From: Apostichopus japonicus
Lineage: Eukaryota > Echinodermata > Holothuroidea > Aspidochirotida > Stichopodidae
Direction of reading: 5' to 3'
Assembly (NCBI RefSeq): GCF_037975245.1
Contig: NC_092569.1
Location: forward strand, 6,380,501-6,444,500
DNA: 64,000 bases
The position numbers and the translations under genes were made by a program. The notes beneath the pieces were generated by a model. The model was not told where the DNA came from. It worked only from the letters and a program-made list of their open reading frames with translations, and did not search any database. Below, one piece after another: positions 1 to 64,000 of the stretch (position 1 is the stretch's first letter; each line of letters begins with the position of its first letter).

Positions 1-120
1 TGTGCATCCTGATATGAAGCAGTACGCAATATTTGTCAAAAGAGCGGTTTCTAGTGACGTTTATTTCACAATACACATAACCTGCTTAGAATTCAGTTTC
101 TAAATCATTAACACCATTAG

Positions 121-385
121 GTAATACAGCGTCGCATTGACGGTTCCATCGACTTCAGCCGTGACTGGGACAGCTACAAGTCTGGTTTCGGCTTTCTAGC
201 TCAGGAATTCTGGCTCGGCAATGACAAACTTTCTTACTTTACCAATCAAAAGAAGTATCAATTGATGATTGAGATGACTTTATCAAACGGTTCCTTCATC
301 CGGGTGTCTTACGACAACTTCCGCATTAGTGATGAGTTCAGCAACTTCAAGTTTGTCAGCCTCGGACAGTTCTCTGGAAGAACAG
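121..385 (+). CDS. Gene A exon: middle part of a first fibrinogen domain (B1)
   Basis: A 265-nt exon follows the acceptor ATTAG and ends at donor GTAAGT at 386; it starts in phase 0 and ends in phase 1. The translation begins VIQRR and carries the fibrinogen core motifs [25 protein letters not shown] and YDNFRISDE. No exon with the C-terminal third (calcium loop, ligand pocket) is visible between 386 and 1127, so this domain appears to be two-thirds of a normal fibrinogen domain and is followed directly by TIL. The homologous exon in gene B carries a stop codon; this copy is open. Confidence 0.8.
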
Positions 386-3300
386 GTAAGTTATATCAAT
401 ATTTCTGCTTAATATCCTTATGTGTGTTTCCCTTAGCTGAGGTTTCAGGTCAAATTACCTCTAGTTCTCTACAGATGACAATTTGGAATTCATAAAGCCC
501 TTACAGGCGCGGATTCGGGGGTCTGTTGTTGTACCCCTCCCCCATCCCCTCTAATTTCAATGTCACATTAAAAAGGTTGTGGTTATTGGAAAATTATTAC
601 GTAGAGACCGAGTGTTAGACATAATTTATAGCCTAATTATGCCTTCAATTGTGCAATTTAATCTCTAAAACCTTCTTCTTTTCCGGGTGATCCTCCTATT
701 TTTAAATCTGCTCTCAACAACAATGAGCCACGCCCTATACTGTCGTGGATCTGCTACTGTTTCATCATTCACTTATATAACTTCCACCTTCATTTTGAAA
801 TTTTTATTACTATTTGGTGAGACTGTAACTTCATGAAATTACTCCTTCTCTTTCTGGATGACAACTGATGAATTCAGTTATTCACAAAAGCAGTTGTCAT
901 AAATGTTTAGAGCTTATCTGAGAACAATAAGAAGCTATGATCATGTCGCTAGAGAACATTTACACCCGGCCATCTTTTGCTTTCCTGATGTGTGTAGTTA
1001 TATCGGCTATTAACACAAGTTTTACAGCATGGTCATTACAATGAATATACATAACGGAGTTTAAATCATCATAATGTTTCAATTTGAGGTATTTTCTTAA
1101 GCCTACCGACATATTTCATCCATGCAGACGTAATAACTATGTGCCCCTACAACATGGTCTATAGAAACTGTAGTATTTCCTGCCAGCGGACTTGTGGTGC
1201 TCCAGAAATGTGTCAGGCTGGGATCTGTAATGAAGCCGAAGCCTGTGTTTGTTCCGATGGCTACTTCACGAAGGAATCAGACTGTGTACCTCAAGAACAG
1301 TGTGGATGTTACGAATCAGAGGGACAAACAGTTATTCCAGTCAGTTGTTTTTCATTTCATTTGTCTAACTTTTGGGCAGTCAAATCTGCGGGTATATGTC
1401 AAAGACTGTGCAATGGGACAGTTTTCCAACAACAGTAAAGTTCACGACTCTTTTCCATAACGACAGTCACTGTTCATACTGTTTATAGTAAAACAATGAG
1501 CGCAATATAAGTCCAATCAAACTCCAATATATAAATTAGAAGTTCATTTAACTATACAGTTATAGGAATACCTGTAAAATTATAATATACTCCGCGTAGA
1601 GAATTTTAGTGCTTAACAAGACATACAACCGAACATTATTTACCATGAATGATAATAAACCCACCATCAGGCGTAAAATGCAAACTGTAACTGTAAAAAG
1701 GGACGTAAGAATTAAATTTTGTTTTTCAGGAAAGTGGCTCTTACGTGAACCTTAACTGTTCAAGAAAAGGTGTTTGTACCGACGGGCAGATCACGTGGGA
1801 TGAAGCATATGCATGCAGTCCTAACGCAGTTTGTGACGACAGGGACAACATAACACAATGCTATTGTACTGGTGGCTACAGAGGAGACGGTGAAAATTGC
1901 ACGAGACCACCTAAAGATTGTCAGGAAATTTACGATGATGAATCTAGGGACAACGGTATATACAAAATCAAACCAACCGGCTGGACTGGCGAGGCTTTTG
2001 AGGTTTACTGCAACATGACTGACGGAGGAGGATGGACGGTAAGTCATTCCATTAATTAACACCCTTTGCTATTTGCACTGATTTCACTGTACAGATAATG
2101 CATTGCAGTAAGCTTCACTACCTACAGTGTATGACATTGTACCACAATGACCACACTATACTATACTACACTGCACTAAAACAAATACACTAAATTACCC
2201 TTGCTGCTAGTAAAATACAATGCATTACATTGCTTTACAAAACACTAATTCTACACAAAGTGCAAAAGTGATAAAGTATAGCCTACATTTTGAGGGATGT
2301 AGTAACTAGACATAACACGTGTAAATCACCAATTTGTGTAGTGATCGTTATTGATACAAGGTAGTACATAACCATGGATAATCTTGCGTAATGGATTTGC
2401 TATGAACTACATTTATCATATATCAAAAAAATTCTGTTCCATCCTACATAGAATACAAAACGACGAATTAAATATGCAAATAGATTATATTCTTTTTGTG
2501 AAAACATAATGAAATGTATTTTCCGTAAGAAATATAACCACTCTGAATCCATTTCTAAGTATCTGCTTCCTTACGTTTCAGTGATACCTTCAAAGCGATT
2601 TGTGATTTTGTCAAATTTTCATTTCAGGCTTATATCTGAAGTGGAATGAAATATCTACATAGTGTACACTTCTTTAATGACAATGTTTCAACGAGGTTTT
2701 TTCTTTATCAGTTCCTTCAAATTCGTTTAAGTGAACGTTTTTTCATCTTCAATGTTTATTTAAATGTTGACAATTTCGTCAATTTTTTTTCTATATTTGG
2801 TCATGACAAAAGTTTTCCTCTTATTCACACATTTAAACAAAGGTTTTTCAGCGTCGTTTGGATGGAACCGTGGATTTCTACCTCGGATGGGACAGTTACA
2901 AAGAAGGTTTTGGAGATTTAGACCACGAGTTTTGGCTTGGAAATGATAAACTTTCTACCTTGACCAATCAAAAGAGATATGAAATCAGGATTGATATGGT
3001 GAACAGTTATGGCGCTCCATACTATGCCAAGTTTGACTACTTCCGGATTAATGACGAAAGCGATAAATATCGGTTTTCTCAACTTGGAACCTACAGTGGA
3101 ACAGCGGGTTTGTTACAATTTATTTGGTTACATACATATCCTTTAGATATCTGCACAATTCTACAACTATAAATGCTTTAACGGTGTGCGCATAGTTCAA
3201 TGTTCTTTATTGTGTATTGTCCTTGGAATGTCATATTACAAGGTTATTCTACATATATTTGACCGAAGACTTGAATTAGTGAATGATTTGCAGTGATAAT

Positions 3301-4317
3301 GCAAATACAATATAAGAACATGATGCTGATGAGTGGATGGATTGATTTATCAATATTTCTCTTCTTCAGATTGTTATCCTTCCTTTCATACATCACTAAA
3401 AAAACACCATGTCTCTGTTCCGATTTCAGACCTACCCATATACACTACAGCTAAATACGGACATATCCAAACACGTCTAAGCAACAATCTTGCACCATGT
3501 ATACAATACTTTCTTCGAATATACATTTGCACACAATCTACATTAACACCATCGAACTGTATCAGTTGGGCAAAACCAAGTTTTAGGCCACACTGTTTGG
3601 TTTTGTGTAATTTAGTCGTACCAATGATGCCGTATCAGTCATCATGACTTTACTACGTTTTATTTCATTGAAAAACAGTACGAAATTGTTGATACACCGA
3701 ACTGACACGTCAATTATTTAAATGGAGTATTAATAACTTCATGTTCTTTTTATGTATTTTTGTTTTATTTTTTGTACTTAATTATTCAATGTTACAGCAT
3801 GTGTGATTTCAGCAGTACCGATTATGATATGAAATATGATAATTATTATTACTAAACGATAAAATACATTATGGTAAGAAACTAAAAAATAATACAAGAT
3901 AACATTTAATTTGCAATTAGTGGAAAATGAATTAGAAGCGATAGCTCATTAATGAAACTCTTACTAAATAAAACTCTAAACGCCGCCTTTTATTTCAGCA
4001 ACATCAGAAGGTCTTACCTTTAGTAACATTACATGGAACGCCAACTGTTCTTTTCTCATTTTACAGACTCTCGCAGCAACCCTGATGGTTATGCTCTTCG
4101 TTATCACCTGAACTACCAGTTCTTTACCAAAGATAATGACAAGAGTAACTGTGCGGTTTCTTATCACGGTGCCTGGTGGTATAATGGTTGTACAACTTCC
4201 AACCTAAATGGAGACTACCATGCCAGCCGAGGTGCTGAAAGCAGTCCTCATTGGGACTACTTACCCGGCAGCTACTTCAACATCAAATGTACAGAAATGA
4301 AGATTCGTCCCTTTTAG
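121..4317 (+). CDS. FReD gene A: secreted fibrinogen-related lectin-like protein, 5' truncated by window edge
   Basis: Five exons can be joined on sequence and phase: 121-385, 1128-1339, 1730-2038, 2843-3107 and 4067-4317, ending at a TAG. They encode, in order, the middle third of one fibrinogen domain, a TIL domain, a TILa/EGF-like segment, and a full fibrinogen C-terminal domain over three exons. All junctions are GT-AG and all phases agree (1, 0, 0, 1). Upstream exons, including the signal peptide, are outside the window; gene B shows what they probably look like. FReD proteins with such Cys-rich modules are extracellular, and many bind acetylated or other carbohydrate ligands in innate immunity. 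Ligand binding here is inference. The calcium loop in the last exon is four codons shorter than in gene B. Confidence 0.8.
1128..1339 (+). CDS. Gene A exon: TIL (trypsin-inhibitor-like) Cys-rich domain
   Basis: The exon starts after GCAG in phase 1 and ends in phase 0 at donor GTCAGT. It encodes [11 protein letters not shown], then [15 protein letters not shown] and ending CVPQEQCGC, with the ten-cysteine TIL pattern plus the CGC that leads into TILa. In other animals TIL domains sit next to VWD, TILa or EGF modules in mucins and FCGBP-like proteins. Here the domain links the fibrinogen part to the N-terminus. There is no sign that it acts as a protease inhibitor. Confidence 0.85.
1730..2038 (+). 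CDS. Gene A exon: TILa + EGF-like + start of fibrinogen domain
   Basis: A 309-nt phase 0-0 exon (acceptor TTTTTCAG, donor GTAAGT). The first part, [15 protein letters not shown], matches the TILa style. Next comes an EGF-like module with [22 protein letters not shown]. The fibrinogen domain then opens at KDCQEIYDD and runs through [21 protein letters not shown]. The two cysteines DC and YC are the expected first disulfide of the fibrinogen fold. Confidence 0.85.
2843..3107 (+). CDS. Gene A exon: middle of second fibrinogen domain (B2)
   Basis: A 265-nt exon, phase 0 to 1, the same size as the first-domain exon at 121-385. It begins [16 protein letters not shown] and contains [15 protein letters not shown] and [11 protein letters not shown]. 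The acceptor is an unusual purine-rich AACAAAG and the donor is GTTTGT; both are conserved in gene B. A downstream in-frame ATG (2858) is internal to the exon and is not a start. Confidence 0.82.
4067..4317 (+). CDS. Gene A last exon: C-terminal fibrinogen subdomain, shortened calcium loop
   Basis: The exon opens after TTTTACAG in phase 1 and ends with TAG at 4315-4317. It encodes [32 protein letters not shown], the second disulfide (NC...GC), and the typical FReD ending TEMKIRPF. Compared with gene B ([15 protein letters not shown]) four codons are missing just after the KDND acidic cluster. That segment normally supplies calcium ligands, so calcium binding may be weakened. The frame is kept. 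Confidence 0.85.
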
Positions 4318-4422
4318 CTGGAATACGAGGGATGTCCAGACGAAACTGCGAATATTTGCGAATTTTATTTGATTGAAAATATGGATAGAGAAGTCACGTG
4401 ACTGATAATGAAAACAAGTCGC

Positions 4423-4428
4423 ATTAAA
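4423..4428 (+). other. Probable polyadenylation signal (ATTAAA), gene A
   Basis: ATTAAA lies 106 bases after the stop codon, and the same hexamer is conserved at the same place in gene B (22548-22553). It is the commonest variant of the AATAAA signal. No cleavage site can be placed from sequence alone. Confidence 0.45.
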
Positions 4429-4618
4429 GTACTGGAAAACAATGCCAATTTACCCAATGAAGACGCTTATGCATATCAAGATATTTCAACGCAAAAAATC
4501 GTAGCAATGGACATGTTTCTTGTTCTATTATCCAAGTTTGCATGTTTATAAGAAATTTAACGGTGAATATTCCGAAACATAAATTGAATTATAACCTTGA
4601 AAAAAATCCTAATATTAA

Positions 4619-5154
4619 CAGTGGCGTAGCAAGGAGGGGTCAAGGGAGGGCACGTGCCCGGGCGCCGGGTTTAGGAGGGCGCTGAAATGGGAGAATGGGA
4701 GTTAAAAAAATAAGCACTTTTAAAAAAAAAAATTACGAAATTGATGTATGTCGTCAGGCATGAATATTTTCCAGTTACTAATAAGAATCTGAACTGAATG
4801 TAGTTGTTTTTATTAGCAAATTTATAGATTGTGATTTATTTTCAGACCACTTCGACCGTTTTCTCTTTGTTTTACATTCTGTTCTGTATTCTGTAATGAC
4901 TACATGTCACGGAAATTTCGGGTATTTCAGTACACAGTTTCAAGGCAGTAGATTTCGAAAGGCGGAAATATCATAGGCGTAGGGGCACAATTTGATTTAG
5001 GGGTTGGGGGGGGGGGGCTGTAATTACTTGCCCGAAATATTTAGCCAGATTTTTTCGCAGGCTTTGCGCGCAATTTATTTTTCTTTCAGTGGTGGGGTGG
5101 GCGCAATTTTCTACTCTTGCACCCGGGCCCCCAAAAATTCTAGCTACGCCACTG
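4619..5154. mobile_element. hAT-like non-autonomous DNA transposon (MITE)
   Basis: The ends are inverted repeats CAGTGGCGTAGC and GCTACGCCACTG, flanked on both sides by the 8-bp direct repeat AATATTAA (4611-4618 and 5155-5162). Eight-bp target duplications and CAGTGGCG-type termini fit the hAT superfamily. It is 536 bp long with no transposase. The homologous insertion in the other duplicate (22745-23153) is 127 bp shorter, so it inserted before the duplication and was later deleted internally in copy 2. Confidence 0.8.
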
Positions 5155-5162
5155 AATATTAA

Positions 5163-6984
5163 CCATGTCATTTATATCCATTTTTAAGGAAGCTGGATGA
5201 TGGTTCTAGCACCCATCCAACCCGCTTCGCCGCCTAACTCCTCATAAACCGACTTTATTACTCAAGAACTTGATTTAAATATGTTTTTTTCGAAACATCG
5301 TGTGACAAGTTTATAGCTGAAATGGTAATGCAGCAGCTGTAATAGTACAAATTGGTGGGTGATAAAATCATAGTGACAGTGGGATAAATACTGACAGTAG
5401 AATTGTTACTCTCCTTGTGTCATCTTGGAAAGATTAAATCCTTGGTTTCCAGAAAGTGTGGAATCTTAAGGTGTCGTCACAATGTTAAAATATGTTTAGT
5501 TAATATACTGTAGCAGTTTTCAATACAACGATTCTTGGTTCAGTTGACATAATGTACAGTTGCAATGAGTTTTGACAAATTATTTTAATCTAATAAATGA
5601 GGAGTTCAACATTGTGCTACAAAACGAGTATTTATCGAATGTCATCAATTTATTAGTCATTTTATTAAAACTGTAGCAAAATGATCAATTGATCAGTTCA
5701 AATTAATAAATCGTTTCATTTCAAAATTTGGCAATAAAATAAAAAAAATAAGTTTGCATCAGCTTTGTCAGATTGTTTTTTTTTAAATATCAGTTAAAGC
5801 AAGAATAGGAGTTTCTGTCAGCTTCAAATATTAGACAAAGAAGTATAGACAACGATGCCAGTATAAAACGGGAAAATAGCCTGTTTTCTCACCATAAGGA
5901 CAGTTTCTGTACGTGGCGAAACACAAATTATATTTCTTTAACAAATTTACATCAAATGACCGTCCGAATCTCGCACAACTAATACGAGAAAGAACCGATT
6001 CTCTCTGAACATTACATTGAACCTGCTGGTAACGTTAACATGGATCTTTGTGACATGTGTCCTCCGTGTGCGTCGTGCCGTGATGTGCTTATGTGACCCA
6101 CATGCAGATCTGGTTATTTAATGGCCAAAGATCCGGTAAATCCGTCTTCGAGTAATGTTAAGTAAGGAAATTTACGTTTTAACTTCATATTTATTCGCAC
6201 CTCTTAAAAAACTAATATACGTGATTGATACGAAGGAATGAGAGGAAGTAAAGTAGGGATGAGGAGGGGAAGAGAGACAGAAACGGAGAGGGTGGGAAGG
6301 GGTGGGAGAGTTGACCCACCCAAAGGAAACGCCTTTCCACAACGCGTCAACAACAAGAAAATTAACTCTGTCTAGAGCTTGTAACTTGCGGAAATTATAA
6401 ACATTACTTTTCTCAATTACATGTAATTGTGTATTCCAGTAAGCTTCGTGTTCCAATTCCACATTGACATTTTCAAAGATAAGTAATTCATGCAATGTGT
6501 AAGGGAAGGTAATGATGACGTCATCAAGGGTTTGGGCAAGAGGCTTCCTCAAGCAGTTACAATTGGTTATGCCAGGATACACTTCAATGTTATGAAGTAT
6601 TCTTTATATAAGGCAGGTAAGTTAACAAACGTAATGCTCTTCAAAGGGTTCCTTGATGGTGACCAATAACAGCCCCAGAAATAGTTTAGATAGCTTTCAT
6701 CCAAATGCAAACAGTGCACCGGAGCAGAGAGGTAGAACCCTCGGCAAGATGTTATAGATAACCATTATTTATAGTTTCAGTAAGGCTCACAAAAGAAAAT
6801 GTAACATTTAACGATTCACACACACACCTGTCCTCGTGGATTGATTTGTAACATTTTAACACGAGAACATGTACTGGGGTGGGTGAGCAGGGGAGAGGGA
6901 AACTGGTGGCCAATTTCAATATCTTCCCAGAAGAATTTTTCTTTGTAGTTAAGTTAAGTAGTTTAAGTTAATCGATAACATGTG
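5163..6984. other. Intergenic, duplicated, no gene seen
   Basis: This is the 3' flank of gene A and matches 23162 to about 25045. It contains AT-rich DNA and a purine/pyrimidine-skewed patch (about 6230-6310). A 136-codon minus-strand open frame at 6172-6582 is broken in the other copy and resembles no known protein, so I do not call it. Confidence 0.6.
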
Positions 6985-7965
6985 ATATTAGGTTCACAGT
7001 AAGAACTGAGGGTATGTGTAATCCTTACAAGTGCGTCAAACTGGATTTGTTGGGATTTCATACATCCTAAGTACCTACTGTAATTCTGATAGCACCTGCT
7101 ACCGATTTATAGCACGATCTAGTTTTTACTGTGGTAAAATTTAAAGATTTACAGTCGTTTCTTTGTTCTCTGTTTGTACCGGTGAAAATTCATGAAATCA
7201 AGACGTACAGCGATACTGTGAATTAACATACCAATTTCTGACGTATACTACGGATACGTACTCAGCATAGTTCACACTATACACTGTACTAAGGTATGTC
7301 TTTACTGTTAAATCTGAAACACATATGTCAACAATTCCATCAAGAAAGTTAAGGCTTGAACAAACAGTTAACTATTGTGGCACAATCTTCACTTTGACAT
7401 TTGATCAGACGAAAAAGGGGTGGACCAGTACCAATAACAATACTTCTTTTGGGGAATGACCTTTACTGTTCCTTGAAACGTGAATATCTGAAATACATTT
7501 GCTGCTGTATTTCCGATCAGTAACGGTAGGCCTAGGCTTATCGGTTACACGTTTCGTAAGTGTTAATGTCGACATTGTTCTGCCATTGCCTATAGGCAAC
7601 CATTTTGTCTTGGTTCGATTCCTTGGATCGCTGCTCTCAGGAAATGTTAACATTGCCTCTTTTTCTGATTCGTAGCCTCCAATAACTTCTGATATGATAA
7701 CTACACTCGATACACACAGAGAACACAGTAACTACTATAAATCTTTAAGTTTTGTTCCCCAGTGAAAACTGGACCGTTTATAAAACGGTAGCATGGGCTA
7801 TTAAAATTACAGTATGTACTGAGGATATGAATAATCCCAACAAATCCAGTTTGATGCATTTTTTGGATTACACATATCGACAGTTCTTACTATAATTGTA
7901 ATATCACATGCAACCGATGTATCATATTTGTCAGCACGAACCAGTTTTTAATATGGTACAAAACT
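6985..7965. repeat. Large inverted repeat, arms about 190-240 bp
   Basis: About 6985-7180 reads as the reverse complement of about 7710-7915 with scattered differences. The clearest block is 22 bp perfect: 7036-7057 against 7833-7854. The spacer (about 7180-7710) shows no recognisable gene. A further direct-orientation similarity (about 7095-7165 with about 7908-7975) suggests that the unit is itself a decayed foldback transposon. No terminal duplication was identified. Confidence 0.6.
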
Positions 7966-8380
7966 CTAATATTTACAGTAGTTACGGTAGTTTATGTGTG
8001 AATCGGTTGATTACTAACGTTAAGCATGATCATGTCTCGATGGCCGCTTGCTCAATGATGACATCGTTTTGCTCGCACACTATGATGAGTCGGTCTGAAT
8101 GTTACCTTTCTCAGGAATGTTGGGCTTCATTTTGCTGAGGGGTGTCTACACCACCGGGGATTTTTGCCATCCCATACTTGATCTGATTTATTTCCTTTTT
8201 CATTTTGCAAATCATATTCATCCGCCGGTGAATTTACCGTGCATTATTCATAGGTTAATGCAGGGTCAGCTGACGACAACGGGCCAATCAGATTCAAGAA
8301 TTGTTAAGAAATATGAATCAAAACTACCTAATAATTTCTATTAAATGAGAAATAAAATAAACTATTCGAGTTCAATGTGC

Positions 8381-8590
8381 AAAGATGAACTATCAGTTCA
8401 CTACCAAAGATAGTGACAACGATATTCATAGTAATAACTGTGCTTTTACCTGTTACGGCGCCTAGTGGTAATATAATTGATTAGCGACTATTCCGACCTC
8501 AATTCCATCTACCATGCTACTTAAGTTAGTGATCGCAGTATTGAATGGTATAATTTACCTGACAGTGTTGTAACATTAACTTTTCGTCGC
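8381..8590 (+). pseudogene. Relic of a fibrinogen C-terminal exon
   Basis: Reading from 8388 gives NYQFTTKDSDND, then NNCAF and YGA followed by a TAG (8463-8465) where functional copies have the first Trp of GAWW, then another stop. The sequence after it still aligns loosely with the last exon of genes A and B and with their 3' flank. This is an older, decayed paralogue of the 3' end of the gene. It keeps the long calcium-loop spacing, which suggests that the long loop is ancestral. Confidence 0.7.
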
Positions 8591-10732
8591 TATTAACAAA
8601 GAATACGAACATTTCGTTGACATTTCGTTAGAGCTAGATTCGGAAATTTGAACTTAGCGTTATTGTTGTATCACTGGAAGTATGGAACGCCAAGTCACGT
8701 GTCTAAAATTAAAATAGATTCACGTGACATTAAGATATCGATGGACTGAGACATATATTGTTACTGGCTAAGTCATTAACCAGCGACGTTGGGGATTTGA
8801 AACAGGAGCGCATTTAGACGCATCAGACGGAACTGTAGTATCTGTCAAGACCAATAGGAAATCTGTGCTCGGGTCTCATCGACATGTCGGTGGCTCGTTA
8901 CACAGCGGCGATACGAATCCGAGCCGGTAAAACGGTAGGCCAATCCGACCCTAAACTATAGTACAAATAGTCCGAATCTCCTTCATCAATGACAAAAATT
9001 TATACCGTTGTGATGTCAACAAACATAATGCACAACCAATGGACAGGCGTCTCATGGTGTCATCAAAAGTTGTTAGTGTTCATTCATTGATAAAACATTT
9101 AGTGTTGAACAAATATCACAAATCGTAATATAATTGTTTGTCAAATTACTAATCATCGCTAAAAAAAAAATTGTCTTTCTTAGGCTGTATGATGGATCAT
9201 TCTGAAGTCACCTAAAAACAAAACACAATTATCATAGTCCTGCTTGGCTTCTAATGGACCACCTATCTCCCATTCACCTCATTTACTCATAAACACCAAC
9301 CCCAACACTTGCTTTAGGCTACTTGATTAAATATTGGGCTTATTTAAAAAAAAAATAATACATAATTTTGTAAATGTTTCCCTGGCGTGCAGACTTTTAA
9401 ATAATTGCCAGTCACTGAGACGTGCTTTACCCTTCCTTATGATAGATTAGCAACTTAAATGGTTAATAAAACTTCTAATGTTAGCAGTAAATATATAACA
9501 AAAGAAATAAGAATTTCTCTGTCTTGAATATTTGACAGCGACGTGAAATAATAGAAGAAATAATAGAACATTAACTGACCAAAAACTGAAAATAGTATTA
9601 TTGGTCTCCTTGTGTCTTGGAAAGCTTAAACCATTGGATCCAAGAACAATTTTTTCGCAGCAAGGATCAGGACTTAACTCAGGGCTTTACAAATCTTGCC
9701 AAGAAGCATTAACAACCGTTATTACTGGAACTGTACAATTGAGTGGATTGTACCACATTTTGTACTGTTTCAACGTTCTTTTTATCCGAAGGTAACGCAA
9801 TTGGTTTCGTGTCAGCATTTATGTTAAAATTTTATGAACTTCAAATATCTTTACGAATAACCTCTACTTACTAATCCCCTAACGCTGGCTTCCCGTCACT
9901 ACAACAACATTTAACACGCCAACTACATGTGTGGGGTGTATAATATCACTATTGCTTGTTTGTGCAACACTATAGTGCGTAAAGCAGGCATACCGATATT
10001 GACCTAGGCAAAGTTGCAATGAAGATGGACAATTCATCATTGATATTCATATGGAGGTCGTCTCCGTAAACCCAGTCTAACCGCCAAGCACCCATGATTA
10101 ATATTAAGATATATTACTAAAATAGTACAATTCTATTGGGTAAGTTGCCGGGGAATGGCATAAGAAATCCTTTCCAATTTTTTATCTGACTTTTTTGCTT
10201 CTGAGGTTTATCATTAAATAATTTCAGTTTTGTTGGTATAACAGTTCCCTCTTTTTATTCCCCTGTTAGGTTGTTCAAGTAATAGGACACAGCTCCCGTC
10301 TTGCAATTGTCTTCTAGCCCAACTATTCCCAACAGTACCACTGTTCATTCTACACATACCCTTATCTTTGATGCCGACTGTGATATGTGTGGCAGTTTTG
10401 TAAGTTACTGGTAAGTGTTACAAGCTATATAGGAATCTGGAACTAAGCGGATGGAGGAGACCTGTTTTGTTACCAGGATTTGGGTGGAACATAAATGCTC
10501 ATATGGCTCTACAGGTACGTACGAATATTTCCCCCTCCCTTTAAACACTTTACTTCACTACTAACCCCAACCCCGAACTTATTATCTCACACTTAACATA
10601 CCCCTTACCCTAGCTCTGATCCACCTGTTCGAAATATTTAATCAATATATATGTAAGATTCTAATATTGAAATGAGTTAATTTATTAATTTACTGCTGTG
10701 TTTTGCGTGGTGAGCGTTTCATCTCAAGAATG
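8591..10732. other. Old duplicate of the gene 3' flank, no gene
   Basis: Parts align loosely with the gene A downstream region; for example about 9600-9655 resembles about 5405-5460. No CAGTGGCGTAGC element is present, so this copy probably split off before the MITE inserted. About 9945-10080 also matches about 25925-26060, linking it to the region downstream of gene B. No coding sequence is recognised. Confidence 0.45.
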
Positions 10733-11338
10733 GCAGATCTATGGAAGAGTAGAAGGGACATGTCAAGTGCCGTTTTGATGAGATGTAGAAATTCTTCAAA
10801 ATGTCACAAATCTGAAAATTGACATTTTGTCGACCAATACCAACTCATCAAAATAACAAACATCTTAAAATTGACAATTTAGCGTGATTAACTCGTCAAA
10901 ATTGCGAAAAAAATGACAAATATACGTTTTGCTACATCGTTTGAACTCATTAATTGGCAAAAACAAGTCTTAAAATCAACGTTTTGTCGAGATGCATTAA
11001 AGAAATGAAGAATATATAAAGATTGACGTTTTGACGACATTGAACCAGATTTTGTTATTTTCCCAGATTTGGAAGAGTGCAAGTGCAATAGTAAATTTCA
11101 TACTTAATTCATTTGACGCGTTGATGTATATCGCCGAAACGTCAATATTCATTTATTTGTTTCATTTTGACGAATTTGTATGATGTCGTCAAAACGTCAA
11201 TTTGCAAATTATTGACATTTTCACGATTTAGAATATGTCATCATAGCGTCAATGTTCAACTTCTTATCATATTGATGAGTAGCGGCATCTCATGAAAAGT
11301 TCAATTTACATGTCCATTCTACGCTTCAGTACAGATCA
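10733..11338. mobile_element. Foldback-type MITE with internal inverted subrepeats
   Basis: The outer 45-50 bases are imperfect inverted repeats: the left end contains AGTAGAAGGGACATGTCAA and TTTTGATGAGATG, and the right end contains their complements, CATCTCATGAAAAG and TTTACATGTCCATTCTAC. Between them a short motif of the type TTGACGTTTTGACGA occurs many times in both orientations (for example 11026-11040 and about 11185-11200). There is no coding capacity. Target duplication is unclear. Confidence 0.6.
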
Positions 11339-12335
11339 GTGTCAGGCAAGAAAGCCAACAACCCAAAGCAATTAGGGATTTTTTTTTAGCTATATATTAT
11401 TATGGTATTATCATTCAATGTGAGCATGCCGATGTCCAATATTGGTAATAATTTTCTATTAAATGGCAACAACTCCACAAGATCTTTAAAATTTACACAT
11501 AAAAAGAAGAAAAAAGAGCTACTGTTTGCTCTTTTTGGGATTTTATTGACATATTTTCATATCGGACTGGCAAACCATTCAACAATTCCCTGATTGCATC
11601 ACAAAGTTACATCGTTGATGAAATGCGGACTCTATGGCCTTGCAGACGGTTTTCTTGGGTAGCGCTCACCATTTTCCGTACTACTGACAAGTAGGTCATT
11701 CATAGCACCAACGTTTCCCGGTCACGAACCTTGCAAATTACCAGTAACAAGAGCCCGAAGATGGGTCATTTAGTCAAAACCTCTTATTTTCGAGAAGGAA
11801 AATTCAACTAACATCGGAAATATATAAATTCAGATCAACTAAGATATCAATTTATATGCCCCAAACTATCGCGGTAACTACAATATTATAGACTACATTC
11901 AATACGTTACCATCTTCAATAGTATTTAATTAACAGCCAGACAAAAAAAAAACATTATAGCTGTAATATGTTAATGCGTTTCACATTTTCAAAATTCATT
12001 AAAGCACTTAAACAAAACAAATAGAATGTTATTTTAGAAGGCAAATATTACAAATTTGTAATTAATAATTTCATTATATGTATATCCGGGTTGAAAAATC
12101 TACCGATGTGGATGAGCGACGTTTATTACCAAAGAGATAGTGTTGAAGGGTATATGATGAGTGAAATATGAGAAAAAACACAATGGGTAACACATGGTCA
12201 GTCTCCTGCACTGTAGGCTACATGTAAATTTAAATGATTCCGTAATTTCCAGCTTCATCTTGGTGTAAATCATTATCAACGATTATTTCAGAAGAGAGCA
12301 GGTCACTGAACACTCCAGCTCACTTCAACATCAAG
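11339..12335. other. Upstream region of gene B, no element recognised
   Basis: AT-rich DNA before the gene B start codon. I see no convincing TATA box close to the ATG and no coding exon. A short GC-richer part lies around 11620-11760. Confidence 0.4.
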
Positions 12336-12413
12336 ATGATCAGCAAATTGTGTAAAGTTTTTGAAGTTTTTCTTTTCCTTTTGACAACAGGCTGTCTCTT
12401 TTCACATCGAGTG
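12336..12413 (+). CDS. Gene B exon 1: signal peptide
   Basis: The exon encodes 26 residues starting [20 protein letters not shown]: a basic N-terminus, a hydrophobic run, then small residues, as in a secretory signal. A strong GTGAGT donor follows at 12414, leaving phase 0. I chose it because its phase fits the next exon and no other signal-like start is seen before 17302. The link to the downstream exons spans a 4.9-kb intron and is the weakest join in the model. Confidence 0.6.
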
Positions 12414-15400
12414 GTGAGTTTTAGAACTTGACACTTTTTTATACCTCTCACATTATTTAATTAAAATTGCTAGACGTGTTCTTAAGCTCCAGATAATTTT
12501 AAAGCCTCAGTAACATGGTAGAGTATATCGCTATAGGTTAGTAATTTATTTCCTTTCTAGCAGTAGAAGAGATATTCTTGTATTTCTAGTTAAAACTTCG
12601 CAGGTTTTAAAATTTCTAATTGTTAAACACTGACCCAACACTGGAAGATATATAATAATTTTAGCGATATTATTCTGGCCCATACGGTAGTTGATGATTT
12701 TTAAAACATCATTACCTTGGTGAAAAACCATGAACACAAGAAAAAAACAAGTAGTTAATTAAATTCGTCAACGGTATATTAACATTTTAAAGGCAAAATA
12801 GTCATTGACACTAGATTGATTATTTATTGACTCCTTCAGATCAAAGTTAAATACTTTCATTTTATATAGATGAAAATGCAGAGAAGTTTACATATACGGT
12901 TATTCATATTCCATGAAGTAAGAACAAAACAAAATTAAAGTCAAATTTCGAGTTTTTTTTAAGCTAATAATTATGTTAAATATTCTTTTCAACCTTGTGT
13001 AAGAGACAATCGAAATATCTTGCATCAGTATGGTTAACTTGTGTGTAACAACTTTGAGATAGGAAGTATGTTAAAGATCGTGACTTTCAAAGAATTGTAC
13101 GTTTATATTTTTTATTTTGTTCATAACTGAACACAAAAACTTAACTTTCCTTCCGACAGTAAATCTGAAACTTAAAAATATCCAAAATATGTTAAAGCTT
13201 CGCGTTGAATTCATTCGTGTATTATCATAACTTCAAACAAGATTTTCTTAATCAAACGAAACATGGTATCATTAATACTTATTTTATAAACAGGGCGAAT
13301 GACAAATACTCAAACAAAAAACTTGATTTTACAATTGAAATATAGTAGTTTCTCAAATTAATAAAAGTATTAGTAAAAATATACATAAAGGGACATAATC
13401 GAATATAATTGTGCCAGTTTAATTTACTTAAAAATAACGGATAACAGGATAAGCTCTCATCAAGTAGTTTTAATCAAATTATTAATCGATTCAAGTTTAC
13501 AGAACTGACTTTTTTAAATCGTGTTTCATCTCTAAACGACATTATGTCATTCTCTTCTCAATATGAACTTTTAGACAATGGTATCATAATATATTGGCGC
13601 AAGATCCTAGTCGATGAAACTAAGTTTGCTGTCATGTTTAAAGTTAACTGAAAATTTATTCCAAGCATTATTAAAAAAGAATCAAAGATGCAAAGTTCAT
13701 AAGAAAGCGTCCCAATTTTTTTCCTTCAAAATAGCAAGCTATTGCATCCCCCAATATATATCACTGATATTGTCACACAATTTGTTTTTCATTATTTTTA
13801 ATTTTATATTATTCCGATCGTGGAGTTAAGCAAAATAATCAAATGTTAAATGATATTATTGAAACAAGCAGTAATCTCTATTCAACATAACTGTTTATTA
13901 GTATACGCTTTAAGCCATTTAATGATAGTACAGAAACTTACAATTCTAAATAATTTGCTACTCATCGAACGCTATCTAAGTTTCATCATCCTACTAATGT
14001 GTTTCTTACCTCTTTCTACACTTTCAAATTGTTGGCAACATCAGAACCTTAAAAGCCTATTCATATAAGTGACGCTATATCTACGCATGCTAATGAGAGC
14101 TAGCTATACCAGTCTCAGGCTCTGACATTTCTCCTCTCTGCTTCGTTGATATCATACTTTAATTGAAAGCAGTTTCTTGTTCTTAAAACAAGTTAAAAGA
14201 TCCAATTTTCATATCTCTTTGTGAAATCCTTGATTTGGGGTTAGAGAGGATATGATAAGTATAAAACATATACTCTAGTTCTGTGTTTCTTTTTTACTTT
14301 GTAATAAATCTGTCAATAATAGTTTTACTTGCTGGGATCAATAGCTTAGGTAAAAGTCCTTTCTAATGGATAGAGCAAGAAACAAACAAGTCGCTCAAAC
14401 AACAGTTTGTAAGAACTAGAAAATTGTGTTGAAAATATACGACATTTTAACATATTCGTGCATTGTAGTGACAATTAATCGTTTGGTATTTTGTCAGATC
14501 ACTTCAAACTGTTATCTGTCGTAAAACGTTTGAAAATAGCAAATCATAATTTCTAGAAAAAAACGTACTTCGTAATTTTTACTTTCGGTTGCTTATTCTG
14601 ACGTCTATTCACTGATGTCTCACAATTATGAATAGCGATTTGTAAAGATTGAAAAATATGATTCGTAAATGGTAAACTTTATTGGCACTTGAAACGTTAA
14701 GTGATACATTGAGCAAGCCTTCAACGTTTTTCTCTTCATTGCTATTTTATAAGACGTAAAGCTCTTTTCTTCAGCAGTCAACAGACAAAAGACAAATGCA
14801 AACATTATTCCGTAAAGAAATAGAATATTTAGAAAAAAATGTAATTCCTCTGCGGTGTGCCTTTACGCATGTGACATACAACATCTCTAGTATATAACTT
14901 TGATTTGCTTAAACACGATTGCACAGTATTGAAAATATCAAAACTGTGTAAATCTATTTGTAATTTATATTGCTGGGAACATATGTGTAATAACAGTATT
15001 CAGAAAATGTAACCTTGTCTCCTCAACAACACGCATGTAAAATTTGATCGATTGTGCAACAATTTTTACTACAGCAATTTCAATCCTATTTGCTTTCGAA
15101 GTTAAGCATTTTATTTATGCTTGAATTAGAACTTCCCATGACGCAGTTTGTGTCGACCAAATGATAGTCTTGTCAACAAAATCGACTTATAGACAGCAGA
15201 GTTTAATGATGGCTAAAATCGAAGTAGAAATTAAACTCATTTAAAAGTGAATTTGCGCTGAATCGCTAGCAGGGAATGATAACAGATCAACTTGTTTAAA
15301 GTTCATTTAAACCCTTCAATTGGTCGAAATACTGCACAAGCAATTTCTGTTACACATTTCATGTTTTTCCCCTAAGAGATGTTTTTTGACTTTTCATTGA

Positions 15401-18400
15401 GGCTTTGCTTTATGGTCCTAATCAATTCCCTGAAGAATATGGAAAGGGGCATTCCGATGCCAAAAATTGCGAGGCTTACTTCAAGGACGAAAATGTATGA
15501 CGCTATATTAGTTATAACCCTATTTCAATATTTGTGTATTCTGTATGTGTTTTTGTTTAATCATGAAATAAATTTAATTCATTTAGTTAGAGCACTGCAG
15601 TATATCGGTGGATGCAATTATTTCATGGAACATATGTTTTGTAAAACGTTTACTATTATGATATTGTTGTTCTTGTCTGCTTGTACGTACCGTACACAAC
15701 TCAATGGAAGTATCTGTTTGAATTTGATTCAGTCATTTCCGCTGTGAGATGAATTTCTATTTAAATTGATCTCTTAGAGAATAAAACCGTTCCCTAGTTT
15801 CGAACGAAATCGGGAAACTATATTATAGTGCATTATAGCTCTATATTAAAGTTCACACGTTATTGTTATGGTGACACCCCTGAGTGTTATTCTTAGACAA
15901 AGGTTTATATATTACAAAAAGTAAACCGAAAAAAAGTGAATTACAGAATGTAGGATTTTCTTTTTAGATCAGAAAATAGTCAAATCGTTAAATCATTTTG
16001 AAAAACTTCTATCACGGACAATCCCTGTAGATGACTTCTTTAACTTTAATTGTTAACAAATATATTTTTATTAACAATTAAAGATTAATGTAAATATCAA
16101 TACAGCTGAATATTAGTTGGAAAGCAAAAGGGAACGTGTTTCTAGGATATGGTGCATTTGGAACGAAAGTGGTGAGAGCACGGTTGCCTCATACATGAAA
16201 TATTATAAACAAATATTCTCTACAATATCTCTGTTGGCTAATTTAGGGTTCTCGTTGTAATACTTGATACTACTATTAATGGGCTCTTCCCAGCGCCGGC
16301 GTTCTCCCACTGAAAAATTATGTTACTGCACGGACTGTTATTACAAGCGGTTTAAGATAGAGAACTTGGCAAATCGATCTGAGTATTAACATATTAATAA
16401 ATATTGTACTTTTAGTGTCTGTTATTTAAAACAACTTTCAAATTCAGTTTTTGTCTCTTCAAAGGAAAAGGAAAAATCTCGTTTATGGTTTATTCTTCTC
16501 TCAAAGTAAATCATTGTATTTTCGTGATTTTAATTTTACTGCCAGTATAAGTATTGTGATATATTGTTTCAGCTTCCCCAAACTGAATTATTAGCGCATT
16601 GTGTTAGTTTAATTTGTGCAAACCAGGATATTATTGTTATATTATACTTTCTTAAGTTAAAGAGGCATAGGTACATATCAATGTACTAGATGGAAGGTCC
16701 ACATCAGAGTAATTGAGTCTTACCTAGACGTGTGTGTCTAATGGCTTTGTCACGCATCTAATTCAAATATGCGAAATTCTATATATTAACTTCTTAATTT
16801 TATACAACGTTGTTAGTATCGATGTGTATTAGGGTGAAAGTTTTCTCGCTGAATAATTATTTGTTTCAAATGATATACTCTCCTTATAATTTTTTTTTGT
16901 TATACTGTGTACATGTCAATGGCTCTATATTTACTATCAAAAGGAAGTTAAATAATTGGACGTTAACTGGATACGAGTTTGGTCAACGGATTTATCATTC
17001 GAAACAATAGTATGATTAATCACCATTACTGGCAGTCATTATCATTGTCACATTGTGAACTAGAAGTTACAAGTCGCTCCCCAACCCACTTAACCCTTGT
17101 TTTGTTTCAAACACAACGGTATTGTCATCACAAACCTACTAACACAAACAAACACCCAAATTCCCGTCATGTGTAAGACAGTTCTGATAGTGAGCCATAT
17201 ATGCTCTAGTTTACTTTATAATACTATTATATAAAATACATGAATACGTTTACTAGCCATTCAACTGAGCTGTTACTTTTTGTATTATTTCCGTTTGACA
17301 GGATGCTCTAGAGACAATCAATGATGTCACCGGTGATAGTAGTTTCGGTAAGTGATTTTATATTTATGCTGTTACTTCCTAAGCGGTCGTTATTACCGTT
17401 CAGTAATAACTATGTTAATGTTTATGAAAGGGTATATTTTACACGGCACCATTTGAATCGAACGTTTTGTGTACTTCCAACGGACAGATGGGTATCAGCA
17501 GGGAGTTGTTATGGACAGGGAGTTGTTATGGAAAAAACAGCGGAAACATTCATTACACCGTATAAAATACGTTGAATCATTGGATTCATCGCATGTAACT
17601 GGGACATAGGCTGTGGTAATTATATGTAACCTAAAATACCAATGTGACTCAGCTCACAAAGAAATCCAATTTTGTTTAAACGTACTAGGTTCGTCGTATT
17701 TCTTCTATCAACAATCGGAATACCCGAGAGATTGCAGAGAAGTCCAGGAGCAATGTTCATTCGATAACTCTACTGGTGTCTTCGTGATCAAACCAGATGG
17801 CTGTCTAGAGCCTTTTGAGGTTTACTGTGATAACACAGACAGAACTGGTGGATGGACGGTAGGTCTCAACTTTCTCAACTAGGGTTCACTTTACAAGTTT
17901 CTTGTCATCTTTCTTTGGTAAGAGTGGATGTCGGGAGGGGATCATAGCATATATCATAGCATATAGGCTGTCAAATGTATCTAAATGTAATTATCAGGCT
18001 TAAATTTAAGACAAACGTTAAATATTTCCCTCATTGTGGTTTGCACTCTTTTTAAAACAGAACCTGCATCCCCGATTGGACATTGGTGCCCGACAATTCC
18101 CTCGCCAAACCTTTCTCCCCATTCTGTAGATTCGTACTAACATTATACACAATATGTGCATCCTGATATAAGGCAGTACACAATATTTGTCAAAAGAGTG
18201 GTTTCTAGTGACGTTCATTACACATAACCTGCTTAGAATTCAGTTTCTAAATCATTAACACCATTAGGTAATACAGCGTCGCATTGACGGTTCCATCGAC
18301 TTCAGCCGTGACTGGGACAGCTACAAGTCTGGCTTCGGCTTTCTAGCTCAGGAATTCTGGCTCGGCAATGACAAACTTTCTTACTTGACCAATCAAAAGA

Positions 18401-21400
18401 AGTATCAATTTGTGATTGAGATGACTTTATCAAACGTTTCCTTCATCCGGGTTTCTTAGGACAACTTCCGCATTAGTGATGAGTTCAGCAACTTCAAGTT
18501 TGTCAGCCTCGGACAGTTCTCTGGAAGAACAGGTAAGTTATATCAATATTTCTGCTTAATATCCTTATGTGTGTTTCCCTTAGCTGAGGTTTCAGGTCAA
18601 ATTACCTCTAGTTCTCTACAGATGACAATTTGGAATTCATAAAGCCCTTACAGGCGCGGATTCGGGGGTCTGTGGTTGTACCCCACCCTCCCCTCTAATT
18701 TCAATGTCACATTAAAAAGGTTGTAGTTATTGGAAAATTATTACGTAGAGACCGAGTGTTAGACATAATTTATAGCCTAATTATGCCTTCAATTGTGCAA
18801 TTTAATCTCTAAAACCTTCTTCTTTTCTGGGTGATCCTCCTATTTTTGAATCTGCTCTCAACAACAATGAGCCACGCCCTATACTGTCGTGGATCTGCTA
18901 CTGTTTCATCATTCACTTATATAACTTCCACCTTCATTTTGAAATTTTTATTACTATTTGGTGAGACTGTAACTTCATGAAATTACTCCTTCTTTTTCTG
19001 GATGACAACTAATGAATTCAGTTATTCAGAAAAGCAGTTGTCATAAATGTTTAGAGCTTATCTGAGAACAATAAGAAGCTATGATCATGTCGCTAGAGAA
19101 CATTTACACCCGGCCATGTTTTGCTTTCCTGATGGCGTGTGTAGTTAAATCGGCTATTAACACAAGTTTTACAGCATGGTCATTACAATGAATATACATA
19201 ACGGAGTTTAAATCATCATAATGTTTCAATTTGAGGTATTTTCTTAAACCTACCGACATATTTCATCCTGCAGACGTAATAACTATGTGCCCCTACAACA
19301 TGGTCTATAGAAACTGTAGTATTTCCTGTCAGCGGACTTGTGGTGCTCCAGAAATGTGTCAGGCTGGGGTCTGTAATGAAGCCGAAGCCTGTGTTTGTTC
19401 CGATGGATACTTCATGAAGGAATCAGACTGTGTACCTCAAGAACAGTGTGGATGTTACGCATCAGAGGGACAAACAGTTATTCCAGTCAGTTGTTTTTCA
19501 TTTCATTTGTCTAACTTTTGGGCAATCAAATCTGCGGGTATATGTCAAAGACTGTGCAATGTGACAGTTTTCCAACAACGTTAAAGTTCACGAATCTTTT
19601 CCATAACGACAGTCACTGTTCATACTGTTTATAGTAAAAGAATGAGCGCAATATAAGTCCAATCAAACTCCAATATATAAATTATAAGTTCATTTAACTA
19701 TACAGTTATAGGAATACCTGTAAAATTATAATATACTCCGCGTAGAGAATTTTAGTGCTTAACAAGACATAAAACCGAACATTATTTACCATGAATGATA
19801 ATAAACCCACCATCAGGCTAAAAATGCAAACTGTAACTGTAAAAAGGAAAGTAAGAATTAATTTTGTTTTTCAGGAAAGTGGCTCTTACGTGAACCTTAA
19901 CTGTTCAAGAAAAGGTGTTTGTACCGACGGGCAGATCACGTGGGATGAAGCATATGCATGCAGTCCTAACGCAGTTTGTGACGACAGGGACAACATAACA
20001 CAATGCTATTGTACTGGTGGCTACAGAGGAGACGGTGAAAATTGCACGAGACCACCTAAAGATTGTCAGGAAATTTACGATGATGAATCTAGGGACAACG
20101 GTATATACAAAATCAAACCAACCGGCTGGACTGGCGAGGCTTTTGAGGTTTACTGCAACATGACAGATGGAGGAGGATGGACGGTAAGTCATTCCATAAT
20201 TAACACCCAATGCTATCTGTACTGATTACACTGTACAGATAATGCATTGCAGTAAGCTTCACTACCTACAGTGTATGACATTGTACCACAATGACCACAC
20301 TATACTATACTACACTGCACTAAAACAAATACACTAAATTACCCTTGCTGCTACTAAAATACAATGCATTAAATTGCTTTACAAAGCACTAATTCTACAC
20401 AAACTACAAAAGTGATAGAGTATAGCCTACATTTTGAGGGATGTAGTAACTTGACATATCACGTGTAAATCACAAATTTGTATAGTGATCGTTATTGATA
20501 CAAGTTAATACATAACCATGGATAATCTTGCGTATTGGATTTGCTATGAACTACATTTGTCATATATCAAAAAATTCTGTTCCATCCTACATAGAATACA
20601 AAACGACGAATTAAATATGCAAATAGGTTATATTATTTTTGTGAAAACATAATGAAATGTATTTTCCGTAAGAAATATAACCACTCTGAATCCATTTCTT
20701 AGCATCTGCTTCCTCACGTTTCAGTGATACCTTCGAAGCGATCTGTGATTTTGTCAGATTTTCATTTCAGGCTTATATCTGCAGTGGAATGAAATATCTA
20801 CATAGTGTACACTTCTTTAATGACAATGTTTCAACGAGGTTTTTTCTTTATCAGTTCCTTCAAATTCGTTTAAGTGAACGTTTTTCATCTTCAATGTTTA
20901 TTTGATTATTGACAATTTCGTCAATATTTTTCCATATTTGGTCATGACAAAAGTTTTCCTCTTATTCACACATTTAAACAAAGGTTTTTCAACGTCGTTT
21001 GGATGGAACCGTGGATTTCTACCTCGGGTGGGACAGTTACAAAGAAGGTTTTGGAGATTTAGACCACGAGTTGTGGCTTGGAAATGATAAACTTTCTACC
21101 TTGACAAGTCAAAAGAGATATGAAATCAGGATTGATATGGTGAACAGAGATGGTACTCCATACTACGCCAAGTTTGACTACTTCCGGATCAATGACGAAA
21201 GCGATAAATATCGGTTATCTCAACTAGGAACCTACAGTGGAACAGCGGGTTTGTTACAATTTATTTGGTTACATACACATCCTTAAGATATCTTCACAAT
21301 TCTACAAGTATAAATGCTTTAACGGTGTGCGCATGGTTAAATGTTCTTTATCGTGTATTGTCCTTGGGATGTCATATTATAAGGTTTTCCTACATATAAT

Positions 21401-22451
21401 TGACCGAAGACTTGAATAAGTGAATGATTTGCAGTGATAATGCAAATATAAGAACATGATGATGATGAGTAGATGGGTTGATTTATGTTATCCTTCCTTT
21501 CATAAATCACTAAAACAAACACCATGTCTCTGTTCCGATTTCAGACCTACCCATATACACTACAGCTAAATACGGACATATCCAAACACGTCCAAGCAAC
21601 AATCTTGCACCATGAAAACAATACTTTCTTCGAATATACATTTGCACACAATCTACATTAGCATCATCGAACTGTATCAGAAGGGCAAAACCAAGTTTTA
21701 GGCCACAGTGTTTGGTTTTGTGTAATTTAGTCATACCAATGATGCCGTATCAGTCATCATGACTTTAGTACGTTTTATCCCATTGAAAAACAATACGAAA
21801 TTTTTGATACACCTACTGACACGTCAATTCTTTAAATGGAGTATTAATTACTTCATGTTCTTTTTATGTATTTTTGTTTAATTTTTTGTACTTAATTATT
21901 AAATGTTACAGCATGTGTGATTTCAGCAGTACCGATTATGATAAGAAATATGATAATTATTATTACTAAACGATAAAAAACATTATGGAAAGAAACTAAA
22001 AAATAATACAAGATAACATTTAATTTGCAATTATTGGAATAATGAATTATAAACGATAGTTAATTAATGAAACTCTTACTAAATAAAACTCTTAACGCCG
22101 CTTTTTATTTCAGCAATTTCAGAAGGTCTTATCTTCAGTAACATTACATGGAACGCCAACTGTTCTTTTCTTTGTCCTCATTTTACAGACTCTCGCAGCA
22201 ACCCTGATGGTTATGCTCTTCGTTATCATCTCAACTACAGGTTCACTACCAAAGACAATGACAACGATGGGTATAGCTCCAACTGCGCTGTTCCTTATCA
22301 CGGTGCCTGGTGGTACCATAGTTGTACCTACTCAAACCTCAATGGAGACTACCATGCCAGCCGAGGTGCTGAAAGCAGTCCTCATTGGGACTACTTACCC
22401 GGCAACTACTTCAACATCAAATACACAGAAATGAAGCTTCGTCCCTTTTAG
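12336..22451 (+). CDS. FReD gene B: secreted TIL-EGF-fibrinogen protein (possibly damaged)
   Basis: Eight exons fit by splice sites and phase: 12336-12413, 17302-17347, 17689-17858, 18268-18532, 19274-19485, 19875-20183, 20984-21248 and 22189-22451. The order is signal peptide, short acidic linker, two-thirds of a fibrinogen domain, TIL, TILa/EGF, complete fibrinogen domain. Read through all exons, a TAG at 18457-18459 ends the protein after 161 residues. Exons three and four together are 435 nt and in phase 1-1, so a transcript that omits both is open throughout and would encode 390 residues, giving the ordinary SP-TIL-EGF-FReD layout. Whether this happens is unknown. The gene shares its 3' half with gene A by segmental duplication. 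Confidence 0.65.
12414..17301. other. Long AT-rich first intron of gene B, no feature
   Basis: The sequence is AT-rich with many stops in all frames. Random open frames (for example a 122-codon one at 15379-15747) show no domain and lie in low-complexity AT-rich DNA. A short inverted repeat of TTAACTTTAATTGTTAA type lies around 16039-16085. No exon or transposon is recognised. Confidence 0.5.
17302..17347 (+). CDS. Gene B exon 2: short acidic linker
   Basis: A 46-nt exon after TTTGACAG, ending at GTAAGT, phase 0 to 1. It encodes [15 protein letters not shown] plus one base, plausibly the mature N-terminus after signal cleavage. It has no domain. Confidence 0.55.
17689..17858 (+). CDS. Gene B exon 3: start of first fibrinogen domain (A1)
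   Basis: The acceptor CGTACTAG at 17688 gives a phase-1 start that fits the preceding exon; the exon ends in phase 0 at GTAGGT. It encodes a short Tyr/Gln-rich lead, then [38 protein letters not shown], the usual opening of a fibrinogen domain with its first disulfide pair. An extra cysteine pair, QC and GC, is present relative to the second domain. Confidence 0.75.
18268..18532 (+). CDS. Gene B exon 4: middle of first fibrinogen domain, premature stop
   Basis: A 265-nt phase 0-1 exon, homologous to 121-385. Motifs [17 protein letters not shown] and [15 protein letters not shown] are intact. At 18457-18459 the codon is TAG where gene A has TAC (Tyr of YDNFRI), a single base change. The rest of the exon stays in frame. 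No C-terminal fibrinogen exon follows before TIL. Confidence 0.75.
19274..19485 (+). CDS. Gene B exon 5: TIL domain
   Basis: A 212-nt exon, phase 1 to 0, nearly identical to 1128-1339. The few coding changes include the Gly-Tyr-Phe-Met variant in [11 protein letters not shown] and CGCYASEG in place of CGCYESEG. All TIL cysteines are kept. Confidence 0.85.
19875..20183 (+). CDS. Gene B exon 6: TILa + EGF-like + fibrinogen start
   Basis: A 309-nt phase 0-0 exon. The protein is essentially that of 1730-2038: [58 protein letters not shown]. Strong coding conservation after duplication argues that this part is or was recently functional. Confidence 0.85.
20984..21248 (+). CDS. Gene B exon 7: middle of second fibrinogen domain
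   Basis: A 265-nt exon, phase 0 to 1, with the same purine-rich acceptor AACAAAG and the GTTTGT donor as gene A. It encodes [50 protein letters not shown]. Confidence 0.82.
22189..22451 (+). CDS. Gene B last exon: C-terminal fibrinogen subdomain
   Basis: A 263-nt exon from TTTTACAG to TAG at 22449-22451. It encodes [17 protein letters not shown], then the complete calcium loop [25 protein letters not shown], and the end [13 protein letters not shown]. The acidic residues of the KDNDND run fit the calcium site known in ficolins and tachylectin-5. The Trp-Trp near the second disulfide lies by the ligand pocket in those proteins. Confidence 0.85.
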
Positions 22452-22547
22452 CTGGGAATACGAGGGATGTGTAGACAAAAATGCGAATTTTATTTGACTG
22501 AAAATACGGATAGAGAAGTCACGTGACTGATAATGAAAACAAGTCGC

Positions 22548-22553
22548 ATTAAA
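22548..22553 (+). other. Probable polyadenylation signal (ATTAAA), gene B
   Basis: This hexamer lies 97 bases after the stop and is conserved with gene A (4423-4428). Confidence 0.45.
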
Positions 22554-22744
22554 GTGCTGGAAAACAATGCCAATTTTCTCCAATGATGACGCTTATGCAT
22601 ATCAAAATATTTCAACGCAAAAAATCGTAGCAATGGACATGTTTCTTGTTCTATTATCCAAGTTTGCATGCTTATAAGAAATTGAACGGTGAATATTCCG
22701 AAACATAAATTGAATTATAAACTTGAAAAAAATCCTAATATTAA

Positions 22745-23153
22745 CAGTGGCGTAGCTAAGGGGGGTGGGGGGTCAAGGAAGGGCACGTTCCCGGGCGCCG
22801 GGTTTAGCAGGGCGCTGAAATGGGAGAATGGGAGTTTTAAAAAAAACACTTTTTAAAAAAGAAATACGAAATTGATGTTTGTCGTCAGGCATGAATATTT
22901 TCCAGTTACTAATAAGAATCTGAACTGAATGTAGCTGCTTTTATTAGCAAATTTATAGATTGTGATTTCTTTTCAGACCACTTCGACCGTTTTTCTTTGT
23001 TCTACATTCTGTTCTGTCTTCTGCAATGACTACATGTCACGGAAATTTCGGGTATTTCAATACACAGTTTCAAGGCAGTAGATTTCGAAAGGTGGAAATG
23101 TCATAGGCGTCAATTTTCTACTCTTGCACCCAAAACCTCTAGCTACGCCACTG
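22745..23153. mobile_element. hAT-like MITE, second copy with internal deletion
   Basis: The CAGTGGCGTAGC / GCTACGCCACTG ends and the AATATTAA target duplication (22737-22744, 23154-23161) match the element at 4619-5154, at the homologous site. It is 409 bp instead of 536; the missing part is the G-rich right interior. Confidence 0.8.
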
Positions 23154-23161
23154 AATATTAA

Positions 23162-26100
23162 CCATGTCATTTATATCCATTTTTAAGGAAGCTGGATGAT
23201 GGTTCTAGCACCCACTTAACCCGTTTCGCCGCCTAACTCCTCATAAACCGACTTAATTACTCAAGAACTTGATTTAAATATATGTTTTTCGAAACATCGT
23301 GTGACAAGTTTATAGATGAAATAGTAATGCAGCAGCTGTAATAGTACAAATTGGTGGGTGATAAAATTATAGTGACAGTGGGTTAAATACTGACAGTAGA
23401 ATTGTTACTCTCTTTGTGTCATCTTGGAAAGCTTAAATCCTTGGTTTCCAGAAAGTATGGAATCGTAATGTGTCGTCACAATGTTAAAATATGTTAAGTT
23501 AATATACTGTAGCAGTTTTTAATACAACGATTCTTGGTTCAGTTGACATACTGTACAGTTGCAATGATTTTTGACAAATTATTTTAATCTAATAAATGAG
23601 GAGTTCAACATTGTGCTGCAAAATGAGTATTTATCGAATGTCATCAATTTATTAGTCATTTTATTAAAAATGTAGCAAAATGATCAATTGATCAGTTCAA
23701 GTTAATAAATCGTTTCATTTCAAAATTTGGCAACAAAATAAAAAATTAAGTTTGCATCAGCTTTGTCAGATTGTTTTTTTTTTAAATATCAGTTAAAGCA
23801 AGAATAGGAGTTTCTGTCAGCTTCAAATGTTAGAAAAAGAAGTATACACAACGATGCCGGTATAAAACGGGAAAATAGCCTGTTTTCTCCCCATAAGGAC
23901 AGTTTTTGTACGAGGCAAAACACAAATTCTATTTCTTTTAACAAATTTACATCAAATAACCGTCCGAATCTCACACAACTAATACGAGAAAGAACCGATT
24001 CTCTCTGAACATTACATTGAACCTGCTGATAACGTTAACATGGATTTTTGTGACATGTGTCCTGCGTGTGCGTCGTGCCGTGATGTGCTTATGTGACCCA
24101 CATGCAGATCTGGTTATTTAATGGCCAAAGATCCGGTAAATCCGTCTCCGAGTAATATTAAGTAAGGAAAAATATGTTTTAACTTCATATTTATTCGCAC
24201 CTCTTAAAACACTAATATACGTGATAGATACGAAGGAATGAGAGGAAGTAAAGTAGGGATGAGGAGTGGGAGAGAGACAGAAACGGAGAGGGAGGGAAGG
24301 GATGGGAAGGTTGACGCACCCAAAACGCCGTTCCACAACGCGTCAACAACAAGAATAATAACTCTGTCTAGAGCTTGTAACTTGCGAAATGATAAACATT
24401 AATTTTCTCAATTACATGTAATTATGTATCCCAGTAAGCGTCGTGTTCCAATTCCGCATCGACAATTTCAAAAGATAATTAATTCATGCAATGTGTAAGG
24501 GAAGGTAATGATGACGTCATCAAGGGTTTGGGCAAGAGGTTTCCTCCAGCAGAAACGTTACCATTGTTTATGCCAGGATACACTTTAATGTTATAAAGTA
24601 TTCCTCATTACGTATTGCTCTTCAAAGGGTTCCTTGATGGTGACCAATAGCAACGCCAGAAATAGTTTTGATAGCTTCCATCCAAGGGAAAACGGTGCAC
24701 CTGTGCAAAGAGGAAGAACCATGAGCAAGATGTTTTAGCTAAACACATCTTTTGTAGTTTTTATTATTCGTTATCCCTTTAAAATGGGAAAATGCACAAG
24801 TCATGTGCATTAGCAATAATTTAACATTCATGATGTATGCATAGGGTGGCAGATGATGTCTTATACCAGCCCTAGCTATGTGATATAAAGTTTCTTCATT
24901 ATCAATAGTATTTGATATGGTCACCCCAACACTGTGCTCCAACATGGCCGGTTAGTTTTTAATTCTAGAAGAGGTGAGCAGTAGAACACTTTAACATTTA
25001 ACGATTCACATACAACTGTGCTTGCGGATAAATTTTCAACAATTGAGGGTTGAGCACGGGGAGGAAATACCGAAGAAACCAGAAGAATGTTGTTTTGTAT
25101 CTTTTTACGGTGGCCCAGAAAATATGAAATAAAAGTAGACATTTCATATCGAAATTTCGTCTATTTTATCTAAGTATTTTTGGTTTCGATGATAATCGTT
25201 ACCTTTGTAGTGATGCAGGCGGATGATTGTGTGTGTGGGTATACATGTGCGTTTGTTTTTCTATCTGACCGAGGACAAAAGAATTCCAGGTCCTCGATTG
25301 TGATTTCTAAAGAATCACCACGTCCTCGGAAGAATTTCTATTGTATGGGGTATTGTTAAGGTTAGGGTACGTGGATTTGAACAATGGAAAATACAATGGG
25401 GTACTCGGTTGGAATGTAAAACCAACATGTATGTGTGCGTGTGTGTGCATGTGTGTGTGTGTTTGTGACGCCTTGCTCATTGTTAACACGATATCTTAAG
25501 AAGAGAAGTTCGGACCGATCTAATGTTTGGTGTGTAGGAGTACCACATTAGGTAAAAGAAGTCTACGGTTGTGGGGGAGGTCAAAGGTAATTCGGTCACC
25601 AGGGGTCAAAGTTTTGAAACGTCACATGATATCTAAAGAAGGGAAGCTTGGAAAAACTGTTCATCTTCAAATGCCCTATTTTGTTTCGTGCTTTCGTTCA
25701 TTTATTACAATATATCAGTTCCTGGGGATCGGCAGGAGAACCATTCAACGCTCACATTGTAATAACTAGCTTTATGTTGGTTTCTTCAACTTTCCAATTA
25801 TTCTTTGTATGTGCAAGTGAAATGCCGGAGGTATACTCACTCAGCCCCTTTGCTAGAAATGTGATGTTATAATCTATCGTATCTCCCACCGACCAGCTTA
25901 TTAGATAACATATGCGTTTGGCATAATCATATTACAAGTGTCTGTTTTTGTGCAACACTCTAGTGTGTATAGCAGGCATACCGATATCGACCTAGGCAAG
26001 GTTGCAATGACGATGGACAATTCATAACTGACATTCATTTGGAGCTGGTTTCCTACACAAACTTGCTTGAAATTCAAATTCAGTGAAAACAAACTGTTCC

Positions 26101-27371
26101 CTTTGGTTCAATGGTTCTATGTGAATTCTAAACGTTAAAGTTACTCAAAGTTGCTTACGGACAAGGAAGTACGCTATAGAGTACATTGTTTGAATGAACG
26201 TTTACTTGTGCCTATATACCGAAATTGTAGGATGATATTTGCAACTTATAATGAATTGCCTACTTGTTGTGTCCTTACGATGGCGCCCTTGTAGATTTGA
26301 AACGAGACTGATTTAGAGAGCGTACGTCGTAAATCATTTGTCTTTGCGTTTCCAGATCAAGATTGTGTGCATAGTAGGTGTGACGTTTGCAGCGCACCTG
26401 CTCGAGATTATTAATTATCATAATCTAAATTAAAGACATAGTTAAAGTCCCCTGCTATTATTAACACGTTCTGCAGTCTATCCCTGAGTAAGAGATGTAG
26501 ATGCTCGAAATAAGGTTTCATCGCGGTAAGGGCCGTATAAAGAGACAAGTGAGAATGACGTGTTCAGAACCTTAATATCCAGAAGAATATGCCGGCCATT
26601 GTTGCCTGTGACAAGTTTATGAATTGAAAATTTCAGATAAGGATTTAAAAGCATGTAGACACCTCTATCAGTAGAGGTGCCATGACAAATACTTTCCCGT
26701 CACACTCGTTTATCCAGCAACTATCAACGTCATGAGTACTGTGGGTCTTGAATATGGTAAATGTCGCTTTTATCATTGTGTAAATAAGAAGAAACAAACC
26801 TTTCTTTCTTCTTTTTGTTTACTCTGCCTTAACCGTCTTACATTTTAAGGGCTTAAACGAAGTTCACCCATGCATGCATTGAAAAACAATGGTAGATATA
26901 GTTACGGTAATTCGTAGAATGACTATGAAGGTGATCGGGTGGGGGGGGGGGGGAGGTTGAGGTACGACAGATGACAAATTTACTGACAATTTGATGTAAT
27001 TATTACACAATTAGAGATAGTGAGTTTGGTGAAAAGAATCAAGCAGAACAAAACAAAAAACAAAACCATCACGTGGTCAGAGTGGCTACACACGCTCGCT
27101 CTTAAAACAAAGGAGAAAAAAATACGGTCGAGGAGTTGTCTTAAAAAAAAAACAATAAATTTATAATTGCTTATGAGATTGATTTTTATTTTATCTCGTC
27201 AAGAAAGGTTTGTTAATGTCAGTTTTGCTCATGTTTTTTTTTGTTGTTCTTTATTTAGTGTAAAATTGAATATTTGCTGGCTACATCTAGAGATAGAAGA
27301 TGTTTATTTATATGTTTCAGGGAAAAAATGTATGTTCATTACATCAAGATACAGCTTATATAAACTGTGCT

Positions 27372-27374
<3 letters not shown>
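23162..27374. other. Intergenic, no gene recognised
   Basis: The first part is the duplicated gene flank (to about 25045). After that there is a (TG)n-rich microsatellite at about 25427-25467, a segment at about 25925-26060 that matches about 9945-10080, and a G-run at about 26941-26953. Open frames here are short and show no domain. Confidence 0.5.

Positions 27375-27420
<46 letters not shown>
27375..27420. repeat. (AT)n microsatellite, left of hAT-like insertion
   Basis: Pure TA dinucleotides. Together with the TA tract at 29430-29457 it appears to be one original microsatellite split by the element at 27421-29429. Confidence 0.85.
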
Positions 27421-27423
<3 letters not shown>

Positions 27424-29426
27424 GCGCGTATCCAGGATTTTCTAACCCGGGGGGCGCGAATTACTATCTAAGCGGAGCGCCACCATCGGTTGGCGCGCAG
27501 CGTACAAGAAAATTTCTGGTTTTGATACCCCCCAGATCACCGGAAACGGCACTTCTCGGGCTTGAAATGACCAACCAGATGTACACTTTTGGCCTGAGAA
27601 CCAAGTATTTCCTAATAGTTTTTTTTTTCCATCCATAACCTTTTTGAAGATTGTCAACCCGGAACACGTCATGTTCGACCTGATCGCATGTCCTGATGGT
27701 CTTTGCTTTTGTAGGTGATTCTACGTAGCGGCCCACAATACCCGTCAGCCCCACTTTTCAAGGTTTTAAGCCCCAAATTTGTTCAGAATTTGAAAATTCA
27801 CATTTCTCGTGAATAAACTCACTTCGAAACATACCCATAATGTTGTACAAAATTTCATCTATGGACAGCCAATATAGAAAAACTACCTTCAACCCCTAAC
27901 AGACCGGTCAAAATTGCACGAGTAGAGGGAAGTGTGATGCAGACTGTTGGTCAGAAATTTTCGAAACTTCAGACACAGTTAATTTATTGGTGTACAAATA
28001 TTAAACCTCGCTTATAACGGCTATTATAAAACTTGGTTGAAGAAAATGAAAAATAACAGATATTTCCTTCAACCGAACACTACACACATAGGCGTAGGAG
28101 GCGCGGCGGCAGTGGCGGAGCTATGGGTATTGGTCAGGAGGGGCGAGAATGGTCTGTGGGGGCGCTTTCGACACTATCTAAGCGGAGCGCCACCACTGGT
28201 TGGCGCGTAGCGCACAGACAAATTTTGAGTAAAGATACTCCCTAGATCGCCGGAAATGACCCTTTCAGGGCCTGGCTAATTTGCAGATAAACGAAGAATA
28301 GGGTGTCATCGCCAAATTACACCAACAAAATGTGACAAATGTCAATAAGTAGATGAGAGCGCAATAAAATAGTCAATAATCTAGAATAAGTAAAAAGTGG
28401 TAAAGAGCTGAAAAAGGCGCCAGCAGTCCATTTGAGTCCGTCAGGGGGCGCATCCGCCCCTGACCGTATGGACGCTCCGCCACTGCGCGGCGGGGGTGCA
28501 GCCCCTAATTCGCTATTACTAATGTAAAAGAGAGTTTTGACATTATTGGACCTCCATGCTTTTTATACATCTACATGAGAAATGTCGTTGTTTACATTAG
28601 CATCCCGCGGTATACTGCGCAATTTGAACGGACCGTACGGTACATGATGGCATGCGATGTAATAACCGATGCTTGCTTATATGATATTGACATTGACACG
28701 TTGAACGCGCGCTCCGCGCGCGAAAATTTTTGGTTATTTTTTCAGGCAAGTCGGACAGTTTTGAGGATTTTCATCCTGGAAGGCAAATTATCTAAGCGTA
28801 GCGCCACCATAAGTTGGCGCGAAGCGTTAAAGAAAATTTTGGCCGAAAATGCCTCCCAGATCGCTGGAAATGACACTTCTCAGGCCTTGTAAGTTGCATC
28901 TAAGCACTTTCTATTTTGAAATTACTTAGCGATATCATTTAAAAAATGCTGAATGGGAGGGGGGGGCGGTCGCCCCCATCCCAAAATGCGTCATGTTCCC
29001 CGACGACACGGTCGAGTTCGAGACCAGCCACAGTTGGTTTCATAGCACAATTCTACACACGCGTTATGATAGACCATATATAGTATATATATACATCATT
29101 AGTGAGAGAGGAAAATGGAAACGTCAAAAAATGGAGTTGTCGGTGTAAGGGGTATGGTGAGGCACACTTTTACGAAATCATTGATCCGTCACTGGCTACC
29201 CTTCAGCGCTGTAATGATGTCACTGTTCCTATTTCTCTTCCCGGTGTCTTCGCGTTTTTTTTACTCCCTCCTTTTCTCCTTCTTCTCTCTTTCTTCTTTT
29301 TCTTTTCCCTTCCTTCCTCTCCTCCTCCTCTTTTTCCCCTCTTTTTTCCTTTTTTCTTCTCTTTTTTCTCTCCTCTTTTTCCTACCCGGGGGGCGCGCGC
29401 CCCCAACGCCCCCCCTGGATACGCAC

Positions 29427-29429
<3 letters not shown>
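27421..29429. mobile_element. hAT-like non-autonomous element inserted in a TA microsatellite
   Basis: The termini are CAGGCGCGTATCCAGG and, at the right, CCTGGATACGCACCTG, an imperfect inverted pair. Both flanks are TA repeats, so an 8-bp TATATATA target duplication is possible but not provable. The interior contains three related subterminal-type blocks starting AAGCGGAGCGCCACC or similar near 27468, 28180 and 28792; the middle one lies inside the nested element at 28110-28485. A pyrimidine-rich run covers about 29240-29388. No transposase is seen. Confidence 0.7.
28110..28485. mobile_element. Nested hAT-like MITE
   Basis: The inverted ends CAGTGGCGGAGC and GCTCCGCCACTG are bounded by an exact 8-bp duplication CGCGGCGG (28102-28109 and 28486-28493). 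It is 376 bp and lies inside the 27421-29429 element. Its interior repeats the AAGCGGAGCGCCACC block, so the two elements are related. Confidence 0.8.
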
Positions 29430-29460
<31 letters not shown>

Positions 29461-29521
29461 AAACAAAAAACAATTCCGCACTCTTAGTTCAAAACCTCAA
29501 TTACATATAGCTTTCCCTAAC

Positions 29522-29562
<41 letters not shown>
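29430..29562. repeat. (AT)n microsatellites
   Basis: TA tracts at about 29430-29457 and 29525-29562. The first is the right half of the microsatellite split by the hAT-like element. Confidence 0.8.
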
Positions 29563-29564
<2 letters not shown>

Positions 29565-29820
29565 CCTATACGTTTTTACATCACACAAGTTAATAATTTT
29601 TAATAAGCTATCAACCATGTTTGCTGTTTTTGAATTCTAAACTGTTTGCTAAATAAAACCCGGCGAAGGGAACTTAAGTGTTGTTACAGTATTTCTTAAG
29701 GATATTCACTATCTTCCAATAATGAAGAGAAGGCGACCCACGCAATATTTCCTTTCTAACATTAGTTGAGAACATGTGTTGGTGTAAGAGTGGTATTCTT
29801 TATTCACTTTAATTAAAGAT

Positions 29821-30008
29821 ACTTTTTAAGAAAAAGTCACCCAGGAAAGAACCTGGGCACGAAAACCAAACTACCAAACGACTGATCCGCTCTCAGCCCC
29901 AGTCCCCTTGCATCGGGACTGTGACTGTGTGATCATCGTCAGGTGTGTATCACCATTCCCTAAGGGAACAGATACTACACATGATCTTAGCCAAAAGGCC
30001 GAGAAGCG
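29821..30008 (-). mobile_element. SINE-like retroposon with a U2 snRNA-derived head, copy 1
   Basis: On the minus strand the element starts CGCTTCTCGGCCTTTTGGCT and continues through AAGATCATGTGTAGTATCTG. This is the conserved 5' end of U2 snRNA, including the GTAGTA branch-site pairing sequence. After about 45 bases U2 similarity stops and an unrelated body follows with short stems (CCCAGG...CCTGGG; GTCCC...GGGAC), ending CTTAAAAAGT. The flanks are an 8-bp direct repeat ATTAAAGA (29812-29819 and 30009-30016). The 188-bp element recurs at 41568-41755 with a single base difference. The U2 Sm site and 3' domain are absent, so it is not a U2 gene. Confidence 0.8.
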
Positions 30009-30677
30009 ATTAAAGACAAATTATACATACATAGGCTATGCCATTTATATCAAATTTACTACTCCATTGGGTTTAGAAAATTAAACGACGTTTATTAAAA
30101 GTGAAATACAAACATGTACTCGCTCTGAACAAAGCACCATTATATCAACAACTGAATGGATCCTTTTTTATCGATGATGTAAGCTCATATTAATTTTCAA
30201 AGAATATTATAGTCAGGGGCGGATCCAGGATTTTGAGAAAGGGGGGCCGACATCCCCATGGTAGCACTTTAGGGATCTGCGTCCTGGGGAGGGGTCTAGG
30301 GGGAGGGGTTGTCCCCCTCCCCCTTGGAAATTTTTGGTTAATTGTGAGTGCTTAGATGCAAAATGGTGAAACATTTCGCCAAAAACTAGAAAAACCAGAA
30401 ACGTTGCAGACACGCTTTTTTGTGCACATATTTTTTCTCGATAGACACATATTTAACAACGCTCAACAGTGCATGTACAATGGATACACTATTATTGTGT
30501 CGATTCGTTTTTTCTTTTGCGCGAAAATTATGACACCAGATTCACCCCAAGAAAAAACATAAAACAAGATATATTCAATGAGATAATTATAATATACTTA
30601 TTAATGAAAGGGGGGTGTAGGCGGTTTTACACTATCTAACGCAACGTAGTCGCCAAGAACCTGAAGTATTTTTAAGG

Positions 30678-32800
30678 GAGGGCCCGATAATAAGCGGAAA
30701 CGGATCACCGACCGAAAAAATATCGGAATTTGTGAACTATTTCTTGCTTCCTATTGTATTAAAACAAAGCACCTATGTGAAAGACACAAATCACATTCTG
30801 AAAATTGTGGAAGCCACCCCGTTACCAAAAGCAGTAGTACTTGCCACACTCGATGTCGTCGCCATGTATACCAATACTCCCCAAGAGGAGGCATTAGATA
30901 TATGTCAAGAAGTCTATGAAAAGGCGGAAAAAAGCGAATATGGAATAAATAAAATATCTTCCATATCCATGCGCAAACTAATTGAACTTATTTTTAACAA
31001 GAAACTGTTTCGAGTTCAATAACCAATTCTATCTACAAAAGATCGGTTGCGCCATGGGTAGCCAAGCCTCTCCGGAAATCTGTGATATCGTCATGCATAG
31101 ACTGGAAAACCAGATTTTACCGACAGATTTTAAAATCTTAAAATGGCTCCGCTATAGAGATGAAATTCTATTGCTTTACGACGGTTCACCTCAGGAACTT
31201 GAACAACTAGTAAACAGGTTGAATGAAATTCACCGCTTCTTAAAGTTTACGGTAGAAATATTACACACCGAGGTAACATACCTAGATTTGAAAATCTTCA
31301 AAGGTCCAAGGTTTGAAATCAATGGGTTATTAGACACCAAAGTCTACACCAAACCCACGGAAACCTTCCAATACCTAGACAGAAACTCTGCACACCCACT
31401 TGCCACTTTTAAAGGCTTCATTAAAGGGGAAGTCTTACGATACGCACGTCTATGTAACAATGAGACTGATTTCTTACAGAAAAAGAATGCGTTCACAGAG
31501 AAACTGTTACGCCGTAACTATAAGAAAGAGGAAATTGCCTCAGCCACGAAAGGCATAAAATTTGAAAACCGTGGGCAATACCTCACTACCAAACCTAAAC
31601 AAAAGGAACCACAAATGGTGTTCAAGCTTACCTATACACCCCATATCAAAACCACGCATTTGAAAAATGTACTTTTGAAACATTGGCACTTAATCTCGCA
31701 ACACGCGGACAGGGGCGTAGCGAAGGTTTTTGTTGTTGGGGGGGGGGGGGTGGAGGATTTGATTTGCCGACGGATCTGGAAGTGGTGACTGAAATGGGGG
31801 AGGGGTCTAAGGGGAGGGGGTGTCCCCCTCCCTTTTGAAAATTTTTAGTTTTGAAACGTCCTTAGATGCAATCTGGTGCATATTTTAAGTCAAATTTGGC
31901 ACTGTAGAATTTCCATTTCGATATTATTTTTATGGCAGTCGGCAGAAGAAGAATTAATTGGGACCAATTATCGAACCGTGTTTTCTCTTTCACCGATCGT
32001 TGAAATAGTGAAACTTCGTGATGAAAATGTTCAGAAAACTTTCCGGTAATGAGAAATAACAACATTCATTGATATACAAGCGAGAAACGTTAAAAATTGT
32101 GTACAATTCGTGAGCCGTGTCCTTAAGTTTTCCACGGAGAACGAATGACATCTGCGATGACGTCATTCTGAACAGAGGATAATAACAACACGTTGTCACA
32201 CGATAGCACGACTCATGGGCTGCGGCCTATACGGAAGCCTTTAATTCCATTTCTTTCACTGAGTTGCCGGCGATTCTGGCACTCGTCTAGCTGAGCCTGG
32301 CTACAGTAGCTATACTGACGGCCGTGACATTATCAGTTATTTGCCGAGAGGTTTTTAACTTGCAGGCGTCGGGTGATTGGATTGGTGAATGAGTTTATCA
32401 GATGAAGAACTGGAAAATCGAAATAACCGATAAAGAAGCTCCCGTTCTCCTTTTCTCTATTCAGCTTTCCTTCTTTCTTCCCCTTCCGCTCTCTTCACCT
32501 TTTTTCCTTTTGCCGACAGACCCAAAATTTGCCGACAGCGACCAAAATATTGGGGGGCGGGGTGTGACACCCCCCACACCCTCCCCCGCTCGCTACGCCC
32601 CTGCACGCGGAATTATCCAAACTGTTTCCAAAAGAACCGATTCTAGCCTACAAAAGGGCCCAAAATCTCAAAGATTTACTTGTTAACTCAAGGTTTCATA
32701 CTAACGAAGAATCAGCTGACTCTCAAGGTTCACACGAAGCTCTTTTAGATGCTCTTATAGCTGCACTATGAGTCCATAAAAACTCGTGCACAGAAAATAG
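30678..32800 (+). pseudogene. Penelope-like reverse transcriptase, broken
   Basis: Frame one (from about 30678) reads GPIISGNGSPTEKISEFVNY and TLDVVAMYTNTPQEEAL. A one-base shift near 31010 moves to a second frame with KIGCAMGSQASPEIC, WLRYRDEILLLYDG, TYLDLKIF, VYTKPTETFQYLD and an ending found in Penelope-like enzymes. The coding sequence is then cut at 31709 by a hAT-like element and resumes after 32604 with LFPKEPILAYKRAQNLKD. The catalytic box reads YRDE rather than the usual DD pair, and the N-terminus is missing, so it is dead. No intact GIY-YIG nuclease is visible after it. Confidence 0.75.
31710..32603. mobile_element. hAT-like element inserted in the Penelope coding region
   Basis: The ends CAGGGGCGTAGCGA and its complement TCGCTACGCCCCTG are flanked by an exact 8-bp duplication CACGCGGA (31702-31709, 32604-32611). 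It is 894 bp with G/C-rich runs near both ends and no transposase. Removing it and one duplication rejoins the interrupted reverse-transcriptase frame, which confirms the boundaries. Confidence 0.85.
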
Positions 32801-33403
32801 ATGCATTTTGAGAACGAGACGCCCAGGGCGAATATAAAATATTCAAAAGCTACTACTGATGAAGCTCCTCCTATAAAGTTTGAGAGCAGAAACCGGTCTA
32901 GTTAGTCATAAGAACCTACACTAGTCTCTCCTACTATTAACAGTACACTCAATTCACCTAATAGGTGCAATTATGTTTCACCACGAGGAGCATGCTATAA
33001 GTTCATGTTCCTCGGGCCCTCCCTTAAAAATACTTCAGGTTCTTGGCGACTACGTTGCGTTAGATAGTGTAAAACCGCCTACACCCCCTTTCATTCAGAT
33101 AATTATGATATACTTGCTAACTGTGCATTGATTTTCCCTGACAGTAATAGTCAGCACTTATAGTACTGAGCCGTATCTAATTAATACGTGATGTCGCGTA
33201 GGCCTGATAATTGCCTTAGTTTCAAATTTGGAATGAAAACGATCGCGTTTCAGGGAAGAGCAGCTGGATATATATTAGGCTTTTCTTTCACCAAGTTATG
33301 CCTATTAGGAATTTGAAGTACTCCCACATAAAAAAAACGCAACTGATTTCCAAAAAGGGGGGGCCGGGGCCGGGTCGGCCCCCCCCCCCTGGATCCGCCC
33401 CTG

Positions 33404-36038
33404 ATAGTGCAGTTGCTTTGCTCAGCTTCGCTGGTACCATTTATTGCACCCAATTGAGATCAAGTAAAAATATCGATTTTTGAAACGTAGGTTCAATGTC
33501 GGATTTATCGTGTCATAAATGTATTCACTGATGAATAAATGAAGTTCTTTACCTTGAACAGACAAAGAGTAAGTTTCGCCTCATTATAGACAAAGCTATC
33601 ACAGTAAACATTAAATCGGTGTAACAGCTCACTCTTAATGTCGTAAATACTTTGGGCAGCTATTATGTCGGTAATTGTCATTTAAGATATGACGCATCCG
33701 TTAGGCTCAATGAAACAATGATTTAATTAAACTATGATATTGCGAGAGAGATACATGCAAGCCACAAAAATCCAGATCCTGATTGACAACATATCAAATA
33801 AGATGTTCTCCTACTGCTTTTGGGCACTTTTCCTGAATGAGAACATCTGAGCAATTGATATGGACACCTAATAAGTGCACGTTACCATATGTTGTACGGG
33901 GTTGTTATCTCTCCGGTTATTAGCGTATAAGCTTCAAGTGACCATTGGTAAGGTAACTAGCGATGGCGGGATGACTGGTGATTTGTTTACCTTTATCGCA
34001 TTAAACACGGCGGTGTTCACGTTACTTATCCTTCACTGGTCAATGTCCATGGGAAGACACTGAAGACCTATAGTGACATGGTGCTATGATTAAGCGTGTA
34101 ATAGTGGATCGGAACTAGACAAAGTATTGAACCGCCTGGGCTTTGATATCCATTCATAGAAAACGTATGTCATGACTGATCTCACACGATTATCGACCCA
34201 TCATAGCAATAAGTATGCTCCTGAATTTAAAGTAGAGAGTATTTTTAACAGAGGTCATACTTGAATTAAAAATAACACATAAAGGACATGTAAGGAATTT
34301 GACAGAACAATAACAATGTAACTGGCATATACATTTAAACTCTATATTATAAATGCATAGTTCACAGCCGCTTAGTGACTTGTTGTTGTTATTAAACAGC
34401 AACACCAAAGTACTTTAGACTAAACAAACGAAAGGACACGACAGGAGAGAACAAACACAAAACAAAAGCACGGCTGTTACCAAACTGTAATTAATCGGGA
34501 CCACCAAGATAACTATAGGGAGTACCGACATCTGAAGCTTAAAACATTAGCATATAACCTGTACCAAACGCATGGTTCTTACTTCCATTTTTTTTCTTGT
34601 TGAAAATAGAATGACGTAACTTTCACAACATTATATTATCTGCTGAACCTTTCAATGTGATTCTTTCCATACACAAAATTATATTCCCATCGACAATGTT
34701 ACCACCAGAACTCTTATTGTAATCTGTTGAAATCTGCTGGTAATCAGTTGAAATTTTTACCTCATATAGTAAATGAGACTATAGTTACTGTGTACAGCAA
34801 ATTGTTACATTGTTTTGTCAGTGAAAAAGCATCAAGCATCGTTGTATCTCCATAGAGGTCTACAAAGTATTATTAACTTAATGCAGCGATCTGAACAAAA
34901 TAAGATCTCTAAAACATTTTGAAAATTCTCCATGTATATTAAATAGCGGTTAGTTTCATAAATATGTATTGTTTTGTATAACATTCGCTTCATTCCTGTA
35001 AAGATATTTTAATAAAGAAAATTCTGAAACGTAACTTGGACGTCAAAGAAGGTTATTGTGCTTACTACCATTCCTACATGAAAGTCTTATCAAATCGTGA
35101 TTATTTTAACCAATTAACTGAAAGTTACTTATTGCAAGATACCCCACAATATACACACCGTCCAAAAAAGTAGGCATAATTTATGCAATTAAGCACAAAA
35201 TTTAGCATAATCAAATTAATTTTTGAAGACTGAAAGTATAGTGCAAACTCAAGATAGAAATATATATCCACAATTACTGTGTTGTGTTAGTTGAAACAGT
35301 CATAGCACTACTTTTTAACACATGTCATGTGATTTCCAAAGCCTATAACCATGTCTTGGACCAATTTGTTATTCTACATTATGTTGGTTTACTGATATTT
35401 GTTTAATAAGAATGAATTTGAAAGCTTAAAAAAAAAATGGTTTTTCATTAAAAAAGTGTAATTACACTTCTCAGTCAGTTCTCTATTAACGATTTGCTTC
35501 AATTTATTTTATCATTAATATATCTGCAGTAAGGTAATTAATAACCATTCTCTCAGTTTTCACTGATATATGTTAAACATTCAAGCTCTCTTTTTGTACT
35601 TTTCGAATCCATAAAGAGCCTATCTAGTAACAATAGCGCGTTTGCTTTAGCTGGAAATAATTGAAGGGTTATCACGCAAAGCCAATAAAATGAACTTACT
35701 GAATAGAACGAGAGACGCTACACGCCAAGCTTTATCTCTGGTAAAGTAAACGTTACATATTGCTGGAAGCGTGATTAATTGTCTTATTCTAAAGAAAAAA
35801 ACTAAATGTAAACCTAAGTGACAAAGCTGATTTACTGTCGATGACGTAATTACAATATCGCACTCTTATATTGATAATTAGTCACTTCGTCTAATCAGCT
35901 TTATAGTAATACATGTATATATTTGCTGAGAACAAAGCTATACGTAGTCTACTTTAAAGACATCACAGCAGCCAATTCAGTCTTTCAAAGCCTAACGTAG
36001 AACATCAATGACAAGTAGAACGGTCAACCTAGATCACA
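33404..36038. other. Intergenic upstream of gene D, no gene
   Basis: AT-rich DNA without recognisable coding exons or complete elements. A stretch about 35165-35215 (AGCATAATTTATGCAATT-like) resembles decayed interspersed repeat DNA, but I cannot name a family. Confidence 0.4.
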
Positions 36039-36108
36039 ATGAAGAGAAAGAAATTGTTTCAGCTTTTCTATTTAGCAATAATCATCATCGATATGATGGA
36101 AGCCGGAA
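36039..36108 (+). CDS. Gene D exon 1: signal peptide, donor mutated
   Basis: The exon encodes MKRKKLFQLFYLAIIIID followed by MMEAG, a clear signal peptide. The matching exon of gene E (49379-49448) has the same length and start. After the last base, gene E has GTAAGT but here the sequence is ATAAGT. The next GT, four bases on, would shift the frame relative to exon 2. This is not a U12-type AT-AC site, whose donor would read ATATCC. Confidence 0.7.
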
Positions 36109-37194
36109 ATAAGTATCGATTTGTCATGATACTAAAAATTGTATATTCCAGTTTCTTTCTATTTACCATAAACAAAATAACGATATGATTAGACTTTTTA
36201 AGTCTCCCGTGGGGGTTGTCAGGCTGTCTTGGTTGAGGGATTTGAACATACATAAAGTACATCCTGTTCTGTTTGAAATTTCGTTTCTATTCGATTAACT
36301 ATGTAGACTTCCACTTCTCTAAATCACATCATTCTTAGACATACTGCAGCAGGTTTGAAGTTCTTCTAATGGCTTATTTTAGTAACCTTGTGAAACAAGA
36401 GCAACGTGAGCAAGGCAACTTTCACAACATTTCGCAAATTACGAGCAAGGATTCTCCACTTTTGTGGGACCTCAAGCTGCTTGAATATCAACATAATTAC
36501 CCTTACCTATTCGTATATCCGTCTAGAATACAGACAATTGATTGGAAAATGTAAACTATCGGCGGGTTATCTATATTTTACTAACTTCTGTATGTTCATC
36601 TAGTTTTTTGTTGTTGGTGATATTAGAGTCACACCAGTTGATTTCTAGAAATATGCTGTGTTTACAGTTTCTAGGGCTATTGATATATGACCAATTAAAT
36701 TTCGTTTAAAAAAGTCAACCTTATGCCTTTCTTCAAACGTTTGAAGACGTTTAAATACCCAAGTCTTGGTTTAATTTGCGCAGTCGTTACACAGTACATT
36801 ATTTGTTATGGACTGACTGATTACGGAATACGTTTCATCAGATGAAGTTCTAGATGTTTGTACTACGGAAATAATATCACACAACTGACTAATGGATTAG
36901 TTATCTAAAGTTACGCCACATAACTGGCCATCATACCCAGAAACGTTTCTTCTCTCTTAGTATACAGTCAACTAGTTCAATATACAAAGAAGCACATCTG
37001 GACTGGAATTTGCAGTACGTGGACTGCTGCCAAATGCATTGTTTAATGTTATTGACGATTTCAATATTGGTTATGTATACCATCCGAATTTAAAATTTAC
37101 TTCATATTTGCTTCTTTTGTAAAGAATTCCATGTTCTGCTTTGTGCTTGCACATGTAGCTGCTTTTGATGTTTCTTCATTTTTCGTATTCATAG

Positions 37195-37260
37195 GGTTGT
37201 GTGATTTTGCTTCGAAATTTCCATGTAAAGTAAGTCACTGTTTACCTTCGCCTTGTAAAA
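37195..37260 (+). CDS. Gene D exon 2: short Cys-rich segment
   Basis: A 66-nt phase 1-1 exon (acceptor TTCATAG, donor GTAAGT). It encodes LCDFASKFPCKVSHCLPSPC, close to gene E exon 2. Its four cysteines match no domain I know. An internal GTAAGT at 37230 is a second potential donor. Confidence 0.7.
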
Positions 37261-37987
37261 GTAAGTAAAAAAAACAGAAAAACAGAATGTTGACAAACTA
37301 TGGTTTATATTATAAGAAGTTTAACATGACACAAAGTTGATGTATTTCCTTTCACTGTGTTGCAAGTTGTTTTCAACGTCTTCCTATAGCTCGTTTAATT
37401 TTCATTTCAACCAAAAGTACTGGTACCAAATTCCATTGCTTTAGAGACAGCACTTAATATCGGTATTTGTTGGTTCGTTATTATATCTTCATGATCTGCG
37501 TGCATAATAATATAAAATATTATTATATAAAAAATTTCTGAGACCAAAGACATGTCATCCTCCTCACTTCAATTTGAAAATATTCTTTCATTTCATGATC
37601 TTTTTTTTTTAAAACAAGGTCTTGATTTGGAAAAATAAAGTATAGGTCTATAAGATATCGTCTCTTAGAACAGGCTTGTAATTTTTTTTACAATATTCGC
37701 ATTATTTACAATATTCTGTCTATAAAGACAGCCACTTCAAACATCCTCTTCTCTTCCTTTTTGGTCTGTTAAGATAACATCATGTTAATTTATTTCTGTC
37801 GTTAATGACCACAAAATTTGCCACTATCTTAAATCACTTTAATATGAAAACTGAAAACTGTAGTGCAAACTAACCAGAGAGAGGGTTTAATTCAACAATA
37901 TTCTCTTTCCATTTAATTGAACGCACTTTACAGCATTTATGTTAATACAAAATTGTCACTAAACATCCTTCCTATCCTTTTTTTCAG

Positions 37988-38056
37988 GTGAGGCAATGCA
38001 AGAAACAAAGGAACCAAATAATGCAATGGCCACTGAACCACAAAGCACGACTCCAG
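37988..38056 (+). CDS. Gene D exon 3: 69-nt Thr-rich linker exon
   Basis: A phase 1-1 exon of 69 nt, acceptor TTTTTCAG, donor GTAAGT. It encodes a linker with the end TEPQSTTP, similar to the repeat exons of gene E (TELQSTES). It is one of two tandem copies in gene D, whose upstream introns are also alike (period 495). Confidence 0.7.
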
Positions 38057-38482
38057 GTAAGTCCCGTAGCATAACACTCATTGAAATAACATCATGTAAA
38101 AATATAAGAAATCATTTTAATTATGCAATTGTTTGCGATTGTTATGACTTAGTTCCTGTTATGTAGTGAGAGGTTCATGACTAAAAGAAGAGATTATTAA
38201 ATTATGATACACGGACATATTATTTTATTATTATCTGGTCCATGGGGAATACGTTAACAATTTAGCTGATAATTTATTTGTGTTGTTAATGATATTCTTA
38301 TTTTCCACCATCTCATGCCACTTTCTTACGAAAACAAGATAAGTTTATAGTCTAAACTGTCGTGCAAACAACCAAAAAGAGGGCTTAAATAAAGAGAATT
38401 CTATTTCCATTTAATTGAACCCACTTCACAGCATTTATATTAATACAAAATTGTCACTAAATATCCTTCCTATCCTGTAAAG

Positions 38483-38551
38483 GTAAGACAATGCAAGATA
38501 CCAAACAACCAACTACTGCAGTCACTTCTGAACCACAAAGCACGACTCTAC
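38483..38551 (+). CDS. Gene D exon 4: second 69-nt Thr-rich linker exon
   Basis: Same length and phase as the previous exon. It encodes KTMQDTKQPTTAVTSEPQST and ends with the split codon before GTAAGT. The intron before it repeats the sequence before exon 3 (TTAATACAAAATTGTCACTA in both), so exon plus intron were duplicated together. Confidence 0.7.
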
Positions 38552-38761
38552 GTAAGTCACGTAGTATGTCAATAATATCATGTAATTATATATGTGACCA
38601 GTTTTATTATGCATTAATTTGCACTATGATTTATTACCATGCTTTCTTTAAAGTTGCAATTAGCTTTCCGCCGTTTAGTTCATATTAAGATGTTACTACA
38701 TGGAAACATTTAAAAAAAAATCATGAGATTTCAATGCTAAACTGCTCTTATCTCCATGCAG

Positions 38762-38976
38762 GTTCTTTGATGTATACGTGTCCTCCGAACATGATCTATG
38801 GAAACTGCACTTGTGAAGCAACATGTGAAGATCCCAAAGGAGAGTCTGCTTGTAACAGTACCTGTTTAGCTAGTAAGGGCTGTATCTGCAAAGCTGGATT
38901 AATGCTAAATGGAAGTGACTGTATCAGTGCGAGTAGATGCAGCTGTTTCGTTGCAGATGTCAACTTGGTTATATCG
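38762..38976 (+). CDS. Gene D exon 5: TIL domain
   Basis: A 215-nt exon, phase 1 to 0, acceptor CATGCAG, donor GTGAGC. It encodes TCPPNMIYGNCTCEATC, CNSTC, GCICKAGLMLNGSDC, SRCSC, a full TIL cysteine set. It is clearly diverged from genes A and B but has the same exon borders. Confidence 0.8.
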
Positions 38977-39121
38977 GTGAGCTATTGTGACATCTATTTA
39001 AATGTCAGCTGACAATTGAAAGATTTTCCCTTTAAATGGATATTTGATCACATCATTTAATTAATCTTACGACATTTGTGTTAAGGCTTCCAATGTATAG
39101 ATTACATTTCATCTGTTTTAG

Positions 39122-39328
39122 AATGGAGAAACATACGTTAACGAAAACTGCACCCAGAAGTGTTCCTGTAGCAATAACCGATTGATCTGTGAGGATGACT
39201 ACAACTGTAGTATAAATGCTGTGTGTGATGTCAAGAATGAAGTACGACAGTGTTATTGTAATGAAGGATATGAAGGTGAAGGTGAAATTTGTGAATCCTT
39301 GTATACAGACTGCCAGGATGTATACACT
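39122..39328 (+). CDS. Gene D exon 6, first part: TILa/EGF and fibrinogen start, then interrupted
   Basis: It opens after GTTTTAG in phase 0 with NGETYVNENCTQKCSCSNN (TILa), then CSINAVCDVKNEVRQCYC and YEGEGEIC (EGF-like), then TDCQDVYT, the first residues of the fibrinogen domain. From about 39329 the sequence changes to repeat DNA and the expected GIYKIKP / FEVYC segment is absent. Confidence 0.75.
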
Positions 39329-39339
39329 CTTAAAATTGT

Positions 39340-39600
39340 TGGGCAAATTATTGCCCAACCTGGGCAATTATTTACACAACCGTTGGGTCCGTATGCCTCC
39401 TGGTTGATATTGGGCAAGAAAGTGCCCAACTAAGTTGGTTAATGATTTTGCCCAGCAAACGGTTAAATAAATACCCAACACCTTTGCCCAACGCCTTTAC
39501 CCAACAATGTTGGTCAGCGATTTGCCCAATGGTTGTGTAAAACCTTTTACCAATGGATTTTTCTTTACCCAATGATTCTTGCCCAACAGCTAGTTAAAAA
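39340..39600. repeat. Cluster of TTGGGCA / TGCCCAA motifs
   Basis: Short complementary motifs such as TTGGGCAA, TTGCCCAA, GTGCCCAACT and TTTGCCCAATGG recur about a dozen times within 260 bp in both orientations. The region can fold extensively and looks like the subterminal region of a transposon. Confidence 0.6.
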
Positions 39601-41567
39601 TAATAGTGGTTGGTTAACTAATACAATACCAACATTGGATTGTAACATTTTTCATACAACTGGGTTTATTTAATAGGTTATAAAGCTTAAACAGAGAATG
39701 ATAAAGAACAAACAAGTATTACATGTTTTTCATACTTTTATTTTTCTGGTCTTAGCCGACTTCAGATTGTTCCTCCAGTATGAATTCTCACAGCATTCAG
39801 TGCTTGACTTCTATTTACCTGGTTAAATGATCTGTGACTTCCATCCAAAGCAATAATTTCATAAACTCACAATGGGGATAAACACATATCAACAATATTA
39901 AAGCTGAAAATATTAGCTATCCATATTTTGCCATTGTTTACTATATTCAGTTCTTGAAATGTGTTGACCACAGAAGACCTCCTGTATGTTGACATCAACT
40001 GCACAAGGTACAGGTGCAACACACAATCATGTACAGCTTAATGTTGGTCTCTTTCAAGCAATTCTGGTCTTAATAAGTGAATATAATATCACTGATAATT
40101 TCCAACATATAGTCAATTGAAGCTAACCATTTTATGTTTTAAACAAGGACACACAAACCGAAAAATATTGATACACCATTGTATCTGCAATTGCTTTAAC
40201 AAGGAGCCAAGGCATATTTTGCTAACATTTTGATTATGCTTAGATGATTGATGAACTGTAAAATTTAAACATCTTTTCAAACAAAAGCCAAATGGTTACA
40301 CATCCCACATTGATTCTACATACTAGAAATAAAAGCAGCTTCAAGATCACAATTATAAGTGATCATAGGGACACTGCTGGCACCTGATCTGTTAAACACA
40401 CAAAATTAAATGTTTGTTTGATATACCAACCCTGCCTCAACCTTTCACAACTGTATACAATAACAAATCTACCCCCACCCCCCCCCCCCCCAAAAAAAAT
40501 ACAGATTTTTTGTAGGTACAGTTTGCCAAGGCAAACAGTTACTATTTCCCTTTAATATGTAAATATATATGAAACTAAAGCAACCTGTGAACATGTCAGG
40601 TTAATACCGAGAAACCATTTGAAAAGTTTGTTGCAAGACACTTTGACCCTTAAACACTTCTGCTTGCTACGAAAGCTCCAAAGGCACTCAGTGAACGACT
40701 TTTGATAAAACCAAGTTCATATACCTCAGCATGGAAAACCTCCCAAACCCCCTTACATTGAGTTTGGAACTTAATGTCCAACACATAATGACTTTAAAAC
40801 AAATAGTCTACTGCCGTTAGGAGTGAGGACTGCATTATTGGATGTCTCTCAATTATCACAAAAAAATGCTGAGGGGAACCTTTGCTCTCTCCTAAGCACA
40901 GAATGAATGGCTGTGGTCGCTCATCCTTCGATATTGTCTTGCAGTAGTCCTCTAACACTTGTCACCGACTGCAAATTAAAGAAAATAAACTCCTCGAGTT
41001 GCAAATAAAATGTAACAAAAACAGGTGGATAGACAGAGTTTTAAGACTTCTGAACAATGCTATGATACTGTGGACCAGTATAATTAAAAGAAAAAACAGG
41101 TCAGGAAAGTCAACATAGTTATCTTGACAAGGTTTTGAAAGTGTAACGCCCACCCCATTAATGTCAAATGACCTTTCCCTTGCACTATCAAGTACCGGAT
41201 CACTTCATTGTTATGACCAGGGTTTACATACCGACGATGAAATTTATTGAACCTTCCCCCATTTCATCACTAGTGTAATTTAAAAAAAATGCCCTGGTGG
41301 CTTCTAATGACCTCTGACCTCTACTATAATCAATGGGTTCATGTACTCATGTTGGCAAACCTATATGCATCACATATGAGATTCATCTAACTTTCACTCT
41401 TTAATTTAGCATATTTACAAGGTTTTAAGTGTTTGGCCCTTGTTAACCTCAAATGACCTTTGACCACTAGCACAATAAGTAGCATTCTTCTGCTCACTAT
41501 AAACAACAACACACCAAGTTTATGAGGTTAAACAAACTTTCAGCTGAGCTGGTATGAACCAAAAGGT

Positions 41568-41755
41568 ACTTTTTAAGAAAAAGTCACCCAGGAAAGAACC
41601 TGGGCACGAAAACCAAACTACCAAACGACTGATCCGCTCTCAGCCCCAGTCCCCTTGCATCGGGACTGTGACTGTGTGATCATCGTCAGGTGTGTATCAC
41701 CATTCCCGAAGGGAACAGATACTACACATGATCTTAGCCAAAAGGCCGAGAAGCG
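41568..41755 (-). mobile_element. SINE-like retroposon with a U2 snRNA-derived head, copy 2
   Basis: 188 bp, identical to 29821-30008 except for one base (CATTCCCG against CATTCCCT on the + strand). It is flanked by an exact 12-bp direct repeat GAACCAAAAGGT (41556-41567 and 41760-41771), with four extra bases AAAG between the U2 5' end and the right repeat. The perfect flanking repeat and near identity of the two copies indicate recent retroposition. Confidence 0.85.
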
Positions 41756-42245
41756 AAAGGAACCAAAAGGTGTACCACCAAAAGAATACCAAAAAAAATA
41801 TATAATTAATGATTTTGCTTACTGGCTGATCGTCTATGGATGCTTGAAGGCAACTAGTCACCGTAGTAGATCCGCTCGTCTTTGCCCGTCCTCGAAAAAG
41901 CAATGGCAACAGCAAGAAAGCTAAGTTCTTCTTTTCATCTGTAAAAGAGATTAAGGCAAGAAATGAGAATGCTTGCAGGTATAAACGACAAAAACATTAA
42001 TAAGGCAAACTATAGTCTGACCATATAAAACTTCAAGGACTGAGGATAAAATTCAAGGGATCTACACCGCCCTAAATGTGCTCCACAATTTTATGCTCAT
42101 ACACATTAATAACAGCAACATGAAAGTTAATGTGGCATGTGTACTCATAGGGGACCTACACATTTGTATTAGAAGACTTAATTACCTACCCTACACACTA
42201 ATTTCAAGCCAAATTTTATAAGATTTTGAAGGAAAAAAATGAAAA

Positions 42246-42287
42246 AGCCCATATGTATATAAAATGGAAAACGGTGGAGGATGGACC
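42246..42287 (+). CDS. Gene D exon 6, remnant of second part
   Basis: The in-frame sequence ends SPYVYKMENGGGWT before donor GTAAGT at 42288. It aligns with [15 protein letters not shown] of gene B but lacks the cysteine and two further residues. It is the right-hand stump of the interrupted exon. Confidence 0.6.
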
Positions 42288-42637
42288 GTAAGTCTTTATA
42301 GAACAACATGAATGTTTCAACTGTGTATATGTGAGGTATAATGATTTAGTCTATAACAGACGCTAATGGAAGTACAAGTTTCGGTTTTCAGTTTTGTTGC
42401 ACTTTTATAATTCCTTACCGGGGATTGAGTATAACTTAAAATACTTTAGTAGATGAAAAGGATGACAATCCTAAAAATTGCCCACCCCCTAAAGAAAGAA
42501 AGGAAGTCCTACGTTCTTTATACTGAAATAATATTTGTTAAATATATATTCGTTCGGTATTTCGTTACTCCCTGTTAGTATGAATCAACTGCTCGCCCAT
42601 CATAACCTTTCATTATTTTGACCCGCTATCCTCTCAG

Positions 42638-42899
42638 GTGTTTCAACGTCGTACTGATGGCTTTACTAGTTTTTATCAAAACTGGACTGCGTATAAAGAA
42701 GGGTTCGGTGACAGCAGGAACTTATGGCTAGGAAATGAAAAGCTCCATTACTTGACGAACCAGAGAAACTACAAGCTTCGCTTTGACATCACTACTTCTA
42801 GTGGATCGGCTTTATATGCTGAATATACAGAGTTTCAAATACAGTCTGAAAGCAACTACTACACAATGAATAAACTGGGCAGGAGCATTGGAAATACAG
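42638..42899 (+). CDS. Gene D exon 7: middle of fibrinogen domain
   Basis: A 262-nt exon, phase 0 to 1, acceptor CTCTCAG, donor GTTTGT. It encodes VFQRRTDGFTSFYQNWTAYK, LWLGNEKLHYLTNQR, YAEYTEFQIQSESNYY. It is open and well conserved. Confidence 0.8.
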
Positions 42900-43952
42900 G
42901 TTTGTTGCATACTTGTTATTTGAGCCTCTCCTTGGATAGTAGGTCAAGTTAGAGTTACTTGTTATGTTCACACTAAACTTCATGAGAAAATGGTCGTCAC
43001 GGTTTCACCACATTTTGATGTTAAAAATTACCAACAAATTATGTATAAGTACACTTGAACAGAAACCCTTACAACAACAATCCCCTGCTCATTTCACACG
43101 TCACACTTCTCTAGTTGTATCGACGAGAAAATTATATAGTTTATCATCCATTTCAGGGTATGTATGATCAGTGTCGCGCATTAACTAGAAAGCAAAAACC
43201 GATAGAAACAGAACAAGTGATGAAGTAATCAAAAATACCATGTTGTTGTTGATTTGTATCTCCCTTTCAACCATCTCAAGTAGTTGTAATTGATGTAAAG
43301 AAGCGCCTTTTTACTTTCGCCAGTTTTTATTTTATCATCTTGGAAAAGCAAAGATCGTTTTCTTTCGAATGGGATTTGAGCCAGCAATCTCATGATTTCT
43401 TTACAAAAATCAATTTGCAAACAATCTCGTCCTATTGGGGCCATTACTTTAAATAGACCGTATAGTGTAGGTATTTATCCTATCCACATATCAATTCGAT
43501 ATCATTGGTATCATTGACAAAACACCGAAGTAGTCTGACCAGCAGATGAATTTGAACGTTGCAGAATTAGCAAGCATCAGTATAAGAACAGGATATATTA
43601 TGGAAGAGGAATACGACTATATATCTCCACAGAACCAGTAAAAGAGAATACAAAATTGAGGGCGTGCAGTAAACACACACTTCTAGCAGAATAATGATTA
43701 GTATAACATCTGTGAAACAATTAAATCAAGAAGACCCATAGAGACATAGATAAAATTACAAATATTAAAAAATAATAACTAAATCAAAACTAGTTAATGG
43801 AAAGCCCAGGATTTAGCTTTCGGTTAGGACCCAATACAATTGTTACTAATTTTATCATAATATTTAATATCTGAATAAAACCAACTGTTACCAAACTGCT
43901 TATCCACTGAAGAGCCAGTGTGTAATAGAATGTGTAAACGTAATAGGGCGTG

Positions 43953-44090
43953 ACGTCTCGATCCTAGCAAGATCCTCCTTAGGGGCCGAATGACAAATTA
44001 CAGTGACAAGTTACAGTAACAGAAGGGACCCTTCCGTTACTGTAACTTGTCATTCGGCATCTGAGGAGGATCCTGCTAGGATCGAAACGT
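43953..44090. repeat. Foldback hairpin repeat
   Basis: The left arm (43953-44027) and right arm (44029-44090) are complementary: GATCCTAGCAAGATCCTCC pairs with GGAGGATCCTGCTAGGATC, and CCGAATGACAA and TTACAGTAAC also pair with the other arm. The left arm has a small internal tandem copy (ATTACAGTGAC, GTTACAGTAAC). It lies in the gene D intron between exons 7 and 8 and is probably a MITE-like foldback. Confidence 0.75.
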
Positions 44091-44431
44091 CCGGCCCACT
44101 TACTTATACGCAATAATTAATATCAACAGACAATATTCTCCTGTTGGCAAGCATAGTTTGTATGTTAATATACATTAGTTTATTTAAACCCACCTCCATT
44201 CAGAAGGAAACCTAATTAAACTAAAGAACAGTAAAGAATAAATTAGCACTTGAAATATAATGAATTCTGAACCTCTTTCAAGGTAATCCTCCCCTCCCTC
44301 CCCACCCCCTTCTTACCAGTATATTATGAAACTGATTTATTATCAAAAGTGTGCAATACATCAGGATACGTACGCTATTGTTTATTGTACTAGCATTAAT
44401 TACTGATGGTTCTTACTATCTTACCTCACAG

Positions 44432-44730
44432 GTAATTTTTTCGTTGACAGCAGAGGAAAACAATTCAGTACGTATGACAGAGACAATGACGCATGTGGTA
44501 TCTACAACTGTGCAGAGAAGCACAGAGGCGGCTGGTGGCACTCGAATACTTGGTGTCGGTGCTTTTCTAATTACAATTGCGATTATTTCCAATACAGCAG
44601 CAGCTGTACGTCAGGTTGTACTTATGAAAACCTCAACGGTGTCTACAATGGTAACAACGGAGAAAACATTTTCTCTAATGGTAACTGCAACCTCCAATTC
44701 GTTGAGATGAAAATTCGACCGTCCTCTTAA
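44432..44730 (+). CDS. Gene D last exon: C-terminal fibrinogen subdomain
   Basis: The exon runs from CTCACAG to TAA at 44728-44730. It encodes NFFVDSRGKQFSTYDRDNDA, IYNCAEKHRGGWW, CTYENLNGVYN and ends FVEMKIRPSS. The DRDND calcium motif is intact. A block rich in Cys and Ser between GGWW and CTYENLNG is longer than in genes A and B and adds several cysteines. Confidence 0.8.
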
Positions 44731-44874
44731 CTTGATGAACAAGATGCCTGTGGAACTGAGCATTTTAGGAAACATTTTTCATAATTACTCAAAGTTCAAA
44801 AAGTCTGGCCAAACGGAGCGTGGTTGGAATGGATTTTATGAATGACTTTTACTTGTGTGTAAAATTTCATGTTT

Positions 44875-44880
44875 ATTAAA
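44875..44880 (+). other. Possible polyadenylation signal, gene D
   Basis: ATTAAA lies 145 bases after the TAA, the same variant hexamer as in genes A and B. Confidence 0.35.
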
Positions 44881-45260
44881 GGTCACATTGGTTATAATTG
44901 AAATTGACTTCTCCAACTTTTTAACTTAAAAGCATAAACAATATAGATTAATGGGACAATCGCTTTAGTATATGCTAGTTTAAACATCTGGTACAAAATT
45001 GAACTCTGGTTCAAAATATATCCCCGTCCAGAGGAGATAGCTTAGTAATTTACTTAGTAACCCTGTCTGCCCCTTTAATCGACAATGCTTCGCTTAGACA
45101 TTGCAACCAGTGCATCGCAAATAGGGGATGAGTATACAGAGTTTCTAGAGAGTCTATACAAGAACAAACTACAGAATGAAAACAATCAGCGAGAGGAGCA
45201 GAGGAAACACGTGTTTGTCGGCGTGTGTTTACTGCTTTGCGTTGCGATAGGGTAGTCCTA

Positions 45261-45421
45261 ACGTTTTTTCTCTGCACAATGAAAGTTAACACATTGTTTA
45301 CAATATATTTAAATATATATATATATGTATATATATATATAAATATATATATATATAAATATATATTATATTTGAATATATTGTAAACAATGTGGTAACT
45401 TTCATTGTGTAGAGAAAAACG
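45261..45421. repeat. Long inverted repeat with AT-repeat centre
   Basis: The arms CACAATGAAAGTTAACACAT and its near complement at about 45388-45412 are extended by CAATATATT on each side of a TA-rich core. Arms are about 60-70 bases with a few mismatches. This could be a foldback MITE or a strong hairpin. No gene. Confidence 0.75.
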
Positions 45422-46284
45422 CGCATAAACTTGACACATAGGCCACACCCACGTCTTACAGCATAATTATGATGCAAGTGACGTATCCAGCATCATCGTT
45501 GTTCTTTGTAATCATAGCTATCTCGGTATATATAATACCGGCAAATATTTATTTGTTCAACGAAATCTTCGTACTTTGAAATTCATGCATTCATATCACA
45601 GCGCACATATAATCTGTATTCCGATCATCCAAACAGAACATAAGACGATAATATTGGTGTTCGTCACTACAGTTTCTTCTAATCCTTAAAAGATTAAAAC
45701 TTAGGAAGAGACTATGGAAGAGACTTTGCCGGAACCTGCGCCTTAATACCCGCCCACACCCTCGTCCCCATAAATCAGTGCAACATGATCACTTTTATCT
45801 TTCAATATATGCTGGTTCATTCACTCTTTGGTCATTTGAGCTTTCAGCCTTAACTGATACTAGAATGTTTTCATACTGCTATATACGAATAACCTCTAAT
45901 GACTACGTTACGATACCGCAATGAGAGTTAAACATACATCTTTGTATCATTGACTAATAAAGCTTCTAGGCTCAGTGGTTCTAACTTTATACTGTATCAA
46001 CCAAAAATAACCACAAAAAAACCCAAACACCATCCTTTTCCCTCATTTATAGATTTTGGGAGTTAAAATAATTTTAAATTTACTTTCCGTTTAATTGTTC
46101 CATTCTTTGTTCAGCGATATAGAAGATGGGGTTGGGGGTAAGTGCCTACTCTGGCTACTACGTAGTGCACTCTCATCATAATTATGCTGTCAGGTTGCAG
46201 GCTGATTGAATGATTCCGTCAAGCAAGTTCCATTTAATGTTCAGTTATGAAGTGAATTTTAAATATAGAATGCATTGTTACATC

Positions 46285-46349
<65 letters not shown>

Positions 46350-48044
46350 TATAAATATATATTGCTGATTGAATGTATTGGTCTATTTTTGACTTGCTTA
46401 ATCTTTCATTCTTCGAGGGTGGGCATCACAATACGTGGTCTGCATTGATGTCATAATGGCAAATGTTTTCGAGACCTTTGCTTTTTCTATAACAATCTCC
46501 CGTTTGATGTATCCATAAACCTGATAGGCCTACAGTCTGAAGATTTGCTTAATGGGCAACGTTCTCAGCATTAAAATTTCATCAACATGGAACTTTTCTT
46601 TTTGTGGAAATTTTATTCTTCTCTGTGCATATGCAAGTAAAATATTATGATGAATGAAAAACGTTTTTCAGTTCAAAATAACATCATTCACTTTGCTGTA
46701 GTTAGATTCACAAATAACACAAAATTTGAAAACCTAACACGTGTACCAAACGAAATACTAAGAGGATTTTGTTTTGACCTCAGGATTTTTAAAAAAAAAA
46801 ACCAGCATTTATATTTAGCAAGCAACTCCAGCAGTCGGATATCCCTTTAAAACATACAACGATTGGCGTGTACCGATGATTATGATTGATATCTATATCT
46901 CCATGATTGTACTATCATATTGCATATTTAATGGTAATATACTTAGCCTATTTCTTTTAAGCTCAATATAAGCTTTCGTACTAATTGTAAGTAACTCGAC
47001 CGGATTAATTTGAATATCATATAGCGCTTGTTTTCATAGAATATGCTCCGGTTTTTACTATAATGATGGTACAAACAAAGAAGTCGGTCGTATGTATACA
47101 TGTCCTTGCAATGTTATTGCATCGATAATAGATGCCTGTCATACAAGGAAAGTAATGCATATAATAACTTGGCAGAAACGCTTTTGCTGTTGATTAATTA
47201 TAGCTGCAGTGTCAACTCGTTCTCGATCAGGCGACGTGATAAAAGATTTAACGACCCTTTTTTAATTTAAATTTTAAATTGACAGATGAATACAGGCTGT
47301 ATAAAGGGTATAAATTAAATCCAAAAATTACACGCAGACGTGGTATATGTTTTGATAATGATAATGATCGCCAAAGCTGATGCCATACATGATTCCATCG
47401 TAATCGCAACAGGAACAATAAACTGAAGCGAACCTTCGAAACTTTGGAGATAAAAAACGACACAAACAGCTAGACTATCTAGAGCGCTTAGTATCGATCT
47501 GTAATACATGGATATCTGTATACACACACAAACGCACGCACCCACCCAAGCACACGCACATATATATATATATATTAATTATAGCTGCAGTTTAATATTC
47601 TATTATATTTATAGCTGCAGTTTAATATATATATATATTAATTATAGCTGCATTTTAATATTCTATTATATTTATAGCTGCAGTTTTATATATATGTGTA
47701 TATATATATATATCCATATCCATATCCATTTCCATATACATATCCATATGTAATTAGGAGCAATACAAGGTTTCTAGCACATTGACCTTTCAGTTATCAA
47801 TTTTAATCTCTTATCGAAGGCAAAAGGAACATAATCGATGGTGATAGCGATGTGTGTGTGTGCTGGGGGGGGGGGGTAGGACGTGTGCCCTAGCCTACTA
47901 AATTATCTCGTGATGTTAATATCATACTGAGGAATTTTTTCACTACGTTATACCCTACTTGCCCCCCCCCCCCAATCAATTGGGGAGGCTGGAGCCAGAA
48001 CTGTTTAATTTACGTTATCCTCGGGATTACTCCCTCACATAATG
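45422..48044. other. Intergenic, AT-rich simple repeats
   Basis: It contains a pure (TA)n tract at 46286-46346 and a repeat cluster at 47561-47750. That cluster holds units with ATAGCTGCAGTTTAATAT alternating with ATTCTATTATATTTATAG, then a (TATCCA)-like run at 47711-47750. G- and C-runs lie near 47863-47876 and 47961-47973. No coding exon is recognised. Confidence 0.6.
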
Positions 48045-49103
48045 ATCGCCTCTTATACATCGCAGGTACATCACATAATTGAGCATGCTGTGTTGAAATA
48101 TCTGCACCAAGTTTACTCTCATTTAGATAAGGATAGACAGTATGCTAGATCTACTTTTATAGACTTTTCTAGTGCATTCAACACAATTGTCCCACACTAC
48201 TTACAGCTAAATTAATCGCATACGGTGTATTTCCCCGAATTGCCCTATGGGTTCATGACTACCTTAGAAATAGACCTCAGAGGGTGAAGGTAGGCGATGT
48301 CTACTCATGGGAAATGATTTTAGTTGTAGATGCGCCTCGGGGCTGTGTCCTCTCCCCCTGGCTTTTTTCCCCTGTATACCAGCGACTGTCAGAGTATGAC
48401 CAGTGATTGTAGCGTCATCAAATATGCGGATGATACTGTCATTACTGGTTACCTGTCAGATTACATTGACTCATACGCCACCACGATTGCAAGGTTTGTC
48501 CAGTGGTGCGATGATCATTTGTTACAACTTAACGTGACCAAAACTAAAAAAAACAGAGGCTGTATTTCTTGAGAAAACTGAAGAACCTCAGAGTGGATAA
48601 AAAAGTCATGACCTTGTTCTATAAATCCCTCATTCAAAGTGTTTTGATTTATAACATAATTTCTTATTTTGCCAATGGTACAAGAATCGATGTGAAGATG
48701 CCTGAGCAATCTAGGAAAGTTGCTCAGCGTGTTAATTGTTGTTCACTTTCCTCCGTTAGACTGCTCGTATATCATGAGAGAGTCTGCAATACATTGAAAC
48801 AAATCATGCAAGACCCAACACCCCTTGTTTGAGCACTACATTTACAACCCCTCTGGACTGCGTTTATGCCCACCACGTACACTTGGGGCCCGCTACAGAT
48901 ACTAATATGTGCCTAATTATATCCATATATTAAATTCACAAGTGAGAAGATAAGTTTCTTATTTGTAGGACTTGCTGTATATATGTTTGTAATACTATAT
49001 TTGTATCGCAGTCTATTGATACTTATACTATTGCTTTTCTTTTTCTTTTATGACCTGTGTAAGCCGAATTTCCTATTCTGGGAAATAAGTTCAATTCAAT
49101 AAT
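48045..49103 (+). pseudogene. Degraded LINE reverse transcriptase (CR1/L2/Rex-like)
   Basis: Fragments in shifting frames read STFIDFSSAFNTI, ALWVHDYLRNRPQRVKVG, APRGCVLSPW, KYADDTVITGYLS, FVQWCDDHLLQLNVTKT, then LRKLKNLRVDKKVMTLFYKS. These are the ordered motifs of a non-LTR reverse transcriptase with its DD active site. Frameshifts and a missing 5' end show a dead, 5'-truncated copy. The 3' end finishes around GAAATAAGTTCAATTCAAT, a typical short repeat tail of this LINE group. The subfamily is uncertain. Confidence 0.75.
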
Positions 49104-49289
49104 GCTGTGAACATAAAGGCCAGCGAGACAGCTCCAATTAGAGAGCTGTCACAAAACGTTCTCCAATGAAATAAACGATGTGATCACCGTATCGCTTTAT
49201 AATTGGTTCTCTAATATTTATGCATATTAATTTTTCATCAATTGCTCTTGATTGGTGCCCATATTTGCGAGATTAAGTTCCATGTGCTC

Positions 49290-49297
49290 TATTTAAG
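49290..49297 (+). promoter_or_regulatory. Possible TATA-like box, gene E
   Basis: TATTTAAG lies 89 bases before the gene E ATG. The following 5' untranslated stretch, with CATCAGTGACACGTAGAACGG, resembles that of gene D (CATCAATGACAAGTAGAACGG), so the two share a promoter origin. Gene D has TACTTTAAAG at the corresponding place, a weaker match. Confidence 0.4.
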
Positions 49298-49378
49298 ATA
49301 CCGCAGCATCCAATAAGTTACAGATTACAGCTCAACGCCAAACATCAGTGACACGTAGAACGGCGAAACATAAGAAAA

Positions 49379-49448
49379 ATGAAGAGAAAGATGTTTTTTC
49401 AACTTTTCTTTTTGGAAGTGATCGTCATCGGTACGGTGCAAGCCGGAA
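49379..49448 (+). CDS. Gene E exon 1: signal peptide
   Basis: It encodes MKRKMFFQLFFLEVIVIGTV then QAG, a good secretory signal with likely cleavage after VQA. A strong donor GTAAGT is in phase 1. The Kozak context AAAAATGA and the shared upstream sequence with gene D support this start. Confidence 0.7.
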
Positions 49449-52400
49449 GTAAGTATTTCTCTTTCATAATAACCAAAAATAATCCAGTTCCACAAAAACG
49501 GAGTAGAGTACGTTATGATTTTTGTTCTATTTTAAATGTAAATAGGATAAATAGGGTAAACAGGATACTGTATCTGTCTTATTGAATTTAAGAAAAAATA
49601 CTACAGATTAAACCCTTTTGTAACCTTCTGTTCGCATCGCTGTATGGAAATTAAATTTTCTTTGGCAGCCTTCTTGCAGCTAACAAGATCATTTATATAT
49701 CTCTATTTAGTTCCTTGCATACCCCTCTACACCCAGTTATGTTTCTATGCTATATCGGGATGCAATCATAACATGATTCTGTCAGTGAGCCTATCTGCAT
49801 TTTACACACTTTTTCACTACTTCCTCAATTGGTTACAATAGATAGTCCTATAGTAACATTATATGGAATAGTATTCCATATTATTGGTAGTTTAGGTTCA
49901 AAGAAATCTGTACTCGGATGGAACTTTACTTAAGGAAAGGCTGTATGGGATAATAGTGTTTATGCTAAGTATATAGGCTTCGAACAGGGTTATAAGAGAA
50001 CACTAACAACCTAACGTGTAATCTAGATCATAATAAAGAAATATAATCAAATGGTGGTTGAGTTTAAATAACAACAATTGTACACCAAAATATTTCTTTC
50101 ATCGTCATCGTCCCTTTTAACAACATGTTTTACTATGGATAATCTACATAACGGCTTCTTACTGAGAAGGTAGTCCACGTTTGCTTATACAGTTATTCGA
50201 GCAAACCAGTCCGCGAGTTCAGGACTGAGAGCGATAATGCATCTTTCAATACTTCCCTCATTAGGCTTCGATGCATGTACCCTATATTTTGTTTATACTT
50301 ATTTAAGTTCCTAAAATATGTCATTTCTATGCTATCTGAAATTCAATTTCTTAATCAAAATTCCGCATTAGTATCTGTTCACGTAAAGGAGGCTTGCTAT
50401 AAAAGATCAAATTTTAGTTCACTTGATTATAGGCTACTAAAAGAGATTTTCCCTAAGAGTAGGCCTACTCCACATGAATTACGTGTAATCCAGATTATAA
50501 TAGAAGAATGGTGGTTGATTTCAAGAGTTTATATAACAACAATTTATTACCAAGACATTTCTTTCATCGTCATCATCACGTTTTAGAATAGAGTGTACAA
50601 GACGCACTAACATCATCTTACTCAGAAGGTGTTGACCGTTAAAGTAATTCGAGCAATGAATCAATAGGGCTCGAATTAAGAATTGAGAGGAGCAATGATT
50701 TCTTTATGGCAAATTAGAAATTGCCTTGGCTATCCATTGAAATGGCTAGGCACCATGACAATTCTTTAGCTTTCAAAAAGGACAAACACAATTTTCAAAG
50801 TTTGAAACGTCATAAAGGATTTTCTATTTCAACGTGCATAATATATTGAGTCCTATAATTTAGTTTTGACCCTTGGCTTGATGTTGAAATTGAATGATCG
50901 AGATTAGTCTGAGGGCTCATAATACATAACTTGTTGAAATGGCCACGACATTTGTTGCCGTAGGTAACTGGCAAATTTATAAGGAATATGGATACCTAGC
51001 CAATTTGCCACAGACTCAGTACATTTGATGTGTGTAATAAGCTCATTCAAAATCTCTTGACATTTTTAAAAAAGCTCTTTTCGATTCCAAGATATACACA
51101 TTTGACGCTTTGATAAATCTGAGAAACTCATTATATATATATATGCAAACTATGGCATGGAGTGTTACGCTCATCAATATTTCTTATTTTAGCCTTTAAT
51201 AAGTTATCCCCTAATTAAAAGCCCAAAAATATTATTCCACATATATTATTCCTTCGTATTATATATATAGCTATATATATATATTTTATATTAATATTTA
51301 AGCTGCGTCCATTTTATTTTTCATATCCATATTTTAAGGGTTTTGTCATTTTGTTCTCATCGTAAAGCGCTATTGAACATGTTTAAGCATGAAAAGAGCG
51401 CAATATAAATATGGTAAATAATAATAACAAAAAACAATAATAATAATAATATATCATTTGAATTATGTGACGTTCTTCTTTTCAAAGAATACAATAAAAT
51501 ATTTCAAAAAATCGCCCTTATTCAGTGTCCTTGAAAAGGAGGTTGTGATAACAAAGGCAAAATATAACAGAAAAATAGGCAGTCACTCCCTTTACATCCT
51601 CAATGTGCATAAGTAGCTAATGTTTATTCATAAATAAAACTAGAATTAAGAAAAGATTTGTAAATTGGTCAAACCTTGATGGATTTTGATGGAAATTGCA
51701 GCTATTTTCATGGTTTCTAAAGACTATTAAAGTGATTAAAACAATGTTGTTCATAGGTGTTCGTAGACATTTAAAGGCATTGCAGACTCGCCCCAAACCG
51801 CGTGCGGCCATCTTAAAAAGTTAGCTTTCTGTTGCTGGCAAGTGACGTTTTGTTCGTGTCGCTACAACATGCAGACAGTATGAAACGTGATACCTTGTTA
51901 TGTTTAGCTGGACCTGAGATGTCCATCGCTGTATCGTTTATACACTGTGCTGTGGGTATTGACCGCAGCTGTATGTACTGACTGTACACTAGTGTCTAAT
52001 ACTCTAATTACCGACGGTAGTAGGCTGTGTGTGTATTTTCTGGGATTGATGATGGTGTCTAACACTTCTGTTACACCTCATTCAAAACTAGGTCAGGTTA
52101 CCGGCATTAGACGTTTCTTTTGCGTGAGTCTTCACACCCTTTAAAGACGGTTAGCGCGCCGATGTTCCGCTGGTGACGTCAGTTAACTCCAGTCCTGCCG
52201 TACCCTTCTGTGTCATTGAATAATGATCGAACATAAACTATAAAAAATAGGATAAAACCTCAAAGGTTAACATTACCAAAATTAGTTTATCGTTTTCAAA
52301 TCTTGTTTTTGCGCTTTTTTATTCTTATTTTCGATTCGCAGGATTGTGTGATTTTGCTTCGAAGTTTCCATGTAAAGGAGATCATTGTTTACCTTGTTTG

Positions 52401-55400
52401 GGAGACAAAAGTAAGTCAAAAACTGATATATTTAGTTTAGCAATTTCAAATGCAAATAAAAAAATCAAATTAATGATTTTTTTTCCAGCGAACTGACTGT
52501 TTTATTTGGCATTGTTGATTGTTCATGGTCGGAAAGTTTCGTATTCCTCCTTAAATTTTCAACAAGAACAGAAACAAAGGGAAACAAATAGAAATACAAT
52601 CATTTCATTGTTAAAGCAGAAACACGAGAGAAACAAACGGGAAAAAATCATCCATTGTTAAAGAAGAAAACAAATTGAAACAAATAGAAAAAGAAAAAAC
52701 AATCATTTCATTGTTGAAGAGACGAAATTAATTATCAAATTGGATTTTTTCCTGCATTTTTCAATATTTCAGCTAAGTAAACAATCCATGGTCCATTAAT
52801 TTTAGTCGTACTTGAAAATAAAACATTTGAAATTATGTTGAGGTCTAAAAGGGGGTTAAGGTTTACACACTATATTCATCTGGATCCACGCCTGACGTCA
52901 CTGTGTTTCATTAATTTATTTATTTTTGTTTTTTCACAAAATTCACAACTTTCAACGAAATTATCAACATGGACATGACAAAGTTTATTAGTAAATGACA
53001 GCTATCACTGTGTTTGTTATTTCATGACAAGCTGGACGATTGTTAACAATGTTCGCATTTGTTGTCAATCTTATATCAGGTAAAGTAATCTAGTCGAATC
53101 CACCTTTCCGTTTATAATGATATTCCGACCATTGAATCAACACTCAGAAAGACGGACAACAATGTTTGGTTAAAGACGAAAGAAAGTTTACTCTGTAGAA
53201 TTATGTTAGATCCATATTTGCTAAAAAGTTCATATTCCATAGTCTCATACGGCGTTTATATCATAACAAAATACTCTCGTAGTCGTCACGGTAGTGTGAG
53301 CTACCCAATGAAGAGGGCTAAATTGAAATACCGCCAGGTTCAATCTAAAGGTTTCCAATTTTCCTATCTCAGGTTTAACTGATGTATCAGTTGAACTGAT
53401 TTTACATTAACATCGTTCTTCTTTTTTCTTTCTTTTTGTTTGTCTTACTTGAATATATAGTTAAGACAACCGAAGATACAACGGAGATAAGTACTAGACT
53501 CACTAGCGAAAAGCAAGGAACGCAAACCAGTAAGTCCGATTTGCATTTCAAATGTTACCATATATTTCGGAACATATCGCTCTCATAAACGTCACGGTAG
53601 TGTGAGCTACCCAATGAAAAAGGCTAAGTTCAATCAATATACCGTCAGTTCCAAACTAAAGGTTTTCTTGTTTTCCACCTCAGGTTTAACTGATGTATGA
53701 GTACAAAAAAATGTTTTCATCAACATCATTTCTGTTCTTCTTTTTTACTTGAATGTAGTTAAGGCAACAGAAGAAACAACGGAACTAAGTACTGGATCCA
53801 CGACTGAACTGCAAAGCACGCAACCCAGTAAGTCCGATATGCATATCAAATGTTACCATATATTTCGGAACAAAATGCTTTCATAGTCGTCACTGTAGTG
53901 TGAGCTACCGTACCCATTGAATAGGGCTTAATACCGCCAGGTCCAATCTAAAGGTTTCCATGTTTTCCATCTCAGGTTTACCTGATGAATCAGTACAAAA
54001 AATGTTTTCATCAACATCATTTCTTTTCTTCATTTGTCTTACTTGAATGTAGTTAAGACAACCAAAGAAGCAACGGAACTAAGTACTAGACCCACTACCG
54101 AACTGAAAAGCACGGAGTCCAGTAAGTCCGATATGCATATCAAATGTTACCATATATTTCGGAACAAAATGCTTTCATAGTCGTCACTGTAGTGTGAGCT
54201 ACCCAATGAATAGGGCTTAATACTGCCAGGTCCAATCTAAAGGTTTCCATGTTTTCCATCTCAGGTTTAACTGATGAATCAGTACAAAAAATATTTTCAT
54301 CAACATCATTTCTTTTCTTCATTTGTCTTACTTGAATGTAGTTAAGACAACCAAAGAAGCAACGGAACTAAGTACTAGACCCACTACCGAACTGAAAAGC
54401 ACGGAGTCCAGTAAGTCCGATATGCATATCAAATGTTACCATATATTTCGGAACAAAATGCTCTCATAGTCGTCACTGTAGTGTGAGCTACCGTACCCAA
54501 TGAATAGGGCTTAATACCGCCAGGTCCAATCTAAAGGTTTCCATGTTTTCCATCTCAGGTTTAACTGATGAATCAGTACAAAAAATGTTTTCATCAACAT
54601 CATTTCTTTTCTTCTTTTTTACTTGAATGTAGTTAAGGCAACCGAAGAAACAACGGAACTAAGTACTGGATCCACGACTGAACTGCAAAGCACGCAACCC
54701 AGTAAGTCCGATATGCATATCAAATGTTACCATATATTTCGGAACAAAATGCTTTCATAGTCGTCACTGTAGTGTGAGCTACCGTACCCATTGAATAGGG
54801 CTTAATACCGCCAGGTCCAATCTAAAGGTTTCCATGTTTTCCATCTCAGGTTTACCTGATGAATCAGTACAAAAAATGTTTTCATCAACATCATTTCTTT
54901 TCTTCATTTGTCTTACTTGAATGTAGTTAAGACAACCAAAGAAGCAACGGAACTAACTACTAGACCCACTACCGAACTGAAAAGCACGGAGTCCAGTAAG
55001 TCCGATATGCATATCAAATGTTACCATATATTTCGGAACAAAATGCTTTCATAGTCGTCACTGTAGTGTGAGCTACCCAATGAGTAGGGCTTAATACTGC
55101 CAGGTCCAATCTAAAGGTTTCCATGTTTTCCATCTCAGGTTTAACTGATGAATCAGTACAAAAAATGTTTTCATCAACATCATTTCTTTTCTTCATTTGT
55201 CTTACTTGAATGTAGTTAAGACAACCAAAGAAGCAACGGAACTAAGTACTAGACCCACTACCGAACTGAAAAGCACGGAGTCCAGTAAGTCCGATATGCA
55301 TATCAAATGTTACCATATATTTCGGAACAAAATGCTCTCATAGTCGTCACTGTAGTGTGAGCTACCGTACCCAATGAATAGGGCTTAATACCGCCAGGTC

Positions 55401-58400
55401 CAATCTAAAGGTTTCCATGTTTTCCATCTCAGGTTTAACTGATGAATCAGTACAAAAAATGTTTTCATCAACATCATTTCTTTTCTTCATTTGTCTTACT
55501 TGAATGTAGTTAAGACAACCAAAGAGGCAACGGAACTAAGGACTAGACCCACTACCGAACTGCAAAGCACGGAGTCCAGTAAGTCCGATATGCATATCAA
55601 ATGTTACCATATATTTCGGAACAAAATGCTCTCATAGTCGTCACTGTAGTGTGAGCTACCGTACCCAATGAATAGGGCTTAATACCGCCAGGTCCAATCT
55701 AAAGGTTTCCATGTTTTCCATCTCAGGTTTAACTGATGAATCAGTACAAAAAAATGTTTTCATCAACATCATTTCTTTTCTTCATTTGTCTTACTTGAAT
55801 GTAGTTAAGACATCCAAAGAAGCAACGGAACTAAGTACTAGACCCACTACCGAACTGCAAAGCACGGAGTCCAGTAAGTCCGATATGCATATCAAATGTT
55901 ACCATATATTTCGGAACAAAATGCTCTCATAGTCGTCACTGTAGTGTGAGCTACCGTACCCAATGAATAGGGCTTAATACCGCCAGGTCCAATCTAAAGG
56001 TTTCCATGTTTTCCATCTCAGGTTTAACTGATGAATCAGTACAAAAAATGTTTCATCAACATCATTTCTTTTCTTCATTTGTCTTACTTGAATGTAGTTA
56101 AGACAACCAAAGAAGCAACGGAACTAAGTACTAGACCCACTACCGAACTGAAAAGCACGGAGTCCAGTAAGTCCGATATGCATATCAAATGTTACCATAT
56201 ATTTCGGAACAAAATGCTTTCATAGTCGTCACTGTAGTGTGAGCTACCGTACCCATTGAATAGGGCTTAATACCGCCAGGTCCAATCTAAAGGTTTCCAT
56301 GTTTTCCATCTCAGGTTTACCTGATGAATCAGTACAAAAAATGGTTTCATCAACATCATTTCTTTTCTTCATTTGTCTTACTTGAATGTAGTTAAGACAA
56401 CCAAAGAAGCAACGGAACTAAGTACTAGACCCACTACCGAACTGAAAAGCACGGAGTCCAGTAAGTCCGATATGCATATCAAATGTTACCATATATTTCG
56501 GAACAAAATGCTTTCATTGTCGTCACTGTAGTGTGAGCTACCGTACCCAATGAATAGGGCTTAATACCGCCAGGTCCAATCTAAAGGTTTCCATGTTTTC
56601 CATCTCAGGTTTACCTGATGAATCAGTACAAAAAATGTTTTCATCAACATCATTTCTTTTCTTCATTTGTCTTACTTGAATGTAGTTAAGACAACCAAAG
56701 AAGCAACGGAACTAAGTACTAGACCCACTACCGAACTGAAAAGCACGGAGTCCAGTAAGTCCGATATGCATATCAAATGTTACCATATATTTCGGAACAA
56801 AATGCTCTCATAGTCGTCACTGTAGTGTGAGCTACCGTACCCAATGAATAGGGCTTAATACCGCCAGGTCCAATCTAAAGGTTTCCATGTTTTCCATCTC
56901 AGGTTTAACTGATGAATCAGTACAAAAAATGTTTTCATCAACATCATTTCTTTTCTTCATTTGTCTTACTTGAATGTAGTTAAGACAACCAAAGAGGCAA
57001 CGGAACTAAGGACTAGACCCACTACCGAACTGCAAAGCACGGAGTCCAGTAAGTCCGATATGCATATCAAATGTTACCATATATTTCGGAACAAAATGCT
57101 CTCATAGTCGTCACTGTAGTGTGAGCTACCGTACCCAATGAATAGGGCTTAATACCGCCAGGTCCAATCTAAAGGTTTCCATGTTTTCCATCTCAGGTTT
57201 AACTGATGAATCAGTACAAAAAAATGTTTTCATCAACATCATTTCTTTTCTTCATTTGTCTTACTTGAATGTAGTTAAGACATCCAAAGAAGCAACGGAA
57301 CTAAGTACTAGACCCACTACCGAACTGCAAAGCACGGAGTCCAGTAAGTCCGATATGCATATCAAATGTTACCATATATTTCGGAACAAAATGCTCTCAT
57401 AGTCGTCACTGTAGTGTGAGCTACCGTACCCAATGAATAGGGCTTAATACCGCCAGGTCCAATCTAAAGGTTTCCATGTTTTCCATCTCAGGTTTAACTG
57501 ATGAATCAGTACAAAAAATGTTTCATCAACATCATTTCTTTTCTTCATTTGTCTTACTTGAATGTAGTTAAGACAACCAAAGAAGCAACGGAACTAAGTA
57601 CTAGACCCACTACCGAACTGAAAAGCACGGAGTCCAGTAAGTCCGATATGCATATCAAATGTTACCATATATTTCGGAACAAAATGCTTTCATAGTCGTC
57701 ACTGTAGTGTGAGCTACCGTACCCATTGAATAGGGCTTAATACCGCCAGGTCCAATCTAAAGGTTTCCATGTTTTCCATCTCAGGTTTACCTGATGAATC
57801 AGTACAAAAAATGGTTTCATCAACATCATTTCTTTTCTTCATTTGTCTTACTTGAATGTAGTTAAGACAACCAAAGAAGCAACGGAACTAAGTACTAGAC
57901 CCACTACCGAACTGAAAAGCACGGAGTCCAGTAAGTCCGATATGCATATCAAATGTTACCATATATTTCGGAACAAAATGCTTTCATTGTCGTCACTGTA
58001 GTGTGAGCTACCGTACCCAATGAATAGGGCTTAATACCGCCAGGTCCAATCTAAAGGTTTCCATGTTTTCCATCTCAGGTTTACCTGATGAATCAGTACA
58101 AAAAATGTTTTCATCAACATCATTTCTTTTCTTCATTTGTCTTACTTGAATGTAGTTAAGACAACCAAAGAAGCAACGGAACTAAGTACTAGACCCACTA
58201 CCGAACTGAAAAGCACGGAGTCCAGTAAGTCCGATATGCATATCAAATGTTACCATATATTTCGGAACAAAATGCTCTCATAGTCGTCACTGTAGTGTGA
58301 GCTACCGTACCCAATGAATAGGGCTTAATACCGCCAGGTCCAATCTAAAGGTTTCCATGTTTTCCATCTCAGGTTTAACTGATGAATCAGTACAAAAAAT

Positions 58401-61400
58401 GTTTTCATCAACATCATTTCTTTTCTTCATTTGTCTTACTTGAATGTAGTTAAGACAACCAAAGAAGCAACGGAACTAAGTACTAGACCCACTACCGAAC
58501 TGCAAAGCACGGAGTCCAGTAAGTCCGATATGCATATCAAATGTTACCATATATTTCGGAACAAAATGCTTTCATAGTCGTCACGGTAGTGTGAGCTACC
58601 CAATGAATGGGGCTTAATACCGCCAGGTCCAATCTAAAGGTTTCCATGTTTTCCATCTCAGGTTTAACTGATGAATCAGTACAAAAAATGTTTTCATCAA
58701 CATCATTTCTTTTCTTCATTTGTCTTACTTGAATGTAGTTAAGACAACCAAAGAAGCAACGGAACTAAGTACTAGACCCACTACCGAACTGAAAAGCACG
58801 GAGTCTAGTAAGTCCGATATGCATATCAAATGTTACCATATATTTCGGAACAAAATGCTTTCATTGCCGTCACGGTAGTGTGAGCTACCGTACCCATTGA
58901 ATAGGGCTTAATACCGCCAGGTCCAATCTAAAGGTTTCCATGTTTTCCATCTCAGGTTTAACTGATGAATCAGTACAAAAAATGTTTTCATCAACATCAT
59001 TTCTTTTCTTCATTTGTCTTACTTGAATGTAGTTAAGACAACCAAAGAAGCAACGGAACTAAGTACTAGACCCACTACCGAACTGAAAAGCACGGAGTCC
59101 AGTAAGTCCGATATGCATATCAAATGTTACCATATATTTCGGAACAAAATGCTTTCATTGCCGTCACGGTAGTGTGAGCTACCCAATGAATAGGGCTTAA
59201 TACCGTCAGGTCCAATCTAAAGGTTTCCATGTTTTCCATCTCAGGTTTAACTGATGAATCAGTACAAAAAAATGTTTTCATCAACATCATTTCTTTTCTT
59301 CATTTGTCTTACTTGAATGTAGTTAAGACATCCAAAGAAGCAACGGAACTAAGTACTAGACCCACTACCGAACTGCAAAGCACGGAGTCCAGTAAGTCCG
59401 ATATGCATATCAAATGTTACCATATATTTCGGAACAAAATGCTCTCATAGTCGTCACTGTAGTGTGAGCTACCGTACCCAATGAATAGGGCTTAATACCG
59501 CCAGGTCCAATCTAAAGGTTTCCATGTTTTCCATGTCAGGTTTAACTGATGAATCAGTACAAAAAATGTTTTCATCAACATCATTTCTTTTCTTCATTTG
59601 TCTTACTTGAATGTAGTTAAGACAACCAAAGAAGCAACGGAACTAAGTACTAGACCCACTACCGAACTGAAAAGCACGGAGTCCGGTAAGTCCGATATGC
59701 ATATCAAATGTTACCATATATTTCGGAACAAAATGCTTTCATTGCCGTCACGGTAGTGTGAGCTACCGTACCCATTGAATAGGGCTTAATACCGCCAGGT
59801 CCAATCTAAAGGTTTCCATGTTTTCCATCTCAGGTTTAACTGATGAATCAGTACAAAAAATGTTTTCATCAACATCATTTCTTTTCTTCATTTGTCTTAC
59901 TTGAATGTAGTTAAGACAACCAAAGAAGCAACGGAACTAAGTACTAGACCCACTACCGAACTGAAAAGCACGGAGTCCAGTAAGTCCGATATGCATATCA
60001 AATGTTACCATATATTTCGGAACAAAATGCTTTCATTGCCGTCACGGTAGTGTGAGCTACCCAATGAATAGGGCTTAATACCGCCAGGTCCAATCTAAAG
60101 GTTTCCATGTTTTCCATCTCAGGTTTAACTGATGAATCAGTACAAAAAAATGTTTTCATCAACATCATTTCTTTTCTTCATTTGTCTTACTTGAATGTAG
60201 TTAAGACATCCAAAGAAGCAACGGAACTAAGTACTAGACCCACTACCGAACTGCAAAGCACGGAGTCCAGTAAGTCCGATATGCATATCAAATGTTACCA
60301 TATATTTCGGAACAAAATGCTTTCATAGTCGTCACTGTAGTGTGAGCTACCGTACCCATTGAATAGGGCTTAATACCGCCAGGTCCAATCTAAAGGTTTC
60401 CATGTTTTCCATCTCAGGTTTACCTGATGAATCAGTACAAAAAATGGTTTCATCAACATCATTTCTTTTCTTCATTTGTCTCACTTGAATGTAGTTAAGA
60501 CAACCAAAGAAGCAACGGAACTAAGTACTAGACCCACTACCGAACTGAAAAGCACGGAGTCCAGTAAGTCCGATATGCATATCAAATGTTACCATATATT
60601 TCGGAACAAAATGCTTTCATTGTCGTCACTGTAGTGTGAGCTACCGTACCCATTGAATAGGGCTTAATACCGCCAGGTCCAATCTAAAGGTTTCCATGTT
60701 TTCCATCTCAGGTTTACCTGATGAATCAGTACAAAAAATGGTTTCATCAACATCATTTCTTTTCTTCATTTGTCTCACTTGAATGTAGTTAAGACAACCA
60801 AAGAAGCAACGGAACTAAGTACTAGACCCACTACCGAACTGAAAAGCACGGAGTCCAGTAAGTCCGATATGCATATCAAATGTTACCATATATTTCGGAA
60901 CAAAATGCTTTCATTGTCGTCACTGTAGTGTGAGCTACCGTACCCAATGAATAGGGCTTAATACCGCCAGGTCCAATCTAAAGGTTTCCATGTTTTCCAT
61001 CTCAGGTTTAACTGATGAATCAGTACAAGAAATGTTTTCATCAACATCATTTCTTTTCTTCATTTGTCTTACTTGAATGTAGTTAAGACAACCAAAGAAG
61101 CAACGGAACTAAGTACTAGACCCACTACCGAACTGAAAAGCACGGAGTCCAGTAAGTCCGATATGCATATCAAATGTTACCATATATTTCGGAACAAAAT
61201 GCTTTCATTGCCGTCACGGTAGTGTGAGCTACCCAATGAATAGGGCTTAATACCGCCAGGTCCAATCTAAAGGTTTCCATGTTTTCCATCTCAGGTTTAA
61301 CTGATGAATCAGTACAAAAAAATGTTTTCATCAACATCATTTCTTTTCTTCATTTGTCTTACTTGAATGTAGTTAAGACATCCAAAGAAGCAACGGAACT

Positions 61401-64000
61401 AAGTACTAGACCCACTACCGAACTGCAAAGCACGGAGTCCAGTAAGTCCGATATGCATATCAAATGTTACCATATATTTCGGAACAAAATGCTCTCATAG
61501 TCGTCACTGTAGTGTGAGCTACCGTACCCAATGAATAGGGCTTAATACCGCCAGGTCCAATCTAAAGGTTTCCATGTTTTCCATCTCAGGTTTAACTGAT
61601 GAATCAGTACAAAAAATGTTTCATCAACATCATTTCTTTTCTTCATTTGTCTTACTTGAATGTAGTTAAGACAACCAAAGAAGCAACGGAACTAAGTACT
61701 AGACCCACTACCGAACTGAAAAGCACGGAGTCCAGTAAGTCCGATATGCATATCAAATGTTACCATATATTTCGGAACAAAATGCTTTCATAGTCGTCAC
61801 TGTAGTGTGAGCTACCGTACCCATTGAATAGGGCTTAATACCGCCAGGTCCAATCTAAAGGTTTCCATGTTTTCCATCTCAGGTTTACCTGATGAATCAG
61901 TACAAAAAATGGTTTCATCAACATCATTTCTTTTCTTCATTTGTCTCACTTGAATGTAGTTAAGACAACCAAAGAAGCAACGGAACTAAGTACTAGACCC
62001 ACTACCGAACTGAAAAGCACGGAGTCCAGTAAGTCCGATATGCATATCAAATGTTACCATATATTTCGGAACAAAATGCTTTCATAGTCGTCACTGTAGT
62101 GTGAGCTACCGTACCCATTGAATAGGGCTTAATACCGCCAGGTCCAATCTAAAGGTTTCCATGTTTTCCATCTCAGGTTTACCTGATGAATCAGTACAAA
62201 AAATGGTTTCATCAACATCATTTCTTTTCTTCATTTGTCTCACTTGAATGTAGTTAAGACAACCAAAGAAGCAACGGAACTAAGTACTAGACCCACTACC
62301 GAACTGAAAAGCACGGAGTCCAGTAAGTCCGATATGCATATCAAATGTTACCATATATTTCGGAACAAAATGCTTTCATTGTCGTCACTGTAGTGTGAGC
62401 TACCGTACCCAATGAATAGGGCTTAATACCGCCAGGTCCAATCTAAAGGTTTCCATGTTTTCCATCTCAGGTTTAACTGATGAATCAGTACAAGAAATGT
62501 TTTCATCAACATCATTTCTTTTCTTCATTTGTCTTACTTGAATGTAGTTAAGACAACCAAAGAAGCAACGGAACTAAGTACTAGACCCACTACCGAACTG
62601 CAAAGCACGGAGTCCGGTAAGTCCGATATGCATATCAAATGTTACCATATATTTCGGAACAAAATGCTTTCATTGCCGTCACGGTAGTGTGAGCTACCCA
62701 ATGAATAGGGCTTAATACCGCCAGGTCCAATCTAAAGGTTTCCATGTTTTCCATCTCAGGTTTAACTGATGAATCAGTACAAAAAATGTTTTCATCAACA
62801 TCATTTCTTTTCTTCATTTGTCTTACTTGAATGTAGTTAAGACAACCAAAGAAGCAACGGAACTAAGTACTAGACCCACTACCGAACTGAAAAGCACGGA
62901 GTCCAGTAAGTCCGATATGCATATCAAATGTTACCATATATTTCGGAACAAAATGCTTTCATAGTCGTCACTGTAGTGTGAGCTACCGTACCCATTGAAT
63001 AGGGCTTAATACCGCCAGGTCCAATCTAAAGGTTTCCATGTTTTCCATCTCAGGTTTACCTGATGAATCAGTACAAAAAATGGTTTCATCAACATCATTT
63101 CTTTTCTTCATTTGTCTTACTTGAATGTAGTTAAGACAACCAAAGAAGCAACGGAACTAAGTACTAGACCCACTACCGAACTGAAAAGCACGGAGTCCAG
63201 TAAGTCCGATATGCATATCAAATGTTACCATATATTTCGGAACAAAATGCTTTCATTGTCGTCACTGTAGTGTGAGCTACCGTACCCAATGAATAGGGAT
63301 TAATACCGCCAGGTCCAATCTAAAGGTTTCCATGTTTTCCATCTCAGGTTTAACTGATGAATCAGTACAAAAAATGGTTTCATCAACATCATTTCTTTTC
63401 TTCATTTGTCTTACTTGAATGTAGTTAAGACAACCAAAGAAGCAACGGAACTAGGTACTAGACCCACTACCGAACTGCAAAGCACGGAGTCCAGTAAGTC
63501 CGATATGCATATCAAATGTTACCATATATTTCGGAACAAAATGCTTTCATTGTCGTCACGGTAGTGTGAGCTACCCAATGAATAGGGCTTAATACCGCCA
63601 GGTCCAATCTAAAGGTTTCCATGCTTTCCATCTCAGGTTTAACTGATGAATCAGTACAAAAAATGTTTTCAACAACATCATTTCTTTTCTTCATTTGTCT
63701 TACTTGAATGTAGTTAAGACAACCAAAGAAGCAACGGAACTAAGTACTAGACCCACTACCGAACTGCAAAGCACGGAGTCCAGTAAGTCCGATATGCATA
63801 TCAAATGTTACCATATATGTCGGAACAAAATGCTCTCATAGTCGTCACTGTAGTGTGAGCTACCGTACCCATTGAATAGGGCTTAATACCGCCAGGTCCA
63901 ATCTAAAGGTTTCCATGTTTTCCATCTCAGGTTTAACTGATGAATCAGTACAAAAAATGTTTTCATCAACATCATTTCTTTTCTTCATTTGTCTTACTTG
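49379..64000 (+). CDS. FReD-family gene E: signal, Cys-rich segment, giant Thr-rich exon array (3' end outside window)
   Basis: Exons seen are 49379-49448 (signal peptide), 52342-52410 (Cys-rich), then 36 exons of 69 nt from 53461 to 63782, all phase 1-1. The next repeat unit is cut by the window edge. By comparison with gene D, the exons beyond should encode TIL, TILa/EGF and a fibrinogen domain, but none is in view, so membership of the FReD family rests on exons 1 and 2 and on the linker exon type. If all exons were used, the array would give 828 residues of Ser/Thr-rich stalk in this window alone. Confidence 0.65.
49449..52341. other. Gene E intron 1 with tandem duplication and repeat relics
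   Basis: About 50010-50250 and about 50480-50715 are diverged tandem copies; both carry GTGTAATC, ATGGTGGTTGA, TTTCTTTCATCGTCATC and an ATTCGAGCAA block. Around 51355-51455 a segment ending CGCAATATAAATATGGTAAA then (ATA)n has the style of a LINE or SINE 3' tail. About 51770-52150 is GC-richer and may be an interspersed repeat. No coding exon is recognised. Confidence 0.5.
52342..52410 (+). CDS. Gene E exon 2: short Cys-rich segment
   Basis: A 69-nt phase 1-1 exon (acceptor TTCGCAG, donor GTAAGT). It encodes LCDFASKFPCKGDHCLPCLG then DK, with four cysteines, one residue longer than gene D exon 2 and with the cysteines shifted near the end. No known domain. Confidence 0.7.
52560..52725. repeat. 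Purine-rich minisatellite in gene E intron 2
   Basis: Units of about 55-60 bp built from GAAACAAA, AGAAA and AATCATTTCATTGTTAAAG recur about three times with variation. No coding role seen. Confidence 0.6.
53461..53529 (+). CDS. Array exon 1 (most diverged repeat exon)
   Basis: It starts after ATATATAG and ends at GTAAGT, phase 1-1. It encodes KTTEDTTEISTRLTSEKQG then TQT plus a split codon. It differs from the array consensus at about ten positions. Its intron also lacks the perfect palindrome (GATTTGCATTTC). Confidence 0.75.
53759..53827 (+). CDS. Array exon 2 (variant class, repeated as exon 5)
   Basis: It encodes KATEETTELSTGSTTELQST then QP. The same variant recurs at 54633-54701 with an almost identical exon, showing a three-unit duplication. 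Confidence 0.8.
53759..55509 (+). repeat. Higher-order repeat, two copies of three units
   Basis: Units at 53759, 54053 and 54342 recur as 54633, 54927 and 55216 (shift 874). The marker is the GCACGCAACCC exon variant found only in the first unit of each triplet. Confidence 0.8.
54053..63782 (+). CDS. Array exons 3-36: homogenised Thr-rich repeat exons
   Basis: Each is 69 nt, phase 1-1, with starts at 54053, 54342, 54633, 54927, 55216, 55510, 55805, 56098, 56392, 56686, 56980, 57275, 57568, 57862, 58156, 58450, 58739, 59033, 59323, 59617, 59911, 60201, 60495, 60789, 61083, 61373, 61666, 61960, 62254, 62548, 62837, 63131, 63425 and 63714. The consensus translation is KTTKEATELSTRPTTELK followed by STES, with an Ile at the split codon (Val after exons 59617 and 62548, whose last base is G). 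Seven Thr and three Ser in 23 residues suit mucin-type O-glycosylation. Variants: T to S (exons 55805, 57275, 59323, 60201, 61373), K to Q near the end, S to R (55510, 56980), S to T (54927), S to G (63425). None contains a stop. Confidence 0.85.
55510..58449 (+). repeat. Higher-order repeat, two 1470-bp copies of five units
   Basis: 55510-56979 and 56980-58449 carry the same ordered variants: AAAGAGGCAA with AAGGACTAG, then the GACATCC exon, then the unit with TGTTTCATC (one T lost), then ATGGTTTCATC. Lengths match exactly. This is either a very recent duplication or an assembly duplication. Confidence 0.8.
60495..63424 (+). repeat. Higher-order repeat, second five-unit pattern
   Basis: Units 60495, 60789 and 61083 share rare markers with 61960, 62254 and 62548 (shift 1465): TGTCTCACTTG before two acceptors in a row and ACAAGAAATG before the third. 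Units 61373 and 61666 carry the same marker pair as 55805 and 56098. Confidence 0.7.

Follow-up and report, generated by a model that had tools for sequence, protein, structure and literature searches.

A tandem array of small exons at the end of the window (the whole stretch of 64,000 nt that was analysed, C9:6380501-6444500, in a genome searched over 671.6 Mb and 35 contigs) is probably the stalk-coding part of one gene, hereafter gene A, for a secreted fibrinogen-related lectin. As read from the sequence, the protein would consist, in this order, of a signal peptide, the product of a small Cys exon, 65 repeats, Cys-rich TIL and TILa modules, an EGF-like module and a fibrinogen C-terminal domain, the stalk being made of Ser/Thr/Glu/Lys-rich repeats of 23 residues, with one exon apiece. 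The gene is presumably transcribed and its 65 array exons included; the extended stalk would be O-glycosylated, the head may bind a glycan or an acetyl-ligand, and the length of the stalk may both vary between individuals and matter.

Within the window the exon list holds 36 array units, whose exons start from 53461 to 63714 at a spacing of 289-298 bp, and TRF reports 36.6 copies of period 294 with 96% matches and a score of 19429. Each unit of ~294 bp includes an intron of ~225 nt, and all 36 exons are 69 nt long, lie between AG and GTAAGT and have an open phase-1 frame. Beyond the window end there are 29 further units, up to extended coordinate 72234 (extended coordinates are positions on genome contig C9 minus 6380500), and the full array amounts, in the one assembly from which the number is taken, to 65 units with intact exons in 65/65. 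The most frequent repeat, IKTTKEATELSTRPTTELKSTES, has 10/23 Ser+Thr, and the type of the second, divergent array exon recurs at 54633-54701. An earlier note on this DNA had described 36 contiguous 69-nt exon units in phase 1-1, with intact splice sites and no stop, and an array continuing past the window, both of which were confirmed; its 23-residue repeat with 10/23 Ser+Thr holds for the commonest repeat, and its exon 2 lies where it had been placed and joins the array in frame (Table 1).

Gene A comprises 71 exons with GT/AG introns and a single open frame of 1909 codons, giving a protein of 1909 aa, of which the stalk takes up 1495. Visual inspection indicates a signal peptide and no membrane anchor. 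The fibrinogen head that the earlier note had suspected was found in the same frame beyond position 64000, where a TIL exon, a TILa/EGF/fibrinogen exon and two fibrinogen exons lead to a stop. A Pfam search of a model protein built with 3 of the 65 repeats returned three matches that pass their cut-offs, Fibrinogen_C (PF00147, 1.4e-45), TILa (6.9e-09) and TIL (2e-07), and one that does not, EGF_3 (1.9e-05). PF00147 covers head positions 2-220 of 221, placing the head among the fibrinogen-related domains (FReD). Sequence matches of the head in the PDB include angiopoietin-1, techylectin-5A and ficolins, and the TIL/TILa part matches FCGBP. In addition, the head contains the acidic stretch DEDND, at what we take to be the calcium site of ficolin/techylectin-type FReD lectins. 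The stalk is composed of Thr (29.9%), Ser (13.3%), Glu (17.3%), Lys (11.0%) and Pro (4.3%), and Ser and Thr together make up 43.2% of its 1495 residues, the Ser/Thr-rich composition of a mucin-type domain; the term mucin-like, used in the earlier note, is accordingly carried by the Ser+Thr content, Pro being just 4%.

Table 1. Positions of the features of gene A, of its exon array and of a nearby minisatellite (window coordinates unless marked as extended or by locus).
Feature	Position	Strand	Basis or remark
Gene A exon 1: ATG and hydrophobic, signal-peptide-like MKRKMFFQLFFLEVIVIGTVQAG, ending in phase 1	49379..49448	+	Frame; donor GTAAGT; identical in paralog B
Gene A exon 2: 69 nt, Cys-containing, phase 1-1	52342..52410	+	AG/GTAAGT; in-frame join; identical in paralog B
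Exon-intron array, part in the window (36 units)	53461..64000	+	TRF, exon list, continuation
Array exon 1, divergent edge unit, pairing with unit 1 of paralog B	53461..53529	+	Exon list, unit tree
Array exon 2, second divergent unit, pairing with unit 2 of paralog B	53759..53827	+	
Longest exact repeat within the array: 1851 bp, lag 1470 bp (five units)	55145..58465	+	
Array exon 36, last complete one before the window end	63714..63782	+	Exon list
Gene A TIL exon	extended 72423-72637		In frame after the array
Gene A TILa/EGF/fibrinogen exon	extended 72789-73097		In frame
Gene A fibrinogen exon	extended 73363-73627		In frame
Gene A last fibrinogen exon, with stop	extended 74132-74449		Final two bases past the stop codon
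18-bp minisatellite	L013 5256-6230; L018 3567-4146; L010 ~5825-7000		L010 copy: extended 75825-77000, by similarity

The donor and intron start of the unit occur at 70 places genome-wide (up to 3 mismatches), 65 in gene A, 3 in gene B and 2 in gene C, and the reversed control gave none. Gene B is a tandem paralog with the exon order of gene A, three units (extended 100873-101532, the first of them 26 kb past the stop of gene A) and an intact frame of 481 aa. Genes A and B do not differ in exon 1, exon 2 or the TIL exon, and their fibrinogen exons are 96.4, 94.7 and 88.4% identical; of the flanks, the 4.9 kb preceding the array share 98.2% identity and the 1.7 kb following it 94.2%. Gene C lies on the minus strand of C9 near 23.688 Mb. 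Exon 2 was looked for in this gene and not found, and one of its units is cut at the 5' side, with intron-like sequence running into mid-exon as in a deletion scar; despite the loss of exon 2 and of part of a unit, gene C has an intact 415-aa frame with one usable unit. Near-identical genes differ in unit number, the paralogs having 65, 3 and 2 units (one of these cut), and the earlier proposal that units can be gained or lost without frame damage is borne out by genes B and C, whose frames are intact with 3 and 1 usable units. An 18-bp minisatellite (consensus GTCAGTATATCTGGCCCT) is present ~1.2-1.4 kb past the stops of genes A, B and C, and is possibly a recombination-prone element common to the duplicated blocks.

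Since every junction from exon 1 through exon 2 and the array exons to the TIL exon is in phase 1, the length of the stalk would shift in steps of 23 residues with the frame unbroken, and unequal exchange or deletion between the 294-bp units would lengthen or shorten it. The identical splice sites and the phase 1-1 arrangement throughout also suit a reading that is compatible with a stalk-coding array, although somewhat doubtful, in which one allele would yield many stalk lengths by including or skipping in-frame exons. In its favor, SmPoMuc transcripts with 1 to 100 repeats are described, in the accessible part of the source, for genes with at most ~20 (PMC2576457); in gene A, however, skipped and included units would be indistinguishable in sequence.

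The repeat was also compared with that of a distant paralog, the C5 gene. The stalk exons of the gene A array and of C5 differ at 10/69 sites without any gap, whereas the flanking intron differs at 101/274 sites and has 82 gap columns (exon vs intron, p 2.8e-4, the Fisher tests covering 2 of 4 C5 pairs with gap columns set aside). As the array repeat and the C5 repeat differ in 7/23 residues, what has been kept is not the precise sequence; positions 16 and 21 of the repeat are Ser or Thr in 14/14 stalk exons, and positions 7, 12 and 15 in 12/14, in a hand-picked set of peptides that takes in the array consensus, units 1 and 2 of gene A, unit 3 of gene B, unit 2 of gene C, the 69-nt exon of C5 and eight D-type exons, and leaves out units 1 and 2 of gene B, the other array units, the cut unit of gene C and the 333-nt exon of C5. 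Genes A and C show equal divergence in exon (10/69) and intron (44/299).

Inside the array, diversity over units 6-64 is 2362/118059 (0.0200) in the exon vs 7162/379560 (0.0189) in the intron, and over units 1-64 that of the exon (0.0347) exceeds that of the intron (0.0231), the two ranges being set by the divergent edge units held in units 1-5 and by unit 65, which has no following unit. Ten of the 11 variable exon sites were classified by codon, with seven non-synonymous and three synonymous changes, which is the neutral proportion (51/204 possible changes are synonymous). Since exon and intron vary alike and 7/10 changes are non-synonymous, there is no sign of selection on single repeats, and purifying selection was looked for inside the array and not found. 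The intactness of the 65 exons was also rejected as proof of selection: in a simulation without selection, run at the intron's own variation rate, an exon pool without a disabling variant arises with P ~0.12, and since the units have only recently been copied from one another, intactness alone proves little. The case for coding is carried, as far as sequence goes, by the gene context and the distant-paralog comparison and not by intactness. A coding exon long kept for its Ser/Thr-rich make-up, now in a young array whose single repeats drift freely, would fit both sides of this evidence.

The neutral-looking changes and the equal variation of exon and intron would likewise be expected of a minisatellite that has grown within the gene and is skipped, with an mRNA joining exon 2 (or an edge unit) to the TIL exon and most units being in effect intronic, a skipping that all phases would permit. 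Such skipping is unlikely, given that both splice sites and the frame are kept in each of the 65 units, that the same exon stands in frame in the sister genes, and that the exon is conserved over the intron in the C5 comparison.

For the head, pN is 0.028 and pS 0.088 between genes A and C, and for the TIL exon of the same pair 0.018 and 0.16. A purifying signal is absent between the heads of A and B (pN 0.056, pS 0.051) and not clear between those of B and C (pN 0.063, pS 0.074). In the last fibrinogen exon, pN reaches 0.128 and pS 0.053 over 102 codons for B vs C, and 0.120 and 0.090 for A vs B; these numbers are small and suggest that the binding end of gene B has diversified. The missing purifying signal between heads A and B, together with the neutral variation within the array, would agree with gene A being an unexpressed or decaying duplicate whose array grows unchecked, but this is quite improbable in view of a frame open across 71 exons and of a pN well under pS between heads A and C.

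The array that would code for the stalk bears marks of its own turnover. Besides the longest exact repeat (Table 1), a second one of 1207 bp recurs at a lag of 1753 bp (six units), and exact block repeats of 1.2-1.9 kb of this kind are a trace of recent unequal exchange. They are also spots where an assembler can err, yet a unit number wrong or inflated by the assembly is very improbable, because 46 of 64 units are distinct and the bulk of the array is therefore not a copied artefact. In the unit tree, the first and second units of gene A group with the first (support 1.0) and second of gene B, and unit 65 with the third (0.89), units 3 to 64 except unit 5 grouping with the latter pair. The second unit of gene B is chimeric, its first part being like unit 2 of gene A and the rest like the stretch of units 64-65, with overall 21 substitutions to units 64-65 and 23 to units 2-3. 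The exact repeats in the array and this chimeric unit point to unit gain and loss. Given the chimeric unit and the deletion scar in gene C, shortening is equally possible: gene B may be a shortened array, just as gene A may have grown from 3 to 65 units.

Gene A belongs to a wider family. A Fibrinogen_C profile search of the genome gave at least 169 matches (the best 150 of 2730 candidates scored), and on this evidence the fibrinogen family is large and expanded; the matches listed are mostly on contig C9, scattered over many megabases, which among these matches is a chromosome-scale expansion. A search with the TIL exon gave at least 150 matches (the best 150 of 595 candidates scored), among which those in genes A, B and C were the nearest. 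The neighbouring gene D and its relatives have two 69-nt stalk exons that are more distant. The C5 gene has a single 69-nt stalk exon and, in addition, an exon of 333 nt that contains 24-nt repeats (TELSTGIT); in this longer exon (L022 5931-6263), which parallels the array at the level of a single exon, the tandem repeats number 12.4 copies with 97% matches. A crude screen of ~4.1 kb upstream of four more TIL relatives found a Ser/Thr-rich 69-nt exon in 0/4; all that it returned were pieces of the TIL exon in L025 and, in L026, a candidate of 108 nt. The exon of gene D at 37988 likewise escapes this screen, its Ser/Thr content being below the limit set.

Elsewhere in the window, positions 1-6777 and 18155-24760 form a segmental duplication, 94% identical over ~5 kb and 92% over 1.7 kb. 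Inside it TIL is matched at 1088-1435 and at 19222-19581, and a TILa/EGF/fibrinogen match starts at 19773-20222, which indicates more genes of the same family there. An open frame of 268 aa at 30982-31785 shows a reverse transcriptase match that is weak and stays below the cut-off (PF00078, 1.7e-06), and is likely a retroelement remnant, and an AT-rich sequence at 45265-45419 is near-perfectly self-inverted (92% over 156 alignment columns).

It may tentatively be proposed that the product of gene A is a recognition lectin and that a germline VNTR of spliced exons determines how far it reaches, with a stalk length that would depend on the allele and perhaps on the transcript, and a head that diversifies separately. 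The sister genes offer a natural series of 1 usable, 3 and 65 copies of one exon, in which it can be asked how splicing handles dozens of near-identical exon-intron units and what stalk length does to a secreted lectin. Moreover, within one family the Ser/Thr stalk would have been lengthened in two ways, by multiplying exon plus intron in gene A and by multiplying 24 nt within an exon in C5. The earlier note had considered a repeat unit made of a complete exon with its intron to be rare; this is only partly right, because exon-plus-intron coding VNTRs are an already known kind, with SmPoMuc and LPA KIV-2 as precedents. What is new is that a single very small exon is present 65 times in a fibrinogen lectin gene whose nearest sister genes have three or one intact copies. 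No fibrinogen lectin with a stalk encoded by an exon-intron VNTR was found among the literature titles and abstract beginnings covered, a scope outside which most subscription papers lie. A complete in-frame exon with its intron is present in 65/65 units of gene A.

The 5.6-kb KIV-2 unit of human LPA contains two exons with introns. It is a protein-coding VNTR, as is the array of gene A, present in 1-40 units per allele and making up as much as 70% of the coding sequence, according to the available portions of the sources (PMC11462820, PMC11201333); its unit is large and codes for a folded kringle, whereas in gene A a single exon of 69 nt encodes a low-complexity repeat. In the SmPoMuc genes of Schistosoma mansoni, a 27-bp exon 2 encoding the mucin repeat lies in genomic repeats of ~1 kb, up to ~20 per gene, and transcripts can contain up to 100 repeats, as given in the part of the source available (PMC2576457). 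As in gene A, a small exon with its intron is the tandem unit, the number of units differs from one family member to another and, like the array described here, the units are homogenised; the differences lie in the ~1-kb units, at most ~20 in number and with microsatellites between them, against the 65 copies of 294 bp in gene A, and in the product, a parasite mucin for which that part of the source reports no fibrinogen head, unlike the lectin head of gene A (PMC2576457). Spider silk genes also derive repeated protein parts from exon-intron genomic repeats under concerted evolution, but these are structural fibres and their introns are described there as more homogenised than the exons, whereas gene A would code for a lectin and its exons and introns are equal in this respect (PMC2576457); in the portion seen of a further spider silk paper (PMC5348893) nothing on exon-intron units was found.

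The comparison extends to the fibrinogen proteins of molluscs, and here gene A departs from the FREPs. Molluscan FREPs in the strict sense carry one or more N-terminal Ig domains before the fibrinogen domain. In the gene A model protein (3 of 65 repeats, Pfam) an Ig domain was looked for and not found, the matches being only Fibrinogen_C, TIL, TILa and EGF_3; unlike strict FREPs, gene A combines TIL, TILa and EGF-like modules with a repeat stalk. In Biomphalaria, FREPs form an expanded fibrinogen-domain family held to recognise pathogens, and SmPoMucs are targets of certain snail FREPs, as stated in the available part of the source (PMC12074976). If gene A does code for a recognition lectin of the kind proposed, it would be the host-lectin counterpart of the schistosome exon-VNTR mucins: in the snail system the array sits in the target of the FREP, whereas here the fibrinogen protein itself would bear such an array.
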